A stretch of 64,000 nt of DNA from Bdellovibrio bacteriovorus str. Tiberius (GCF_000317895.1 NC_019567.1:3224001-3288000), one strand, 5' to 3'. Numbered from the stretch's first letter, positions 1-64,000 are shown. Notes: generated by a model from the sequence alone, not told the origin. Translations and numbers: made by a program.

Positions 1-1750
1 CGGCTTCGGCACGTTCCGGTGATTCTTCTTTCAGGCGAGGCAGTTCTTTCATGACAATCACTTCTTCCTCCTCCTGTTTTGGCGCCACCGGGGCTTTCAT
101 CACCGCAAGACCCATGGTTTTCTTGAACAGGATCATCACTTTCGTGCCCTGCCCGCGCTGGGATTCCACTTTCACGTCCGCGTTGTGCTCTTTCAAAATT
201 CCGAAGGCCACCGACAATCCCAGGCCCATGTGGTTCTGGAATGAACGGGTTGTGAAGAACGGATCGAAAATCTTTTCGATGTTCGCAGGCTCAATGCCCT
301 CGCCGCAGTCTTCAATGTCCAGATGAGTTCCACTTTCGGATTCATACAGGGAAACCTTGATTTCCTTTTTCGCCATACGTTCCATGGCTTCCACCGAGTT
401 GGTCATGATGTTCACCATCGCACGGGTCACACCATCCACATCCAGATCTTTTGCGTGGGTGTCCTGAATGTCCTTGGTCAGCTTCACACCTTTTTGCGCG
501 AACAACGTATCCAGCTGCTTCAGCGCACGAACCAGCGGGCCTTCAACACGCATGGCATTTTTTTCTTTCACTTCTTCACCGGCATAACCCAGAAGCTTGT
601 CCAGCACAGAGCGGGCCGCTCGGGTTTCGCGAAGAATAGAGTCCGTGCTTTGCACAACTTCGTCTTCCGGAGTTTTCGAAAGAATAATCTGGGAATAACC
701 CAGAATGGAAGCCAGAGGTCCACGCATCTCGTGCGCCAGCGCTGAAGCCACACGCATCGAAGCATCCAGACGTTCTTTGTGAGCGATCTCTGGATCTTGT
801 GCGATAACTTTTTCAACCACCGGCGCCGGAGCTGGTTTGGCTTTCGCTTCGGCCAGCTGGGTTTCCAGGGTTTCAATTTCTTTTTCTGCAGGTGAAATCA
901 CCCACAGTGCCGCAGCTGCACCAACCAGCACAAGGCCCGCCCCCAGAAGCAGGAACTGCCACCACAAACCGGTGCGTCCCTTCATCGCCTCTTTCAGTGG
1001 AGCCGAACTTAGCACATACAGATTGCTTTGCGGGATCATCTCAAACATGCCGTAAAGATCCTGACCGGAAGCAAGCTTGAAAACAGAACTGCCATGGGAC
1101 GATCCGCTTTTCTGCGCTTCGCGGAAAACAGGATCATCACGCATCACGGTGCCCAGATATTCCGGCACAGAATGGCCCACGGTCAGGCCCGTCGCCGTCA
1201 CGATGGAAAATGCACTCAAAGAACCTTTTTGCGCGTCGATCAGGGACTGGAAGGTTTCACCGGAACCGATCAAAGCGTAAGCGCGCGTGCCTTCCAAAAA
1301 CACCAGCGCCACATAACGGCCGCGCTGGGAATCCTGGAACGGTTTAACAAAGAATCTCATGTCATTGCCACGCGCACCGATGTTGCCGATGGCTGCTTTC
1401 ACAAATTCTTTGTTCCAGTTGGCTGCTTTGGAATTTTCGCGAACTGCAAGAGCCTGCGGATCCAGTTCAGATCCACGCACAGAAAACGCCGCCACCGCAT
1501 AGTACGGCGACAAAGAACTCCAGTTGGTTTTTCCTTTTTGGAAACTTTCAGAATTCAAACCTGAAACCAGGCGCTGCAGGGATTTAAGTTCCACCGTCAA
1601 TGAATGGTTGATGGCACCCAGCTGGGTGCGGGTCTGCGCTTCGACCCAACTCATACGATCACCATAGACAAAACTGTCCGTCCGCCACAAGACAGCGCTG
1701 ATGAAAACAGTCGCCACCGCAATCAGAACGACGATGAGTTTAACTTTCAT
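1..1750 (-). CDS. Sensor histidine kinase, membrane-bound (3' end beyond window)
   Basis: A transmembrane sensor kinase that would autophosphorylate on His and pass the phosphate to a response regulator not in this window. Read on the minus strand from ATG 1750, it has an N-terminal membrane segment (about residues 4-20), a periplasmic region of about 240 residues, and a second membrane segment near 260-283. An H-box follows (ALAHEMRGPLASILGYSQ, His near 337), then an N-box (NIMTNSVEAM, about 445), G1 (DCGEGI), F box (DPFFTTR) and G2 (GLGLSV). All catalytic boxes are intact. The stop codon is not reached, and an acidic tail runs off the left edge. No DNA-binding domain is visible in this part, and the sensory region matches no domain I recognise. 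Confidence 0.9.
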   Translation of the reverse strand, partial: MKVKLIVVLIAVATVFISAVLWRTDSFVYGDRMSWVEAQTRTQLGAINHSLTVELKSLQRLVSGLNSESFQKGKTNWSSLSPYYAVAAFSVRGSELDPQALAVRENSKAANWNKEFVKAAIGNIGARGNDMRFFVKPFQDSQRGRYVALVFLEGTRAYALIGSGETFQSLIDAQKGSLSAFSIVTATGLTVGHSVPEYLGTVMRDDPVFREAQKSGSSHGSSVFKLASGQDLYGMFEMIPQSNLYVLSSAPLKEAMKGRTGLWWQFLLLGAGLVLVGAAAALWVISPAEKEIETLETQLAEAKAKPAPAPVVEKVIAQDPEIAHKERLDASMRVASALAHEMRGPLASILGYSQIILSKTPEDEVVQSTDSILRETRAARSVLDKLLGYAGEEVKEKNAMRVEGPLVRALKQLDTLFAQKGVKLTKDIQDTHAKDLDVDGVTRAMVNIMTNSVEAMERMAKKEIKVSLYESESGTHLDIEDCGEGIEPANIEKIFDPFFTTRSFQNHMGLGLSVAFGILKEHNADVKVESQRGQGTKVMILFKKTMGLAVMKAPVAPKQEEEEVIVMKELPRLKEESPERAEA

Positions 1751-1889
1751 TGAGGCAGTTCCTTCCTGTAACTTCTCCGCGCTCTTCCAAGAGCGAGATA
1801 CCTTTGATTTTATTGTAGTTTTAGAAACTGGTAAGAATCAAGCAAGAGTCCTTTGCAAATGCCACTAAAAGGAGTAGAAGATCCCCACT

Positions 1890-3503
1890 ATGAGTACTCA
1901 CCGCTGCGACATTTTGATTATCGGCTCTGGCACTGCTGGCTTGGCTTTGGCTCTGAAGCTCTCGGAAAATGGAAAAGTGATCGTACTGGCCAAAGAAAGC
2001 GCCGGTGGGACAAACTCGGCCATGGCTCAAGGTGGAATCTCTGCGGTGATGTCCGAAGAGGACAGTTTCGAAGCTCACGTACAGGACACTTTGACCGCCG
2101 GAGCCGGTCTTTGCAAAGAAACTGTCGTTCGTGATTATGTAGAGCAAGCCCCTGATCGCATTAAAGATTTAACAAACTGGGGCGTTCATTTCGACGTCCG
2201 CCGCCGTGGCTCGGAAGAAACCAACGAAGTGGATTTGACGCGCGAAGGCGGGCACAGCAAACGCCGCATTCTTCACTTCGAGGACCAAACTGGTTTAGAG
2301 ATCCATCGCACATTACTTGCTCGCGTTCGCGAAAATCCGAACATCACCCTGATGGAAAAGTACTACGCCATCGACCTGATCGTGAACAAAGAAGTCGACC
2401 CTGCGGACATGGATCCTGTGACTTGCATCGGCTGTTACGCCCTTAGCAAAGACACCGGAGAGGTGCATACTTTTATAGCAAAAAACACCGCCTTGGCCAC
2501 AGGGGGCGCGGGTAAGGTTTATCTTTACACTTCCAACTGGGGTGGCGCGACCGGTGACGGCATCGCGATGGCGTACCGAGTGGGCGCTCGCATCGCCAAT
2601 CTGGAATTCATGCAGTTCCACCCGACGTGCCTGTTCCACCGTGACTCCCGCAACTTCCTGATTTCCGAAGCCTTGCGCGGTGAAGGTGGCGAGCTGATCG
2701 ACAGCAAGGGTAACGCCTTCATGCGCAAGTATCATGACTTGGGCTCGCTGGCTCCGCGGGATGTGGTGGCTCGTTCGATCGATAATGAAATGAAAAAAAC
2801 CGGCGCTGACTGCGTTTATCTGGACATGACCAAACTGGATCGTGAATTCCTTAAACAGCGCTTCCCGACAATTTTCAACAAGTGCATGGAATTTGGCATC
2901 GACATGAGCACGCAACCCATCCCGGTGGTTCCGGCGGCACACTATCTGTGCGGTGGTGTTTTGACAGATGTCACGGGTCGCACGGATATCACCGGCTTGT
3001 GGGCCATTGGCGAAACCGCGTGCACCGGTCTGCACGGCGCCAACCGTCTGGCCAGCAACTCGTTGCTGGAATGCCTGACCACGGCTCACAACTGCGCTGA
3101 GGAAATCAAAAAGCACTGGGACAGCTTCAAGCTGACAGACAAGGAACCCAAAGCCTGGACTCATCCTCAGGAATCCAACGATGACGAGATGATCGTGATC
3201 AACCACATGTGGGACGAAATTCGCCGCCTGATGTGGAACTATATGGGGATTGTCCGCTCTAACAAACGTCTGGAACGCGCGCAGCACCGTCTGAAAAACA
3301 TTCTTTCAGAGACCAAAGAATATTACTCCAACATGAAGATCCACCCGGACATTCTGGAGCTGCGTAACATCGCGATCGTGGCGGATCTGTCAGTGGAATG
3401 CGCCTTGCGCAGACATGAGTCCAGAGGCATCCATTACAATCTCGACTATCCCGAAAAGAGCAAGACCGCCCACGATACAATCGTGGTTCGAGGCCTGAAT
3501 TGA
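1890..3503 (+). CDS. nadB: L-aspartate oxidase NadB
   Basis: FAD enzyme that oxidises L-aspartate to iminoaspartate, the first step of de novo NAD synthesis, in the cytoplasm. The protein is 537 residues, normal for NadB. It opens with a Rossmann FAD-binding motif (GSGTAGLALAL, residues 12-22), followed by GGTNSAMAQGGISAV, typical of the NadB/succinate-dehydrogenase flavoprotein family. The active-site region HPTCLF and the C-terminal GLHGANRLASNSLLECL segment are also present. ATG 1890 sits behind a GGAG ribosome binding site at 1871-1874. nadA and nadC are not adjacent. A hairpin just past the stop (3502-3528) has no T-tract, so read-through into the next gene is possible. The long antisense frames are shadows. 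Confidence 0.95.
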   Translation: MSTHRCDILIIGSGTAGLALALKLSENGKVIVLAKESAGGTNSAMAQGGISAVMSEEDSFEAHVQDTLTAGAGLCKETVVRDYVEQAPDRIKDLTNWGVHFDVRRRGSEETNEVDLTREGGHSKRRILHFEDQTGLEIHRTLLARVRENPNITLMEKYYAIDLIVNKEVDPADMDPVTCIGCYALSKDTGEVHTFIAKNTALATGGAGKVYLYTSNWGGATGDGIAMAYRVGARIANLEFMQFHPTCLFHRDSRNFLISEALRGEGGELIDSKGNAFMRKYHDLGSLAPRDVVARSIDNEMKKTGADCVYLDMTKLDREFLKQRFPTIFNKCMEFGIDMSTQPIPVVPAAHYLCGGVLTDVTGRTDITGLWAIGETACTGLHGANRLASNSLLECLTTAHNCAEEIKKHWDSFKLTDKEPKAWTHPQESNDDEMIVINHMWDEIRRLMWNYMGIVRSNKRLERAQHRLKNILSETKEYYSNMKIHPDILELRNIAIVADLSVECALRRHESRGIHYNLDYPEKSKTAHDTIVVRGLN

Positions 3504-3528
3504 CTTGCCCGTCCGGGGCGAGTCACGG
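3502..3528 (+). other. Hairpin between nadB and the downstream hydrolase
   Basis: TGACTTGCCC pairs with GGGCGAGTCA (one G-T wobble) across a short loop just after the nadB stop. There is no T-run, so it is a weak terminator or an mRNA stability element at most. Confidence 0.35.
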
Positions 3529-3542
3529 CAAGCTAAGACAGT

Positions 3543-4394
3543 ATGTACAAACGATCTGAAGGCTTCTTTAAGGGCTACCAAGACATCAACCTTTTCTTCC
3601 AGATTTGGGACAATCCCGAAGCGCGCGGCACCGTGATCATCACGCACGGCCATGGCGAACATTCGGAATCCTATCACCGTCTGATCAAAGCTTTTGAAAA
3701 CGACAAATGGAGTTTTTACGGATGGGATCTGCGGGGGCATGGTCGTTCTGACGGACGCCGCGGTTACGTTGCGGAGTTTGACGATTACTGCAAGGACTAC
3801 AAAATCTTCCTCGACATGGTTATGAAAGAGGAAAAGGTAAAAAAAGGTCCGGTGATTTTGTACTGCCATTCCATGGGCGGATTGATTCAGCTGAAAACCA
3901 TGCTGCAAAATTCCGACATCGACTGCACCGCGATGGTGATCAGTGCCCCCCTGCTGGGCCTGACAGTTCCGGTACCGGCTTTCAAAGCCAAAGGTGCTGG
4001 CATTCTGAACAAGCTTCTGCCGCAGATCACGATGGGGAATGAGCTTTCCAACGACATGCTGACACGTGATCCGGATGTGATCCGTGAATATGAACAGGAT
4101 GCTCTTCGTCACACGCGCGTGTCTCCGGGTGCATTCCTGGGGTTCCTGGATTCTTTTGAATTCGTCAACCCTCGCGCCAATCAGCTTAAGAAACCCGCGC
4201 TGGTGATTGTGTCTGACGCTGACCCGGTGATCAGCACGATGGCGGCCAAAGCGTTGTACGAACACCTTGGCACCACTGAAAAAGAGCTTTACGTCTATCC
4301 GGGCGCAAAGCATGAATTGATCAACGATACGATCCGCCCGACTGTGTATGCGGATATCAAAAAGTTCCTCGACGGTTTTTTGGAGTCTAAGTAA
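3543..4394 (+). CDS. Alpha/beta hydrolase, monoacylglycerol lipase-like
   Basis: A 283-residue serine hydrolase of the lysophospholipase/monoacylglycerol lipase type, expected to cleave acyl-glycerol or similar esters. Visible family features are the oxyanion-hole HGHGEHS near residue 37, the GWDLRGHGRSDGRRGYV block, the nucleophile elbow CHSMGG (Ser near 114), the acid in SDADPVIS (about 228) and the His in AKHELIND (about 257). There is no signal peptide, so it should act in the cytoplasm. Its stop shares one base with the start of the next gene, a lipoprotein, indicating translational coupling. The ribosome binding site before ATG 3543 is weak. Thioesterase activity cannot be excluded. Confidence 0.85.
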   Translation: MYKRSEGFFKGYQDINLFFQIWDNPEARGTVIITHGHGEHSESYHRLIKAFENDKWSFYGWDLRGHGRSDGRRGYVAEFDDYCKDYKIFLDMVMKEEKVKKGPVILYCHSMGGLIQLKTMLQNSDIDCTAMVISAPLLGLTVPVPAFKAKGAGILNKLLPQITMGNELSNDMLTRDPDVIREYEQDALRHTRVSPGAFLGFLDSFEFVNPRANQLKKPALVIVSDADPVISTMAAKALYEHLGTTEKELYVYPGAKHELINDTIRPTVYADIKKFLDGFLESK

Positions 4395-4990
4395 TGAGAT
4401 ATTTTTTGGCCTTGACCACTGTTACAATTCTGTCTGCCTGCGCTACCAATTACGAAGTGACTCCATCCGGTCGCACTCTGCGCACTTCTGACGAATACAT
4501 CGAAGTTCTTGAAGACAACTCTGACAAGCTTCGCACCTACAGCGGTTTTTACAACGTGCTGGATGTTGAAGGCATTCAGTTGAATTCCAAAGTCGCGGCA
4601 GCCCAGCTGGATCAGAGCATGCGCCTGTATCAGTGGACCGAAGAAAAATACACAGAAGAAAAAGCCAAGTTTGAACAGCGTCTTTCCAAACAGTCTGAAT
4701 TCTTTGTGACCTTCTTTACGCCAGAAAGAAAGAACGACGACCTGTACAAAGCCGACACTGTATGGAGAATCTTCCTGGATGTGGACGGTCGTCGCTTTGA
4801 AGGCAAAGCCACAAGAATCAAACTGCCACTGGCTGAAATCCAGGGTCTGTACCCGATTCACAACCGCTTCTCGACACCTTACACCTTCACGTTCCCGGTC
4901 CCGATGATTTCCATCGAGGGCAAGGACCAGAAGCTGACCATCACCGGTCCGGTAGGCTCAGGGACTTTGAACTATAAATCTTCCAAATAA
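4394..4990 (+). CDS. Lipoprotein of unknown function
   Basis: A 198-residue lipoprotein. The first 16 residues form a signal peptide ending in the lipobox LSAC, with the acylated Cys at residue 16. The mature part is rich in charged and aromatic residues with no domain I recognise. The start codon overlaps the stop of the preceding lipase-like gene by one base, so the two proteins are made together and may work on related envelope material. A strong bidirectional terminator follows at once. Confidence 0.8.
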   Translation: MRYFLALTTVTILSACATNYEVTPSGRTLRTSDEYIEVLEDNSDKLRTYSGFYNVLDVEGIQLNSKVAAAQLDQSMRLYQWTEEKYTEEKAKFEQRLSKQSEFFVTFFTPERKNDDLYKADTVWRIFLDVDGRRFEGKATRIKLPLAEIQGLYPIHNRFSTPYTFTFPVPMISIEGKDQKLTITGPVGSGTLNYKSSK

Positions 4991-5019
4991 AAAAAGCCCG
5001 CTCTGGAAGCGGGCTTTTT
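4988..5019. terminator. Bidirectional intrinsic terminator
   Basis: Stem AGCCCGCT / AGCGGGCT (4995-5002 and 5008-5015), with a T-run after it and an A-run before it. It serves the lipoprotein gene on plus and the SDR gene on minus. Confidence 0.9.
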
Positions 5020-5023
5020 AGTT

Positions 5024-5800
5024 TTAAGAGCGCTTGAATCGGCGCATGACTTCCATTTCAAACAGGGGCTTTGCAAGTTTGGCGATCTTCAAACCCACGC
5101 CGGTCAGACCCGATGGCTCAACCACTTCCAGATCGTGCAACACGGCTTCGCGGATGACTTCAGCATACTTGCCCGGAGTCATTGATTCCGACGGAATCAC
5201 AAAGTTTTTAGAATACAAAGTTTCGATTTCATCAAACATGCGGGTTTTGATTCCCGGAGTGATCAACAACAGTGTGCTGACGCCGGTGTCTTTCAGCTCC
5301 AGACGGATGCAGTTGGTGAAAGCCATCACTGCCGCCTTGCTTGCCGCATAGGTCGAAGCACAAGGAAAGTTCATATAGGCTGAAACGCTGGAGTTATTGA
5401 TGATCTTTCCGCGCTTTCTTTTCAACATGCCTGGCAGCACCCCTTGAGTCAGGTGCACCAGCGCATTCACATTCACCTGCAGCATTTTGTAAACATCATC
5501 GATGGGCTGATCTTCAATCAGCCCCCCGGTCAATACACCGGCGTTGTTGAAAAGGATATCCACCGGCACATCTTTGATTTGTTCCAGCAAATGTTCAACC
5601 CCTTCACGGGTCGAAAGATCCGCTTCCCAGATGTTCACGGACTTGGCGCCCAGGGACTCAAACTCTTTAATCACTTCAGCGTCTTTTTTTCTAAGCACCA
5701 GATGCAGATGGGCTTTGTCTTCCGCGCAGATTTTCGCAAAGGCACGGCCAATTCCGCGGCTGGCTCCGGTGACGAGCACATGACGATTTGTGATTTCCAT
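5024..5800 (-). CDS. Short-chain dehydrogenase/reductase (SDR)
   Basis: A 258-residue classical SDR using NAD(P)H; the substrate is unknown. It has the cofactor motif TGASRGIGRAFA (residues 11-22), NNAG near 87, the catalytic Ser in NSSVSAY, and YAASK (YxxxK). ATG 5800 follows the stop of the RNase H gene by 5 bases, and its ribosome binding site (GGAAGGA) lies inside the last codons of that gene. The two genes therefore form a coupled minus-strand pair. The C-terminal tail (about residues 190-258) is typical of SDRs that act on acyl or steroid-like substrates, but that is only suggestive. Confidence 0.85.
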   Translation of the reverse strand: MEITNRHVLVTGASRGIGRAFAKICAEDKAHLHLVLRKKDAEVIKEFESLGAKSVNIWEADLSTREGVEHLLEQIKDVPVDILFNNAGVLTGGLIEDQPIDDVYKMLQVNVNALVHLTQGVLPGMLKRKRGKIINNSSVSAYMNFPCASTYAASKAAVMAFTNCIRLELKDTGVSTLLLITPGIKTRMFDEIETLYSKNFVIPSESMTPGKYAEVIREAVLHDLEVVEPSGLTGVGLKIAKLAKPLFEMEVMRRFKRS

Positions 5801-5805
5801 AGAGT

Positions 5806-6561
5806 TTATCCTTCCTTGATAACCGTGCCGGGCCCCAGGCCCCAGGACTTAAGAATTTCAATTTCCTCGGACGCGGAAGTTGCTTTTTTGAATTTCGCCC
5901 CGGACTGACCGCTGACGCGCTTCTGACAACTTGGCCAGTCACGATGACGGTACACAAGTCCGCCCAGATTGCTCAGGTAACTGAAGGCCGCTTTCTTTTT
6001 TTCACCGGGACCTTTCATTTCTGGCAGACTGGTGTCAGCAGGAACCTGCAGCAGATCGTACGGATACTGATCCAGACTGCCCGAGTACAACGACACATAG
6101 TCGTTCTTTGAAAACGCCACCGCAATACGGTCGCAGCGTTCATTCCCCGGTGTTCCTACGTGACCACGGGAATAGTGCCATTCAATCTTGCCTTGCGCCC
6201 CGCGGGCCGCAACGACGTGGGACAGATCTTCCCAGATGTCCTGGTTGGAAACTTCGCCGCCTTCAGCCGTTTTCCAGCCGCGGCGACGCCAGCCGTGCAC
6301 CCACTGGGTGATCCCACGGATCAGATAGGTGGAGTCCGTATAAAAACGCACTGGCACCTTCATGTGCGCTACGGCCTTCAATGCCTCAAGGGCGGCCGTC
6401 ATCTCCATGCGGTTGTTGGTGGTGGATCTTGCACCATCCCCCAGTTCCTGCACCTGATTGTCAGGGTAAAGAATCACACTGCCCCAGCCACCAGGGCCGG
6501 GATTGCCGGAGCACGCTCCGTCGGAATAAATCATGATATGATCGCGAGTATTTGTAGACAC
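5806..6561 (-). CDS. rnhA: Ribonuclease HI with C-terminal viroplasmin/hybrid-binding-like domain
   Basis: Cleaves RNA in RNA:DNA hybrids. The catalytic domain (about residues 8-150) has all four acidic positions: YSDGACSGNPGPGG, NNRMEMTAALEAL, FYTDSTYLI and HVGTPGNERCDRIA. At 251 residues it is about 100 longer than a minimal bacterial RNase HI. The extra C-terminus contains VYRHRDWPSCQKRVSG followed by GAKFKKATSASEE, which resembles the viroplasmin/RNase H1 hybrid-binding domain. That domain normally sits at the N-terminus of eukaryotic-type enzymes. ATG 6561 is chosen; the SDR gene follows 5 bases after the stop. Confidence 0.88.
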   Translation of the reverse strand: MSTNTRDHIMIYSDGACSGNPGPGGWGSVILYPDNQVQELGDGARSTTNNRMEMTAALEALKAVAHMKVPVRFYTDSTYLIRGITQWVHGWRRRGWKTAEGGEVSNQDIWEDLSHVVAARGAQGKIEWHYSRGHVGTPGNERCDRIAVAFSKNDYVSLYSGSLDQYPYDLLQVPADTSLPEMKGPGEKKKAAFSYLSNLGGLVYRHRDWPSCQKRVSGQSGAKFKKATSASEEIEILKSWGLGPGTVIKEG

Positions 6562-6760
6562 GCCACATCCTTACGAGCCAGGCCTTTTCTGTCAATGCCC
6601 TGTGCGTAAGCCGCTACGTTGAGGCCATGTTTCTGCGTTTTTGGGAAACAGCAAAGTCTTTGGACAGTCCTGGACATTTTATCGCTTTCCCCGGTGTGGC
6701 CTTGTAACGCGAGAGAATCTTTTATAGAACTCCTTATCCAATTTCACCAAGGAGTCTACT
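6562..6760. other. Divergent intergenic region, no gene seen
   Basis: About 200 bases between the RNase H gene (minus) and the small ORF at 6761 (plus). It must hold promoters for both directions, but I cannot assign -35/-10 boxes with confidence. Confidence 0.5.
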
Positions 6761-6835
6761 ATGAAGAAGATTGGCATTGCCTTGTTGTACAGTCTGGGAG
6801 TGTCTTTTACTGCCTCCGTGAAGCTTGTGAACTAA
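6761..6835 (+). CDS. Possible 24-residue leader ORF coupled to the esterase gene
   Basis: ATG 6761 follows a strong AAGGAG site (6749-6754) with good spacing. It reads a 24-residue hydrophobic peptide starting MKKIGIALLYSLGVSFTAS. The TAA stop (6833-6835) shares its last A with the ATG of the esterase gene. The esterase ATG has no good ribosome binding site of its own, so translation of this peptide would feed ribosomes into it. It may be a coupling leader or the remnant of an older signal peptide. Real expression is unproven. Confidence 0.4.
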   Translation: MKKIGIALLYSLGVSFTASVKLVN

Positions 6836-7680
6836 TGACTTGTTTGGCAAAATTTCTTTTATTGTTGGTCGCTGTGGGCTGGACTGTTCCGACCTTCAGT
6901 CAAGCAGCCGCACCCCGCCCTTTGATTTTGTGGTTGCACGGTTGCACACAGTCAGCACAGGAGTTCATGGGGCTGACGGGCCTTGCGGAAAAACAGCAGT
7001 GGATGGGGTTGGATGCAATCATCTATACTCCCGAGCAGTCTGTTCTTAAGAATCCATTGACCTGCTGGAACTGGTTCCTGCCTGCCAATCAAAAGCGCAA
7101 TCAGGGAAAGCTGAAGGAAATCACCGACCATATTCAAGACCTCGTCAAAAAAGGTCTGGTGGATCCGGAGCAAATTTATGTGGGTGGGTTTTCCGCCGGA
7201 GGTGTTCTGGCGGCTCACTTTGCCTATTGTTATCCGGATATTTTTAAAGCCGCCTTGATTCATTCCGGTGCCCCCTACAGAATTTTAAGTCGTTACCGGC
7301 AGGCCGAAAATGACTTGGGTGAAAAGGCCATAAAATGCAGTCGCGACATTTCCCACAGGAAACTACAGGAAATCGTCATCGTGCGCGGTGAAAAGGACAA
7401 GATATCCACCAGCAGTCATGCTCAGAAGTCTTTGCAGCAGGGGCTTTATTTTTTGAATCATTCGGATGACGGTCAGCTGAACTCCTCTTTCACGAAGGTC
7501 GCAGATTCTGAAGATTTCATTCGTTGGAAGGCTTCCGGGGGTGCGGTGGTTTCTTATATTCGTGTGCCGGGCATGGGACACGCGTGGAGTGGCGGGGCTG
7601 CGGGATACACCTTTGCTTCGCCAAACACCTTCGATGTGACGATTCTTTTTCTCAGTATGATAAAGTCCCGTTCCCGCTAA
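6835..7680 (+). CDS. Secreted PHB depolymerase / feruloyl-esterase-type hydrolase
   Basis: A 281-residue secreted serine esterase of the LpqC/PHB-depolymerase family, which acts on polyesters or esterified plant or bacterial polymers. The N-terminus (MTCLAKFLLLLVAVGW, then a small-residue site near SQAAA) is a signal peptide. Family hallmarks are LWLHGCTQSAQEF (about 30-42), LTCWNWF, the nucleophile elbow GGFSAGG (Ser near 123), the conserved AAHFAYCYPD, and the late His in PGMGHAWSGG. ATG 6835 is preferred over the upstream in-frame start at 6619 because it gives a clean signal peptide and overlaps the stop of the small ORF before it. Export fits a predator digesting prey polymers or prey PHB granules (inference). 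Confidence 0.85.
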   Translation: MTCLAKFLLLLVAVGWTVPTFSQAAAPRPLILWLHGCTQSAQEFMGLTGLAEKQQWMGLDAIIYTPEQSVLKNPLTCWNWFLPANQKRNQGKLKEITDHIQDLVKKGLVDPEQIYVGGFSAGGVLAAHFAYCYPDIFKAALIHSGAPYRILSRYRQAENDLGEKAIKCSRDISHRKLQEIVIVRGEKDKISTSSHAQKSLQQGLYFLNHSDDGQLNSSFTKVADSEDFIRWKASGGAVVSYIRVPGMGHAWSGGAAGYTFASPNTFDVTILFLSMIKSRSR

Positions 7681-7728
7681 GCGTTCGCACAGAAGTTCGA
7701 GACGCTTTGCCTTAGGACCCCTGTATTT

Positions 7729-7752
7729 TTTTGAGACAAGATCTCCCCTGAT
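7729..7752 (+). promoter_or_regulatory. TTTTGAGACA plus CCCCTGAT element upstream of the VWA lipoprotein
   Basis: TTTTGAGACA at 7729-7738 and CCCCTGAT at 7745-7752, 45-60 bases before the GTG start. Both words recur upstream of other envelope genes (15300-15377 and 30936-30956), so a shared promoter or regulator site is plausible. Confidence 0.4.
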
Positions 7753-7796
7753 ATTCCACAATGAGTAGAATAATATTCAGATATCCGGGGGGATGT

Positions 7797-9410
7797 GTGA
7801 AAAAGAATAGGTTGGCGGCTTTGGCCGGGGCGTCCATATTGGTTCTTTCTTTTCAGAACTGTGCACCGCAAAGTTTGCGTTTTGATATGGACTCTGAAAC
7901 GGCCTATCGAATTGACGGTGAACTTCCCGAAAATGCCAAACTGTCCGAGTTCCAAACGGAAGAATCTGTGGAATACCCATCGACACAGTTGGTTCTGGTG
8001 GTCGATAACTCCCAAACAATGAAGCAATCACAGGAAGAACTGGTGGCTCGTATCGACGGTCTGCTGGCCTCTTTGGCGACGAAAAAGGTGACTGTGCAGC
8101 TTATGTCCACCTCCAGTTATCTTAACCCCTCTGGCACTTTGATTTATGGAAGCCTGAAAACAGGCAGCGAAGTTTATGTGAACGACATTTCAGAGCTGGC
8201 CGCCAATGACACCCAAGCCATTGCTAAAACGATTTATGGTGGAAGTCCACAGTCTATTGTGCTGGACCCCCGTGATTCGGCGTCTGTTCGTCAGTCTCGC
8301 GTGAATAGTATCAAACAATCCGTGCTGAATATGGGAACTGCGGGAAGTGATAATGAATCCGCTCTGTGTTCGATTGTTCAGTTCGCGGCAAACAAATATC
8401 AGAAGCCTGCGACAAATGAAAAGGTGGTCTTCTTCGTTTTGACGGATGAAGACAATTATCAAGGTCGTCATTGTATGAATGATCTGGTTTATAACTATGA
8501 CCGCACGATGTCTGTCGTTTATAAAAGAGTCAGCATTCCATTTACGTTCACGGGGGTGGGCTATCGCGACGGAGTCAGCACGAACGTCGAAACGCGCACT
8601 TTCTATGGTTACAACTATCTGGCAAAAGGACAAAGTGAAGCAGGCTTGGCAGGACAGAACTGTCAGGGCGAGGACTTAAAGCGTGTTCAGGACAGTATGG
8701 CTGCGCTGGTTGGCAAGACAGCCTCTTATAATGGGGTGAATTTCCATTTTAACGAGGTTCAGCTGACCGAATGTAAATACACCGAAGTCGTTTCCACATA
8801 CTATGTAGAGGAAAGCGAAGGTTTGACGGACTATTGTTCTCAGGCCTATCGTGGTCATGCGAATATCATGGCTTATCTTGCTTCCATTTACCCAGGGACT
8901 GCTGGGACTCAGGCCTGTAAAATGACGGGCCCGACAGGAGTGCGCCGTGGAATTGTACGCTCGGGGTATTTGCTGGAGGGCGGAACTGATACAGCCGAGA
9001 ACTTCCTTCGCGATATTTCCAGGACGGCTCTGCAAGGAAACTACTTTATGGCGGTCGTGGGCAATACCCACGGTCAAAGCTGCGCGCTGAAAACGGGGCA
9101 GTCTTATGCGGAAACCTTTGAACGCCTGCAAAGCTCCAGTCCTGGCGTTGTGCAGACCTATTCCCTGTGTCAGGACGATGACGGATATAAAAAAGCCTTT
9201 GATAAAATCGCTTCGTCTGTTTCGTATATCAGCCAGGAGTTTCCCTTGGAGATTCCCGAGGGTATGAAGATCCGTGATGTGCTGTTAAAGAGAAAGAGCA
9301 GTACAGAGCTTGAAAAGGTCAAGGCCGATCAGTACGACGTGGCTGATGGTAAAATCAAATTCAGCCTTAAACTTGCCAAGGGAGACAAGCTGACCGTCGT
9401 CGTCTTCTAA
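7797..9410 (+). CDS. VWA-like lipoprotein with atypical FQNC lipobox
   Basis: A 537-residue surface or periplasmic lipoprotein. It has a basic N-terminus (KKNR), a hydrophobic run and then LSFQNC, an unusual lipobox with Asn before the Cys. After about 60 residues comes VLVVDNSQTMKQSQ, a metal-ion-dependent adhesion site of the von Willebrand A type (DxSxT), and later FFVLTDEDN. VWA folds usually mediate protein or ligand binding. GTG 7797 with a GGGGGA site is preferred over ATG 7761, which would put 12 uncharacteristic residues before the signal peptide. Many Cys residues in the mature part suggest disulfides. The ligand is unknown. Confidence 0.75.
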   Translation: MKKNRLAALAGASILVLSFQNCAPQSLRFDMDSETAYRIDGELPENAKLSEFQTEESVEYPSTQLVLVVDNSQTMKQSQEELVARIDGLLASLATKKVTVQLMSTSSYLNPSGTLIYGSLKTGSEVYVNDISELAANDTQAIAKTIYGGSPQSIVLDPRDSASVRQSRVNSIKQSVLNMGTAGSDNESALCSIVQFAANKYQKPATNEKVVFFVLTDEDNYQGRHCMNDLVYNYDRTMSVVYKRVSIPFTFTGVGYRDGVSTNVETRTFYGYNYLAKGQSEAGLAGQNCQGEDLKRVQDSMAALVGKTASYNGVNFHFNEVQLTECKYTEVVSTYYVEESEGLTDYCSQAYRGHANIMAYLASIYPGTAGTQACKMTGPTGVRRGIVRSGYLLEGGTDTAENFLRDISRTALQGNYFMAVVGNTHGQSCALKTGQSYAETFERLQSSSPGVVQTYSLCQDDDGYKKAFDKIASSVSYISQEFPLEIPEGMKIRDVLLKRKSSTELEKVKADQYDVADGKIKFSLKLAKGDKLTVVVF

Positions 9411-9417
9411 GGCGACC

Positions 9418-10086
9418 CTAGATGACGTTCTTACCTGTGCACTCAAAACTAGAAATTATATCCTTGAAGTCTTTTGGAATTTCAAACTTCCGGCTGCGAA
9501 TGATATCAATTGAAGTTTGGCCGGGCTCGAAAGACGTGTCGAAAACATAGTGCGTGCCTTTACAATGAACATAAGCCTTTATACTTGCTACCACTTGACC
9601 GGTTCCACCCAGACTATCCATTGATGCTAACAACAGAATTGCCGCCGATCTCCCATTGATCGTACCCAAAGATTTATATACGGCACTACCCCTCATAATC
9701 TTTTCCGCTACCGAGTCTTTTTCTGAATACTCATTTGTCAAACGAACGGCCAACCAATTTTTGTTTTCAGTGCCTTTTTTGTCCCCACCACAAGAACGTG
9801 TTCTTTCGAAAACCAATCCCAAAGAATCTGATATTTCATCACCGCCACCATTTGGCAGCAGCGAGAAACATTTTTTAGGATATATGGCCGAAAAGAACGG
9901 ATTCTGAAACTTAGTATAGTCCTTGGAAAATTGCCTAGAACCCACCCAACGGAATTTCTCTTTCTCCAATAGAAAGCCAACTTCATTCCTAAGAACCTCA
10001 GCCGCAGTAAGACTCTGTTTCCCCAACCCCGTAGACGAAATGAGAAGTATAATCAAACAGAAATAAACCTTCACCAACCCACTCAC
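9418..10086 (-). CDS. Secreted hypothetical protein, second gene of an AT-rich pair
   Basis: A 222-residue protein with a clear N-terminal signal peptide (about residues 1-22, VYFCLIILLISSTGLG). No domain is recognised. Several Cys residues (PKKCFSL, RSCGGD, VHCKGT, FECTGK) suggest two disulfides in a periplasmic protein. Its ATG overlaps the stop of the 841-residue upstream gene by 4 bases (ATGA), so the pair is coupled. Base composition is visibly AT-richer than the flanking genes, shared with its partner, suggesting both were acquired together. Confidence 0.7.
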   Translation of the reverse strand: MSGLVKVYFCLIILLISSTGLGKQSLTAAEVLRNEVGFLLEKEKFRWVGSRQFSKDYTKFQNPFFSAIYPKKCFSLLPNGGGDEISDSLGLVFERTRSCGGDKKGTENKNWLAVRLTNEYSEKDSVAEKIMRGSAVYKSLGTINGRSAAILLLASMDSLGGTGQVVASIKAYVHCKGTHYVFDTSFEPGQTSIDIIRSRKFEIPKDFKDIISSFECTGKNVI

Positions 10087-12608
10087 TTTCTTCTAATTAA
10101 GACATCTCTCTCTGCAATTTTTCCATCAATACCGACAGAAATAGTGGCTTTTCCACTATAAAAGTTCTTCCCAGTGAAATAGAAATCAAAATCACCATCA
10201 CTCGTATTATAGTGAATTGCTAGACCATTTTTCAAAGAAACATATGAGTACCTATATCCATTTCGAACTCTGTACTTCACGAAAGAAGACCTTTTAAAGC
10301 TATACTTTAGACGATCGATTTGAATCGAAATTCGATCCATCACATTTTCAATAGGCCTGTTTGAAGAGCCTGTCATTTTACCTTTTATTACAAGCGCTTT
10401 TTTGAAGTATAGACTGTACAAATCCGCTCTAGAAATATCCAATTTGTATTTCTCTGGTTGCGGTTCAGGCAACTCTGGGTCCAAGTATGGGTCTGCACTT
10501 TGAGAAAAATCTATCCTTTCTCTCTGCCCTTTTTCTAGGGAGCCGTTAGCACTATTGACCGCGTTAATTTCTCCATTTTCATCAAATCCTAGACGCACTA
10601 CCGAGTATTCAGTATCGTCTGAGCCAGAGATTTCGACTCGATACACACCGTTCTCTGCAGCCTGAGACAGAAAAGTCATCGAAGCAGATCCACTCGAAAC
10701 ATCTTCAGCATCTCCAATCTCTTCAGGCTCTAGGAAGTAGCTCCCGGGAATAGCATTGGATTGACTTCCGTCGGTAGTATATACAGCTTTGTGCCCGCCA
10801 GGAGAAGTAATCGTCACGTCAAGATCACCGATAAAACGAATCTCTATACTTCCTTTACCTGCATTCCTAGCAACATCCGCTAGCGAAGTCTTATAAATCC
10901 TCGCACCTCGCACCTGGCTTATTCCATAAAACGTTCCATCATCGCTTCGAACGGCGGGATCAGCCACACTATATCCATACTTACCCGTCTCATCTACCGC
11001 CATTTTTGATGCGACCACGAAATGGGCTTTGGTAGCTAGATGTGGCTCCCGAATAGAAGGCACCTTCAAAACAAAAGGATTTCCCTCACAAAGCTCTCTA
11101 TCCAAGTCATCGCTCAATCCCTCTGGAATAAAATTTAAAGCCCTTGAAAAATCAAAAGATTTGAGTGAATTTACCGAACACTCATTAGCCTCTCCACCAT
11201 TCAGCTCACACGTTTTTTTTGCAGATCGCCTGCCGTAGTTTACCGCACCGTGAATAATTACCCCACCGCTTGCGTCATACGCTCCAAACCCCTGAAACTC
11301 CGAAACAGTTCCAGACCAAAACGTCGGGGATTTAAAGCCTTTATTGACACTACCCGGATCTAAGTCCTCACCCAGAACAGTTTTCTCGATCCCATAGTAC
11401 TGATAGAGCATCGCCAACGAAGTCGTCATACAACCAAGCGCACTCATTCTCTTTGGTTGATTGGCATATTGATCACCACCCCATTTTGGGTCTTTCTGGA
11501 CAAAACGCCGAGGTAGCTCTTTAGCTTTACACAAGACGTGCAATTCCCCCAGGGACTGGTTGTTCGACAGATTGACCTCCGGCACCAACCCATCCCCATT
11601 AATGGTAGCTTTTAAGACTCGCAAGCCCCTCTGTGAAAACTGATACTTGATTCGGAATGGAATTTCAACATTAGCCCCGTTTGCAAATCGAGACGCAGGG
11701 ACACTTTCATACTTAGTACCGACTCCATAATCCAATGCGACAGTAACAGATCTTGAATCATTAGCTGAAATGCCGGAGGCCGACGCCGTAACTTTGACCT
11801 CAACTTCATCAGCCAAATTGATCCCGGGTTTCGCATCTGCCTCCATTGAAGCCAATGGAATTTGCGGCATACCAACAGCAAAGTCAACATCACTCGGGAC
11901 AACCGACTTCTCAAAGAGAGTTAAGCTCTCTGCAAGAATAAAGTTATGTCTCTTCTTGTCATGGGTGTTATTGCCATAGAAATGTATTGTTCGGTAGGGC
12001 TTCTCACAGTCGACCACTAAAGTTTCTAACTTTTCCGAATCCGCTACTGGCGCAATATACTCAAAATATTGCTCTCGCTCTTTTTGCAATGGGGTTGGCG
12101 GCAGCAGTTGTCCGATACTGACGGTACAGTTGGGATTTTCAATTGTGCCTTCCACATAGACTGTAAATGCATTTGCTGGAATGTAAGCTGGAGGAGGGTT
12201 GAGCACCTCGTATAAGCTCGCTTTAGGAACCATCAAGCGGAAGGTCGCGCGAAGCCTCTGCACCCCTCCAACATCAATGAGAACCTCCGTTGCGCCAGTC
12301 CGGTTCTCCACCCCTTCACAGTTGGTATAGACGTAGGGATCCGTATAGGTCGTTGAAATACACTTTTTAATAGTTGTCTTAATTGAGAGATCACTTCCAA
12401 CATATCTATGAATCTGCTGGAAATTATAAGCCGGGTTATCTGTATTTGCAGCCTGGTAAGGATTGTTAAAAAGTACTGGGTCGCTATAATTATAGAATAA
12501 CGATCCAGCACCAACAGACGGGTTATCAATTACGTAAACATGATCACTCGCATTCGCTACGAACCCCAAGCTGGCAATCACTAAAGACAGAACCTTCAAT
12601 AGCTTCAT
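10083..12608 (-). CDS. Secreted protein with CARDB-like and C39-like cysteine peptidase domains
   Basis: An 841-residue exported protein with a signal peptide at residues 1-20. Residues of about 255-350 (DEVEVKVTASASG ... LSNNQSLGEL) look like a CARDB/Ig-type adhesion domain. Residues of about 360-570 resemble a peptidase C39-like fold: DPKWGGDQYANQ then ALGCMTTSLAMLYQYYG (candidate catalytic Cys), AHFVVASK (His) and YSVADPA (Asp). The last 250 residues hold further beta-rich repeats. It may bind a surface and cleave a peptide bond, or be an inactive binding relative. The region is AT-rich compared with neighbours, a sign of transfer. The downstream 222-residue gene overlaps by 4 bases. Confidence 0.72.
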   Translation of the reverse strand: MKLLKVLSLVIASLGFVANASDHVYVIDNPSVGAGSLFYNYSDPVLFNNPYQAANTDNPAYNFQQIHRYVGSDLSIKTTIKKCISTTYTDPYVYTNCEGVENRTGATEVLIDVGGVQRLRATFRLMVPKASLYEVLNPPPAYIPANAFTVYVEGTIENPNCTVSIGQLLPPTPLQKEREQYFEYIAPVADSEKLETLVVDCEKPYRTIHFYGNNTHDKKRHNFILAESLTLFEKSVVPSDVDFAVGMPQIPLASMEADAKPGINLADEVEVKVTASASGISANDSRSVTVALDYGVGTKYESVPASRFANGANVEIPFRIKYQFSQRGLRVLKATINGDGLVPEVNLSNNQSLGELHVLCKAKELPRRFVQKDPKWGGDQYANQPKRMSALGCMTTSLAMLYQYYGIEKTVLGEDLDPGSVNKGFKSPTFWSGTVSEFQGFGAYDASGGVIIHGAVNYGRRSAKKTCELNGGEANECSVNSLKSFDFSRALNFIPEGLSDDLDRELCEGNPFVLKVPSIREPHLATKAHFVVASKMAVDETGKYGYSVADPAVRSDDGTFYGISQVRGARIYKTSLADVARNAGKGSIEIRFIGDLDVTITSPGGHKAVYTTDGSQSNAIPGSYFLEPEEIGDAEDVSSGSASMTFLSQAAENGVYRVEISGSDDTEYSVVRLGFDENGEINAVNSANGSLEKGQRERIDFSQSADPYLDPELPEPQPEKYKLDISRADLYSLYFKKALVIKGKMTGSSNRPIENVMDRISIQIDRLKYSFKRSSFVKYRVRNGYRYSYVSLKNGLAIHYNTSDGDFDFYFTGKNFYSGKATISVGIDGKIAERDVLIRRK

Positions 12609-12874
12609 TCACTACTCCATTTGAAAGCTAATCATTCAGTAAACACAAAAATTTGTTTAAACAATTTCCTGTTATTTCCCGCTTTCTAGATGGACGTCCT
12701 GTGGCCAAACTAAACCCAAAGGACTTCCCAACACTTAAATTGCCAATTCATTCCTTTAGATAGCCGGAATTGGCCCGGTGACCAAACCTTGGACAGTGAC
12801 CTTGGGTCTTATTGCAGCTCAGGTCTGATTTTAGTGGCACCCGATTCGCAGTTGTAATGGTTCTGAGGTGGCCT
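12609..12874. promoter_or_regulatory. Divergent promoter region with a 12-bp palindrome
   Basis: About 265 bases between the C39-like gene (minus) and the barrel gene (plus). A perfect palindrome TTGTTTAAACAA lies at 12653-12664, about 50 bases before the minus-strand start, and could be an operator. No promoter boxes can be assigned with confidence, and I see no small gene. Confidence 0.35.
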
Positions 12875-13726
12875 ATGTCTTTTACTATTCGTCCTATTGT
12901 TGGATTCCTGATCAGTGCTCTGATGGCAGCGCCCGCGTTTGCCAACAATGCGTCTGTGACATCGGCAACATCCGTGATGCAGGCCCCGAAAAAGGACGGC
13001 CGCCGCTGGAGTGGCTTTATCAATTCCAGCTATTCCACCAATATGATCGACTATGAAGACGGCTCCCGTGGGGAATCCATGGACTATATGGCCCGCTTCA
13101 ACCTTAAACTGAACAACACCTTCACCGCTCGCGTTCAGGGTGGTTATGCGCAAGACCTGAAAGACTCCCAAAACGATTCTTTCAGCAACACCACTTTCAG
13201 TGTGAACCGCACCCCGTTTGAGGTGGGTAAGCGTCTTTCCATGAACTATCGCGTGGGTATGGTGGCGCCGACTTCCAAAGACGCTCAGAAAAGACAGAAC
13301 ATGATTACGGCCCTGACGGCGGGAACGACTTTCATTGTCAATCCGGACTATCTCATTTCGGGACTGGATATCACGGCGACCCTGGGATTCAACCGCAACT
13401 TCCACCAGTATGAAACCGCCCTTGATGGTGCTGTGAACACAGAATATTCCTCAAACCAGGGTTTGTCCTTTGCTTATTCATTTGCCAACGGCATTTCCCT
13501 GTCCGCGGACTTTATTCATATGAACACCTGGTCTTACCAGCGTGTGATGCGTGATTCCTTCGATTTCTCTCAGGAAATCGGTTATGAAATCAATCCTACG
13601 TTCTCGATTGCAGTGGGTCACACCAACAGCGGATCGACTTTGAAACCAAATGGAACTGATTCCAACATCGACCTTATGGACGAAGACACGTCCATCGTTT
13701 ACGGCTCTGTGACTGTTGTATTCTAA
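12875..13726 (+). CDS. Outer-membrane beta-barrel protein
   Basis: A 283-residue exported protein. The signal peptide ends at AAPAFA (about residues 1-24). The mature sequence has alternating polar/apolar strands (WSGFINSSYSTN, TARVQGGYAQD, LSFAYSFANGISLSADF, FSIAVGHTN) and a C-terminal Phe in VYGSVTVVF, all typical of an outer-membrane barrel, probably of 10-12 strands. ATG 12875 with GAGGTGG upstream is preferred over the in-frame 12812, which lacks a signal peptide. No specific family is recognised. The downstream secreted HAD-like gene follows after 8 bases. Confidence 0.75.
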   Translation: MSFTIRPIVGFLISALMAAPAFANNASVTSATSVMQAPKKDGRRWSGFINSSYSTNMIDYEDGSRGESMDYMARFNLKLNNTFTARVQGGYAQDLKDSQNDSFSNTTFSVNRTPFEVGKRLSMNYRVGMVAPTSKDAQKRQNMITALTAGTTFIVNPDYLISGLDITATLGFNRNFHQYETALDGAVNTEYSSNQGLSFAYSFANGISLSADFIHMNTWSYQRVMRDSFDFSQEIGYEINPTFSIAVGHTNSGSTLKPNGTDSNIDLMDEDTSIVYGSVTVVF

Positions 13727-13734
13727 GGAACTTC

Positions 13735-14526
13735 ATGAAACTGTGGCTGGCAATTCTCATTCTGATTTTGAGTTTCCAGCCGCACGCGCAGGCCACCACC
13801 CCACAATCCGGTTTTGACATCGTCTTTGATATCGACTGGACAACCTTTTACAGCGTCAAAAATCCCGAAGACCACAAAGGTGACCGCCAGATCCGCGTTG
13901 TCGAGGACAAAGCTTATCGCCACACTGATTTTTTGCCGGAAATGATTGAAGCCCTGATGCAAAGACATCCGGATGTGCGCATTTCATTTTTCAGCGGCGG
14001 CACCAAATCCCGCAACGAAACCCTGCTGTCGCAGGTGCATCTGTCCGACGGAAGATCCCTGCTGCAGATTGCCCATCGCGTGTTTTCCAAAGAAAACCTG
14101 CAGGTGATTTCTCAGGATGAGACACTGGCATTCCCTGCCCGCTTTAAAAAGAATTTAAGCCTGGTCATGCCCGAAGCACTGCCAGCCCGCACGATTCTGA
14201 TTGATGATCAGACAGACTTCGCAGTGAAGCCCCATAAAGCGGTCAGCTCTTTGGGGATCTTTGACTACTTTAAAAGCTTTGACCCTTCCATGGCGGGCAA
14301 ACCCTATGCACCGGCCTCTTTGGAAGCTTGGAGCATGGAACGAAATAAGGCCCTGCTGTGGCTGGCGATGCTCGACACCGCTCTTGAAAACGCCCGTGTT
14401 CATGGCGACTTGGCCTCTGAAGCCCAGATCCAATGGAATCAACGCCCTCAGAACCGTTTCACTCTGGAAAAGGGCCGGATTTTGATTGCCCGCCCGAAAG
14501 CCCCTGCCTGCGGGCGCGTGTTCTAG
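13735..14526 (+). CDS. Secreted HAD-superfamily phosphatase-like protein
   Basis: A 263-residue protein with a signal peptide (residues 1-21, ending AQATTP). The HAD motifs are visible: DIVFDIDWT (DxDxT, nucleophile and acid/base), SFFSGGTKSRN (motif II Ser) and ILIDDQTDF (motif IV Asp pair). It is therefore probably a periplasmic phosphatase dependent on Mg2+. The second Asp is followed by WT rather than the more common GT. The start is 8 bases after the barrel gene, so the two are likely co-transcribed. The substrate is unknown. A PFAM HAD or NIF-type hit would confirm. Confidence 0.72.
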   Translation: MKLWLAILILILSFQPHAQATTPQSGFDIVFDIDWTTFYSVKNPEDHKGDRQIRVVEDKAYRHTDFLPEMIEALMQRHPDVRISFFSGGTKSRNETLLSQVHLSDGRSLLQIAHRVFSKENLQVISQDETLAFPARFKKNLSLVMPEALPARTILIDDQTDFAVKPHKAVSSLGIFDYFKSFDPSMAGKPYAPASLEAWSMERNKALLWLAMLDTALENARVHGDLASEAQIQWNQRPQNRFTLEKGRILIARPKAPACGRVF

Positions 14527-14527
14527 A

Positions 14528-15256
14528 TCACTGATCCTTCCACACCAGATTCATCAGCTTAATAAAATACAGATCCTGAATGGCATCGTAGGTCAGCGAA
14601 TATGCCGTTGGGTAATAGCCGCTGATCAGCACTTTTTCCGGTGACGGAATCAGACTGGCAAACCAGTTGGTTGCAAGAATGAATTCCCTGGTCATCATGG
14701 GTTCGGCGAAGTTCATCTTTCCGTCGTAAAAGCCATAGATAAAGGTGCTGGTGAACGGCTGTCCGTTGTATTCGGGCGAACGCAAGTCCACCCAGTGCCA
14801 GCCCATCTGCGGAACCCCTTCCGGCGTCGGTGCATAGAAGGGCGGAATCAGCTCTGGTGCCGGTTGCTTCGTACAAACCGCAGCATCATCCCCCAGGCAC
14901 GTGATCTTCTGACGGTCTGCAGAGCTGATCATGTAAAAGTGAAAGTCAAAATGAGGTCGGCCATAGATTGAATCCGGATCATGCCCATGGGGCATCCAGT
15001 CCAGCATCACGTGATTGTACGGAGGCATGGCCATCTCAGTGGGAAGCTCTACGATGAACACTTCAGGCGTATGCTCTGAAAGACCGTCCATGGCGGCTTT
15101 GGGGAAGGCCACACCAACGGAGATCGGCTTTCCCTGATCTGTTTCAATGAAGGTCCGCACCGAAGCGTTCCCCATCGGCGTGGCAGGCCCCCACACCATC
15201 TCTGCGTTTGCGATTGCTCCATACAGACACACTGACAGCCATAGCAGCAGCTTCAT
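14528..15256 (-). CDS. Secreted DUF5602/TTHB210-like protein
   Basis: A 242-residue exported protein with a signal peptide (residues 1-18, ANA site). The core contains MLDWMPHGHDP followed by PHFDFHFYMIS, a His/Asp-rich pattern I associate with the TTHB210/DUF5602 family, and later MGWHWVD. The clustered His residues suggest metal binding, but the family has no firm function. The gene converges on the HAD gene with only one base between the stop codons and no terminator. A short beta-rich C-terminus follows. Confidence 0.65.
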   Translation of the reverse strand: MKLLLWLSVCLYGAIANAEMVWGPATPMGNASVRTFIETDQGKPISVGVAFPKAAMDGLSEHTPEVFIVELPTEMAMPPYNHVMLDWMPHGHDPDSIYGRPHFDFHFYMISSADRQKITCLGDDAAVCTKQPAPELIPPFYAPTPEGVPQMGWHWVDLRSPEYNGQPFTSTFIYGFYDGKMNFAEPMMTREFILATNWFASLIPSPEKVLISGYYPTAYSLTYDAIQDLYFIKLMNLVWKDQ

Positions 15257-15544
15257 GCTTTCCTCCTTGAAGGGTACCTATAGCCAAACGTTAGAACGGT
15301 TTTGAGACAAGATCCTGTGTAGGGAATCAGCCCACTGCAGTGTCTCAAAATGAGAAGAGCCCTAATTGTCCCCTGATCAAACTCTGGACACCTTTCGGGG
15401 CTGAAATGCAAATAGTTCAAACTGGAGTGGTTTCACCGTGGCACCTTCAATGCATTTATATCCACTTAGGAGAGAGTCATTTCCCGAAGACCTTTATATT
15501 CGATATGGGTCCCGAGAGGTGACATTTTAGGAATGGAGAGAGTT
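15257..15544 (+). promoter_or_regulatory. Promoter region of the giant protease gene with a 10-bp inverted repeat
   Basis: TTTTGAGACA (15300-15309) and its exact reverse complement TGTCTCAAAA (15341-15350) flank a 31-base spacer. CCCCTGAT follows at 15370-15377. This resembles a regulator-binding site, and single copies occur before other lipoprotein genes. The distance to the start (about 195 bases) leaves room for a long leader. A 60-codon GTG-start frame at 15340 overlaps this and is not believed. Confidence 0.5.
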
Positions 15545-18500
15545 ATGTCTAACAAGTCTCAATACGCAAAGGCCTTCACAGCCCTACTGGCTCTGGCAAT
15601 CTTTGCTACTGGTTGTACAAAGAAAAGGGACGCCGCTTTGCCGGAAGAAGCCCAGGAAAATGTCTTTGCAATCAGTGACATCCCGGAACTGCAAACTGAG
15701 AACTCTCAGTACGAAGTTCAGACTGATGACAGTCTCTCTACTCTAAGCCTGGGGGATTCCTCCAAAGCGACGGCGGAAAAAGGTGTGGTTGCGGTTCGCG
15801 ACACCCAGGTTCCAAAGCGTCTTAAATATATGTTTAAAGGTCTGGAGATGTCCGGTCAGGCTGGCCAGAAGTACTCCATCACTTTCTCTGTTGATAAGCA
15901 ATTCGTGACAGCTTACAAAATCGTGACTGACACCGCTGAATTGTCCAACCTTGAAAAGCATCTGGCTCAGGTGAAAGAGGAAGTTGTTCTTCACAAACAG
16001 CTTCAGAAATCCAAAGACAGCAAAAAAGCGAAGTCCATGGTGGCTTCCCTTAAAAAGATCCGTTCGGAAAAGCAGGCTCTTCTCTCCCAGAAGTCTGCAA
16101 CTCTGCTGGTTCCTCTGTTCAAATTCAAAATCAATGGCTACGGTGTTTTGCAAAGAGTTAAAAATCAGTTGAACGAAGAGACCTCCACTCTTCGCATGAA
16201 AACAACTGACTGGACTGATGCAACTCACATTCAGGTGTCCATCAACCCGGCTGACCGTATGCCGGTGGGTATCGACGCTGCTTCCCGCGGCGATCTGGAC
16301 CGCACTTTCGTAATGGATAAAATCAACAACAAGTTGATGACTGCTGGCACTTTGAACACTGACTATCAGATCCCAGTGAACCTGGAAAAAGACACTCGCA
16401 TCCTGACTTTGCTGGATGTCGACGCTTTGCATGTGTTTGAAGTGGGTCAGATCGGTAAAACTGTACTGACAGACTCTCAATTGGCTCAGTTGAAATCCGG
16501 TGCTAAAAACGCCAACGTTCGCCAGTGCTCTGACGAACTGGTTAAAGCTCTTCCGGCTGATGCTCAACAAAACTGTATCCTGGTTCTGCGTTACGATGTT
16601 CCAGTAACATATGTTCGCCCGGAACTGGCAGCAGTTGACTACGAAGGCAATCAGGACGCGACAATCTCTTTCAAAGATGTTCGCGCTCGCGATGCTGTAG
16701 GTCTGGTTCAGATCGCTCAAAACGTAGAAGCTAAAAAAGTAGAGGCGAACACTCAGTTCGACCCGCGCACAACTATCAAAATCGCTGATGTTAAAGGTAA
16801 AGAGTTCTTCTATAAGCGCACGATCGAAGACGTGGCATTCTCTGCTGCTTCCCCGGGTCTGGCTGCGGGTATGGCGGGTTCTTTGACTATCGTTAAGTTC
16901 GACCTTGAAGAATCCCGTGTGGTTGTTCGTAAGGCAGACCTGATCGCTAACTACAAATCCGGTACAAACGCAGTCGATTACGAAGAACTGATGTCTTTGC
17001 CGGTGAAATACCTGAAACTGGAAGAAAAAGATGCAACAGGTGCGAAATACGCGATGGCTCGCCTGGTTGAAACTTCCCGTAAAGACGCCGAATACATGGA
17101 ATTGGACTGGACGAAGAACTCTCTTCCACAGGACAAATCCCCTTACGCTGCTGTTTATGAAGGTTGCTTGACTGGCATCGCTGATGCTCAAGTGATGGAC
17201 ATGAACATGAAACTGGATCAGGGTGTGTTGAGCTTCACTCAGCAGTACTCCACAGGTCTTCGCTGGTCTTGCATCGGTGACTTCCAGGCCTTTGATGATT
17301 ACAACGGCACTCCAGGTTACCAGGCAGCGGTTCGCGTAAAAGAACGTGTATCCTTCAAATTGAACGACGGTTCCACTGACAAAGCATTCGTTGAATCCAT
17401 CCCGTTCTCTGCCCAAAATGCACTGGGTTACGGTGTTTGGACTATCGGTCAGGCTAACCCTGACAAAAACAACCTGCGCGGTCGCGAAGGCACTGAAAAA
17501 GCATTGCCAATGGTTCACGACTTCAGAAACGGCAAGAAACTGGTTTACACAGTGACTGGTCTGCCGACTGACAACGCTGAAATGCGCAAGCTTTATATCG
17601 AATCCACTGAAGAGCTGGTGAAGTCATGGAACCTCGTTTACAAGCAAGCTTTCAAAGGCTCTGCTTTGGAGCGCGACGGTGATTATATCGAAATGCAGAT
17701 CGCTGGTGAAAACGGTGTTGAAGCTCACTTGGGTGATCTTGATAAGAACATCATCCACTTCGAGAACAAGCCTGCGGACCACGGTATCCTGGGTGTTTCC
17801 CAGGTTGGTTTCAACCCGCGCTCTGCGATCGTGGTTGCTGACTCTTTGATCCTTTACGCTGGTAACATGCTTCAAAGCGTGGGTGCGGACTTCCGCAACA
17901 TGCAGATCAAACAAGACTGGGACAAGAAGAAAGAGGGCTTCCGTGAGCAAGCTCGTGCTCAACTTGCAAAACAGCAAGCCGAAGAGGCAGAAGCAGCAAA
18001 AAAAGCTCAGACTCAGCAAGGCACTGCACAGGACAAAACTGTTGCGGCGACTCAGTTCACTCGCAACATGGTGAGCAAACTTAAAGGTGTACAGACTGAT
18101 GCTAAATCCAAGATGAAGGCTTCCAACATCCGCGCTTCCATGAACACATTGAAAGCGACGGTTGCAGAACGCAAATCTTTGGGTGGCAACAACAGCTTCA
18201 AGTTCTCTTCTCCACAGACTCAGGACGCTTGGATGAGCAAAGTCCACAAAGCAATGTCTGAAAAGCCAAGCATCACTCCTCGTGAAATCGAGACGATCAT
18301 GGCTCGTGAGATGCTGGCGGCGAAAGGTTCCAAGCTGTCTGCGAAAGAAAAAGCGACTTTGGCTAAAACTGTTAAAATGGGTGAAATCCACGCCAAAATG
18401 ATGGCGACGATGCAGAACACTCCAGGCTGTATGAAAACATCCGCGGAACTGGCTGATTCCAGCTTCATCGCGATGCCATTCAACCAGGCTTTGAAGATCG

Positions 18501-20443
18501 AAATCATCAACACTCTGGGTCACGAGATGGGTCACTCCCAGGGCTTGACTCACAACTTCATCGGTTCCTTCGATAAAGCGAACTTCGCCAATGAAGACGG
18601 CACTCCGAGCAAACGTAACTACTCTTCCATCATGGACTACCTGACTCCAGGCAAGTTCAACTGGGATGGTCTGGGAACTTACGACATCCGCGCTCTGCGT
18701 GCTTCTCACTTGGGTTTGGTTGAAGCGACTCCGGAAACGATTGCAAAACTTGAAGGCAACGCTGCTTCCAAGAATCTTCTTGTTAACGGCAAATTCCTTC
18801 ACGTGAACACGATCAAAGAAAGCTTCGCCAAAAACGGCTGGGCTAACTTCAACAAGTACCAGGTTCAAGGTGTGTTGAAAGAGTACATGTACTGCACAGA
18901 CAAAGACGTTGGTTACGAGCCTACGTGTGAGCGTCACGACTTCGGTACTTCCGCTCAAGAGATCGTTGAATCCAATATCAACGACTGGGAAAGCATGTAC
19001 GTGAACTCGTTCCACTCCTGGGACCGTCTGGTGTTTGATGTTGGAACTTCCATCCGTGCAAGCTCCGCGTCCTCTTACTACCAGTTCCGTATGCGTAAGT
19101 TCATGGACGAGTTGTTCTACATGCTGGTTGTTGATAACAGAAACCCTGCGATCCAGGACTACGTACAGGCTTCTTTGAAGACTTACCTCTTCTACACGCA
19201 GCTGATCAACACTCCGGATGCGAACTCTTTGTTCCAGAGCAGCGACCGTTTCATCGCGGTTCCTTACGAGAAGAAAGAAGTGAACGAAAAGGGTGAAGAG
19301 ACCGGCAAGACTTCCATGGACGTTGCGATCGTTGAAAAACGTGCGATCCAGGATATCTCTGTAACCAAAGACCGTCTGGACACTGTAGGCCTTGAGTACG
19401 AAAAGATCACGGCTATGGAAATGCTGACTATGAAGGGCTACCCTTCATACAAGTACTACTACAACAGCATCCAGTTCTCGTTCCTGGACTTCGAGAAGTA
19501 CATCCTGGGCATGGCTCCGCAAAACAGCCTGTTCGTGAACACGATCACGGGCATGATGCTGGATCAGTTGCAACCTACGTTCTCTAACGAAGACGTTCAA
19601 TTGCAGCCAATCCAGGGTGAAAAAGCGACTGTGACTGCCTCCATGAGATTCTATGCTGGTATCCACGCCATCCTGAATCTGGAAGCGTCCACTCTGCGTG
19701 ACAAAGACAACTTTGCAACTCTGTTCAAAGTTGGTAGCAGCTTGGGTCAAGCTCCATCTGACAGAACGGCTTTGAGCCAGTTGGGTGTATCTGAGAAATC
19801 CAAAACTCGTCTGAGCTTCTGGGCTCTGGACAACGCTTTGGCTTCCCAGACTCTGGTTAACGTGGCAGCTCAGAAAAACTTCTTCATCCAGAATGCAGAA
19901 GTTCTGAACCCACTGATGCAGAACATGGCGATCCTTCAGCTTCAGAACCTTCTTACTCAGGGTAAGTTGGCTGCGAAACTGGCGGAAGCCAAAGCTGCTC
20001 TGACGGCGAAACTGAACGAGCTGAACAAAGATGGCCAGATCGTTTCTGCGGAAATGGTTAAAGCCAACCCAGCATTCAGCATCGAGAATCAGGTTGAGTT
20101 GATGACTCAGATGAACGATCAGGTGATTTCTATCTCTGTAGCGGTTCTGACGAAACAACAGGGCGCTCAAGAGGCAGCTGGTGAACTGGCTGGTGAAGCG
20201 GCTCAATTGGCAGAAGTTCTTCCATTGATGGCTTTGGACTTCAACGCTCTGAACGAAGCGATGAAAACTGCGGGTGAAGCTCTTAGCAAACAGCAGGGTC
20301 TGGAAGTTCTGGCTCAATTGGGTGACATTTCTTCCCAGTTGGTTGATGGCGGCGGTCTGGAAGTTTCCTACGGCATCATCATGAAGAACCTTGAGTTCCT
20401 GAACAAACTGACTCTGATGACAAACCCAGAGTACAACAGATAA
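15545..20443 (+). CDS. Giant zinc metalloprotease lipoprotein (HExxHxxxxxH)
   Basis: A 1632-residue lipoprotein. The signal peptide ends in lipobox ATGC (Cys near residue 24). Zinc ligands are visible near residue 995 in LGHEMGHSQGLTHNF (HExxH with a third His), followed by SSIMDY, a metzincin-type Met-turn. The long N-terminal part (about 1-780) resembles DUF5117/DUF5118-type extracellular metalloproteases. A coiled, Ala/Lys/Gln-rich linker (about 800-930) precedes the catalytic core, and the C-terminus is helical. ATG 15545 has GGAGAG just upstream; ATG 15533 is rejected. Codon use is strongly biased to a small set, suggesting high expression. It may digest prey or envelope proteins from the outer membrane (inference). 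Confidence 0.85.
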   Translation: MSNKSQYAKAFTALLALAIFATGCTKKRDAALPEEAQENVFAISDIPELQTENSQYEVQTDDSLSTLSLGDSSKATAEKGVVAVRDTQVPKRLKYMFKGLEMSGQAGQKYSITFSVDKQFVTAYKIVTDTAELSNLEKHLAQVKEEVVLHKQLQKSKDSKKAKSMVASLKKIRSEKQALLSQKSATLLVPLFKFKINGYGVLQRVKNQLNEETSTLRMKTTDWTDATHIQVSINPADRMPVGIDAASRGDLDRTFVMDKINNKLMTAGTLNTDYQIPVNLEKDTRILTLLDVDALHVFEVGQIGKTVLTDSQLAQLKSGAKNANVRQCSDELVKALPADAQQNCILVLRYDVPVTYVRPELAAVDYEGNQDATISFKDVRARDAVGLVQIAQNVEAKKVEANTQFDPRTTIKIADVKGKEFFYKRTIEDVAFSAASPGLAAGMAGSLTIVKFDLEESRVVVRKADLIANYKSGTNAVDYEELMSLPVKYLKLEEKDATGAKYAMARLVETSRKDAEYMELDWTKNSLPQDKSPYAAVYEGCLTGIADAQVMDMNMKLDQGVLSFTQQYSTGLRWSCIGDFQAFDDYNGTPGYQAAVRVKERVSFKLNDGSTDKAFVESIPFSAQNALGYGVWTIGQANPDKNNLRGREGTEKALPMVHDFRNGKKLVYTVTGLPTDNAEMRKLYIESTEELVKSWNLVYKQAFKGSALERDGDYIEMQIAGENGVEAHLGDLDKNIIHFENKPADHGILGVSQVGFNPRSAIVVADSLILYAGNMLQSVGADFRNMQIKQDWDKKKEGFREQARAQLAKQQAEEAEAAKKAQTQQGTAQDKTVAATQFTRNMVSKLKGVQTDAKSKMKASNIRASMNTLKATVAERKSLGGNNSFKFSSPQTQDAWMSKVHKAMSEKPSITPREIETIMAREMLAAKGSKLSAKEKATLAKTVKMGEIHAKMMATMQNTPGCMKTSAELADSSFIAMPFNQALKIEIINTLGHEMGHSQGLTHNFIGSFDKANFANEDGTPSKRNYSSIMDYLTPGKFNWDGLGTYDIRALRASHLGLVEATPETIAKLEGNAASKNLLVNGKFLHVNTIKESFAKNGWANFNKYQVQGVLKEYMYCTDKDVGYEPTCERHDFGTSAQEIVESNINDWESMYVNSFHSWDRLVFDVGTSIRASSASSYYQFRMRKFMDELFYMLVVDNRNPAIQDYVQASLKTYLFYTQLINTPDANSLFQSSDRFIAVPYEKKEVNEKGEETGKTSMDVAIVEKRAIQDISVTKDRLDTVGLEYEKITAMEMLTMKGYPSYKYYYNSIQFSFLDFEKYILGMAPQNSLFVNTITGMMLDQLQPTFSNEDVQLQPIQGEKATVTASMRFYAGIHAILNLEASTLRDKDNFATLFKVGSSLGQAPSDRTALSQLGVSEKSKTRLSFWALDNALASQTLVNVAAQKNFFIQNAEVLNPLMQNMAILQLQNLLTQGKLAAKLAEAKAALTAKLNELNKDGQIVSAEMVKANPAFSIENQVELMTQMNDQVISISVAVLTKQQGAQEAAGELAGEAAQLAEVLPLMALDFNALNEAMKTAGEALSKQQGLEVLAQLGDISSQLVDGGGLEVSYGIIMKNLEFLNKLTLMTNPEYNR

Positions 20444-20458
20444 TCAAAAGGCTCTCCT

Positions 20459-20499
20459 GGCGCGGATTCCTTCTCTCCGGAATCCGCGCCTTTTTTTTT
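20459..20499 (+). terminator. Intrinsic terminator after the giant protease gene
   Basis: A 12-bp perfect stem (GGCGCGGATTCC at 20459-20470 with its complement at 20479-20490), an 8-base loop, then nine T. Confidence 0.95.
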
Positions 20500-20555
20500 G
20501 TTTTAGACAAGTGACTTGAACCAAACAATAAACCAAGCATGAACCCGGAGTTTTT

Positions 20556-21047
20556 ATGAAAAAAGTAGTGTTTGCTGCCCTTCTGTTAAGTGCCTCTTCC
20601 GCCCTGGCTGACGTCAGTTCATTCATCGGCCGTTACGACCTGAATGCGTCTGACATCAATGGTGAGACCTTCTGCTATGACGGAGTGATCATATCTGAGA
20701 ACGAAGAATCTGAACTGGAGTTCTATCGCGCCGACGTCACCTATATGCCGCTTTATAAAGGTGTTGTGAATGGCGGGGCTCGCGACGTCAGTGGTTCTCA
20801 CGGCGAGGCGTTGAGCTCTTCCAAAGGGAAGGAAAAAGTGACCTACAAAAACGGCACTCTGACATTCCAATACAGTGGAGTTAACAAGTTCCTGGGTGTG
20901 CCTGCCAGCCGCGTGCAGAGCGGTGTCTCCATGAAAATTTCTGAGAAAGGCCGTGTGCTGACTCTGACCCGCAAAGAATTCGAAGGTGTTGCCTTCGGCG
21001 TGGGTCGCGATGCTGTTGCCAAGTGCGAATACATTCGCAGCAAATAA
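20556..21047 (+). CDS. Small secreted protein of unknown function
   Basis: A 163-residue exported protein with a clean signal peptide (residues 1-18, SSALA site). The mature part is beta-rich with two Cys (FCYDG near residue 35 and KCEYI near 158) that could pair. No domain is recognised. It lies in its own transcription unit between two strong terminators, behind a GGAG site. Homologous families of small periplasmic beta-barrel proteins would be the first comparison. Confidence 0.75.
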   Translation: MKKVVFAALLLSASSALADVSSFIGRYDLNASDINGETFCYDGVIISENEESELEFYRADVTYMPLYKGVVNGGARDVSGSHGEALSSSKGKEKVTYKNGTLTFQYSGVNKFLGVPASRVQSGVSMKISEKGRVLTLTRKEFEGVAFGVGRDAVAKCEYIRSK

Positions 21048-21055
21048 TACCGGAA

Positions 21056-21090
21056 TAAAAAAAGGGAGGCTTCTAGCCTCCCTTTTTCTT
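21056..21090. terminator. Bidirectional intrinsic terminator
   Basis: GGGAGGC / GCCTCCC stem (21064-21070 and 21076-21082), loop TTCTA, flanked by A- and T-runs. It serves the genes on both sides. Confidence 0.92.
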
Positions 21091-21091
21091 T

Positions 21092-21886
21092 TTAAACCCG
21101 TGCTTTCGGGAACAGTCCTTCACCCTTCGTGAAGAGCTTTTTCAACCAGACACCAAAGCTGTCTTCCGGACCCGGCAGACGTTCCGCGATGATCAGCCCT
21201 TCGCCACGAAGCTTGCTTACCAACGCCTTCATTTGCTTTTCAGATTCGTCGGAATGAGTGAACTTCACGCCATAACCCGGGATATCCGTTCGGTTGTCCT
21301 TGTAAACCACCGTCCCGTTCACTTTGATGTGCTGGCTTTGGTAAGTCCACTCCATCTCAACCGTGTCATTTTCATTCAGTGCCGGTGCGGAAGAAAGGAA
21401 CAACCCACCCTGGGAAATACTTTTGATAAAGGCTTTCTGCCCATTGGCAGAACCCATGTGATTGAAGTGATAGCGAGGAGCCGCTTCCCACCAGCGCATG
21501 CGCGGATCGAAGTAAACCTTCTGCACGGAAGGCACCACAAAGTAAGCCACCACCAGAACATCGATCAAAACCACCACCAGCAAAAGCACCAGAGTGCTCA
21601 TATTCATGTTGGTCCAATAACTGTAGATATTTGAAAGCAGAATCACCAGCAGACAACCCAAGTAAGCCCAGTAGCTCCAACGGCGGCAAATATAGATGAA
21701 AACACCTGCCAGCACCGGCACCAGAACATAAAGAGCCACCAAAGGTTTTGGCAGAACTTCAAACCAGTAAGTCCACTGCTGCGACAGCGTCCTTCCGGAA
21801 CGAACTGCATTCAGCAAAAGGTTACCCGCCGGAGCCAGGATGTGAAGCAAAGCAAGGATGATGAGGGACCATGGTTTTGTTTTCAT
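21092..21886 (-). CDS. Multi-pass membrane protein with a PilZ-like domain
   Basis: A 264-residue inner-membrane protein. About four membrane segments lie in residues 8-125 (LIILALLHILAPAG, LVALYVLVPVLAGVFIYI, YLGCLLVILLSNIYSYW, LVLLLVVVLIDVLVVAYFVV). A cytoplasmic domain follows with KAFIKSISQGGLFLSS and later GYGVKF. This fits a PilZ domain, which binds cyclic di-GMP, although the RxxxR part is degenerate. The short spacer to the next upstream gene (29 bases) leaves co-transcription with the helicase operon open. It may link c-di-GMP to motility or surface behaviour, but the binding is unproven. Confidence 0.68.
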   Translation of the reverse strand: MKTKPWSLIILALLHILAPAGNLLLNAVRSGRTLSQQWTYWFEVLPKPLVALYVLVPVLAGVFIYICRRWSYWAYLGCLLVILLSNIYSYWTNMNMSTLVLLLVVVLIDVLVVAYFVVPSVQKVYFDPRMRWWEAAPRYHFNHMGSANGQKAFIKSISQGGLFLSSAPALNENDTVEMEWTYQSQHIKVNGTVVYKDNRTDIPGYGVKFTHSDESEKQMKALVSKLRGEGLIIAERLPGPEDSFGVWLKKLFTKGEGLFPKARV

Positions 21887-21914
21887 ATCAAAAATGATAT
21901 GGAACCCTCAATTC

Positions 21915-24900
21915 CTAGACAAGGAAATAGTTGTCGATGCTCTTTTCAAGCCGTTCGTTCAAATCTTTCAGACTGCCCAAAGTTTCGATCTTGACCACTT
22001 CGTCCACAGGATAAACAACAGCCAGTTTCACCTGCTGCACGTTTTCCAGATACTTCATGCGATACAAAGCCCAAGTGTAGGCCTCAAGCTGCCTGAAAGC
22101 TGTGTCAGAATACCGTTGGGACCCGGTTTTGTAATCCACCATCCACAACGTCCCGTCAACAATGCCCCAAAGATCGATCTGCCCCTGCATCAGGGCCTCT
22201 TTGTACTTCAGAGCAAAACCCCACTCGACAAAACCTTCGTTGATGATTCTTAATAGAGGCAGTTCCGGGGTTTTTGCCAGGAACTCCAGCGGCTTTTTAA
22301 GGTCCTCGTCTGAAATCTTCAAAAGCTCATCAAATGAAGTGAACTTCAAAGCCTCAAACAGTCGGTGAGCATTGGTCCCCTGCTGAGCCCGCGCCAACCC
22401 AGACCCCAGCTGAGAAGCTTTCGGCGTGTAACCGCCACCAGCCTGCACACCCTCGGGGGTCACCAGTTCAGTGACCGAGATGTATTTTCGTTTTTCAGAA
22501 GCCTCAGCCTGCCACTGCGGGCGCAAATCTTTTTCAGCCAGGTCCTGCTCTGACATTTTGACGGGTTGAGGATTTTCACTGCGTACAACGTAAGAGAAAT
22601 CTTTTTCCTCGTGAAGACCTTCTTCCAGATTCAACGGGCAATGGGCCGCCCAGGATTTCTTCCCGATTTTTCTATCCCACAACAGTGTCACCCCGGATTT
22701 TGCCCGGGTCAGAGCCACGTACAAAACACGGTTGAACTCTTCAGTTTCACGTTTGCGCAGTTCTTCCACAATCTGATCGGCCAGCACACTGCCGGCCATG
22801 GCTTGAGTTTCTTCGTTGCGCACTTTCAGGGACCACAAGCCGGTTTTTTCATGAATGCTCAGAACCGGCGCATGACTTGCGCGCGGGTCATTACCCATAC
22901 CCGGCAAAATCACCTGATCAAACTGCAAACCTTTTGACGCGTGCACGGTCATAAAGTTCACACGCTTTGGTTCAATCACCGGCGTCGCATCCGCATCCTC
23001 GCCCCCTTCGTCCGTAGACAGGGTTTCAAGACTCGAATCCAGGAAGTCCAGATAGTTAAAGCCCGGACGGCGTTCTTCCTGCGAAAGCAAAGACACCACT
23101 TTCCACAGATTCGCCTCGCGACGACCGGTGGAATCAATGCGGGCGGAATAATCAAACAGCCCCAGGTCAATCAGCGCCTTTTTCAATGTCCAGGACAGAC
23201 CTTTGACTTCCGCCTGCGCCAAAAGCGCCTTCATCACCCGCAACGGATGAATTTCCGGCTTCTGATCCAAGGTTTTTTGCGCCTCTTTCCAGAAAGAATG
23301 ACGGAAAGAATGGCAATAAGAAAGAATCTCGCTGTCCGGCAAAGCCAGCCATGGGGATCTTAAAAGCGCCACGAAATTGGCATTGTCATGAGGATTCACC
23401 AAGAACTTCAAAACCGCCAAAGCGTCCAGCACCTCGCGGCGCTCATAGAATCCGCTGCCGCTATGAAGCTGCAAAGGCACGCCGTATTCCTGCGCGACTT
23501 TGGCAATGTCTTCCAACGTTCTATGAGTTCGGCCCAGAACACAGATTTGCTCCGGACTGGTTCCGGATTGCAAAAGCTCCTGAATGCGTGCGACGGTGGC
23601 CAGAATCTCGGCCGAAGTTTCGTCCTCGTCACCGGTTTCAGACAGCACAACCTGCACCACCGGAGTTTCGGGACCTTTTTTCGGTTTCTTTTCATCCGGG
23701 GTCATCGCAGCAAACTGCGAACCCAGGCGAGTGAAATAATGATTGAAGAACTCCAGCACTTCCGGGGAAGACCGGTAGTTCACAAGTTTGACCTGCACGT
23801 CGCCCTGCTGGGCTTCGATTTCGGCCACTTTTTCACGGAAGACCTCTGAACGGGCGCCACGGAAAAGATAAATACTTTGCTGTGGATCCCCGACGATGAA
23901 CACCGGTTTTTCCCCAACAAGGTGGCGCAACAGTTCCACCTGTACGGGACTTGTATCCTGATACTCATCCACCATCCAGAAGTCCCACTCTTGCGAGAAC
24001 TTCACGGCGGCATCCGGCTGATCCAAAGTGATTTTGGAAGCCAGGGTTTCAAGATCACTCATGGATAGCAGACCGCTTTCAAGCTTGGTCTGCATAAAGT
24101 CGCGGCAGAAATTCTGCGCCAGTTCTTCAAACAGCGCGCAGTTCTTTTCATGGCGATCCCAGTATTCGGGACGATAGCGTGGCTCGGCCAACAAACGGTC
24201 GACGCGGTCACGCAGTTCTTCCAGCTCTTCATTCAGACTTAAACTGAATGGCGGGGTCGCTTTGCGAAAGACCGGCTTGCTGATATTTTCCCAGAAAGAT
24301 TCCAGACGGGCAAAGAAGGCCTCCCAGTCACCGTTCGAGGCATTCCAATCAAAGCCAGTCATAGCCCCGGCATAATCAACCCATTTGTCATTGCTGGTTT
24401 CCTGGGAAATTTCCAGGCACACCCGGCGTAAAGCTCCGCCGATATCAGCCACAAACTTGGCGGTTTCTTTTTCCATCTCGCCACGGCGGATGAAGGTCAT
24501 TCCCGGGAAAATCACCTGCTCGCCGAAAAACTTCAGCAGCGCCCCTTCCAGGGTCTGAAAGTCATATTCTTCCAAAAGTTCCTGCAACTGCGGATTTTCC
24601 AGCAGATATTTGCGCATGATCTTGCGCGCGCCTTTGCGGATTTCAGAATCACTCATGATCTTGTAATCCGGAGTCAGGCCGATGGCAGAACCATAACGGG
24701 AAAGGAACAGACTTAACACCCCGTGGATGGTTGAAATCTGCACCTGGGATTTTGAGCTGACAAACTGGAACAGGTCATCACGCTTTTCATCCAGAGCTTT
24801 TCCCAACAGACGCTCTTTCAGTTCTTGCGTGGCCTTGCGGGTGAACGTGGTCACCACGATGCGGGGGAACTTCCCGTGCTTTTCCTTAAAGTCGCTCGCG

Positions 24901-24995
24901 AACTTCAAGAAAGTCTGGGTCAATGTCGTTGTTTTCCCCGCACCGGCACCGGCACGCAGGATGATATTTCTTAGTTCAGGTGTGGTGCCCGACAT
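21915..24995 (-). CDS. UvrD/RecB-type helicase-nuclease (AddA-like)
   Basis: A 1026-residue superfamily-1 DNA helicase fused to a RecB-type nuclease, for resecting double-strand breaks. Walker A is AGAGAGKTTTLT (about 13-24). Helicase motifs II (VDEYQDTS), III (GDPQQSIYLFRGA) and VI (LYVALTRAKSGVTLL) are present. The C-terminal PD-(D/E)XK motif is GIVDGTLWMVDYKTG (about 945-960), with the catalytic D...DYK residues. ATG 24995 with a GGAGG site is chosen over the upstream GTG 25007. The start overlaps the end of the partner nuclease gene by 25 bases. The length is shorter than Bacillus AddA (about 1230). Confidence 0.85.
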   Translation of the reverse strand: MSGTTPELRNIILRAGAGAGKTTTLTQTFLKFASDFKEKHGKFPRIVVTTFTRKATQELKERLLGKALDEKRDDLFQFVSSKSQVQISTIHGVLSLFLSRYGSAIGLTPDYKIMSDSEIRKGARKIMRKYLLENPQLQELLEEYDFQTLEGALLKFFGEQVIFPGMTFIRRGEMEKETAKFVADIGGALRRVCLEISQETSNDKWVDYAGAMTGFDWNASNGDWEAFFARLESFWENISKPVFRKATPPFSLSLNEELEELRDRVDRLLAEPRYRPEYWDRHEKNCALFEELAQNFCRDFMQTKLESGLLSMSDLETLASKITLDQPDAAVKFSQEWDFWMVDEYQDTSPVQVELLRHLVGEKPVFIVGDPQQSIYLFRGARSEVFREKVAEIEAQQGDVQVKLVNYRSSPEVLEFFNHYFTRLGSQFAAMTPDEKKPKKGPETPVVQVVLSETGDEDETSAEILATVARIQELLQSGTSPEQICVLGRTHRTLEDIAKVAQEYGVPLQLHSGSGFYERREVLDALAVLKFLVNPHDNANFVALLRSPWLALPDSEILSYCHSFRHSFWKEAQKTLDQKPEIHPLRVMKALLAQAEVKGLSWTLKKALIDLGLFDYSARIDSTGRREANLWKVVSLLSQEERRPGFNYLDFLDSSLETLSTDEGGEDADATPVIEPKRVNFMTVHASKGLQFDQVILPGMGNDPRASHAPVLSIHEKTGLWSLKVRNEETQAMAGSVLADQIVEELRKRETEEFNRVLYVALTRAKSGVTLLWDRKIGKKSWAAHCPLNLEEGLHEEKDFSYVVRSENPQPVKMSEQDLAEKDLRPQWQAEASEKRKYISVTELVTPEGVQAGGGYTPKASQLGSGLARAQQGTNAHRLFEALKFTSFDELLKISDEDLKKPLEFLAKTPELPLLRIINEGFVEWGFALKYKEALMQGQIDLWGIVDGTLWMVDYKTGSQRYSDTAFRQLEAYTWALYRMKYLENVQQVKLAVVYPVDEVVKIETLGSLKDLNERLEKSIDNYFLV

Positions 24996-27694
24996 TGTCG
25001 CCTCCACTCACAGCTAGTACAGGTTTTAAAATCTGCGGGCTTCGCATCACATTCGCCATTTTTGATGCGACCCAAAGTCGTCATTAGAATCTGGCTGAAT
25101 TCAGTCAGATAGCGCTCTTTGGCTTCGAAGGTGGCGTTTTTGTCTTTACGTTTGTTGGCGGGATACAGAACCCCGGCAAGGTCATCGACTTTGAAGCCCT
25201 TGCGTTCAAAATTTCTGAAAACATAATAGAACAAGCCAATGACCTCACCCTGCACATCCTGCACAAGGCCCTTTTCCAGAACCCACATATAGAACAACAG
25301 CTGCAATTCATGGTTTTTCAGCCAAGAGCCATGGGCAGAAATCCCGCCCGAGGAACTTTTATAGTCAACCACCACCAGTTGCTTGCCGCCATCACTGTCG
25401 ATACGGTCAATCTGACCTGAAATGCGGAAGCAGTTGTCACGAGCCTCGGTGGAAATATCCCCCGATTGCGGATCCAGATAGAATTCAAAACGTTTTTCAC
25501 GTCCGACAGTGCGGGTTTTCTTGAACTCTTCACGCCAGCGTTTTTCAAAATCCAGGAAGCGCAGACCCAGTTGAATGTGCTTCTTTTTTAGCGGAGTCCA
25601 CAGACGCTCGTCTGCAAACACCAGCTTCTTTTCAACCCGCACGGTTTCAAGCAACTGATCTAGCTCTTCAACCTTCCAGTCAAAACGCATGGGTTCGATT
25701 GTCAGTTTTTCGAAAATGGCGTGGGCTAACTGCCCGCGCGTGCGGTGATCCACGTCCAGATCAACATCCGGCAGGTCTTTTAATTTGAAATATCTTTGTG
25801 CCGCGAAGATAAACGGACACTCCAGGAAGCTTTCCACCGCCGACGCCGAAATACGTGGCAATTCGGGTGATGTAATTGTGGCAAAGGGAACTTTCCCCAG
25901 ATCCTGAAGGATTCTTTGTTCGACCAGGTCTTTTCTTCCGGCCAATAGAGGGCGCTCCCCGCGCTGAGTGGAATGTTGCAGTTCATCCCAGCGGGTTTCC
26001 AATGGCACGGTCAGTTTTTCATGCTCGCCTTGCAAGCTCATCCAGAAAGTGGCCGGTGAACACAGGGAACCGCTCAAGTCCGTGGCGCCGAAGCAATAAA
26101 GGTCTTCATCACTTTCAGCTTCTGCCAACAGGCGCAGTTCAAACTCCAGATCGCTTTGATCCGGATTGTCCAGATAGAAACCAATGTCTTTGGCTAGTTC
26201 AAAATAGTCTTGTCCCGAAAGCTGGGTCTTGTTGCGACCCTTCAAAGCTTCATCAGTCAAACCCACGAAAATACGACGACGGGCTTTTTCACTGTGTGCC
26301 GACATCAGCTTCGTCACCATGATCCCGCGAGGCTCGCCTTTTTCCAAAGTGTATTCCTTGGCAGCGACGATGCTTTCAAGGTAGCTCAGCCATTCCTTCC
26401 AGGTCAGGGACGTTCCGGCCACGGCGTTTTGCAAAAGTTCGCGCAACACGACCTGCACGATATCTGTTTCATCGGAATTCCAGGATAACAAAGCTTTCGC
26501 AACAAATTCATCACGCTTTAAGAATCCCCCTAGATCCATCTGTTCGAAGAAGACCTTGTGCACGATTTCATTGCGCGCAAGATCCTCGTTCACATACAGA
26601 CTTTTAAACAGGGACCGGAATTCCTCATAGCGCAGCTGCTGGGCTTCTTCTTTTTCAAAGAACGAAATCTCAAGATCTGAAGTCGACAGTCGGCCGCTTT
26701 TGGATCTGAGCAGCGCCAGCCAGCGGGTCACTGAAGGCAGGCTTTGCGCTTTGTGAGTGATGTCTTTTTGAACAGGAATGCCTTCCTCAGCCAAATAAGC
26801 CTGAAGCACGGGCCAGTAGGTTTCAATGTCCGGCGCAATAACGGCGATATTTTCCGCGACGATACCCTGATCCAGCCACTGACGGACCTGACCGACACTG
26901 TGTTTGATTTCAGCGAGCATGCCTGAGAAGCGCAGAACTTCTGATTTCTTTTCACCACGCACCACCGCCGGAAGCTTTTGCACCCCGGTGCTCATGGCTC
27001 GCAAATCTTCATACGGTCTTAACAGGAAATGGAAGTCGGCACGCCAGGCCGGTGTTGGCTCCAGCACCACGACATCAACAGAACGGGAAAGCACCTGCAG
27101 AATCTCGGCTTCCACGCGCGTAATCTCACCGCTGAGATCCACGATCAATGGCATATTCCAGACTCTTTCCAGGTCATTGAAGTTTTGCAGGTACGCAGTG
27201 ATCCAGTCCGCCGTGATCACACGGTGTTCCTGCAGCAGCTTCAGCGCACAGAAACGCGCGCGCAGATACCATTCTTTCCAGCGGTTCATGGCTTCAGGGT
27301 GACTTTCAAACCATTCCGTCAAGCGAGCTGTGCCTTCCGGGTGAAAGATCACTGCCGCCATCTGATCGATGTAGCTGAACACCGTGTCTTCGGCCGAGGA
27401 ATTCACGCCCAAAACTTCGGCGTGTTCATCCATGATCGTGCGCAGAAGAGATCTGGCAAATGGATCACTGACCAGACGAAGCCCCGGATCCAGACGCTTA
27501 AGCAGCATCTTCCACAGGTCACTGGCACGCAGGACGGATTCATCGATGTACTGGCCATCACGGCCCAGGATTTTTTGCTGAAGCTCAAATTTAGTGCGCA
27601 GATCCGACACGAGCCAGGATTGCTCGCGGGGATTGTAATTAGCGAAGATCTCAGAAATCTGAGATCTACTTTCAATGGAAATTACTTTCAGCAT
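24971..27694 (-). CDS. PD-(D/E)XK nuclease with 4Fe-4S cysteines (AddB-like)
   Basis: A 907-residue protein that should pair with the adjacent helicase-nuclease as an AddAB-type complex. Its N-terminal and central regions resemble a degenerate helicase. The C-terminal nuclease has VVDYKSSSGG (catalytic DYK, near 775) with QLLFYMWVLEK after it. Four Cys for an iron-sulfur cluster are visible: one in FLECPFIFAAQRYF and three in FKTCTSCEWRRQC. It is shorter than Bacillus AddB (about 1160). It starts only 6 bases after the barrel gene upstream, so it appears to lie in the same operon as envelope genes. No clear ribosome binding site is seen. Confidence 0.82.
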   Translation of the reverse strand: MLKVISIESRSQISEIFANYNPREQSWLVSDLRTKFELQQKILGRDGQYIDESVLRASDLWKMLLKRLDPGLRLVSDPFARSLLRTIMDEHAEVLGVNSSAEDTVFSYIDQMAAVIFHPEGTARLTEWFESHPEAMNRWKEWYLRARFCALKLLQEHRVITADWITAYLQNFNDLERVWNMPLIVDLSGEITRVEAEILQVLSRSVDVVVLEPTPAWRADFHFLLRPYEDLRAMSTGVQKLPAVVRGEKKSEVLRFSGMLAEIKHSVGQVRQWLDQGIVAENIAVIAPDIETYWPVLQAYLAEEGIPVQKDITHKAQSLPSVTRWLALLRSKSGRLSTSDLEISFFEKEEAQQLRYEEFRSLFKSLYVNEDLARNEIVHKVFFEQMDLGGFLKRDEFVAKALLSWNSDETDIVQVVLRELLQNAVAGTSLTWKEWLSYLESIVAAKEYTLEKGEPRGIMVTKLMSAHSEKARRRIFVGLTDEALKGRNKTQLSGQDYFELAKDIGFYLDNPDQSDLEFELRLLAEAESDEDLYCFGATDLSGSLCSPATFWMSLQGEHEKLTVPLETRWDELQHSTQRGERPLLAGRKDLVEQRILQDLGKVPFATITSPELPRISASAVESFLECPFIFAAQRYFKLKDLPDVDLDVDHRTRGQLAHAIFEKLTIEPMRFDWKVEELDQLLETVRVEKKLVFADERLWTPLKKKHIQLGLRFLDFEKRWREEFKKTRTVGREKRFEFYLDPQSGDISTEARDNCFRISGQIDRIDSDGGKQLVVVDYKSSSGGISAHGSWLKNHELQLLFYMWVLEKGLVQDVQGEVIGLFYYVFRNFERKGFKVDDLAGVLYPANKRKDKNATFEAKERYLTEFSQILMTTLGRIKNGECDAKPADFKTCTSCEWRRQCRAPHLN

Positions 27695-27700
27695 TCAGGA

Positions 27701-28816
27701 TTACCGGCGTTGTTTCAGTTTTCTCTTCTTGCCGCTATTATCCGTGAATTTGAAGTTAGCATCAAAGCTTAAATCAATGCTGAGGCCCACCATGATGCGA
27801 TTGTCAGCACTCTGACCCGGATAGACACCCAGCTCTTCTGTGTAACTTGCAGCATCAAGACGGAAAATAAAGAAATCAAAGCCCGCACCATAGGAGAAAT
27901 ACCCCTGATTAATACCGGCGCGGATATCCAGGAACGGAATTGAAATCTCGGTCCCCAGATGCAGTTTTTTACCGATCTGAATGTCCGGATCCAAAAGGTG
28001 CTGACCTTCCAGCGCCACAATCCAGTCAAGCCCCGGAAGATCAAAGCCCAAAGAAACCCCGGCCCCCAGATTCTGAGGAATGTGCGAAGGCGCCTCTGCC
28101 CCCGCGGTCTTTTCAAAGGCCGTGCTACCCACATCTTTCCATACCACTGTCAGTGTTGGATTTAGCGGAGTATCTGCCTGGGTCAGAATTGCGAGATCCA
28201 CGCCATAGCCCGTGCCCTTGTTTTCAAACTGATCCATGATGGCGTTGATGTCACTGGCGTTCGCCACGGTCGTCAGACCCAGCTCTTGCACGTCCCCGCC
28301 CCAGCGGTTCACACGCTTCAGCGCCAGTCCCAGGAAGGTTTTCGGACCCAGTGGATATGCGCCACCGACATAGTAAGCCGAATCGTTGCGGAAGTAGGTC
28401 GTAAATTCGGGATATCCGGGATTATGCAGCTCCAGCGAAAGAGTATAGTCGGTGTAATAGCCAAAGCCGATATAAGGCAACGCAATGGCAGCACTGCCCG
28501 TTCCCAGGAAATGCAGACGACGACCGAACAACCCATTGTAAGTGGACGGATCATCCCCATCGATGTCTTCGATGGCGTCCAGATCCTCTTTAGTCGGAGT
28601 TCTGCCACCAAGGCCCACACTCAAAAGATGAATATCAAGACCTTCGATTTTTCCCATCGCGGCCGGATTCGAAAACAGAGCTTCTGATCCATGAACTGTG
28701 GTCAGCATCGTGCCCCCCATCCCCATGGAACGGATAGGACGATACATTTGATTGATCTCTTGCGCCTGTACCGGCAACCCCAGAAGCACAAGAATGAAAG
28801 ACGCCAGGAACTTCAT
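27701..28816 (-). CDS. PorV/FadL-like outer-membrane barrel, paralog 1
   Basis: A 371-residue barrel with a signal peptide (PVQAQ). The N-terminal block RPIRSMGMGGTML...ALFSNPAAMG matches the PorV/TraF/FadL-type motif (GMGGA...NPAxxG) found in two other genes here (29800-30885 and 31921-33102). The mature chain has many amphipathic strands. ATG 28816 (or 28819, one codon longer) overlaps the stop of the lipoprotein upstream. The AddB-like gene follows 6 bases later. Such proteins often act as substrate-loading or transport barrels, or in type IX/surface-export systems. Here no partner of that type is seen. Confidence 0.75.
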   Translation of the reverse strand: MKFLASFILVLLGLPVQAQEINQMYRPIRSMGMGGTMLTTVHGSEALFSNPAAMGKIEGLDIHLLSVGLGGRTPTKEDLDAIEDIDGDDPSTYNGLFGRRLHFLGTGSAAIALPYIGFGYYTDYTLSLELHNPGYPEFTTYFRNDSAYYVGGAYPLGPKTFLGLALKRVNRWGGDVQELGLTTVANASDINAIMDQFENKGTGYGVDLAILTQADTPLNPTLTVVWKDVGSTAFEKTAGAEAPSHIPQNLGAGVSLGFDLPGLDWIVALEGQHLLDPDIQIGKKLHLGTEISIPFLDIRAGINQGYFSYGAGFDFFIFRLDAASYTEELGVYPGQSADNRIMVGLSIDLSFDANFKFTDNSGKKRKLKQRR

Positions 28817-28818
28817 CA

Positions 28819-29790
28819 TCAGAACCCCGGTATTTTCAGTCGAGGACAGCACGCGGCTGCATCGGGATAAACTTTGGTTGGATCACAGGCGCCAAAGCCC
28901 ATGCCATTGGTGTCCATCAGAACACGAATGGTATAAAGCAGTTCAGGCCCCACGGCAGCTTCATTGGTGGCTGTACAGTTGCCTGCACCGGCTACGGATT
29001 CACACTGCTCTAAAGCATCTTGCAACGCCGTCAAAGTGGAGTTGTCCCCGGACAGGACGGAAGCCAGCGCAGAGATGTTTTCGAAAATCAAACCGATGCC
29101 TGAAGCAACCTTTTTGGCTTCAGTGTCAGTGATGGATCTTGTTGGTGCCACCACCGGAGCGGGAATCGAAAGAGGATTCTGCGGGCTTGGGCCCGGCTGC
29201 GCCCACCCGTCAGTGGCTGTCGCAGTACCCGGAGCACCGGAATAGTTATGACAGACGCTGTAGTTGGTATTGTAAACGCCATCCACCACGCCATCATTCG
29301 TCGGATCCAGTTTCGCACTGATCGTTGTTCCGATGCGGGCAATACCCAGAATGGTCATAAATAGATTCTGATCCTGAGTACGCTGCAAAACTGTTCCCAG
29401 GCTTGAGATAATAGAAATCGCCTGATCACAGGACGCGGTATCCAGGGTGTTGCCACCAAAGATGGAAACAAAGAACGGAAAAATATTCGCTGACGGACTG
29501 TTTTGCATCCCGCTGATGATATCCACGAAAGTGAAACCACATTTTCCGGCATAAGCTCCGGCCAGCGTTTCTTTCACACTGACTTTCGCAGCATAAGTTG
29601 GCGACAACTGATTTTCGATAATATCAATAGCTTCGTCCCATTCAAGGGCATCAAGCTTTTTCTTGGCTTCATAATAAAGCGCATCGTCTGAATCGGTATC
29701 AGAGACATCCGTCAGCAGATTGGGCTGCGCACAGGAAGTGGTCAGAACCAGGCTCAGTAGAATTATGAAAGCTTGTTTAACACATTTCAT
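28819..29790 (-). CDS. Lipoprotein of the PorV-like locus
   Basis: A 323-residue lipoprotein with lipobox TTSC (Cys near 20). The mature N-terminus has helical, TPR-like text (YYEAKKKLDALEWDEAIDIIENQL, shown in pieces) and then AGAYAGKCGF. Many Cys (CHNYSG, EQCESVAGAGNC, GACDPTK, AACCPRLK) suggest disulfides. It sits 9 bases after the paralog-2 barrel and overlaps the paralog-1 barrel, so it probably works with both. A similar layout (leader, then a Cys-containing ...LRCAAGF) is seen in the 31089 lipoprotein. Confidence 0.75.
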   Translation of the reverse strand: MKCVKQAFIILLSLVLTTSCAQPNLLTDVSDTDSDDALYYEAKKKLDALEWDEAIDIIENQLSPTYAAKVSVKETLAGAYAGKCGFTFVDIISGMQNSPSANIFPFFVSIFGGNTLDTASCDQAISIISSLGTVLQRTQDQNLFMTILGIARIGTTISAKLDPTNDGVVDGVYNTNYSVCHNYSGAPGTATATDGWAQPGPSPQNPLSIPAPVVAPTRSITDTEAKKVASGIGLIFENISALASVLSGDNSTLTALQDALEQCESVAGAGNCTATNEAAVGPELLYTIRVLMDTNGMGFGACDPTKVYPDAAACCPRLKIPGF

Positions 29791-29799
29791 GCTTCATCC

Positions 29800-30885
29800 T
29801 TAAAACCGGTATGCGAACTTGACGGTGTATCGTCTGTCTTCTTTGGGTGCATCTGCGGTGCCGACTTCTTCGCCGTAGGTGGCAAACTGCCACTGAAAGC
29901 TTTCGGAGGCGAGCTCCATACCAGCGGTCCAATATCTTTGATTATATCCGGCACGGGCAAAAACCACATCCCCGAAGTTCAATTCGAGACCGCCGTGGAT
30001 CAATTTGGCTTTGTCCTCTTCATCCCCTGATGTTAATAAACCACGGTACTCTACAGTCCATGCAGAGCGAACGTAGTTAGAATGAATCGGAAAGATTGCT
30101 GCTGCGACATCAATGTCCTGCTTCACCAAATTGGGACGGTTGGCTGTGTCTAATCGGACACCATGTGCCTGATCGAAACTGGTTCCACCCACATCACGAA
30201 CCACAGCAGAAATTGTTGGAATCATTTTCCACGGAGCCGCCAGAATCAAACCAACATCTGTTGAAAGGCCCACGCCTTCACTGGCGATAGAGTCATAGTC
30301 CATCGGACCCGTCGCCGACAGAGCCGGATCATCGACTTCCACGCGACTGATCAGCTTGGTGTTGAACCCCAGTTTCACCCGCCCGTCGAAGAAGCGGAAG
30401 TTGAAACCCAGAACGAAGGCAAGGTCATTGCGATAATAGGCATCCACGGTGGTGCCATCATCAGACATCATCGCATCCAAAGTGTAATTTCCATAAATAC
30501 CCACACCAAAGTTTCTGCCCACGAACGACGGAAACACCTGAAGCTTGGCGTGGTAAGGCATATTGCGGTTTTTTTCCAAAGCCCCCAGCACATCTTCCAG
30601 ACTGTAAGGATTTGAGAACGAAGAATCCGCATAGAAGCCTTGAGTTTCAGAACCGAATTCGATCTCTGGATCGAAAATGGTTCCATAGAAATCACGAAGC
30701 TTACCCAAAGCCGCGGGATTCACCAGCAAAGCTGTTTCATCATTGGTTACAGCCAGGCAGGCACCGCCCATTCCCAGGCAGCGGACACCGCTATAAAAAT
30801 TTTGGCGCGCACGAGCGTTCACATCCGGTGTGAACACCATCAACAGAACTATTTGAATGAGCGCTATCCACAAAATCCTTTTCAT
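29800..30885 (-). CDS. PorV/FadL-like outer-membrane barrel, paralog 2
   Basis: A 361-residue barrel with a signal peptide (MKRILWIALIQIVLLMVF then NARA). It has the GMGGACLAV...ALLVNPAALG block near residue 38 and ends in RRYTVKFAYRF, with a terminal Phe as usual for barrels. ATG 30885 is preferred over the in-frame 30915. It is the first gene of the apparent operon that continues with the lipoprotein, paralog 1 and the AddAB-like genes. A FliA-like -10 box lies upstream at 30926-30933. Confidence 0.78.
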   Translation of the reverse strand: MKRILWIALIQIVLLMVFTPDVNARARQNFYSGVRCLGMGGACLAVTNDETALLVNPAALGKLRDFYGTIFDPEIEFGSETQGFYADSSFSNPYSLEDVLGALEKNRNMPYHAKLQVFPSFVGRNFGVGIYGNYTLDAMMSDDGTTVDAYYRNDLAFVLGFNFRFFDGRVKLGFNTKLISRVEVDDPALSATGPMDYDSIASEGVGLSTDVGLILAAPWKMIPTISAVVRDVGGTSFDQAHGVRLDTANRPNLVKQDIDVAAAIFPIHSNYVRSAWTVEYRGLLTSGDEEDKAKLIHGGLELNFGDVVFARAGYNQRYWTAGMELASESFQWQFATYGEEVGTADAPKEDRRYTVKFAYRF

Positions 30886-31088
30886 AGATACCTCGTTAAT
30901 AAGAAGTCGAAACAAGTCATTATGCTTATCGGTCGATCAGGGGATCACATTGAGACGTTTCAGAAAAATACATTCAAAGGTCCTGCTTACATATTCGTTA
31001 CGAATTCACGATCAATGTCATTTGCGAGTTAAGGCCGCCCGAAGAAATCCGATAAGTTCTCTGTACTTTAGACCAAGGAGTTTCCAGG
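30886..31088. promoter_or_regulatory. Divergent FliA-like promoters plus TTGAGAC/CCCCTGAT element
   Basis: Minus strand: ACCGATAA (complement of 30926-30933) could be a sigma-28 -10 box for the barrel gene, with GTCTCAA (30950-30956) and CCCCTGAT (30936-30943) just upstream. Plus strand: TAAGG near 31030 and TCCGATAA at 31048-31055 match a sigma-28-type -35/-10 pair for the 31089 lipoprotein. The minus -35 match is weak. Confidence 0.42.
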
Positions 31089-31820
31089 ATGTTTTCGAAG
31101 AAAATCGCAACTATGATTCTAGGATTGAGCGCAGCTATTCTCACGGGATGTGAGGGTGAACAAACTGAAAAAGACATGATCGCCGAAGCCCAGTTCTGCC
31201 TGGACGAAGCGCGAGATGCCGCCTCTGCCAATGCCTGCATGAGCAAGATCAACGGCATCACCTCCCCTAACGCTTATACATTAAGATGTGCTGCCGGGTT
31301 TATCTCTTCCGGTATCACTTCGGCTGCCAATCTGTCCTCGGCCCTGACTGCGATCAGTGAAGGCGGCGGTCCAACAGACATGCTAACGGCGCTAAGTTTT
31401 GACGATGTCGTACTAGCCAACAACACAGCCAATTATTGCAATCAATCCGGCCAAAAAGGTCTGGCATTGATAGGAGCAATGGCGAAAAGCGCCACAGCTC
31501 TTTCAAATGCAGCGAACTCCCTAAACTTGGGTTCCTGTGACGGAAGCGACATCTCCTCGTGCGATCCAGCGGCAATTGAAAATGCCATTAGTGACATTCT
31601 CGCCAACCCAAACTCAAGTGCCGCGATTGAGGCCGTAGAAGCTATCGGCTCCTCTATTCAGACTGTATACTCAGTCACTTGTGGTGGCACTAACAACGCC
31701 AACTCAGACATCTGTGGTGACATCAACCAAGCGGCTGCTACAGCTGGCATTGACATATCCACCGCGGATATTTCAGCCATCGGCCAAGCCCTGCTAGCTC
31801 AATGGAATCCAACCCCATAA
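31089..31820 (+). CDS. Lipoprotein of the PorV-like locus, plus strand
   Basis: A 243-residue lipoprotein with lipobox LTGC (Cys near 21). The mature part is rich in Ser, Ala, Asn and Gly, with paired Cys (QFCLDEA, NACMSK, LRCAAGF, NYCNQS, GSCDGS, SSCDPA, TCGG, DICGD). No family is recognised. It is divergent from the barrel operon and may share its control. The ribosome binding site AAGGAG lies about 9 bases before the ATG. It could be a functional counterpart of the 28819-29790 lipoprotein (inference). Confidence 0.72.
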   Translation: MFSKKIATMILGLSAAILTGCEGEQTEKDMIAEAQFCLDEARDAASANACMSKINGITSPNAYTLRCAAGFISSGITSAANLSSALTAISEGGGPTDMLTALSFDDVVLANNTANYCNQSGQKGLALIGAMAKSATALSNAANSLNLGSCDGSDISSCDPAAIENAISDILANPNSSAAIEAVEAIGSSIQTVYSVTCGGTNNANSDICGDINQAAATAGIDISTADISAIGQALLAQWNPTP

Positions 31821-31867
31821 TCGCAAAAGGTACCTGCTTACTTTTGCATAAGCTTTGCAGCAAAATA

Positions 31868-31905
31868 GAAAACGGCCCATTTTAGGGCCGTTTTGCTTTT
31901 TCCAG
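31868..31905. terminator. Bidirectional intrinsic terminator
   Basis: AAAACGGCCC / GGGCCGTTTT stem (31869-31878 and 31885-31894) with a TTTTGCTTTTT tail. It separates two convergent genes. Confidence 0.9.
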
Positions 31906-31920
31906 ATCTGAATTTCAGTT

Positions 31921-33102
31921 TTAGAAGTCGAGGTTGAGACGGGTCATGTACACGCGGCTTTCCACCGGAGTGTTGCGGGTTCCGACGTCATCCGCGTAAG
32001 ACGCGAAATCCAAATTAAAGATCCCCAGCTCCGCGGAAATACCCGCTGTCCAGAAGGCCTCTTTCAAACCCACGCGATAATGACCTTTCCACCAGGTGGA
32101 AACAGTCCAGTCGAACTCAAAGCCCAAGTGAACACCTTTTCTCCAGTTGAAATCAGGGTGTCCCAGATCACGCACATCCAAAACGCCGCGACCGCCAAAG
32201 ATCCACATGCTTGGGTATTCCCAGCGCGTTCCGATGTCGACAACACGGTAAAGCTTTTCCGGCTCGCCGTTTTGACCTTCTTTATTCAACAACTTCAATG
32301 AAGAACCAAAGCCGGTTTCAGCCACGTTACGAACAACCAAACCCACAGTCGGGCTGGCCAGACGAAGCACTGACCACAAACCTGAATCCGGTAATTCCGG
32401 AGTCCACAGGAAGCCGATGTCGGCATCAATCGTGTAACCTTCCAGCAGGTCCTCTTTCTTGATGATCTCGTCACCAGTTGAAAGATCCACGGCACTGATA
32501 GGACGGCTATAGAATCCACGGTTCACAAATTTACCCGTCACACCCCAGGACAGACGTCCATGGTCCACACCTTTGACGTCATCAGCATAGGAAAGTGCCA
32601 GTGTTGTATCCGCATACACCGTCGTATTGATAGTTGGACCCAACTGCTGGTGCATCGCCATTTCCAAAGAAACATCCGCAGGGATCAACGCGATCCCCCA
32701 GTTTGGACGAACCCAGAAGCCCTCCATCGGAGCAATTCGCATGGAATAGACTTCACCATAGTTCTTTTCAATCAACTCAAGGTAAGCTTGCTGCTTCTGC
32801 TGCTCTGATTGATTGCTTTTTTCAATGTCCGAATATTCATTGTAGAAATCCATCGCCCCTGGCGTTCCACCCGCCGTCAAAGACAGATTGATTTGACCGT
32901 CTTCACGACGAGCCAGACCTGCCGGGTTATAGAACATCGCCGAATAATCATTGGCAACCGCCACGAAGGCGTCACCCATCCCCAGGGCCCGAGGCGCCTG
33001 ATAGTGATGGTGAATGGTGGTGCTGACGCTTTCAGCCTGCGCAGATACAGTGGTGATCATCGCAGACAGGCCCGCGAGGAACAGGAATCCTCTATTGAAC
33101 AT
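31921..33102 (-). CDS. PorV/FadL-like outer-membrane barrel, paralog 3
   Basis: A 393-residue barrel with a signal peptide (MFNRGFLFLAGLSAM then AQA). The RALGMGDAFVAVANDYSAMFYNPAGLARR block is the clearest of the three paralogs, with MGDA in place of MGGA. It ends in MTRLNLDF. ATG 33102 behind GGAGG is chosen over 33129. It stands apart from the other two paralogs, convergent with the 31089 lipoprotein and divergent from the 33160 gene by 57 bases. Confidence 0.78.
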   Translation of the reverse strand: MFNRGFLFLAGLSAMITTVSAQAESVSTTIHHHYQAPRALGMGDAFVAVANDYSAMFYNPAGLARREDGQINLSLTAGGTPGAMDFYNEYSDIEKSNQSEQQKQQAYLELIEKNYGEVYSMRIAPMEGFWVRPNWGIALIPADVSLEMAMHQQLGPTINTTVYADTTLALSYADDVKGVDHGRLSWGVTGKFVNRGFYSRPISAVDLSTGDEIIKKEDLLEGYTIDADIGFLWTPELPDSGLWSVLRLASPTVGLVVRNVAETGFGSSLKLLNKEGQNGEPEKLYRVVDIGTRWEYPSMWIFGGRGVLDVRDLGHPDFNWRKGVHLGFEFDWTVSTWWKGHYRVGLKEAFWTAGISAELGIFNLDFASYADDVGTRNTPVESRVYMTRLNLDF

Positions 33103-33122
33103 AAATTTTGCCTCCAAAATTC

Positions 33123-33152
33123 TTACCATTGATTGTAGACATAATTTATACT
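33123..33152 (+). promoter_or_regulatory. Putative sigma-70 promoter giving a near-leaderless mRNA
   Basis: TTACCA (33123-33128), an 18-base spacer, and TATACT (33147-33152) lie only 7 bases before ATG 33160. There is no Shine-Dalgarno sequence. Confidence 0.35.
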
Positions 33153-33159
33153 TTGTCTT

Positions 33160-33726
33160 ATGCGAGTTTTTCTTAGCCTCCTTTTTTTGACCTTGGTCGT
33201 GAGTTCAGTTCAGAGCATGGCAGCTCCCACAACAACGACCACTTTAGAAACCTCCCCGCTTTCAGGCGAGGACGACGCGGATCTGGCATCTGTGAAAGTC
33301 TCAGATTTTGCAGAACGCAAAGAATTTCTGATTCAGACTGCCGTCGGATATCAGAGCGGAAATTACCTGGAGCGTGATGAATGGGCCCAAGGCCCTTATC
33401 TGGCAGTGCGCTTTGCTTTGCTGAAACAGTCCCCTTTGCCGGCCTGGGACTATGAACTTTCCTATAACACAGAGGAATTCCTCGGAGTGGGATTGGGCCA
33501 CCGCTGGTACTTCGTGGAAGAAGACCGTTATCTGCCTTACGCGCGTCTGGGCGGCAATGCCTATCTGGAATCTTCAGATGGTGTGACAGGTCTGATTGAA
33601 ATCCGCCGCTGGCGTGTGCATGCCGGGATCGGTGCTGGCGAAACGTTCACCGGCGAAGTCGGCACCGGGTTTTCAGTGACCGGGCCGGATATCTATGCCC
33701 AGTTCGGTTATAACTTTCAATTCTGA
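33160..33726 (+). CDS. Small outer-membrane barrel-like protein
   Basis: A 188-residue exported protein with a signal peptide (residues 1-22). A Thr-rich linker (TTTTTLETSP) precedes a beta-rich domain (QTAVGYQSGNYL, LGVGLGHRWYFV, YARLGGNAYLES, VHAGIGAGETFTGEVGTGFSV) that ends in YAQFGYNFQF. That fits a small 8-stranded barrel. No Shine-Dalgarno is seen before ATG 33160, and a TATACT -10 box lies so close that the mRNA may be leaderless. Its 3' end overlaps the end of coaE by 10 bases on the opposite strand. Confidence 0.7.
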   Translation: MRVFLSLLFLTLVVSSVQSMAAPTTTTTLETSPLSGEDDADLASVKVSDFAERKEFLIQTAVGYQSGNYLERDEWAQGPYLAVRFALLKQSPLPAWDYELSYNTEEFLGVGLGHRWYFVEEDRYLPYARLGGNAYLESSDGVTGLIEIRRWRVHAGIGAGETFTGEVGTGFSVTGPDIYAQFGYNFQF

Positions 33727-34322
33727 TTTTTTAGCTCTTCCAGCCATTTCAACAACCGGTCCACTTCGCGCAGCAAATGCTGCTCGTCGCGGTTGTTGTG
33801 CAGAACAAAGTCCGCCTGCTGCTCTTTGAACTGAATGGGAATCTGGGACGCAATCCGCATCTCGATTTCATCCTCGCTCCAGTTCTGGCGGCGCAAACGC
33901 TCTTTTTGCTGTTCCTTCGTGCAGGCCACAACAATTACACCGTCAAACTGATCCTTGGCGCGGGTCTCAAACAACAATGGGATATCATAGATGGCAAGCT
34001 TGTGCCCCATGTCCTCGTGCAGACGGCGGCGGCGGCGGGTTTCCTCGCGGATCAAGGGATGAGTGATCGCTTCCAACCTGTGCAAGAGCTCGGGATGTCC
34101 GAAGACCTTCTGCCCAAGTTTGCGCCGATCCAGGGCCCCTTCGGCAGTCAGAAACTCTGGACCGAACTCTTGTATGACGGACTTAAGTCCAGCAGAGCCC
34201 GGTTTCACGACTTCCTTGGCAATTTCATCAGCATCCACCACCGGAATGTCATAAGTTCGGAGCATTCTGCTGACCGTGCTCTTGCCACAGGCTATACCTC
34301 CGGTCAGTCCAATCCATTTCAT
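33717..34322 (-). CDS. coaE: Dephospho-CoA kinase CoaE
   Basis: Adds the 3' phosphate to dephospho-CoA, the last step of coenzyme A synthesis. The 201-residue protein has the P-loop GLTGGIACGKSTVSRML (residues 5-21), DADEIAK (about 31-37), THPLIREE, and the lid sequence RRQNWSEDEIEMRI. ATG 34322 follows AAGGAG. The gene is divergent from the kinase gene at 34388 by 65 bases. The C-terminal tail is short and charged. Confidence 0.93.
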   Translation of the reverse strand: MKWIGLTGGIACGKSTVSRMLRTYDIPVVDADEIAKEVVKPGSAGLKSVIQEFGPEFLTAEGALDRRKLGQKVFGHPELLHRLEAITHPLIREETRRRRRLHEDMGHKLAIYDIPLLFETRAKDQFDGVIVVACTKEQQKERLRRQNWSEDEIEMRIASQIPIQFKEQQADFVLHNNRDEQHLLREVDRLLKWLEELKNQN

Positions 34323-34387
34323 ATTTGAAACTCCTTAAGGATTATTTTTATTTTACCGATAGTCTTCTCAAAGGGGAACATGATTTC

Positions 34388-36349
34388 ATGTCTCAAGCTG
34401 TGGAACAGTTCGGAAAATACATTCTTCTAGAGAGACTCGCCGCCGGCGGTATGGCGGAAGTGTATCTTTCTAAATCCACAGGCGCAGTGGGCGTCAATAA
34501 GTTCGTCGCAATCAAGCGCATTCTTCCCCAATATTCCGATCATCAGGACTTTATTGAGATGTTCAAGGAAGAGGCAAAGATCGCCGTGAATCTGAATCAC
34601 GGGAACGTTGTCTCAATTTACGATTTCGGGGTCGAAAGAGCTCAGTTCTTCCTTGTCATGGAATACGTCGAAGGCCGCAACCTTCGCCAGATTCTGAATG
34701 AGCTTAAGAAAACCAACACTCAATTCACCATCGAGCAGATCGTATACATGATCAAAGAGGTCGCGGCTGGTCTTGACCACGCTCACCGTTGCATCGATGG
34801 CACCACCGGCAAACCACTGAACATCGTTCACCGTGACATGAGTCCGCAGAACATCATGGTCAGCTTTGAAGGTGAAGTGAAGATCATCGACTTCGGTATC
34901 GCCAAAGCGGAAACGCAGATGGAAGCCACCAAAGCCGGTACTCTTAAAGGTAAATACGGTTACATGAGCCCTGAGCAGGCAGATGGTCAGTCCATCGACC
35001 CGCGCACGGATATTTTCTCTATGGGTATCGTCCTGTGGGAGCTTCTGGCCAACGACCGTCTGTTCACTTCCAACAGTGAAGCGGCGATCCTGCGCAAGAT
35101 CCGTGAATGTCAGGTGCCTTCCATCAGAAAGATCAATCCTTCCGTTCCACCGGAACTGGAAAGAATTGTGAACAAGGCGCTGGCGAAAGACAAAAGCCTG
35201 CGTTATCAGACTGCGGCGGCATTCCACCGTGATCTGAACCGTTTCCTTAATACTCAGTATCCAGAGTTCTCCCCGCACGACTTCAGCGTGTTCATGAAGA
35301 ACGCCTTCTCGGCAGCCTTCCTTGAGCAGCGTCGCAAGCTGGTTGAATTCGCCAAGATTCAGGCGCAGCCGGTTTCTGAAGACAAAACCATTGTCACTCA
35401 GACAGACATGCGCACACCTCAACGTCCTCCGGCTTATGCCCCTCCCGCGGAAGCAGCCGAAGGCGAAGAGCGTCTGGATCTGGACACCTCCACTGATATT
35501 CGTGTGAACCTGGACAATCTGAAAACGCCACCAAAACCTTCCATGCCGAAGGTTCCAGGCGCAACAGACACCAACATCACACAAACCCGCACGTCGGCTA
35601 CAGGCACTTTTGCCTCGGGCCCGGGCACCATGACTCGCACTCCTTCCAGCGTTTCCCCGATGGGAACACGCACGTCCATCGGCAGACCGGCGCCAAGTTC
35701 TTCCATGGAAGACATCACCGGCCTTGCGATGAAAGCCGTGGGTGCTTTGCTGGTTGTTGTGGGCTTGTGGTGGGGTTACACCAATTTCGTTGCAAAAAAA
35801 TCTCCGGGTAAATCCGGCACGACAGCAGGCCTGACACCGAAACCGGCCAACACGGGCAATGCCCAGGCTGCCGGCACCATGCAACAGACTGAACTGGCTG
35901 CGACTTCTCCGGAATACACTGTGACCATCTATTCCAATCCGGGCGGTGCCCGCGTGGTGATCGATGGCAACGACACGGGTGAATTCACACCGGTGCGCAA
36001 GACCGTGAAAGCCAACACTCCTTACAGTCTGCGACTGGTGAAGGAAGGTTACACGGATCTGGTGACAACCATCACTCCAACTTACGAGGCGTACTCTTTC
36101 ACTGGAACTCTGCAACGACTTCCAAGAGTGGCTTCCCTGATTATCAACATCGTCAACGGCGGCGCTAATCCGGAACTTCGCATTGCCGGTGTTCCAGTCA
36201 GCATCAAGCCAAGCGGTGACGCTTATCTGATTCAGGCTGAAGTTGGTGTCAAAATACAGGCTAGAAACAAGACGACAGGACTCTCTGCAGAAACCACAAT
36301 TACGGTTCCGGCAGACCAGAGAAAAATTGTAGATTTATATCTGAAATAA
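34388..36349 (+). CDS. Ser/Thr protein kinase with C-terminal PEGA domain
   Basis: A 653-residue membrane kinase. The N-terminal Hanks-type domain (about 8-270) has the glycine-rich LAAGGMAEVYLSK, VAIKRIL, the catalytic loop IVHRDMSPQNIMV, DFGIAK, and the activation segment GYMSPEQADG. A disordered Pro/Thr-rich linker (about 330-450) leads to one membrane helix (AVGALLVVVGLWWGY). Outside the membrane a PEGA domain (VTIYSNPGGARVVIDGNDTG, about 515-575) would face the periplasm. ATG 34388 is preferred over 34325. It lies only 40 bases before lipid operon A and could regulate it (inference). Confidence 0.9.
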   Translation: MSQAVEQFGKYILLERLAAGGMAEVYLSKSTGAVGVNKFVAIKRILPQYSDHQDFIEMFKEEAKIAVNLNHGNVVSIYDFGVERAQFFLVMEYVEGRNLRQILNELKKTNTQFTIEQIVYMIKEVAAGLDHAHRCIDGTTGKPLNIVHRDMSPQNIMVSFEGEVKIIDFGIAKAETQMEATKAGTLKGKYGYMSPEQADGQSIDPRTDIFSMGIVLWELLANDRLFTSNSEAAILRKIRECQVPSIRKINPSVPPELERIVNKALAKDKSLRYQTAAAFHRDLNRFLNTQYPEFSPHDFSVFMKNAFSAAFLEQRRKLVEFAKIQAQPVSEDKTIVTQTDMRTPQRPPAYAPPAEAAEGEERLDLDTSTDIRVNLDNLKTPPKPSMPKVPGATDTNITQTRTSATGTFASGPGTMTRTPSSVSPMGTRTSIGRPAPSSSMEDITGLAMKAVGALLVVVGLWWGYTNFVAKKSPGKSGTTAGLTPKPANTGNAQAAGTMQQTELAATSPEYTVTIYSNPGGARVVIDGNDTGEFTPVRKTVKANTPYSLRLVKEGYTDLVTTITPTYEAYSFTGTLQRLPRVASLIINIVNGGANPELRIAGVPVSIKPSGDAYLIQAEVGVKIQARNKTTGLSAETTITVPADQRKIVDLYLK

Positions 36350-36389
36350 TCACTTCGTCGCAAAGTTACGGCAACCAGGAGTTTTCATC

Positions 36390-38171
36390 ATGACGAAGCC
36401 CACCACTTTGGGTCATTCCATTCTAAGCATGCGCAGTCGCAGTCCTCATCACGTGGCTGTTAAATACAAAGTCAATGACTCCTGGAAAGAAAAAAGCTGG
36501 AACGAATACTATTCGGACATCGAAGCTGTCGGCTGCGCCCTGCTGTCTTTGGGAATCAAACCCGGTGACCGCGTGGCCATCATGGCGAACACCCGCCTGG
36601 AATGGTCTACGACCGATCTGGGCATCTTTGGCATTAAGGCCATCACTGTTCCAATCTATCAGAACAACACCGCTGATGATGTGGAATACATTCTGAACAA
36701 CTCTGAATCCCGCATTCTTATCTGCGAAAGCCGCGGACCTTTAAAAACGTTCGAGTCCGTGAAGGCAAAATGCCCGAAAGTGGAAAAGGTCATCGTCTTT
36801 GACGAAACCTGCCCGAACCCGGAGGCGATCACGTGGCCGAAACTTTTGCAGATGGGTAAAGACTATCTGGCAAAACACCCAAGTCAGTTCCAGGAACTCT
36901 GCGCTTCTTTGACCCAGGAAGATATCGCCACTATTTTGTACACTTCCGGAACCACCGGTCGCCCGAAAGGCGTGGTGATGACTCACCTTCAGGCGATCAG
37001 CGAAGTCAGCGAAGCTTTCCCGCTATGTGGCGCCACCGAAGCGGACACATCCCTGTCCTTCCTGCCTTATGCACATATTTTGGGTCGCATCGAACACTGG
37101 GGTCATGCCTATATCGGCTTCACCCTGGCATTCGCGGAAAGCCTGGAAAAAATGCGCGGCAATCTGACAGAGGTTCGTCCGACCTTCCTGATGTCGGTTC
37201 CCCGCATCTTTGAAAAAATTTATGCTGCAGTCACCGCACAGATTCAAACCCAGCCGCTGAAAATGAAAATCTTCAACTGGGCTCTGGAAGTCGGCACCAA
37301 AGTGGGCGACTACAAAATGAGTGGTCAGGTTCTGCCCCTGGATCTGCTGGTGAAATACGAACTGGCGAAAAAACTTGTTCTGGACAAAATCCCCACGGCA
37401 TTCGGAGGCCGTCTGCGCTTTGCCATCAGTGGTGGCGCACCGATCCCTCGTGAAATTGCGTTGTTCTTCCACGCCGCTGGTGTGCTGATTCTGGAAGGCT
37501 ATGGCCTGACTGAAACAACGGCCGCTATCACGGTGAACACTCCATTCAATTACAAATTTGGCAGTGTGGGCCGCCCGATTGGCGAAGTGAAGCTGAAAAT
37601 CGCGGAAGACGGCGAGATCATGGTTAAAAGCGACAAGGTGATGAAGGAATACTACAAAAATCCTGAAGCCACCAAAGAGGCTTTCACCGATGGCTGGTTC
37701 CACACCGGCGACATTGGCGAAATCCTGCCAGGTGGTGACTTGAAAATCACCGACCGCAAAAAGGACCTGATTAAAACTGCGGGTGGTAAATACGTGGCTC
37801 CACAGCGTCTGGAAGGACTGCTAAGTCTGTCGCCATATATCGCCAATGTTCTGGTCCATGGCGATCAGAAAAAATACATTGTGGCCCTGGTCACGCTGGA
37901 TCGCCCGACAGTTGAAAATCTGGCCAAGGAAAAACAAATCAATTATTCCGACTGGAATTCTTTGGTGCAGTCCCCGTTCGTGGCGGAACTTATCCGAAAG
38001 GCCGTGGCTGAAACCAACACCCAGCTGGCAAGCTTTGAAAGCATTAAAAAATACATCATTCTGCCCAACGAATTCACGGTGGAAGGCGGCGAATTAACTC
38101 CGTCCCTGAAAGTGAAAAGAAAAGTGCTGGATCAGCGCTATAAGGAAAAAATCGAAGAGCTCTATCTATGA
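36390..38171 (+). CDS. Long-chain acyl-CoA synthetase (lipid operon A, gene 1)
   Basis: Activates a fatty acid with ATP to acyl-AMP and then acyl-CoA. The 593-residue protein has the AMP-binding motif YTSGTTGRPKGVV (about 188-200), GYGLTETTA (about 371), and the C-terminal hinge with DRKKDLIKTAGGKYVAP, as in the FadD15/FAA family. It is soluble with no signal peptide. AGGAG lies before ATG 36390. Its stop overlaps the formyltransferase-like gene by 4 bases, the first of several tight couplings in this operon. Confidence 0.9.
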   Translation: MTKPTTLGHSILSMRSRSPHHVAVKYKVNDSWKEKSWNEYYSDIEAVGCALLSLGIKPGDRVAIMANTRLEWSTTDLGIFGIKAITVPIYQNNTADDVEYILNNSESRILICESRGPLKTFESVKAKCPKVEKVIVFDETCPNPEAITWPKLLQMGKDYLAKHPSQFQELCASLTQEDIATILYTSGTTGRPKGVVMTHLQAISEVSEAFPLCGATEADTSLSFLPYAHILGRIEHWGHAYIGFTLAFAESLEKMRGNLTEVRPTFLMSVPRIFEKIYAAVTAQIQTQPLKMKIFNWALEVGTKVGDYKMSGQVLPLDLLVKYELAKKLVLDKIPTAFGGRLRFAISGGAPIPREIALFFHAAGVLILEGYGLTETTAAITVNTPFNYKFGSVGRPIGEVKLKIAEDGEIMVKSDKVMKEYYKNPEATKEAFTDGWFHTGDIGEILPGGDLKITDRKKDLIKTAGGKYVAPQRLEGLLSLSPYIANVLVHGDQKKYIVALVTLDRPTVENLAKEKQINYSDWNSLVQSPFVAELIRKAVAETNTQLASFESIKKYIILPNEFTVEGGELTPSLKVKRKVLDQRYKEKIEELYL

Positions 38172-38908
38172 GAACACTGCTGGTCACCTCCGCGGTGACA
38201 TTTGTTCCGCACAACTATGACAAGCTGACGCTGCCGTTGGCGCAAGAGCCTCATATCGAGGCTCTTGTCATTATCGACAACCGCAGTTGGGATATTCTGG
38301 TTAAAGCATTCCTGCTGATACTGACTCTTGCCGCCCCCCGCATGGGCTGGCAGCTGCTAAAAAACTTTTTCGACAACTCGCTGAAACGAAAGCAGCAGGC
38401 CTATGAAGCCGCCGGGAAAAAGGTCTACGTCATCAAGGACATCAATTCCGACACATCCCTGGCCCTGCTGGAACGCCTGCAACCGGATCTGATTCTGAAT
38501 GCACGCACCCGTTCATTCTTTAAAAAGAAGCTGCTGGCCGTTCCCAAAATGGGATGTTTGAACATCCATCACGGCCTGCTGCCGGATCAGCGTGGTTTGA
38601 TGTGTGACTTTTGGGCCCATCTTTTAGACACCCCGGCAGGATTTTCCATTCATGAAATGACCTCGAAACTGGATGACGGCGCCTTGCTAAAGGTCGTGGA
38701 AGTTCCCTCCGATAAAAAGGATTATCTAAAGTCCCTGGATCTTGGAGCGTCATTCGAAGCAAAAGCAGCCTCGCAGATCCTTCAGGAGTTCGCCTCCCAA
38801 GGTAAGATTCAGGGTCTTGAGAACCAGAAAACTGAAAGAACGGTTTACAGAAGCAATCCACGCTTGCGTGATTTTTACCGGCTTCGTTCAAAAGGAGTCA
38901 GAATATGA
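38168..38908 (+). CDS. Formyltransferase-fold protein (lipid operon A, gene 2)
   Basis: A 246-residue protein of the formyl-transferase N fold (Fmt/ArnA/PurN type), which uses 10-formyl-tetrahydrofolate to formylate an amine. The catalytic Asn-His pair is visible in CLNIHHGLLPDQRG (near 137), and the Asp in SKLDDGALL (near 173). It lacks the C-terminal OB domain of Met-tRNA formyltransferase, so the target is not tRNA and may be an amino-sugar or amine made in this pathway. Both ends overlap neighbouring genes by 4 bases. The first 60 residues are unusual for the family. Confidence 0.78.
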   Translation: MRTLLVTSAVTFVPHNYDKLTLPLAQEPHIEALVIIDNRSWDILVKAFLLILTLAAPRMGWQLLKNFFDNSLKRKQQAYEAAGKKVYVIKDINSDTSLALLERLQPDLILNARTRSFFKKKLLAVPKMGCLNIHHGLLPDQRGLMCDFWAHLLDTPAGFSIHEMTSKLDDGALLKVVEVPSDKKDYLKSLDLGASFEAKAASQILQEFASQGKIQGLENQKTERTVYRSNPRLRDFYRLRSKGVRI

Positions 38909-41322
38909 AAACCATCATTGCTCTGCACGGAAACCCCGGCCATCCCGAGGACTGGAGCCTTTTGCAAAAGAGTCTGGATCCCAACGCCTACCGACTGCTG
39001 GCAGTTGAAGCTGACAGCGAGGAATGGATCCGCCTGCTGACTCAGGATAAATCCAAAAAAATTCTGCTGGGTCATTCCTGGGGCGGCTATCGTATTTTGA
39101 AATCCCTGCCAAAGTATCAGGACTATGTGGAACAGGTGGTGCTGGTCACCCCTTACATAAAACCCGAGCGTCCTTTGTCGGCTGTTGCCAAGGGGCTTTT
39201 GCAGTTGCCCGTTCTTGGTGACAAGTTGATCCAATCCAGTCATACAAAATCCAAAGACGGCTTCTTCGCTGATCTGATTCATCCCCTGAAAGCCGATGCC
39301 CTTCCCTATCTTGCCAAGGTTCAAGAACGCCTGCAGGACTGGAAGCTGTGGCAAAAAACCGTTTCCAACAAAATGAAAATGGAAGCCCATCCGTGGTCTG
39401 CCGGTGACGTCTGCAAGGTCCCCGTGACGGTGATCTATGGCCGCCAGGACAAGATCAGCCAGGATCAGGCACAGAATGAAATCGTCTCTAAATACCCGTC
39501 CCACAAGATTGTCCATGTCGACAATGCGGGACATGGTCTGCTGTGGTCTCACGTTCAGGACATTTTGAAAATTCTGACGACGGAAGCCAGCAGCAGTGCT
39601 TCAACCCCGGACAGCAAGATCGGTTATTATCCAGGTGAAGACGGAAGAAACAACGTCATCACCTACATGGAAAAACACTTGCGCGAATTCCCGGAACGCG
39701 TGGCTTTACGCTGGGCCAATCCGCAAGCTTTGGCGCAGTGGAATGGGGATCCCAAAACCCCCATCAAACACGATGAAATCACCTATCGCCACTTCGCCGC
39801 CCGCATCAACTCGTTTGCGCGAGGTCTGATGGACATCGGCATTAAAAAAGGCGACCGGGTCATCATCTTCCTGCCGATGAGTCTGGACATGTACACCGCC
39901 ATGTTTGCGGTTCAGCGTATTGGTGCCATTGCCGTGTTCCTGGATTCCTGGGCGCGCAGTCACCATCTGGGCGCTTCCGCAGAATGCGTGGGCCCGAAAG
40001 CCATGATCAGCTTCAAAATGGCGTTTGATCTGGTGGAACAAGTCCCCGAATTCAAGTCCATGCCGATCCGTGTTCTTTACGGCCCCGGCGACAAGTTCAC
40101 GCACAAATTTGAAGAGCTGCTGAAAGCAGAACCTTCCCCAATTGAGCCGGTGGAAAGTGAATTCACCGCCTTGATCACTTTCACAACGGGATCCACAGGA
40201 AAACCCAAGGGTGCCAACCGCACTCACCGATTCCTGTCGGCCCAGCACCATGCACTTTCTCACGTGATTCCGTACACCGAGAAAGACAAGGACATGCCGG
40301 CCTTCCCGATTTTCAGTCTGAACAACCTGGCCTCCGGCGTAACCACCATCTTGCCAGCATTGAATCTGGCGGCTCCGGCCGCTCATGATTCGGCTTTGCT
40401 GGCGTGTCAAATTATGCATGAAAATATCAACTGCACGACCCTGTCACCAAGTATGCTGGTGGGTGTAGCCAAGTTCTGTAAAGAGAACAACATTCAGCTG
40501 ACCGGACTGCGCCGAGTGGTGACCGGTGGGGCGCCGATTTCCAAGGATGACGTCAAAGCATTCTATGAAATCGCGCCGCAAACTGACCTGTGGATTTTGT
40601 ATGGATCGACGGAAGCAGAGCCGATGGCCCATATTGAAGGCCGCGACATGCTGAAAGAAAGCAATATCACCGATCCTGAAATCATCGAGGAAGGCGTGAA
40701 CGTCGGTCATATCAGTGAAGACATCGACTATCGCTTCATCCGTATCAAAGATGGTCCCATCGAACTGAAGGACGCCCCATGGTCCCAGATCGAGGTTGCC
40801 AATGGTGAAGTGGGTGAATTCATCTGTACCGGGGACCACGTCTGCCGCGACTATTACAATAATCCCGAGGCCTTCAAAACAACGAAGATCATGGATGAAA
40901 AAAACCGCGTATGGCACCGCACAGGCGATCTGGCTTACATCGATCCCGACAAGAACCTATGGATCGTGGGCCGGGTGAACAACGCCATCGAACGCGCCGG
41001 CAGGTACTATTTCCCGGTTCGGGCCGAAGTTCTGTTAAAGCGTATGGACTTTACGTATCGCTGTGCCTTCCTGGGTATGGATGATGCGAAGCTCGGTCAG
41101 GCCACCTATGCTGTAGTCGAACTGAAAGAAGGCATCGACGCGGCTATCTTTGATTTTGCCGCTGCGAAAAAAGAAATCCAGCGTGTCTTTGAGAAAAATA
41201 AAATTCCGGTGGATGAGATCAAATTCGTCAACAAGGTTCCCATGGATCCGCGCCACCATTCCAAAGTGGAATACAAAGTGCTGCGTGACCAGTTGAAAGA
41301 ACCGGGAGTTGTCATTGGCTAA
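38905..41322 (+). CDS. Alpha/beta-hydrolase fused to acyl-AMP ligase (lipid operon A, gene 3)
   Basis: An 805-residue fusion. Residues of about 1-215 are an alpha/beta-hydrolase with a Ser nucleophile in LLGHSWGGYRI (near 54), acid in YGRQDKISQ and His in NAGHGLLWSH. Residues of about 240-795 are an ANL-type adenylating enzyme with FTTGSTGKPKGANRTH (near 428), YGSTEAEPMA and the hinge VGRVNNAIERAGRYYFP. The domain order resembles OleBC beta-lactone/olefin proteins, but OleB uses an Asp nucleophile, so this is a different chemistry (acyl release or transfer). The start overlaps the upstream gene by 4 bases, and the end overlaps the UbiA-type gene. Confidence 0.85.
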   Translation: MKTIIALHGNPGHPEDWSLLQKSLDPNAYRLLAVEADSEEWIRLLTQDKSKKILLGHSWGGYRILKSLPKYQDYVEQVVLVTPYIKPERPLSAVAKGLLQLPVLGDKLIQSSHTKSKDGFFADLIHPLKADALPYLAKVQERLQDWKLWQKTVSNKMKMEAHPWSAGDVCKVPVTVIYGRQDKISQDQAQNEIVSKYPSHKIVHVDNAGHGLLWSHVQDILKILTTEASSSASTPDSKIGYYPGEDGRNNVITYMEKHLREFPERVALRWANPQALAQWNGDPKTPIKHDEITYRHFAARINSFARGLMDIGIKKGDRVIIFLPMSLDMYTAMFAVQRIGAIAVFLDSWARSHHLGASAECVGPKAMISFKMAFDLVEQVPEFKSMPIRVLYGPGDKFTHKFEELLKAEPSPIEPVESEFTALITFTTGSTGKPKGANRTHRFLSAQHHALSHVIPYTEKDKDMPAFPIFSLNNLASGVTTILPALNLAAPAAHDSALLACQIMHENINCTTLSPSMLVGVAKFCKENNIQLTGLRRVVTGGAPISKDDVKAFYEIAPQTDLWILYGSTEAEPMAHIEGRDMLKESNITDPEIIEEGVNVGHISEDIDYRFIRIKDGPIELKDAPWSQIEVANGEVGEFICTGDHVCRDYYNNPEAFKTTKIMDEKNRVWHRTGDLAYIDPDKNLWIVGRVNNAIERAGRYYFPVRAEVLLKRMDFTYRCAFLGMDDAKLGQATYAVVELKEGIDAAIFDFAAAKKEIQRVFEKNKIPVDEIKFVNKVPMDPRHHSKVEYKVLRDQLKEPGVVIG

Positions 41323-42178
41323 GTGGTGGATACTGGTCAAAGAAAGATTCAGTCCGGCCTCTTATGTGCCCATGATATTCCTGTTCTCATGGGCCAATGG
41401 GTTGTACCTGACTAAAACGCTTGAGCAGGACTGGAACTGGTCCCGCTTCGCCGTGGTCTTTGTACTGCTGCTATCGTTCTTTTTCCGCATGCGCCTGTTT
41501 GATGAAATCAAGGACTATGAAGTCGACCTGAAGGTCAACCCCACCCGCCCGCTGGCGCGCGGGGTTTTGTCCGTGGCGCAGGTCAAAAAAGCGCTGTTGG
41601 TTCTGATCGTGCTGGAACTGGTGATCGCTGGTTCTTTGGGGCTTTCGCCGTTCCTGGTTCACGCCATTGCCATTGGCTACAGCCTGATGATGTACGAAGA
41701 GTTTTTCATCGGGGATCTGCTGCGCCCGCATCTGACGACGTATGCGGTGTCTCACACTTTTGTGAGTGCTTTGCTGGGATTGTCTGCGGGTATTGCCATG
41801 ACCGGCATGGAACTGACCGAGCTGAAGACCGAACACGGTTTGTTCTTTTTGATGAACTGGTTCTTTTTCAATCTGTTTGAATTTGCCCGAAAGACCTTCG
41901 CCCCGGAAGAAGAGCGCGACCATGTTCCCAGCTATTCCAATATTTTTGGATGCACCGGAGCCTGGGCCCTTTCAATCAGTCAGGCGGTTTTGGGTGTGGC
42001 TTTGATTTATTTCCTGCATCCGAACCTGTGGCCACCGATTGCTTTGACGGTGTATGTGGCCGTGAGCCTTGCCTATCTTTTGCGTAAATCACGCAAGACG
42101 GCAGCCTTCTTTAGAAATATCAGCGGCGTTTATCTGCTTGTTCACTACATCATCCTTATATGTATCTTGGGAGTTTAA
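41315..42178 (+). CDS. UbiA-family membrane transferase (lipid operon A, gene 4)
   Basis: A 287-residue, seven-to-nine-helix membrane protein of the UbiA prenyltransferase superfamily, which moves an isoprenoid or similar hydrophobic group onto an acceptor. The first Asp-rich motif is visible near 69-90 (RLFDEIKDYEVDLKVNPTRPL, in pieces), and the second region has FEFARKT...SYSNIFG. The start is unusual: TTG 41315, with GGGAG 6-7 bases upstream; TTG 41309 is the alternative. It overlaps the upstream stop by 8 bases. The acceptor and donor are unknown. Polyprenyl-lipid, quinone and glycerolipid roles are all possible. Confidence 0.82.
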   Translation: MAKWWILVKERFSPASYVPMIFLFSWANGLYLTKTLEQDWNWSRFAVVFVLLLSFFFRMRLFDEIKDYEVDLKVNPTRPLARGVLSVAQVKKALLVLIVLELVIAGSLGLSPFLVHAIAIGYSLMMYEEFFIGDLLRPHLTTYAVSHTFVSALLGLSAGIAMTGMELTELKTEHGLFFLMNWFFFNLFEFARKTFAPEEERDHVPSYSNIFGCTGAWALSISQAVLGVALIYFLHPNLWPPIALTVYVAVSLAYLLRKSRKTAAFFRNISGVYLLVHYIILICILGV

Positions 42179-42180
42179 CC

Positions 42181-44865
42181 ATGCTTGTCACCCCCAAATC
42201 GACCCTGTTTTTTGCAAAGAACGAAGCCGGTGGTAAAGGCTTTAATCTTTATCTGATGTCCCAGGCCGGTTTACCGGTTCCTGAATGGGTGGTTTTCGGC
42301 AAACGCTACTTCCATGAGTTCCTGCAGTCCGCTGACGTGAAAGCCCGTCTGGAAGGTATTTTGGACCGCCTGCTTCGTCAGGAGCTAACCCCCGCTCTGG
42401 CGGAAAAAGAAGTTTTAAATCTGTTTGAATCGACTCCCCTGCCGGCGACGGTGGAATCCTCTTTGGAAGAAGCCCTGCAGTCCCTGGGGTCCGACAAGGT
42501 CTTTTCCGTGCGTTCTTCCGCCGCGGACGAAGACAGTCTGTCGCATTCTTTTGCCGGACAGCTTTCAAGCTATCTGTATGTTTCTGGCAAATCCGACATT
42601 CTGAAATACATTCGTCAGTGCTGGGCTTCGGCGTTTTCTGAACGCGGTCTGGTGTACCGTCTGGAAAACAAAATTGATCTTAAAAAAATCTCGGTGTCGG
42701 TGGTTCTTCAGCGCATGATTGACCCGGATAAGTCCGGTGTTTTGTTCACCTGTGACCCGGTGGCGAAAAAAACCGACACCTTCGTTGTTTCCTCGGTGTA
42801 TGGCGTGGGCGAAGGACTTGTTTCCGGGGCTTTGGATGCAGATTCATTCTGGCTTGATGCCAAAAGCGGAAAAATGCTGCGCGAAGAACTGGTCGAGAAA
42901 AAAGAGATGATGAAAAAGTCCGCTTCCGGTCATTGCGAAATGAAACCGGTCAGCGCGGATAAAGTGAACACCGCCTCTTTAAGCTCTGAGGAAATGAATG
43001 GCCTGTACCGCCTGGGGCAGAAAATTCAGGAACAATACCACCGCCCTCAGGATATCGAATGGGCCGTGGAAGGTGGCAAAATCTATATTCTGCAAACCCG
43101 TCCGGTCACAAGCCTTGATCAGGATCTGATTGGTTATCCGAATCTGTGGGACAACTCGAACATCATCGAGTCCTATGGTGGATTGACGTCGCCATTGAGT
43201 TTTAGCTTTGCTCTAAGAAACTACAAGGCCGTCTATGTGCAGTTCTGTGAAGTCCTGGGGGTTCCCAACGACATCATCAAGGACATGGACTCGTACTTAA
43301 GCTATATGCTGGGTTCCCTGGACGGCCGCGTGTATTATAACCTGTTTAACTGGTACAAGCTGGTCGGCGTCTTGCCGGGCTTTAAACAAAACCGCGAGTT
43401 CATGGAAACGATGATGGGTGTTTCTGAGGCACTCAGCGATGAAATCGCCAATCGTATCAAGCCCCATCCTTCCTGGGACACTCCGGTGGGCCGCCTGCGC
43501 AAGGCGATCACGGGCTTTAACTTTATCAAATACCACTTCACTATTCAGACAGTCGTTGATGACTTCCTGACGACCTTCCACAAGGACTATGACCGCTTCC
43601 GCGCCATGCCGCTGAAACGCATGCGTGGGGATCAGTTGATCCGCGTGTACATGGATGTGGAAAGAAACATGCTGGGTCGCTGGAAAGCGCCGATCATCAA
43701 TGACTTCCTGTGCATGGTGCACTTTGGTCTTTTGCGCAAGCTGACGACCACGTGGCTGAAGGAGCTTGATTCCACTATCCAGAATGACCTTCTGGCTGGT
43801 GAAGGCGGTCTGGAAAGTGCCGAGCCCACCAAGGCTCTGCTGCGACTGGCAGCCAAAGCCAACCAAAATGAAGGTCTGCGCAAGCTGATTGAAGAAACCG
43901 ATCCGAAAGAGGGTCTTGAGGCCCTGAACCAGTCCCCTTACACCGAGTTCTACAAGCTGGTGCTGGACTATCTGGACCGCTTCGGTTTCCGCTGCATGAG
44001 CGAAATGAAACTGGAAGAGATCGATCTTCTGACCGACCCAAGCTATCTGTTTGTGTGTCTGAAGAACTATCTGAAAGCCGGTCAGGTGGAAGCCCATGAC
44101 GACACCCACGAAAAGAATCTGCGCCAGCAGGCCGAAGCCAAAGTGGCGGGGCATCTGACAGGCATTAAGCAGAAAGTCTATTTCTGGGTTCTGAAGCACG
44201 CGCGCAAAGCGGTGAAAAACCGCGAGAACACGCGCTTTGCGCGCACCCGCATTTACGGGATTGCACGCACGATCTTCCAGACTATTGGTGAAGACCTGGC
44301 ATCGCTGGGCGCTTTGGAGAATCCGCGCGATATCTTCTGGCTGACCATCGAAGAGGTCTTTGGTATTTACAACGGCACGCTGCCGTCATTTGATCTGAAG
44401 GCCTTCGTTGAGCTTCGCAAGAAGGACTATGCCCGCTTCACCGAAGAAACCGACCCGCGTGTTATGACCCGTGGTGCAGTTTACTGGAACAACACATTTA
44501 TCAAAGAAGAAGACCTGTCTCAGGTCAGCAGTGAATCCGGCGACTGGGATCTGAAAGGTCTGCCGTGCTGCCCGGGTGTGCTTGAAGGCGTGGTGAAAGT
44601 CATCATCAATCCAAGCGACAACCTGGATCTGAACGGCGAGATTCTGGTCACCGCGCGCACCGATCCAGGATGGGTGCCGCTGTATCCGGCGATTTCAGGT
44701 CTGTTGGTGGAACGTGGCAGTCTGCTTTCGCATTCCGCCATCGTCGCCCGAGAAATGGGAATCCCGGCGATCGTCAGTATTCCGGGACTGACCAAGAAAC
44801 TGAAAACCGGAATGCGCGTGCGCATCGACGCCAAAGCCGGAACCATCAAAATTCTGTCAGAGTAG
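42181..44865 (+). CDS. Rifampin-phosphotransferase-like dikinase (lipid operon A, gene 5)
   Basis: An 894-residue PEP-synthase-like dikinase. The ATP-grasp half (about 1-315) has KVFSVRSSAADEDS, FAGQLSSYLYV and EGGKIYILQTRPV. The middle part (about 320-800) is unlike PEP synthase. The swivelling phosphohistidine domain sits at the very C-terminus (LLSHSAIVAREMGIPAIVS, His near 853). The PEP-binding TIM barrel is absent. This is the order of rifampin phosphotransferase, where the central domain binds the substrate to be phosphorylated. Here it would phosphorylate an operon-A product (inference). ATG 42181 behind GGGAG is chosen over 42160. Confidence 0.85.
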   Translation: MLVTPKSTLFFAKNEAGGKGFNLYLMSQAGLPVPEWVVFGKRYFHEFLQSADVKARLEGILDRLLRQELTPALAEKEVLNLFESTPLPATVESSLEEALQSLGSDKVFSVRSSAADEDSLSHSFAGQLSSYLYVSGKSDILKYIRQCWASAFSERGLVYRLENKIDLKKISVSVVLQRMIDPDKSGVLFTCDPVAKKTDTFVVSSVYGVGEGLVSGALDADSFWLDAKSGKMLREELVEKKEMMKKSASGHCEMKPVSADKVNTASLSSEEMNGLYRLGQKIQEQYHRPQDIEWAVEGGKIYILQTRPVTSLDQDLIGYPNLWDNSNIIESYGGLTSPLSFSFALRNYKAVYVQFCEVLGVPNDIIKDMDSYLSYMLGSLDGRVYYNLFNWYKLVGVLPGFKQNREFMETMMGVSEALSDEIANRIKPHPSWDTPVGRLRKAITGFNFIKYHFTIQTVVDDFLTTFHKDYDRFRAMPLKRMRGDQLIRVYMDVERNMLGRWKAPIINDFLCMVHFGLLRKLTTTWLKELDSTIQNDLLAGEGGLESAEPTKALLRLAAKANQNEGLRKLIEETDPKEGLEALNQSPYTEFYKLVLDYLDRFGFRCMSEMKLEEIDLLTDPSYLFVCLKNYLKAGQVEAHDDTHEKNLRQQAEAKVAGHLTGIKQKVYFWVLKHARKAVKNRENTRFARTRIYGIARTIFQTIGEDLASLGALENPRDIFWLTIEEVFGIYNGTLPSFDLKAFVELRKKDYARFTEETDPRVMTRGAVYWNNTFIKEEDLSQVSSESGDWDLKGLPCCPGVLEGVVKVIINPSDNLDLNGEILVTARTDPGWVPLYPAISGLLVERGSLLSHSAIVAREMGIPAIVSIPGLTKKLKTGMRVRIDAKAGTIKILSE

Positions 44866-44920
44866 CGGCGCTGCTTCAGCTTGCGCACCTGTCGGTGCTC
44901 CAGTACTGCCGGCGAGGCCG

Positions 44921-44963
44921 AAAAAAAAAGGCTGCGAGGAAACTCGCAGCCTTCTGCTTTTTG
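44921..44963. terminator. Bidirectional intrinsic terminator
   Basis: AAGGCTGCGAG / CTCGCAGCCTT stem (44928-44938 and 44943-44953) with an A-run before and a CTTTTT tail after. It ends operon A and the convergent gene. Confidence 0.92.
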
Positions 44964-44982
44964 GGGAAAGCAATTTTAGGGA

Positions 44983-46194
44983 CTAAAGATTCAAGGTGCC
45001 CAGCTCAAACTGCTCAAGCCCCTTAAAGATCATTTTCAGCTGATCAGAGAACACTGTGGATTTGCGGGAATCCAGATCCACCGTCGTGCAGGGAACCGCG
45101 CCAACAAGTTTCTTCAGAACTTTACATTTCACCGTGGTGGAGCAACTGGTGTTGTTGCAGGCCACAGGTGTTCCGTTGAAGAAGCTCAAAGTCGGATTGC
45201 TCATAAAGGCCTGAGTGTCGATGGCCTCAGAACAAGCTCTGCGGCGAACGCCGGATTTGTCAGAAGGACACATCCAGTCTTTAACCGCGTCAATAAGATC
45301 TGCACGGGAAGACTGCAAAGTCAGAGGTTTCACAGTAGGCGTCAGCAATGTGAAGTGAATCGTCGCCTGAGGAATCAAAGCATCCACCGGAGAGAACACT
45401 TTATAGAAACCCAAACCACGGCTGAATGTACCGAAGGAATCAACATAAGGAGAATTCACTGGTTTCAAACGCAGGCACTTTTTAGTGGTGCATTCCAAAG
45501 TCTGTTGGGTGATGCGGGACGTGGTCCCGATACGAGTCAGGTTTTCAGGATAGTAGCCAACATCGTGATAGTACCAGTTGCCGTCCGTCATCATCTCCTG
45601 GAAATCAGACGACGCGAAAGAACCAAACACCGGACGACGCCACATTTTTGCAGCCGCCGGAGCCAAAAGCCAACCCGAGTTGCAGGAATGGAATACCACA
45701 AAGGCATTCGGAGCCAATACGCTGCCAAGTTGTGCGAACTCTGGATCTTCGTGATCCAAGCGGTCCCGTTTATCCTGAAGACGGAATCCGTTGTAAGTAT
45801 TTGCGTGTCCATAGAACTGCAATGAAGAAATCGGGGCATTCAAATACTGAAGCGCCAGAACCAGACGTTCTTTCCCCAGATCATCTTCGTCAGCTTTACG
45901 AAATCCGAAACCTGCCTTGGCCAGCATCGCGCTTTCAGCAGAAAGGGATTCATTCACCGCGCTGATAATAACGCGCTGTCTTTGCGGGAAGCGGTCACGG
46001 GACACTTTCGCACCGATGATCGCGGACTGCAGAAACTGTGTGCCCTGATCATTGCCAAAGCCTGCCACAAATACGTCTGTTGGAACACCCGCACGAAGCT
46101 TTGCTGGTTCAGAAGCAATCAGATAAGCCGCACTTTTTTGCGCCCAGGAACCCGCCACAAAAGCCAGAGCCCCGACAAGAAGCTTGAATTTCAT
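44983..46194 (-). CDS. Secreted protein with a possible caspase/CHAT-like His-Cys pair
   Basis: A 403-residue exported protein with a signal peptide (about residues 1-23). A central domain has LQFYGHANTYNGF (near 120) followed by VVFHSCNSGWLLA (near 165) and PVFGSF. The spacing of a GHA and an SCNSG motif is reminiscent of the CD-clan (caspase, CHAT, clostripain) His-Cys dyad. The last 120 residues hold paired Cys (CNNTSCSTTVKCK). It may be a secreted cysteine protease, but this is only a motif-level guess. It is convergent with operon A and divergent from the 46414 gene. Confidence 0.6.
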   Translation of the reverse strand: MKFKLLVGALAFVAGSWAQKSAAYLIASEPAKLRAGVPTDVFVAGFGNDQGTQFLQSAIIGAKVSRDRFPQRQRVIISAVNESLSAESAMLAKAGFGFRKADEDDLGKERLVLALQYLNAPISSLQFYGHANTYNGFRLQDKRDRLDHEDPEFAQLGSVLAPNAFVVFHSCNSGWLLAPAAAKMWRRPVFGSFASSDFQEMMTDGNWYYHDVGYYPENLTRIGTTSRITQQTLECTTKKCLRLKPVNSPYVDSFGTFSRGLGFYKVFSPVDALIPQATIHFTLLTPTVKPLTLQSSRADLIDAVKDWMCPSDKSGVRRRACSEAIDTQAFMSNPTLSFFNGTPVACNNTSCSTTVKCKVLKKLVGAVPCTTVDLDSRKSTVFSDQLKMIFKGLEQFELGTLNL

Positions 46195-46413
46195 TTAGAC
46201 CTCACAAGTTAAAACTGAAGGCCACGTTCTACCACAAACACGAGGTGATCTAAACATTCTGTGATAATTCACAAAGGCACGTGAAAAGAGTTCAGTAAAA
46301 CGTCACCTTGTCAAAAACTTAGACAGCGATGTCAGTCCAAGTACCCGCATTTTCCCTGTGAAATGGGCACGCCTCTCGCACCTGTCCCCGTGTGATTTAA
46401 AAATGGAGATTAT

Positions 46414-46746
46414 ATGAAAATTCTGAAATCGATCGTTCTGGTGGCTTTGAGTCTTTCCGCGGTAAATGCTTCTGCTTATGGTTTGGAGTGCACGACTCAG
46501 TCTCATATCATGGACTTTTTAACTCTGGATCGTGACGGCGGCGAAGAAACCATCACCGTGAACTATCTAAGCGAACGCAAAGAACGCTTCCTGGTGATCA
46601 AACACACCCACGAACACATCGTGGCCGTGAAAGGCCAAGTCAGCGAATCCAACCCAAATAAAGTGGAACTGCTGTTGGACGCCTCCGGCAACGGCCAAAT
46701 GGCCCTTTACGGACAAACAGCCGACGTCAGCTGCACCGAAAAATAA
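46414..46746 (+). CDS. Small secreted protein of unknown function
   Basis: A 110-residue exported protein with a signal peptide (residues 1-21, NASA site) and two Cys (LECTTQ and SCTEK) likely paired. The mature part is short and beta-rich. It is followed directly by the palindromic repeat at 46770-46891. No family is recognised. Confidence 0.65.
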   Translation: MKILKSIVLVALSLSAVNASAYGLECTTQSHIMDFLTLDRDGGEETITVNYLSERKERFLVIKHTHEHIVAVKGQVSESNPNKVELLLDASGNGQMALYGQTADVSCTEK

Positions 46747-46769
46747 GCCAAAATGCAACCGGGAACCAA

Positions 46770-46891
46770 GGCGGTTCAAAACGGTTGCTATGCAAGGCGG
46801 AGGTAAGCCCTCGCAGCGCAGGCGTGCTCTAAGCACGTCGGAGCGAGAAGGCTTGCCGACAACGCAGTCAGAGCGGCCGTTTTCAACCGCC
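46770..46891. repeat. Nested palindromic intergenic repeat
   Basis: Outer arms GGCGGTTCAAAACGG (46770-46784) and CCGTTTTCAACCGCC (46877-46891) match at 14 of 15 positions. Inside are GCAAGGCGGAGG, GGTAAGCC/GGCTTGCC (46802-46809 / 46850-46857) and the hairpin CGTGC-TCTAA-GCACG (46823-46837). This resembles the GCAAGGCG...AACGCAG palindromic repeats scattered between genes in many Proteobacteria. The right arm supplies the last two codons and stop of the DUF3419 gene. Confidence 0.7.
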
Positions 46892-47986
46892 GACCTTTCT
46901 GAAGATATGGAATTGGTAGACTCCAGTTCCGTCTTTATGCTGAGCCCAGACATTCTTGTCGCCCAGCTCTTCCCACCCCTTCAGATCAATCGCCGTTGGC
47001 GCCCGCATGAAGGATCGGATCACCATCTGAGTTCCGGCTTTGCTGTCCGTATTCAGCCTTTGCAGAATCTGATTGGCATCACGCTGTTCAAGATAAGAAA
47101 TCGTGTCTGATAAAGAGATAAAGTCATATGCATGCTTTGGCAGTTCTTCCAGCAGATTGCCGTGCAGGTAGCGCACTTCGGTTTTGGACTTTTTCACCGC
47201 CGCGACAACGTGTTCGTGCGCTTCCAAAGGAAGGCCTTCTTCATAAGCAATGCGGCCCAGGAAAAGGATCTGCATGAAATAGTTCTTACGCACCAGTTGC
47301 GTGCGGAAGATCCGGTCAAATTCTTCCATGATAAACTGCCACGGGGCCCGCTGCTCGGTTTTGTGATCGGCGCGACCACTGAAGTGGCCTTTGTACAGGT
47401 ACTTGTTGAACACAAACTCGCTGGCCGCCACACGAATAAAGCTGTTCCAGCGGATTTTCGGCCAGTGCTTTTCATAAAGCTCGATCTGCTCGGACAAAGT
47501 TTGTGCGGCAAAGACCTTGCTGAAATCACACTGCAAGACATCACGGAATAAATAACCCAGTTTCTGGAAATGGGATTCCCAGCGGCCCAGTAATATGAAC
47601 CCGCGTGGCTTCCAGCCTTCCATACGGTCTTGCCAGTAACTGGTGGCTGCGGCTGACAAAGTCAGACGCTTGAAAAGATCTTCACGGCTGTCGCCTTCAT
47701 CATGGCCGCCTTGCAAAGCGCCGCGATAGCCCATCAGGAACAGGTATTCTTCATAGGTCAAAGTCTTCATCGCCTGCAGGCGCAGCTCGCACAGGTAAAG
47801 CTGACTGACCGACATGTCGATGACATCCAGATATTTAGGATTCTTGGCAATCAGTGGCAGGCAGCGAGCGCCGGAGCCCGCAATGCTGAACACACGGTTT
47901 GCACCCTCGGGCAGTAAATCAAATTCAATGCGCGTGTCTTCATTGGACAGGGTGTAGTTTAAATCAGAGAAGTATTCTTTTGCCAT
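46883..47986 (-). CDS. BtaA/DUF3419-like transferase (lipid operon B, last gene)
   Basis: A 367-residue protein of the DUF3419 family that includes BtaA, which moves the 3-amino-3-carboxypropyl group of S-adenosylmethionine onto diacylglycerol to make betaine-lipid head groups. YTLSNEDTRIEF opens the protein, followed by the nucleotide-binding FSIAGSGARCLPL and DVIDMSVSQLYLCELRL. No BtaB-type methyltransferase is adjacent, so a full betaine-lipid pathway is not shown. Its terminal GG and stop come from the palindromic repeat. It ends operon B, 12 bases after the barrel gene. Confidence 0.78.
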   Translation of the reverse strand: MAKEYFSDLNYTLSNEDTRIEFDLLPEGANRVFSIAGSGARCLPLIAKNPKYLDVIDMSVSQLYLCELRLQAMKTLTYEEYLFLMGYRGALQGGHDEGDSREDLFKRLTLSAAATSYWQDRMEGWKPRGFILLGRWESHFQKLGYLFRDVLQCDFSKVFAAQTLSEQIELYEKHWPKIRWNSFIRVAASEFVFNKYLYKGHFSGRADHKTEQRAPWQFIMEEFDRIFRTQLVRKNYFMQILFLGRIAYEEGLPLEAHEHVVAAVKKSKTEVRYLHGNLLEELPKHAYDFISLSDTISYLEQRDANQILQRLNTDSKAGTQMVIRSFMRAPTAIDLKGWEELGDKNVWAQHKDGTGVYQFHIFRKVGG

Positions 47987-47998
47987 TGCTGACTCCCG

Positions 47999-49066
47999 TT
48001 AAAAAGGCAAACTGCCGGTAAATTCCAAACGCAAACCGACGACATAACCGCCGGTGATTTCTTCATACATATCGTAAAGCCCGCCGTCTTTCCCCTGATA
48101 GCTCTGGGCAAAGATGGTGGAGGTAAAATAGTCCGTCCAGTTATAACCATAACTGGCGTTCATAAAAAGATCCTTGGTGGTGTCATTCTGATAAAGCTGG
48201 AAGAACACGTCATGACGGTTCGGATTCCACTGAGCACTGACGTAATAAGACACTTGAGTTTGCGTCCCCATCAGCGTGTTGACCTCATAAGCCGTCACCT
48301 GAGGCAGCACCACCCAGTTCCCCAGGAACAAATCCATACCCACGGTCCCAAAGCTGCGGTCACTTTTGATCGTATCCGGTAAAGTGGTGTCATCCACATA
48401 GCCGTACTCAAATTTGGGAACCGCCGTTTCAAAAGCATAGTTGGCGGTAAAACCATAGTGATTACGGTTCAAAATCTGCGCCGACACCAGCGACAGACCA
48501 AAACCTTTGACGTCCATTTTCAGACGCCCACCAAAGCTGGTGTTCTTTTCTTCAACTGGTTCGGGCGCGGGAACCGGATATGTGGATTCGGCAACGTCGC
48601 CGATCCCCACCAGATCCAAAGACCACGTTTCTCGGGCATAAGAAAAAGACGCCCCGGTCGGATGAGTCAGCTGATCCTGGAACGGATCAAAGAACAATCT
48701 TGCCCAGCGGCGGCCGGACCATACGTCCAAAGAAGGCAGAGACCACATTTCGCTCCAGCGGATGGCCTGACGACCCACACGCACATAGAATGAATCCAGT
48801 TTGAATTCCAGATAGGCTTCCTGCAAATAACCTTTTGAAGGAGACCGGCGGATATAGGCCTGATCTTCATTGCCTTCAAAGTCGCCAAAGCCTTCAATGA
48901 AGATTCCGAATGGCCCCAAGTTGCTGTTCAGTTTGCCTTTCAAAATAAGACGGTTCGCAAGTTCGTCCTCCTGACCACGGATATACTCATAGCGAGGCGC
49001 AAACACCAAGTCTGCCCTCGCCCAAGGAGTCATCATCAGAAGTGTCAGAAGAACCAGAAGTCTCAC
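47999..49066 (-). CDS. Outer-membrane barrel, DUF1302-like (lipid operon B)
   Basis: A 355-residue barrel with a signal peptide (residues 1-18, ARA site). YLEFKLDSFYVRVGRQAIRW (about 90-110) resembles DUF1302-type barrels found with LolA-like and lipid export proteins elsewhere. It ends in GLRLEFTGSLPF. Its start abuts the stop of the LolA-like gene. Export of a lipid or glycolipid is a reasonable guess, given the neighbours. Confidence 0.72.
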   Translation of the reverse strand: MRLLVLLTLLMMTPWARADLVFAPRYEYIRGQEDELANRLILKGKLNSNLGPFGIFIEGFGDFEGNEDQAYIRRSPSKGYLQEAYLEFKLDSFYVRVGRQAIRWSEMWSLPSLDVWSGRRWARLFFDPFQDQLTHPTGASFSYARETWSLDLVGIGDVAESTYPVPAPEPVEEKNTSFGGRLKMDVKGFGLSLVSAQILNRNHYGFTANYAFETAVPKFEYGYVDDTTLPDTIKSDRSFGTVGMDLFLGNWVVLPQVTAYEVNTLMGTQTQVSYYVSAQWNPNRHDVFFQLYQNDTTKDLFMNASYGYNWTDYFTSTIFAQSYQGKDGGLYDMYEEITGGYVVGLRLEFTGSLPF

Positions 49067-49762
49067 TTATTTCATGCTCTCCATATTGCGGACCGTAAAG
49101 AAGGAATCACTGAAGTCCTTCTTATCCATGGAAAGAATGCGGATGTAGCTGATTTGCTTATTAGTGTCTTCGATTTTCAAAGTCGTTGGGCGAACTGCGC
49201 CCGAGATGCTTTTATAGTCTTCGAACGCTGCGCGCTTCAGAACCGTCTTGCCGTTCAGACCCAGATATTCCGCACGCAACGGAGCAAACGAGCCTTTTTT
49301 AAGCCACAGACGAACCCACGCATAAGTCAGGTTGTCTTTGTTGCCTTTCAATAGCAGCTGAACCTCGTTGGCGTTTTCACTTTCTTTGGTCACATCATAG
49401 TCGCCGTACCAGCGAGTGCGGGAAATATCCCCGTTCGCCACTTGACCTGAAAGCTTTTGCGCCAATGACAGACGCATGGAACGCTTCAGGTTTGGAACAT
49501 AGGCATTAAAATCACGATCCAGCATCAGCATGTTGCGACCCTTGTCGCGGGCAGGTTCTTTGGTGACGATCAGGGTTTTGTCCTGACCTTTCAAATAAAC
49601 CTGAAAAACCGAGGTGTTTTCAGACGTCTCGACCTTGATTTTCATTTCATAGGATTCAGCAGGGTTGCGGATATTGTCCGCTTTTTTCACCCATTCGGCC
49701 GGGTTTTCCGCCAGGGCATGCAAAGAGAATAACAAGCTGCTGATCGCCAAAAGTGTCTTCAT
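49067..49762 (-). CDS. LolA-like periplasmic carrier (lipid operon B)
   Basis: A 231-residue protein with a signal peptide (residues 1-18, HALA site) and LolA/DUF4292-like sequence (SYEMKIKVETSENTSVFQVY, LMLDRDFNAYVPNLKRSMRL, VRLWLKKGSFAPLRAEYLG), which would form a half-barrel with a hydrophobic cavity. In this family proteins ferry lipoproteins or lipids across the periplasm. It sits between the acyl-reductase-like gene (9-base gap) and the DUF1302-like barrel (abutting), which suggests a lipid carrier. Confidence 0.78.
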   Translation of the reverse strand: MKTLLAISSLLFSLHALAENPAEWVKKADNIRNPAESYEMKIKVETSENTSVFQVYLKGQDKTLIVTKEPARDKGRNMLMLDRDFNAYVPNLKRSMRLSLAQKLSGQVANGDISRTRWYGDYDVTKESENANEVQLLLKGNKDNLTYAWVRLWLKKGSFAPLRAEYLGLNGKTVLKRAAFEDYKSISGAVRPTTLKIEDTNKQISYIRILSMDKKDFSDSFFTVRNMESMK

Positions 49763-49771
49763 GACATCTCC

Positions 49772-51901
49772 TTATTTTTTTCTTTTAGACAAAGCCAGTT
49801 CACGGGTCAGTTCGATTTCCTTGTCAGTGATGATTCCGGTGTGACCCTGAATCGCTGCAAGTTTAACCCCGTGGCGTTTCGCCATCTGATAGATCTGTTT
49901 TACTTTGTGCCACTCGATATCGCGGCCCATGGTGAAGGGCTCATACTGACCTTCCAAAGTCAGCAGGGCTGTTTCCGCCAGACACGCATACACCGTGTTC
50001 CCCGGAAGACCCATATCAAAATCTATTTCCACCGGCCCCGGCAAGACCACTTCACCAGATTCAATAATCAAAACATCCGGACGCTGTTTGGCATCCTCGA
50101 TATCAAAATCCAGAGGACGAGAACAGTCACACACCACCGCGCCAGGCTTCAAGCGCATGACGTCGACAATCTTGTGATCAAATGCCGAAGTCGCCGTCAC
50201 CAGCACATCCGCATCCGCCGCCAGGTCATTGGCATCGGTGGTTATGATGACTTCACAGTTTGGTGACATCTGCTGGATTTCCTGGCGCAGTTCTTCCAAG
50301 CGGTTCAGTCGTGGAGCCACCAGGCACAGACGTTTAAAGATCATTGATAACAGCTTCGCTGAAACTTTACCGATTGATCCCGTCGCCCCGATAACCATGG
50401 CCATACCATCGACATAGCCCGTGTTCGGATCCTGCTTCAACAGGCGCATCTTCTGCACCACATCGGCCAGGGCCCACAAGGTGGCCGAGGCACTGAGACT
50501 GTTCCCGGTAGTGACCGGAATCGGGCTGTTTTGATTGATTGTAATCCCCTGATCGCCCACGATTTTCGTGTAAGCTCCAAGGCCGATCATCTTCGCCCCG
50601 CGATTGGCGGCATCGTAACAGATACTTTCAATCTTGCGATAAATCACTTCAGGGTCAGAATTCTTCAGCACCTTCGGAGTCGCGGGCAAGGCATAGATGA
50701 TGCCGTTGATTTCCTTGCCATTATTTTCACTGATGATGTGCTTGATATGACCGTACACGAACGGCGGCGCTTTCGCGGCCATCCGGTCAAATGGATCATT
50801 CCAGGTTTTTGGCATATGCTTCAGCACACCCAAGCCCGGTACATGCATAAAGTCATTGTGAGAAAGCGCATGAATCACAAAGGCAAAATCCGGCTCCGGC
50901 TGGCTGAACACTTTGTTGCGAACCGCATTGAACCCTTGAGAGATCTTTGTCTGCGTGGATGAATTTCGGGTCATCACGTATTTACGCGCCACCTGCCGGA
51001 TCTCGACGTCCTCGGTGATCAGCTGTTCCCATTCTTCGATGGACAAAGCAGCCGTGCGTTTATGCGACAAGCGCAGCATCGCATCCAGAACAGAATAGTT
51101 CATATACGGATGCACGCGGTAGTTTTCCGGGAACAGATTGATGATACTGCGCGGAGAATACTTTTTGGCTTCTTCTTCCATTGCCGGGTGTGAAGACCAG
51201 ATCACCAGATCCTTGCCGCGCACAAAATCCGTCGCCTGATCGAACAAAAGCAGCATCGGCAGATCACAGAACACGTACTGCACGTTTTCAACCTGAGCTG
51301 CCAAAGAAGACCGGCTGATCTTCTGCATCTTGGTTTGCGCCAATGGAGTATTACGTTTCATGTCCTTGATGTTAGCCACATTCAAAGCCAGCTTTGAAAG
51401 AGTCATCAAACCCGGGAAGGGCTGAATCATCCACGGCAGACCCAAAAGCGAATACGCATCGCCGATATACACCGACTTGCGGTAACGGTGACGGATGTAT
51501 TCTTCAAGCTCGGTGCAAAGAACAGCTGTTGGGAAGAACGTGCCCCGTTCCGGCTGGATGATGCCGGATTCAATATGTTTTACCAAAGAGTTGATATTGG
51601 CAATTTCACGCAACCCCGTCCCGTCACACAACGGCACCGGCGAAGGAGTCGCCATGATTTCCAAGTACTGGCGGTGCACGTAGCTTTTCTGATCCAGCTT
51701 GATCACCGGCGGCAAACTGGTCAATGCAAACGCATCCACCTGATTGCGCAGAGTTTCGATCAGTCTGACAACCGCATCGACCGAGAAATTGGCACTGAAG
51801 CGCTGGACTTCATAGTGATCCCCGGCAAAGTCAAATTCATAGGCGGCATCCCAGTGCGGGCGTCCGAAACTGATCTCAGCGATTCGATACGTACGCTTCA
51901 T
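49772..51901 (-). CDS. Acyl-ACP/acyl-CoA reductase-like protein with N-terminal extension (lipid operon B)
   Basis: A 709-residue protein. Its C-terminal half (about 410-690) resembles long-chain acyl-ACP reductases: GAKMIGLGAYTKIVGDQG, PVTTGNSLSASATLWAL and the Rossmann motif VIGATGSIGKVSAKLL. Acyl-ACP reductases of cyanobacteria are about 340 residues, so the first 400 residues are an extra domain I do not recognise. It could reduce an acyl chain to an aldehyde for ether-lipid or alkane-type lipids (inference). ATG 51901 behind GGAG is chosen over 51985, and it overlaps the SDR gene by 26 bases. Confidence 0.75.
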   Translation of the reverse strand: MKRTYRIAEISFGRPHWDAAYEFDFAGDHYEVQRFSANFSVDAVVRLIETLRNQVDAFALTSLPPVIKLDQKSYVHRQYLEIMATPSPVPLCDGTGLREIANINSLVKHIESGIIQPERGTFFPTAVLCTELEEYIRHRYRKSVYIGDAYSLLGLPWMIQPFPGLMTLSKLALNVANIKDMKRNTPLAQTKMQKISRSSLAAQVENVQYVFCDLPMLLLFDQATDFVRGKDLVIWSSHPAMEEEAKKYSPRSIINLFPENYRVHPYMNYSVLDAMLRLSHKRTAALSIEEWEQLITEDVEIRQVARKYVMTRNSSTQTKISQGFNAVRNKVFSQPEPDFAFVIHALSHNDFMHVPGLGVLKHMPKTWNDPFDRMAAKAPPFVYGHIKHIISENNGKEINGIIYALPATPKVLKNSDPEVIYRKIESICYDAANRGAKMIGLGAYTKIVGDQGITINQNSPIPVTTGNSLSASATLWALADVVQKMRLLKQDPNTGYVDGMAMVIGATGSIGKVSAKLLSMIFKRLCLVAPRLNRLEELRQEIQQMSPNCEVIITTDANDLAADADVLVTATSAFDHKIVDVMRLKPGAVVCDCSRPLDFDIEDAKQRPDVLIIESGEVVLPGPVEIDFDMGLPGNTVYACLAETALLTLEGQYEPFTMGRDIEWHKVKQIYQMAKRHGVKLAAIQGHTGIITDKEIELTRELALSKRKK

Positions 51902-52895
51902 ATCCGCTCCAGAATTTTTGTTCGTATTGGAAGAATTCAGGACACCATGTTTCGCCCAGGACTTCCCGGGTGCTGGTGGTGTCATAAATCGGGAAATTCA
52001 TAAGATAATGCAGTTCTTCTTCAGGGAAGCGCGCGATGAAGCTTGAAAGCTTCAGCACCAGGGCCTCGGAAATCTTATCGATCAGGATCACGCCTTTATG
52101 AGGAATAGCCTGGGACTTCAAGGCCGAAAGATAAAGATCACGAACCGGCAACCCCTGATTCGGGGTCACATGGAAACTGTGATAGCCCTGCGGTTTGGTC
52201 TGCACCGCCCACTCGCAGAACTTCACAATGGCTTCAGCACACTTGTCGACCGGAACCAGCGGCAAACGGGTTTTATCACTACCCGGAAGAGGCAAAGACG
52301 TCGGAATGGATTCGACCACCGCCCGGATTTTATTGAAGGCTTCGGCCGCATGATAAGGCCCGTCGATCCGCTCGATGCTGCCGGTTTTCGTGTCCCCGAC
52401 CAAAACACCCAGGCGCAGATTGATGCGGCCGGTGGTGTGCACCGTCGGCCAGTTCTGCAGAACCTGTTCGCCATGGGCTTTGGATTCAGAATAAGCATCC
52501 GGGAAAGTCTTTTGGAAGTTCAAATCGTTGGGCTTTACCACCGTCAACGGGGAATTAATTCCCGCCGCCACGGTGCTGGTGTTTACGAAGAAAGGAATTT
52601 CAAGAGCTTCGGCCACTTTTAAAGCAGTGCCCATGGCCGAGATATTGTGCTGATAGCAATCCACTTTGGGTGCGGTCAGTTCATACAATCCCGCCATGTG
52701 CAGAAACAGCGCGTATTTCTTTTTGCGTAAAGCATCCAGATCCAGGCCTGCATTCCACTGACAAAGGTCTCCCTGGACTTCGGTCTTGCCTGAACGGGAC
52801 AGCACGTCCACTTCGAATTTTTCGCGAAGCAAAGGAATGACCCGTTTACCCAGGAAGCCTGTGCCTCCGGTAACGAGAATGCGTGGTTTGGTCAC
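51876..52895 (-). CDS. NAD-dependent epimerase/dehydratase, extended SDR (lipid operon B)
   Basis: A 339-residue extended SDR. Motifs are TGGTGFLGKRV (about 9-19), HMAG, the Ser of NTSTVAAG, and YSESKAHG (YxxxK, near 136). It is cytoplasmic with no signal. The substrate is unknown; by context a lipid or acyl intermediate is likely (OleD and ether-lipid SDRs belong to this fold). It is 18 bases after the lipid-kinase gene and overlaps the acyl-reductase-like gene by 26 bases. Confidence 0.85.
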   Translation of the reverse strand: MTKPRILVTGGTGFLGKRVIPLLREKFEVDVLSRSGKTEVQGDLCQWNAGLDLDALRKKKYALFLHMAGLYELTAPKVDCYQHNISAMGTALKVAEALEIPFFVNTSTVAAGINSPLTVVKPNDLNFQKTFPDAYSESKAHGEQVLQNWPTVHTTGRINLRLGVLVGDTKTGSIERIDGPYHAAEAFNKIRAVVESIPTSLPLPGSDKTRLPLVPVDKCAEAIVKFCEWAVQTKPQGYHSFHVTPNQGLPVRDLYLSALKSQAIPHKGVILIDKISEALVLKLSSFIARFPEEELHYLMNFPIYDTTSTREVLGETWCPEFFQYEQKFWSGYEAYVSNR

Positions 52896-52913
52896 GATGA
52901 CCTCCGAATAGAA

Positions 52914-53912
52914 CTATTGTCGGACCATGACTGGCAGTCCGTGATGCAGGCAACGAACAGTGATTTCCTGAACATCTCTGAGAAGGATCTCGCCATCCCC
53001 AAAGAAAGTCAAAGCGCGCTCGGGATTCTGGCTCTTTAGTCTGAACTCTTTCAGCTCAAATGACTTAAAGACCGGCGATTTTTCGACGGAACCGCGACGA
53101 AGATGGTAAGCCGCCAAAGTGTGACCAGGAATACTGTTGGTTTCAGAAAGAAGCAGGTTGACCGTACCGTCGGTATTGGAAGTAAACGGAGCCGGTACAA
53201 AACTGGATCCGATCTTTTGCTGATTGTTGATCAAAACAATCGGAGACGACGTTTCGACATTCACCTTGCCGGGAATTTCAATTTCCAGACCCCAGCCTTC
53301 CGGATTCCAGGTGCGAATCGCTTCGGCGGTCATCATGGAATAAACACTCGGCCCCATTTTCTTGACCGCATGATAACTTTTCTGTGCAAGGAAACGATAG
53401 GCTTTTGCTGACTTCGGGCAGTTCGCCAAAGTCTGCAGATGAGAACGGAATTTATTGGCAAGCTCTGCCGCTTTCGCCGGAAGGCCCAGGCCTCCGTTGG
53501 TCAGCATGTAAGCAACTTGTTCGCCGGAGCTGACTTCAATCACGTCGATGTTTTTCACAACACCTTCAAAGATGTTGCGAACAGCAGTGTCAATGCGGGT
53601 GGAAACTCCGATTTCGTGGGCAAGGTCATTGGCTGTTCCGGATCGAACAATGGCAATCGGAGGCAGCTTCCCGCCGTTCTGGTATTTCATGATGGCTTGG
53701 ATCGCCACGTTGATAGTGCCGTCACCACCGCAGATAATAAAGTAGTCCGTTTTCTTCGCTTGTTCTTCCTGAACAAAGTCAAACATCTCTGTCATCGTCG
53801 AAGGACGACAGAAACGCAGATCGCAACGGAAAAGTGCTTCACGCACCTTCGCCTCGATCAACTCTGCATTCACAGAGCCTGCTTTGGAATTAACAAGGAC
53901 GGACACTCTCAT
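52914..53912 (-). CDS. Diacylglycerol kinase/YegS-like lipid kinase (lipid operon B, first gene)
   Basis: A 332-residue lipid kinase of the DAGK/YegS family. The catalytic GGDGTINVAIQAI (about 61-73) and VRSGTANDLAHEIG (about 89-102) are intact, with NGGLG near 143. It would phosphorylate diacylglycerol, sphingosine or another lipid alcohol. It is the first gene of operon B and could feed the next enzymes or the lipid pool. Confidence 0.85.
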   Translation of the reverse strand: MRVSVLVNSKAGSVNAELIEAKVREALFRCDLRFCRPSTMTEMFDFVQEEQAKKTDYFIICGGDGTINVAIQAIMKYQNGGKLPPIAIVRSGTANDLAHEIGVSTRIDTAVRNIFEGVVKNIDVIEVSSGEQVAYMLTNGGLGLPAKAAELANKFRSHLQTLANCPKSAKAYRFLAQKSYHAVKKMGPSVYSMMTAEAIRTWNPEGWGLEIEIPGKVNVETSSPIVLINNQQKIGSSFVPAPFTSNTDGTVNLLLSETNSIPGHTLAAYHLRRGSVEKSPVFKSFELKEFRLKSQNPERALTFFGDGEILLRDVQEITVRCLHHGLPVMVRQ

Positions 53913-54269
53913 AATTTTTTGTTCTCCGAAGGTACCTTATAGCAAACCTCATACCGAACATGTCTCGCTTTGGGAACTTCTAGATTGCATTTGAGCCCTT
54001 GAAAGCCGCCCTAAAACGTCAATTTGGCACCGCTGACCAAAAAGTGATCACTTTGAGACAACAGTCCACTCGCATCTGTTTGGCGACATTTCCTCTCTGT
54101 AATCCGAGCCACGACGAACGGTGTACGCTCATAAACTCGCGGAGCACAAAATAAAAACTGTGGCTCCTAAGATCCCTCAATTTATCTTGAGCACTTCTTA
54201 ACAGATTCCGAAAAGTATTATGAAACTAGACGTAAAAACCTCGTAAAAGGCACGTAAAAGGTACTGTAT
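53913..54269 (+). promoter_or_regulatory. Intergenic region with TTTGAGACA element and three 11-bp tandem repeats
   Basis: About 355 bases between operon B (minus) and the NHL lipoprotein (plus). CTTTGAGACA is at 54051-54060. Three direct repeats beginning CGTAAAA start at 54231, 54242 and 54253, exactly 11 bases apart. The last covers the AAAAGG ribosome binding site before ATG 54270. No small gene is seen. Confidence 0.5.
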
Positions 54270-56111
54270 ATGTTCAAGAAATTTTCAACCACGTTCACAC
54301 TGATGGCCTTTGTCCTAACAACATCGGCTTGTACTATGAGCCTGGATCGCTTTGGCGAGATCATTTCTCCATCCACAGGCGATGATGATCAAACTCCAAA
54401 TGTGACCGTGATCAAAGGAAAATTCCCACTGGGACAACCAGCGTTTAATCTGCAGCACAAGTCATTTTTAAGCGCAGCCCCTGGAAACAAATTTGTCTCT
54501 GCTTCCTTGTTTGAACATCAAATCTATGTGGCCACCGCTGACGGGAAAATTCTAAAAAGCATCAACCTGCCTGCGGCCGCAAAATGGCCGGATGGTGAAA
54601 TCGTATCACTGGGTGTGGATTCAACGGGCTTGATTTATATTGGTCTTATCGAAAGAGACGGTGGAGGCAACCCGGTTCGCGAATACATTCAAAAGTACAA
54701 TCTTGATGGCGTTCCTCAAGGTATCTTTAAGGAATTTACCCAAGAAGGCGGCACACTCCCGTCTGCCCAGGACATTACCTTTGATTCCAGTGACAACGTG
54801 TATCTGGCTATGACCTATTTCTATCAGATCCGCAAATACAACAAAACAACGGGCGCACAAATGGCGGCTTACGGAGCCGGCACTTCCGGCAGTGCTGATG
54901 GCGAATTCTGGGGTAACGCCAAATTCACCCTTGATGCCACGGGGCACGTTTACGTTGTTGATAGCTGGTCAGATCGACTGCAAAAGTTCCTGCCCAACGG
55001 AAGCTTCGACAGCAAGATCACCTGGCCGACGCAAATCCTGCCGGTCCCACCAGCGACGGTTGCATACAGCAATGTTGGGAATCTGGCATTGCTATCCGAT
55101 GGAAACTTCCTGATCAGTCAAAGCGACAGTAACGGCTACCTTTTTGCATTTGATCCAACCGGAGCCTTGCTTTATATCACCGATGGCAGTGCGGGGGCCA
55201 CTCAGTTCACAAGCAGCCCCGTCGTCTTTGCTGAAGCTGGGAATGAAGTCTATGTCATGAACAGCAACACAACCCGAGTGTACAACAAATTCACGGGAGT
55301 TTTGGCCCGTAAATATGATCCGACTTTATCGAATGCACTGGGTGTGGCCCGCGATTCACAGGGCAACACTTATGTCAGCGACATGGGCGGCATCAAACGA
55401 TTTGATACCACCGGGTTCAATGACCTGTCCTTTGCCGCGGGCGCCATGATGTACGATATCGACATGGACAGCCAAGGCATCATTTACGGTGCGAACCTGC
55501 TTACTGGCAAGATCATGAAGTACAATCCAGATGGAACTTCCGCCGGCGAAATCACCCCGACTGGCACGGCGTATTTCCTGGATATCGTTCATGACAAAGA
55601 CCTTGATATCGACGTGATCTATCAAACTGATGCCGCCAACGGATTAATCAGAAAGCTGAACACTTCCGGTGTTGAACTGGGCACCCTGGGTGCTGGCAAC
55701 ATTATTTCTCCGATCAGTGTGGCAGCGACAGCCGACGGCGGCGTCGTCGTTTCCGATGCCGCCAACACCGGACCAGGTGCACCTTTCCGTGCACTGGTCA
55801 AAATCAATGCTGACAACACCGTTGCATGGACCATCTTGCCGGGTGCGGCGGGTAACCTCGCCACCATTTTCGGAATCGCCGAAGACACCGACGGCAGCAT
55901 CCTGGTAGCGGATGCTGGTGGTAACAAAGTAGTCCGCTTCTCTGCGGCCGGGGCACACATGACCACCTATGGTCAGGCTGGTGCGGCGGCAGGTGATTTC
56001 ACGATGCCCGTCGACATCATTCTGGATGCGGGCCGAAACTTCTATGTCTCGGAAGCTGGTAACAGCCGGGTGCAGAAGTTCAATTCCGCCGGCGTTGTGC
56101 AGGCAGAATAA
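54270..56111 (+). CDS. NHL-repeat beta-propeller lipoprotein
   Basis: A 613-residue lipoprotein with lipobox TSAC (Cys near 21). The mature chain is built from NHL/SMP-30-like blade repeats (FTLDATGHVYVVDSWSDRLQKF, IILDAGRNFYVSEAGNSRVQKF), forming one or more six-bladed propellers from about residue 60 to the end. Such proteins bind partners or sense ligands at the envelope. The gene is isolated between operons B and C, and its RBS is overlapped by 11-bp tandem repeats. Confidence 0.82.
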   Translation: MFKKFSTTFTLMAFVLTTSACTMSLDRFGEIISPSTGDDDQTPNVTVIKGKFPLGQPAFNLQHKSFLSAAPGNKFVSASLFEHQIYVATADGKILKSINLPAAAKWPDGEIVSLGVDSTGLIYIGLIERDGGGNPVREYIQKYNLDGVPQGIFKEFTQEGGTLPSAQDITFDSSDNVYLAMTYFYQIRKYNKTTGAQMAAYGAGTSGSADGEFWGNAKFTLDATGHVYVVDSWSDRLQKFLPNGSFDSKITWPTQILPVPPATVAYSNVGNLALLSDGNFLISQSDSNGYLFAFDPTGALLYITDGSAGATQFTSSPVVFAEAGNEVYVMNSNTTRVYNKFTGVLARKYDPTLSNALGVARDSQGNTYVSDMGGIKRFDTTGFNDLSFAAGAMMYDIDMDSQGIIYGANLLTGKIMKYNPDGTSAGEITPTGTAYFLDIVHDKDLDIDVIYQTDAANGLIRKLNTSGVELGTLGAGNIISPISVAATADGGVVVSDAANTGPGAPFRALVKINADNTVAWTILPGAAGNLATIFGIAEDTDGSILVADAGGNKVVRFSAAGAHMTTYGQAGAAAGDFTMPVDIILDAGRNFYVSEAGNSRVQKFNSAGVVQAE

Positions 56112-56145
56112 AAAAAGCGGCCTAAAAAGCCGCTTTTTTCGTTTT
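56112..56145. terminator. Bidirectional intrinsic terminator
   Basis: AAAAGCGGC / GCCGCTTTT stem (about 56114-56122 / 56130-56138), seven-base loop and T-run. It separates convergent genes. Confidence 0.9.
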
Positions 56146-57352
56146 ATGTGGAACGCAAAAGTTCCGGGATGGATTTCTTCAAAAGCTTTCGGACCGGCCA
56201 CAAACTTGCCACCACCGTGGCGATCATCGGCAGCAGTAACGCCTGCAGATAGTGGCTGGGCTGAATATCCAGGAACACAAAGAACTGTCGTGTGATCCCC
56301 GGAGCCGGAGGCATCGGAATCCCCTGACGAAGCAGGGTTGCATCCACCAGGATCGCAATGCAAATCCCCAGGAATCCACCCAGCACACCCAGCAAACTGT
56401 TTTCAATCATCAGGATCTTAAACAGACGGCTGCGTTTTTCCCCGTTCGCCCGCAATGCCCCCATCTCGCCCGCTCTTTCCAGCAAGCCAGTGGAAATCAC
56501 ATTAAAGATCCCCATCGCCACAATCACCAGAATGATCGAACGGATGAACGAAAACTGTGCATTCAGGAAGTCCACAGAGTTCTGATAATAGTTCTTGTCC
56601 AGAATCTCGAATGGCACCGCTTCCAGGGACGGATTGGCTTTGCGCAAATCTGCATCAACAGCCTTCCACGCTTCCACGCCTTTCGTTGCCAGCGAAAACA
56701 TCTCGACGCGAGTGGTATCAAGCAACGCTTGAGCCTGCTTCAGATCCACACGATAGAAGGAATCATCGATGACTTTCTTACCAGTGAAGAAGATCCCTGC
56801 CACCGTCAGATCCGCCCCGTTCAGCTGACCGTTCACGGTCTGAGTCAACAACGTCACCACATCGCCAGTTTTGGCGTCGATACTTTCTGCCAGACCTTTT
56901 CCAAGAATGATCTGATCCTGACCCTGCAGATCGTGGCCTTCGATAAAGTTCATCTCGGTAAAGAACTTGTTTTCTCGCTCGGGAATCACGCCCTCGCCTT
57001 TACCGCCCAGGGTGATGCCACCTTTAACGATAAAGGAATAAAAAGACACGCGCGGGAAGACTTCGGTCACGGACGCAGAACTGCGAATCTGTTTTTCGAT
57101 TTCATCCGCATTTTCAAACCACAGCTTCCACGGGGTTTCGTGAACTTTGCCGAAATAGTTCTGCGGGAATACCTGGCCGTAACCGTAGTAACCGTGAATA
57201 ACGTTTTCACGGTACTGGTTCATCACACCCGTGTTAAAGCCCTGATAGATCAACAAACCTGCAGCCCCCAAAGCCACCGTACACAAGCTGGCCCAGGTGC
57301 GACGAGGATTTCTGAACAGATTGCGCCAGGAGATTTTCAACAGTTCCAACAT
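56144..57352 (-). CDS. ABC transporter permease, FtsX/LolE-MacB type (operon C, last gene)
   Basis: A 402-residue permease of the MacB/LolCE family. One N-terminal membrane helix (near 20-40), a large periplasmic domain (about 45-280) and three C-terminal helices are visible (IRSIILVIVAMGIFNV, LLGVLGGFLGICIAIL, ALLLPMIATVVASLW). RAGEMGALRANGEKRS is the typical coupling helix. Such permeases extract lipoproteins or drive export with a LolD-type ATPase. The ATPase gene is immediately upstream and shares one base. Confidence 0.88.
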   Translation of the reverse strand: MLELLKISWRNLFRNPRRTWASLCTVALGAAGLLIYQGFNTGVMNQYRENVIHGYYGYGQVFPQNYFGKVHETPWKLWFENADEIEKQIRSSASVTEVFPRVSFYSFIVKGGITLGGKGEGVIPERENKFFTEMNFIEGHDLQGQDQIILGKGLAESIDAKTGDVVTLLTQTVNGQLNGADLTVAGIFFTGKKVIDDSFYRVDLKQAQALLDTTRVEMFSLATKGVEAWKAVDADLRKANPSLEAVPFEILDKNYYQNSVDFLNAQFSFIRSIILVIVAMGIFNVISTGLLERAGEMGALRANGEKRSRLFKILMIENSLLGVLGGFLGICIAILVDATLLRQGIPMPPAPGITRQFFVFLDIQPSHYLQALLLPMIATVVASLWPVRKLLKKSIPELLRST

Positions 57353-58047
57353 TATTTATCCCCCTGGCTTTTCGTGTTGTCGATCATGCCGTCTTTCATG
57401 CGATACACGGATTTGGCAAAACTCACCAGATGCGAATCGTGAGTCGAGAAAATGAAGCTGGTGTTTTCAGACTTCTGCAGTTCTTTGAATGCGTTGATGG
57501 TTTTTTCCGCCGTCACCGAATCCAGATTCGCCGTCGGCTCATCGGCCAGAACCACCGCAGGCTTTTTTGCAATCGCGCGGGCAATGGCCACACGCTGGCG
57601 TTGACCACCGGAAAGCTCTAGCGGCTTTTTCTTGGCGTGATCGGCAAGACCCAATAAGTCCAAAGTCTCCATCGCCACTTTGTGGGCGTTGGCGTGGTTG
57701 TAACCCAAAGAAGGCAGGAAGTAGGACGTGTTTTCAAGTACGGTCAAAGTGGGAATCAGATAGAATGACTGGAAGATGAATCCAACCTTGTGCAGACGCA
57801 CGTTTTCTTTTTCAGACTCTGGCAGATGAGTGACATCTTCACCGGCAAATTCCAAATGCCCATTGCTTGGAGTATCAATCAAACCCAAAAGATTCAGCAA
57901 CGTGGTTTTACCGGTTCCACTCGGACCCACGATGCAGGTGAAACAGCCTTTTTCCAGTTCCAGATCAATACCTTTCAGAACCGGCACTTGTTTGCCGTTC
58001 CAAAGGTATGAATATTCCAGGCCCTTAAGACGATACAGAGCACTCAT
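57352..58047 (-). CDS. ABC transporter ATPase, LolD/MacB type (operon C)
   Basis: A 231-residue ABC ATPase: Walker A GPSGTGKTTLLN (about 42-53), signature LSGGQRQRVAIARA, Walker B VVLADEPTANLD and switch STHD. It powers the 402-residue permease, whose gene overlaps its stop by one base. A good GGAGT ribosome binding site is present. LolD- and MacB-type ATPases cannot be told apart from this sequence alone. Confidence 0.93.
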   Translation of the reverse strand: MSALYRLKGLEYSYLWNGKQVPVLKGIDLELEKGCFTCIVGPSGTGKTTLLNLLGLIDTPSNGHLEFAGEDVTHLPESEKENVRLHKVGFIFQSFYLIPTLTVLENTSYFLPSLGYNHANAHKVAMETLDLLGLADHAKKKPLELSGGQRQRVAIARAIAKKPAVVLADEPTANLDSVTAEKTINAFKELQKSENTSFIFSTHDSHLVSFAKSVYRMKDGMIDNTKSQGDK

Positions 58048-58065
58048 GTTGCTGACTCCTTGAAG

Positions 58066-58821
58066 TTAAAGATAGAAGCGGAAGCCGATGGCGATAAAGG
58101 CGCCGGACAGATTCAAGTCACGCTGCTCGCCTGCGGCCGTGGTGACTTTGTCACCGCTGTTCACCGGACCTTTGAAAGTGGTGACAGATTTGGTGTATTC
58201 CAGATTCTCGATATTCAGCTGACGGTATCCCATTTCCACAACAATGGTGGTGGTGTCGGTCAAAAGACCTTCATATCCCAACGAAGCATTCAGCAAAGTG
58301 CCAGAACCTTTGGCTTCAACATCATGATTGGAAACACCGGGGAAGGCTGTTTGCCCGTCTGTTGTCAGAGTGTAGCTGTTCTTCATGGTCACGCTGGCAG
58401 CACCCACACCCAAAGCCACAAAGGACCGCGATCGTGCATTGCTTTGCAAATTGAATTCAACACCCAGCTTTGGAGCATAACCCAGAATCTGGCTGTCGGC
58501 GGTGTACAGCTCGGTTTCAGAAGCGTTGGTCGCCGAAGAGCCTTCAATAGCGCTGGGTCTGATGATCTCAAGACCGAAACGCAAGCTCATATACTGGCGC
58601 GTGTACAGGAAGCCGAACTCGCCACTGTAGTTGTATCCGGAACCACCACTGTAACTCAACCCCGTGGCTTCACCATCGAAGGCCCCGGTGCCAATCGCGG
58701 AAGGCCCCGCCGACACATCAAAGTAAGCGGCGAAGGTTTCATTGTTGATATTAAAAACGCGGGCCTGCGCCGAAGTTGCAGAAATCAGCAGTGCCGCAAA
58801 AAGAAGTCCCCGCACGATCAC
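58066..58821 (-). CDS. Outer-membrane barrel-like protein (operon C)
   Basis: A 251-residue exported protein with signal peptide ending AQA. The mature chain is beta-rich (GEFGFLYTRQYMSLRFGLEII, LLNASLGYEGLL, TTIVVEMGYRQLNI) and ends in AIGFRFYL. The start is GTG 58821, supported by GGAG at 58827-58830, a non-ATG start. It begins just after the AMIN-like gene's stop and precedes the ABC ATPase gene by 18 bases. Confidence 0.72.
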   Translation of the reverse strand: MIVRGLLFAALLISATSAQARVFNINNETFAAYFDVSAGPSAIGTGAFDGEATGLSYSGGSGYNYSGEFGFLYTRQYMSLRFGLEIIRPSAIEGSSATNASETELYTADSQILGYAPKLGVEFNLQSNARSRSFVALGVGAASVTMKNSYTLTTDGQTAFPGVSNHDVEAKGSGTLLNASLGYEGLLTDTTTIVVEMGYRQLNIENLEYTKSVTTFKGPVNSGDKVTTAAGEQRDLNLSGAFIAIGFRFYL

Positions 58822-58823
58822 GA

Positions 58824-59339
58824 CTACTCCGTGATCAGGTCAATAACGACCTTGCTGGTGCTTTTTTTGCCAGCAACCTGATAGACGCGAACCTTGGTGT
58901 TCTTTTTCAGATCCAGAGTCAGATTCAAAGAGCTGTCGACAGGATCCAGACTCATGTTGGTCTTCACCACCGCCATCGAACCTTTCAGTCGGTCTGTCAG
59001 ACGCTTTTGATCGATATTGGCATTCGGCATCTGAGCAAAGTCCACCACCAGACGCTGAGGATTTTTCTTCAGCTCTGCATAGTAGTAACCGGGCCAGCCG
59101 CGCAGCATGCCGCCGTTGATATCACCGACATCAATCACGATACGCTCGACTTTTTTACCCGCATCCGCAGTACGGCGAACGTCCATCAAGGTGAAGCCGG
59201 TTCCGGCAAGACCACCGAAACTGACACCTTCACCAGAAAGAATTTTGGAGGCAGCAGGTTTGCTTTGTTGTTTGGAGATTGCGCCTTGAGCAGGCAAAGC
59301 CAATAGAGCGGCCAATACACATCCAATGTACTTCATCAT
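58824..59339 (-). CDS. AMIN-like domain protein (operon C, first gene)
   Basis: A 171-residue exported protein with a signal peptide (ALPAQG site). The mature part has VERIVIDVGDI, YYAELKKNPQRLVVDF and KKNTKVRVYQVAGKKSTSKVVIDL, characteristic of AMIN-type domains that bind peptidoglycan or the cell envelope. ATG 59339 (or 59336) lies behind AAGGAG; the ORF starting at 59402 lacks a signal peptide. It is the first gene of operon C and could anchor the ABC system to the wall. Confidence 0.7.
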   Translation of the reverse strand: MMKYIGCVLAALLALPAQGAISKQQSKPAASKILSGEGVSFGGLAGTGFTLMDVRRTADAGKKVERIVIDVGDINGGMLRGWPGYYYAELKKNPQRLVVDFAQMPNANIDQKRLTDRLKGSMAVVKTNMSLDPVDSSLNLTLDLKKNTKVRVYQVAGKKSTSKVVIDLITE

Positions 59340-59595
59340 GATCGACTCCTTTCGAACACATCCCTTAAGCCTAAAGGGGAACACCCCTTCTGCCAACCCC
59401 AAATCCCCTTTTTTACCCTGTCCCGCCCCGTCTCAAACCAGGAACCTTTCGCGGCGCAGGGTGACGCTTTTGGGCCCCATTTTTGTAAAAAGGGGGGCTG
59501 AGGTCGAATATATAGGGGCTGAATAGATTCTCACAAGGCACAGAACTTGGATCCCTAGGCATTGTTGAAAGATTTTTTAACTTTGGGAGTGCTTT
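59340..59595. other. Divergent intergenic region
   Basis: Upstream of both operon C (minus) and the 59596 lipoprotein (plus). GTCTCAAA at 59430-59437 is the reverse of the TTTGAGAC word. No further assignable element or gene is seen. Confidence 0.4.
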
Positions 59596-60183
59596 ATGAA
59601 AAAGCTCATAACAATGGTTCTGACTGTATTTGCGCTGGCAGCCTGTCAGCCGGGAAATGACGGCGGTGGCAACAACACCGTAACCAACCCTGGTCAGATC
59701 GCGACCACACCACTGCAGCTTCCGTGTATCAACGGAACGGCTTACTGTAACAACGGTGCCTACGCCAACTATCAGGGTTGGATGCCTTATCCAGGCATGT
59801 ACAACTATGCTTACAACTATTCGAACATCTTTGCCCAGCAAGGGTTCTGTGGTTGCCCGAGTGGTTACCTGCCAACTTACAACGGCACATTTGGTTTGGG
59901 CTGCGTTCAGCAACAGCTGATCATGCCTTACTGGAATGATTATTTCTTCTGGTCTTACGGATACGGCTGGGGCTTCGGCTACATGTCCATTCCGTCAGCT
60001 CCGCAGATGACGATCAATCATCCGCAGTATTCAAACATTCCAACGAATTCTAACAGCTTCTCCAGCTGCTCTCAGACCCTCACTCAGAGCTGTGTTTTGA
60101 GCCAAGGGAACACTTGCGGTGTCGGGGCGACATGCCGCCAAGTTCTGTCCGGTTCGAATCTTGGAGTTTGTGTTAAAAACTAG
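59596..60183 (+). CDS. Tyr/Asn- and Cys-rich lipoprotein
   Basis: A 195-residue lipoprotein with lipobox LAAC (Cys near 17). The mature part is rich in Tyr, Asn, Gly and Cys (INGTAYCNNGAYANYQGW, FCGCPSGYLP, LGCVQQ, SSCSQT, QSCVLS, NTCGVGATC). The spaced Cys suggest a disulfide-rich surface module. GGGAGTG precedes ATG. An intrinsic terminator follows. Confidence 0.75.
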   Translation: MKKLITMVLTVFALAACQPGNDGGGNNTVTNPGQIATTPLQLPCINGTAYCNNGAYANYQGWMPYPGMYNYAYNYSNIFAQQGFCGCPSGYLPTYNGTFGLGCVQQQLIMPYWNDYFFWSYGYGWGFGYMSIPSAPQMTINHPQYSNIPTNSNSFSSCSQTLTQSCVLSQGNTCGVGATCRQVLSGSNLGVCVKN

Positions 60184-60235
60184 AGAGGCGCGGCACTTCT
60201 CGACCGTTTTGACGGACTAATATGCCGCATCAAAC

Positions 60236-60270
60236 GCCCCCTTTGGAATAACCACCAAAGGGGGCTTTCT
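60236..60270 (+). terminator. Intrinsic terminator after the Tyr/Cys-rich lipoprotein
   Basis: GCCCCCTTTGG (60236-60246) pairs with CCAAAGGGGGC (60255-60265), then TTTCT. Confidence 0.85.
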
Positions 60271-60300
60271 ATTTCTGCCTGGCCTTGCTTCGGGGGCGGC

Positions 60301-60421
60301 GGCCTTGGGAGGGGGAGGGTCCCTTAACTGGGGCACGGGCTCCTGCCCTCTGCCGGCCTTTCGCTTCGCGACCATCCTGGGCCGGAGGCCCCTGTTAAGG
60401 GACCCTCCCCCTCCCAAGGCC
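60301..60421. repeat. Perfect 28-bp inverted repeat with GC-rich 65-base loop
   Basis: Arms at 60301-60328 and 60394-60421 are exact reverse complements, with five further pairs after one mismatch (60330-60334 and 60388-60392). The loop has its own CCGGCC/GGCCGG stem. Each arm contains GGGAGGGGGAGGG, able to form G-quadruplexes on opposite strands. No gene is inside. It may be a transcription block, a recombination or replication structure, or a repeat element. Confidence 0.9.
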
Positions 60422-60658
60422 TCTTTCCCGGCATGTCCAAACGGAAAGAGAAAACCCCCTTTTTCTTTTCACCCGCCCAAACGCTGGGTCTTGCTGCCTG
60501 TGTGGTTTTCAAGGAAAATTTGGTTTTAAAAGTGCTGTCATTTGACCCGTCTGGTGGCGTCGGGTTGAGTCATTTTTTTATCCGGGTTTTTCGCTTTATT
60601 TCAGGGCTTTTTCATGGAAGAACGGAAGGGTGTTTTTCACTCTATTTCGGAGGTTCCT

Positions 60659-62698
60659 ATGAATACGACCAATCCTCTTTTGCAACCCTTCAAAAACAAA
60701 GATCAGGCTGTGCCTTTTGATCTGATCAAAGTTGAGCACTATGTGCCGGCGGTTGAAGAAGCCATCAAGATGGCAAAAGAAAATGTGGCTAAGATCAAAG
60801 CCAATCCGGCGGTTCCGGATTTTGAAAATACGATTGTGGCTTTGGAAGCGGCCAGCGTTCATGCTGATCAGATTTCCACGATCTATTCCAACCTGGAAGT
60901 GGCTCATGCGGATGAAGCGCTTCAGGCTTTGGCTAAAGATATCTACCCGATGCTGACGGCGTTGAGCTCTGACATCTCTTTGGATGCTGAGATCTTTGCG
61001 CGTGTGAAAGCGGTTTACGACAAACGTGCATCTTTGAATCTGAATCTGGAACAAACTCGCCTGCTGGAAAAGACTTACCTGTCTTTCACCCGCAACGGGG
61101 CTTTGCTGGAAGGTGCTGACAAGGAAACTCTTCGTCAGATCGATCAGGAGCTTTCTGTTCTTGGTCCGAAATTCTCTGAGAATGTTTTGAAGGCGACCAA
61201 TTCTTTCGAAATGCTTTTGGATAAAAAAGAAGATGTTGATGGCTTGCCCGAGGGCACCCTTGAAGGTGCGGCGGCTTTGGCGAAATCCAAAGGTCATGAC
61301 GGCAAGTGGATGTTCAATCTGCAGATCCCTTCTTACCTTCCGTTCATGACTTATGCAAAAAACCGTGCGCTTCGTGAGAAAATGTGGAGAGCGTTTTCTT
61401 CCAAAGCCTTCAAAGGTGAATTCGACAATCAGACCAACGTTCTGAAAATTGTTGAGCTTCGTGACAAGCGCGCGAAAGTTTTAAAATTCACCACGCATGC
61501 TGATTTCGTATTGGCAGAGCGTATGGCGAAAAATCCAAAAACTGTTATGGACTTCCTGAACAAACTTCTGGCGGCTTCCAAGAATGCCGGCATGAAGGAC
61601 GTTCAAGAGCTGACAGAGTTCGCGGGCAAGCTGGATGGTCTGAAAGAGATCAAACCTTGGGACGTGGCTTATTATTCTGAAAAACTGAAAGAAGAGCGTT
61701 ACGCGTTCAACGAAGAGGACCTGCGTCCTTACTTCAAACTTGAAAACGTGGTTGAAGGTGTTTTTGCTCATGCGAAGAAACTTTACGGCCTGACTTTCAA
61801 GGAAAACAAGGAAATCCCGGTTTATCACCCGGAAGTGAAAGCTTACGAGATCTATGAAGATGCCTCCGGCAAATACATGGGTCTGTTCTACACGGATTAC
61901 TTCCCGCGCGAGACCAAAAAAGGCGGAGCTTGGATGACCCAGTTCCGTTCACAAGGTCTGATCGACGGCGAAATGAAACGCCCGCACGTCAGCATCGTGT
62001 GCAACTTCACGCAGCCGACTCCGACCAAGCCGTCACTTTTGACTTATGACGAAGTTCGCACTTTGTTCCATGAGTTCGGTCACGCTTTGCACGGCATGCT
62101 GTCTGAATGTACTTATCCTTCCCTGAGCGGCACCAACGTTTACTGGGACTTCGTGGAGCTTCCTTCCCAGATCATGGAAAACTGGGTTGGCGAAAAAGAG
62201 GGCCTGGATATCTTTGCCCGTCACTATGAAACCAACGAACCCATGCCGGCAGAGCTGATCGAAAAATTGAAACGCTCCCAGAAATTCCAGGCGGGTTACA
62301 TGTCCTGCCGTCAGATCCAGTTCGGTCTGATGGATATGGCTTGGCATTCCACCAATCCAGACACCATCAAGGACGTGGACGCATTTGAAGAGCTGGCAAC
62401 GGCCGAAACCCGTCTGTTCCCGAAAGTGGATGGCGCGAATTCCTCTTGCAGCTTCGGCCACATCTTTGCTGGTGGTTATTCTGCAGGTTATTACTCTTAC
62501 AAATGGGCCGAGGTTCTGGATGCGGATGCCTTTGAGTACTTCAAGGAAAAAGGCCTGTTCAATCAGGAAGTGGCCAAGAAGTTCAAAGACAACGTTCTAA
62601 GCCGTGGTGGCACCGAGCACCCGATGGATTTGTACAAGAAATTCCGCGGTCGTGAGCCGGATCCAAACGCTCTTTTGCGTCGTGATGGACTGATTTAA
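60659..62698 (+). CDS. M3 family oligopeptidase (PrlC/Dcp-like)
   Basis: A 679-residue zinc metallopeptidase of family M3, which cleaves oligopeptides in the cytoplasm. The zinc site is LFHEFGHALHGML (about 472) with the third ligand Glu in FVELPSQ. The C-terminal SFGHIFAGGYSAGYYSYKWAEVLDADAF and GREPDPNALLRRDGL are shared with oligopeptidase A. No signal peptide is present, so it probably finishes off imported peptides. ATG 60659 with GGAGG is preferred over 60614. The stop shares one base with the nadK start. Confidence 0.9.
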   Translation: MNTTNPLLQPFKNKDQAVPFDLIKVEHYVPAVEEAIKMAKENVAKIKANPAVPDFENTIVALEAASVHADQISTIYSNLEVAHADEALQALAKDIYPMLTALSSDISLDAEIFARVKAVYDKRASLNLNLEQTRLLEKTYLSFTRNGALLEGADKETLRQIDQELSVLGPKFSENVLKATNSFEMLLDKKEDVDGLPEGTLEGAAALAKSKGHDGKWMFNLQIPSYLPFMTYAKNRALREKMWRAFSSKAFKGEFDNQTNVLKIVELRDKRAKVLKFTTHADFVLAERMAKNPKTVMDFLNKLLAASKNAGMKDVQELTEFAGKLDGLKEIKPWDVAYYSEKLKEERYAFNEEDLRPYFKLENVVEGVFAHAKKLYGLTFKENKEIPVYHPEVKAYEIYEDASGKYMGLFYTDYFPRETKKGGAWMTQFRSQGLIDGEMKRPHVSIVCNFTQPTPTKPSLLTYDEVRTLFHEFGHALHGMLSECTYPSLSGTNVYWDFVELPSQIMENWVGEKEGLDIFARHYETNEPMPAELIEKLKRSQKFQAGYMSCRQIQFGLMDMAWHSTNPDTIKDVDAFEELATAETRLFPKVDGANSSCSFGHIFAGGYSAGYYSYKWAEVLDADAFEYFKEKGLFNQEVAKKFKDNVLSRGGTEHPMDLYKKFRGREPDPNALLRRDGLI

Positions 62699-63609
62699 TG
62701 AAGAAGAGTTCGATGGACAAAGAACACAAACAGAGCAAGCTGGTTTTGAAAGAAAACGGCAGCATTGGTTTGGTCTATCGCCTGGAGACTGCGCAAGCGG
62801 TCTCTTTGGCTAAAAAGGTCGCGGAATTTCTGAAAGAACGCGGCTTTGACGTCTTCACCTGCCCTGATCAGAAAGTGGTTGCGGGCACGAAGGCGGCGAA
62901 AACCAAAAAGCACATGGACGATCTGAAACTGGTGATCGTTCTTGGCGGTGACGGAACGTACTTGCGTGCCGTTCGTTTGCTGGAAGGTCGCAGTGTTCCT
63001 ATTCTGGGCTTCAACATGGGCTCGTTGGGTTTCCTGACAGCTCACAGTGCGGATTCCTGCTTTGATATCATCGAAAAAACTCTGGATGGAAAAATGGTTC
63101 AGCGTCCGCGCTCCATGATCCATTCCAAAATCCTGCGCAAAGGAAAGGTTCGTGCCGAGTACCACGCGCTGAACGACATGGTGATTGAAAGGGGCTCGAT
63201 GTCCCAATTGATCAACACGGCGATTTATTCTGAAAAGTTCCTGGTAAGTCAGGTGAAGGCCGATGGTTTCATCGTGGCAAGTCCTTCGGGCTCCACGGCG
63301 TACAATCTGGCAGCGGGTGGCCCGATCTGCCATCCGGAATCCCCGGTGTTTGTGGTGACCCCGGTGGCGCCTCACAGCCTGACTTCCCGTCCGTTGTTGT
63401 TCCCGGATGACCGGGAGCTTTCTTTCCGTCTGGAGGGTAAAACCCAAAAGGCCCACTTCATCGTGGACGGACAGAAGATGACCGAGCTGACGGCCGATGA
63501 CGAAGTCATCATCAGCCGCTCTTGTTATGACCACTGGATGGTTCGTGAAGCCAATCACAACTATTTCCATTTGCTGCGCGAGAAACTGAAATTCGGCGAT
63601 CGAAACTGA
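62698..63609 (+). CDS. nadK: NAD kinase NadK
   Basis: Phosphorylates NAD to NADP with ATP. The 303-residue protein has the conserved GGDGTYLRA (about 82-90), NMGSLGFLT and SPSGSTAYNLAAGGPI. ATG 62698 overlaps the peptidase stop (TAATG); an alternative start is ATG 62713. It is in one operon with the peptidase and recN. Confidence 0.93.
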   Translation: MKKSSMDKEHKQSKLVLKENGSIGLVYRLETAQAVSLAKKVAEFLKERGFDVFTCPDQKVVAGTKAAKTKKHMDDLKLVIVLGGDGTYLRAVRLLEGRSVPILGFNMGSLGFLTAHSADSCFDIIEKTLDGKMVQRPRSMIHSKILRKGKVRAEYHALNDMVIERGSMSQLINTAIYSEKFLVSQVKADGFIVASPSGSTAYNLAAGGPICHPESPVFVVTPVAPHSLTSRPLLFPDDRELSFRLEGKTQKAHFIVDGQKMTELTADDEVIISRSCYDHWMVREANHNYFHLLREKLKFGDRN

Positions 63610-63624
63610 GCTTAAGGAAAGATT

Positions 63625-64000
63625 ATGTTACTTGAGTTGAAAGTGTCCAATTTTGCGATTATCGAAAACCTGCATGTCTCTTTCAAAGAGGGACTGAACA
63701 TCATGAGCGGTGAAACCGGTGCCGGTAAATCCGTTCTGCTGAAAAGTCTTTCCCTGTTGATGGGCGGCAAAGGTTCCAGCGACACCATTCGTACGGGCGC
63801 CACTCAGGCGACCATCGAAGGTTCATTTGATATTTCCTCCCGCCCCGACATTCAGAAAATGCTGCACGATATGGGCATTGAAGCCGAAGAGCAGACACTG
63901 ATTGTCCGCCGTGTGCTGAGCGCTGGTGACAAATCCAAGGTTTATCTGAACGGCGGCTTAAGCACCCTCAACAGCTTGAAAGATATCGTGGCTCCGATGG
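63625..64000 (+). CDS. recN: DNA repair protein RecN (5' part, runs past window)
   Basis: An SMC-like ATPase that acts in double-strand break repair. Only the first 125 residues are in the window: LELKVSNFAIIENL, the Walker A MSGETGAGKSVLLKSL (about 32-47), and the RTG/VYLNG segment typical of RecN. ATG 63625 follows AAGGAAAG 15 bases after nadK. The rest lies beyond the right edge. Confidence 0.92.
   Translation, partial: MLLELKVSNFAIIENLHVSFKEGLNIMSGETGAGKSVLLKSLSLLMGGKGSSDTIRTGATQATIEGSFDISSRPDIQKMLHDMGIEAEEQTLIVRRVLSAGDKSKVYLNGGLSTLNSLKDIVAPM

Follow-up and report, generated by a model that had tools for sequence, protein, structure and literature searches.

Betaine-lipid synthesis by BtaA and BtaB is known from Rhodobacter and Sinorhizobium, and the synthesis of DGTS requires BtaB (PMC3972451). 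In Thalassolituus on long-chain alkanes, an MMPL/LolA-like protein and a porin have been described (PMC6304351). The locus analysed here, from Bdellovibrio bacteriovorus str. Tiberius, resembles both systems in part, and it also contains relatives of the cyanobacterial acyl-ACP reductase (AAR), of the reductase PigE, of the dikinases Rph (rifampin phosphotransferase), PigC and RedH, and of the LolCDE–LolA sorting system. We found no description of such a module in the open-access literature, and likewise no report on a DUF3419 protein in Bdellovibrio. We propose that some 13 genes form a module that probably makes a fatty-aldehyde-derived lipid, or lipid-like molecule, containing an aminocarboxypropyl group, and transports it to the outer membrane through a Lol-like pathway of its own.

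The window, i.e. the whole stretch of 64,000 nucleotides that was analysed, covers positions 3,224,001–3,288,000 of a single-contig genome of 3,988,594 bases. The module comprises the following genes, with positions counted from the first base of the window:

36390–38171, plus strand: long-chain acyl ligase, FadD11-like, first gene of the convergent operon (AMP-binding 1.8e-74; NF038343, 371 bits)
38168–38908, plus strand: formyltransferase-like protein (PF00551 1.6e-11; NxHxxLLP and LDDG motifs)
38905–41322, plus strand: Ser alpha/beta-hydrolase fused to an OleC-like adenylate-forming ligase (domain matches; GHSWG nucleophile)
41309–42178, plus strand: UbiA-superfamily membrane transferase (PRK05951 2.9e-14; DEIKDYEVD motif)
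42160–44865, plus strand: Rph/PigC/RedH-type dikinase, annotated as phosphoenolpyruvate (PEP) synthase (NF004881, 1418 bits; alignment with Rph 5fbs)
46883–47986, minus strand: DUF3419 protein, 367 aa, predicted SAM-dependent 3-amino-3-carboxypropyl transferase, divergent from BtaA (PF11899 8.3e-65)
47999–49066, minus strand: outer-membrane barrel, 355 aa, OprD/AlgE-type fold, perhaps distantly related to DUF1302 (model and profile match)
49067–49762, minus strand: LolA-like periplasmic carrier, 231 aa (PF17131 6.4e-32)
49772–51901, minus strand: two-domain acyl-thioester reductase, 709 aa (PigE 5.8e-52; AcACP_reductase 2.5e-16; AAR fold match)
51876–52895, minus strand: extended SDR, 339 aa, male-sterility/fatty-acyl-reductase type (NAD_binding_4 8.2e-16; Epimerase 2e-10)
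52914–53912, minus strand: YegS/DAGK-type lipid kinase, 332 aa, first gene of its operon (DAGK_cat 9.7e-20; GGDGT motif)
56144–57352, minus strand: LolCE/MacB-like permease (FtsX 2e-18; MacB_PCD 1.9e-10; TIGR02212 1.7e-24)
57352–58047, minus strand: LolD-like ABC ATPase (TIGR02211, 202 bits; synteny)

The six ORFs called at 46883–53912, all on the minus strand, are tightly packed, with junctions of +18, −26, +9, 0 and +12 bases from the kinase to the DUF3419 gene. The reductase gene in fact starts at the ATG at 51901, which has GGAG upstream, and not at the position given by the ORF caller, 84 bases further upstream; hence the 26-base overlap with the SDR gene. The initial annotation had recognised this packing, and the family names that it gave to the six genes proved essentially right, by profile matches and, for the barrel, by fold. 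It had also taken 46883–53912 as the limits of an operon; the six genes are arranged as a compact operon, but these limits are too narrow, since the ABC exporter and the five overlapping genes of the convergent plus-strand operon (36390–44865), which adjoins the six genes, also belong to the unit. Its pathway inventory missed the plus-strand second half. In the window, one variable NHL-repeat gene stands between the ABC exporter genes (56144–58047) and the kinase. A consensus promoter scan was uninformative (4 found, 9.5 expected). In B. bacteriovorus kdesi, the closest named strain among the genomes searched, the reductase counterpart is 93% identical.

The order of the genes is conserved in relatives, which indicates that the six-gene cluster is not a product of chance. 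Using the reductase (AAR) as the query, and with at least 5 kb of flanking sequence on both sides, we obtained 45 loci, in which the kinase (45), the SDR (43), the AAR protein itself (45) and the DUF3419 protein (42) form a core, accompanied by the dikinase in 36, the ligase in 33 and UbiA in 30. The ABC exporter and the genes of the convergent operon are found beside kinase-SDR-AAR-DUF3419 across Bdellovibrionota. In the Bacteriovoracaceae and Halobacteriovorax the partner operon divergently adjoins these four genes, an order found in 16 of the 45 loci, and in two loci (L111 and L112) a single directional run contains the eight enzymes. On a plasmid of the alphaproteobacterium Roseinatronobacter, UbiA, the dikinase, DUF3419, the ligase and a relative of c9, an unnamed family of ~354 residues, share one operon; in another genome (G036) UbiA is fused to c9, adjacent to DUF3419. 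None of the 45 loci has both the formyltransferase (19 loci) and c9 (16 loci), as would be expected if the two were alternatives. Transport genes are less frequent near the enzymes (LolA-like 14 loci, ABC genes 11, window-type barrel 6); the barrel and LolA-like genes are found there mainly in the Bdellovibrionaceae and a few other lineages, and the LolA-like/barrel/ABC part is not adjacent to the enzymes in most Bacteriovoracaceae. The coupling of synthesis to transport is therefore firm in only part of the group.

The reductase is composed of an N-terminal domain (residues ~1–335) and a C-terminal AAR/PigE-type reductase (~338–698). The latter matched PigE in NCBIfam (177 bits, below its cut-off) and AcACP_reductase with 59.9 bits, against an equivalog cut-off of 449.7 (TIGR04058), so it is a related domain rather than the cyanobacterial AAR equivalog. 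In the predicted model (mean pLDDT 83.6), residues 338–692 superimpose on cyanobacterial AAR 6jzu (Z 33.9, rmsd 2.8 over 323 residues), with Cys640 aligned to the cysteine of the AAR ACFAE motif; this cysteine is invariant across 38 aligned relatives, and ACxAE is present in 72 of 73 long homologues. The window reductase shares the fold, the Rossmann GATGxIG motif and the cysteine of ACxAE with both AAR 6jzu and the PigE reductase domain (4ppm). However, it is fused behind a domain of ~335 aa without known family, which had no Pfam match and no match in a whole-chain fold search, the match list being filled by the AAR domain. A separate ORF directly upstream of the AAR gene in Armatimonadota matches the family of this N-terminal domain weakly. 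To judge from the fold and the cysteine, conversion of a thioester into an aldehyde would be the firmest enzymatic step of the pathway.

An AAR domain is also what would be expected of hydrocarbon or olefin production from aldehydes, either with an aldehyde-deformylating oxygenase (ADO) or by an Ole-type route, and the hydrolase-ligase fusion has olefin beta-lactone synthetase matches below the cut-off. We consider this scarcely credible. Unlike AAR systems, the window genome has no ADO that we could find, and AAR/ADO alkane synthesis was rejected on this basis; the Ole pathway was rejected given the low scores (OleC 213.8, against an equivalog cut-off of 900) and the residue at the nucleophile elbow, which is Ser in the members having the hydrolase domain, whereas the nucleophile of OleB is Asp.

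The catalytic motifs of the other two core enzymes upstream of the carrier gene are intact: GGDGT is present in 65 of 66 kinase homologues, and the SDR (PRK07201 6.5e-32, below cut-off) carries TGGTGFLG and YSESK. The AAR, kinase and SDR families are all broad in substrate. Sequence searches of the PDB gave no homologue for the SDR, nor for the DUF3419 protein.

The DUF3419 protein has a full-length match to PF11899 (219.9 bits, profile positions 3–385 of 385), for which the family expectation is aminocarboxypropyl transfer from SAM. The initial annotation had cited BtaA as the maker of betaine-lipid heads, and DGTS synthesis by BtaA with accessory genes has in its favour this match and the residues D57, Q62 and G134, common to the window protein and a BtaA-like protein from a genome of the same order (G053); the window protein is thus like BtaA in its DUF3419 fold, these residues and SAM as the predicted aminocarboxypropyl donor. 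In G053, however, the gene of the DUF3419 protein (379 bits) overlaps that of a class I methyltransferase, the arrangement that BtaA and BtaB would show, whereas this methyltransferase, recognised as BtaB-like by its neighbourhood and not an experimentally proven BtaB, had a best match of 31 bits and 24% identity in the window genome. DGTS synthesis is therefore very unlikely, since it needs BtaB and the window genome has no close relative of the G053 enzyme; we rejected it for want of this partner. In addition, DGTS, being based on diacylglycerol, needs no AAR, UbiA or dikinase, and the window DUF3419 protein is embedded among AAR, SDR, kinase, UbiA, dikinase and exporter. Its sequence belongs to a divergent group (about 220 bits, against 380 for the DUF3419 protein that has such a partner) found with UbiA, the Rph-like dikinase and the adenylating ligase, so that, with the partner missing as well, the BtaA assignment is not supported; branches outside the module were very long in the DUF3419 tree, and BtaA was not placed securely.

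The annotated PEP synthase should be read as a putative dikinase acting on another substrate. Both of its end regions align with Rph 5fbs and its phospho-His domain is C-terminal, an architecture on which PEP synthase, with its order of ATP-grasp, His domain and C-terminal PEP-binding domain, was rejected. It shares an N-terminal ATP-grasp and a C-terminal phospho-His domain with Rph, PigC and RedH, from which it differs in its annotation, and it also matches RedH (396 bits) and PigC (377 bits). Since the closest named relatives of the AAR protein and the dikinase are prodiginine enzymes, the product could also be something other than a membrane lipid. The main alternative is accordingly a prodiginine-like chemistry that yields a lipid-like natural product, or a pigment, for secretion: the aldehyde from the thioester reductase would be condensed by a dikinase-type ligase, and the product exported through LolDCE, LolA and the barrel. 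PigE is indeed the best match of the AAR domain (177 bits; AAR, 60), a relative (G028) has a PigE-like/PigC-like pair, and a cytochrome P450 lies alongside some variants. However, the window reductase lacks the aminotransferase domain of PigE, and we noticed no pyrrole genes in those loci that were inspected. All 45 loci have a DAGK-type lipid kinase, and LolA-type carriers bind acyl chains. We therefore regard a prodiginine-like metabolite as rather unlikely, and favour the aminocarboxypropyl lipid.

For the transport of this lipid, the LolA-like carrier (PF17131, 111 bits against a cut-off of 30) has a signal peptide ending ALA|EN, without a lipobox, and the barrel protein also starts with a signal-peptide-like stretch. 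The barrel had no Pfam match, DUF1302 included, and a counterpart in another locus was marginal for DUF1302 (22.0, cut-off 23.2), but its profile matched the barrels of other loci (probability 98.4%). Its model (pLDDT 83.7) is porin-type and nearest to OprD/OccK and AlgE structures (Z 21–24; for OccK2, Z 23.6, rmsd 2.9 over 295 residues). The inner-membrane exporter absent from the initial gene set is, by its predicted families, the adjacent pair of LolD-like ATPase and LolCE-like permease. In Bdellovibrio and related genomes this pair lies directly upstream of the kinase or, in the opposite direction, in the reductase–lolA interval. A LolA-like domain and a porin tied to long-chain lipophilic molecules are shared with Thalassolituus, in which the partner is an RND-type (MMPL) protein, whereas the module has an ABC/FtsX exporter.

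The transport genes could instead be a second lipoprotein-sorting (Lol) system that lies in a lipid operon by chance, with no lipid exported: they share with LolCDE–LolA the LolD-like ATPase, LolCE-like permease and LolA-like carrier, the scores of the permease and the ATPase mark them as Lol relatives, and the LolA_like family is annotated as lipoprotein-sorting. This seems improbable. The module has a single permease, and the scores lie below the Lol cut-offs (ATPase, 202 bits against 308 for TIGR02211; permease, 85.7 against 362 for the LolCE equivalog). Elsewhere in the genome, two loci reach LolCE scores of 264 and 211, both also below 362, and the module exporter is a paralogue of these better candidates, so that a general lipoprotein role is unlikely for it. 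Moreover, it is paired with lipid enzymes and a barrel that is porin-type and not LolB-like, and it is inherited only with the module, the permease and the barrel being restricted, within Bdellovibrio, to the 16 module-positive genomes.

The distribution among genomes provides good support for the ~13 genes as one co-inherited module, gained and lost together in relatives. The AAR protein was found in 20 of 59 relatives; the dikinase was present in all 20 of these and in 1 of the 39 AAR-negative relatives, a coincidence that held also where the two operons lie apart, and DUF3419 was present in 19 of the 20 (Fisher p among the 59 relatives, uncorrected for phylogeny: AAR-dikinase 7.5e-15, AAR-DUF3419 2e-11). 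AAR, DUF3419, the dikinase, the permease (presence threshold E ≤ 1e-20) and the barrel occur in an identical set of 16 of 24 Bdellovibrio genomes. The hydrolase-ligase fusion is confined to this set, being present in 14 of the 16. On the gyrB tree, the sole phylogenetic control of co-occurrence, presence and absence of the module implied 6 changes (4–6 in bootstraps), of which well-supported branches force at least 2; the shared distribution is therefore not an effect of one clade. In two genomes (G011 and G022) that are nested among genomes without the module, its genes are present but differently ordered, a pattern that suggests transfer. The view that genes for synthesis and envelope transport form one conserved, co-inherited unit is thus borne out by synteny, locus counts and shared genome distribution.

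The analysis shows the gene content, the families, the intact catalytic motifs, the predicted folds of the AAR domain and the barrel, and the co-inheritance; from these we infer the substrates and order of the steps, the direction of transport and the identity of the product. Acyl chains would be activated by the ligases, or supplied as acyl-ACP or acyl-CoA, and the AAR domain, using Cys640 and a nicotinamide cofactor, would convert the thioester into an aldehyde. The SDR may then act on this aldehyde, or on a product of its condensation, as a reductase. Intermediates may be phosphorylated or condensed by the lipid kinase and the Rph-like dikinase, the DUF3419 protein would attach a 3-amino-3-carboxypropyl group from SAM, and UbiA and the ligase or formyltransferase may tailor the headgroup. 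Families, adjacency and shared distribution suggest that the LolDCE-like ABC exporter would extract the product from the inner membrane, that the LolA-like carrier would ferry it and that the barrel would insert or release it. We suggest more tentatively, as a possibility, that the cargo of this dedicated Lol-type route is not lipoproteins but a new class of lipids, for which a fatty aldehyde and an aminocarboxypropyl group from SAM are the building blocks, and that the pathway occurs throughout both predatory and related Bdellovibrionota, with parts of it on alphaproteobacterial plasmids.

If this is correct, DUF3419, the fused AAR domain, the UbiA transferase and the misnamed PEP synthase would be assigned to one pathway, and Lol-type machinery would be capable of specialisation for non-protein lipids. 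It would also mean a new outer-membrane lipid pathway, with a transporter of its own, in predatory bacteria, which during invasion depend on an envelope that both resists and remodels.

The DUF3419 gene is employed outside lipid operons, as seen on a plasmid of Deefgea piscis (locus L046):
9249-11478, DUF3419 gene flanked by genes for an iron-containing redox enzyme and adenosylmethionine decarboxylase (speD).
On Rhizobium and Shinella plasmids (loci L047, L138 and L140), a single operon combines DUF3419 with KASIII, an SDR, an MBL-fold hydrolase and an adenylating ligase, enzyme types in an analogous arrangement.

Further genes of the window are as follows:
34325-36349, plus strand, Ser/Thr kinase with a PEGA domain, immediately 5' of the partner operon's acyl ligase gene.
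44983-46194, minus strand, secreted-looking protein of 403 aa with the motifs YGHA and FHSCNSG.
54270-56111, plus strand, NHL-repeat protein, between the ABC genes and the lipid kinase gene.
The motifs of the 403-aa protein, which had no match in the NCBIfam search, recall a His/Cys dyad of the caspase-like (clan CD) type. In the synteny comparison, the NHL-repeat gene differed among Bdellovibrio genomes, from 84% down to absent, and with it goes a strong, terminator-like hairpin at 56111-56139.

The NCBIfam model NF004881 labels the Rph/PigC-type dikinase (42160-44865, plus strand) phosphoenolpyruvate synthase, but its domain order speaks against this name. Genes resembling those for prodiginine enzymes adjoin each other in G028, a genome from the same family as the organism studied here:
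L045 (contig 10), 8565-13707, PigE-like (858 aa) and PigC/RedH-like (859 aa) genes.
A P450 lies close to this pair. L045 is possibly a prodiginine-type cluster.
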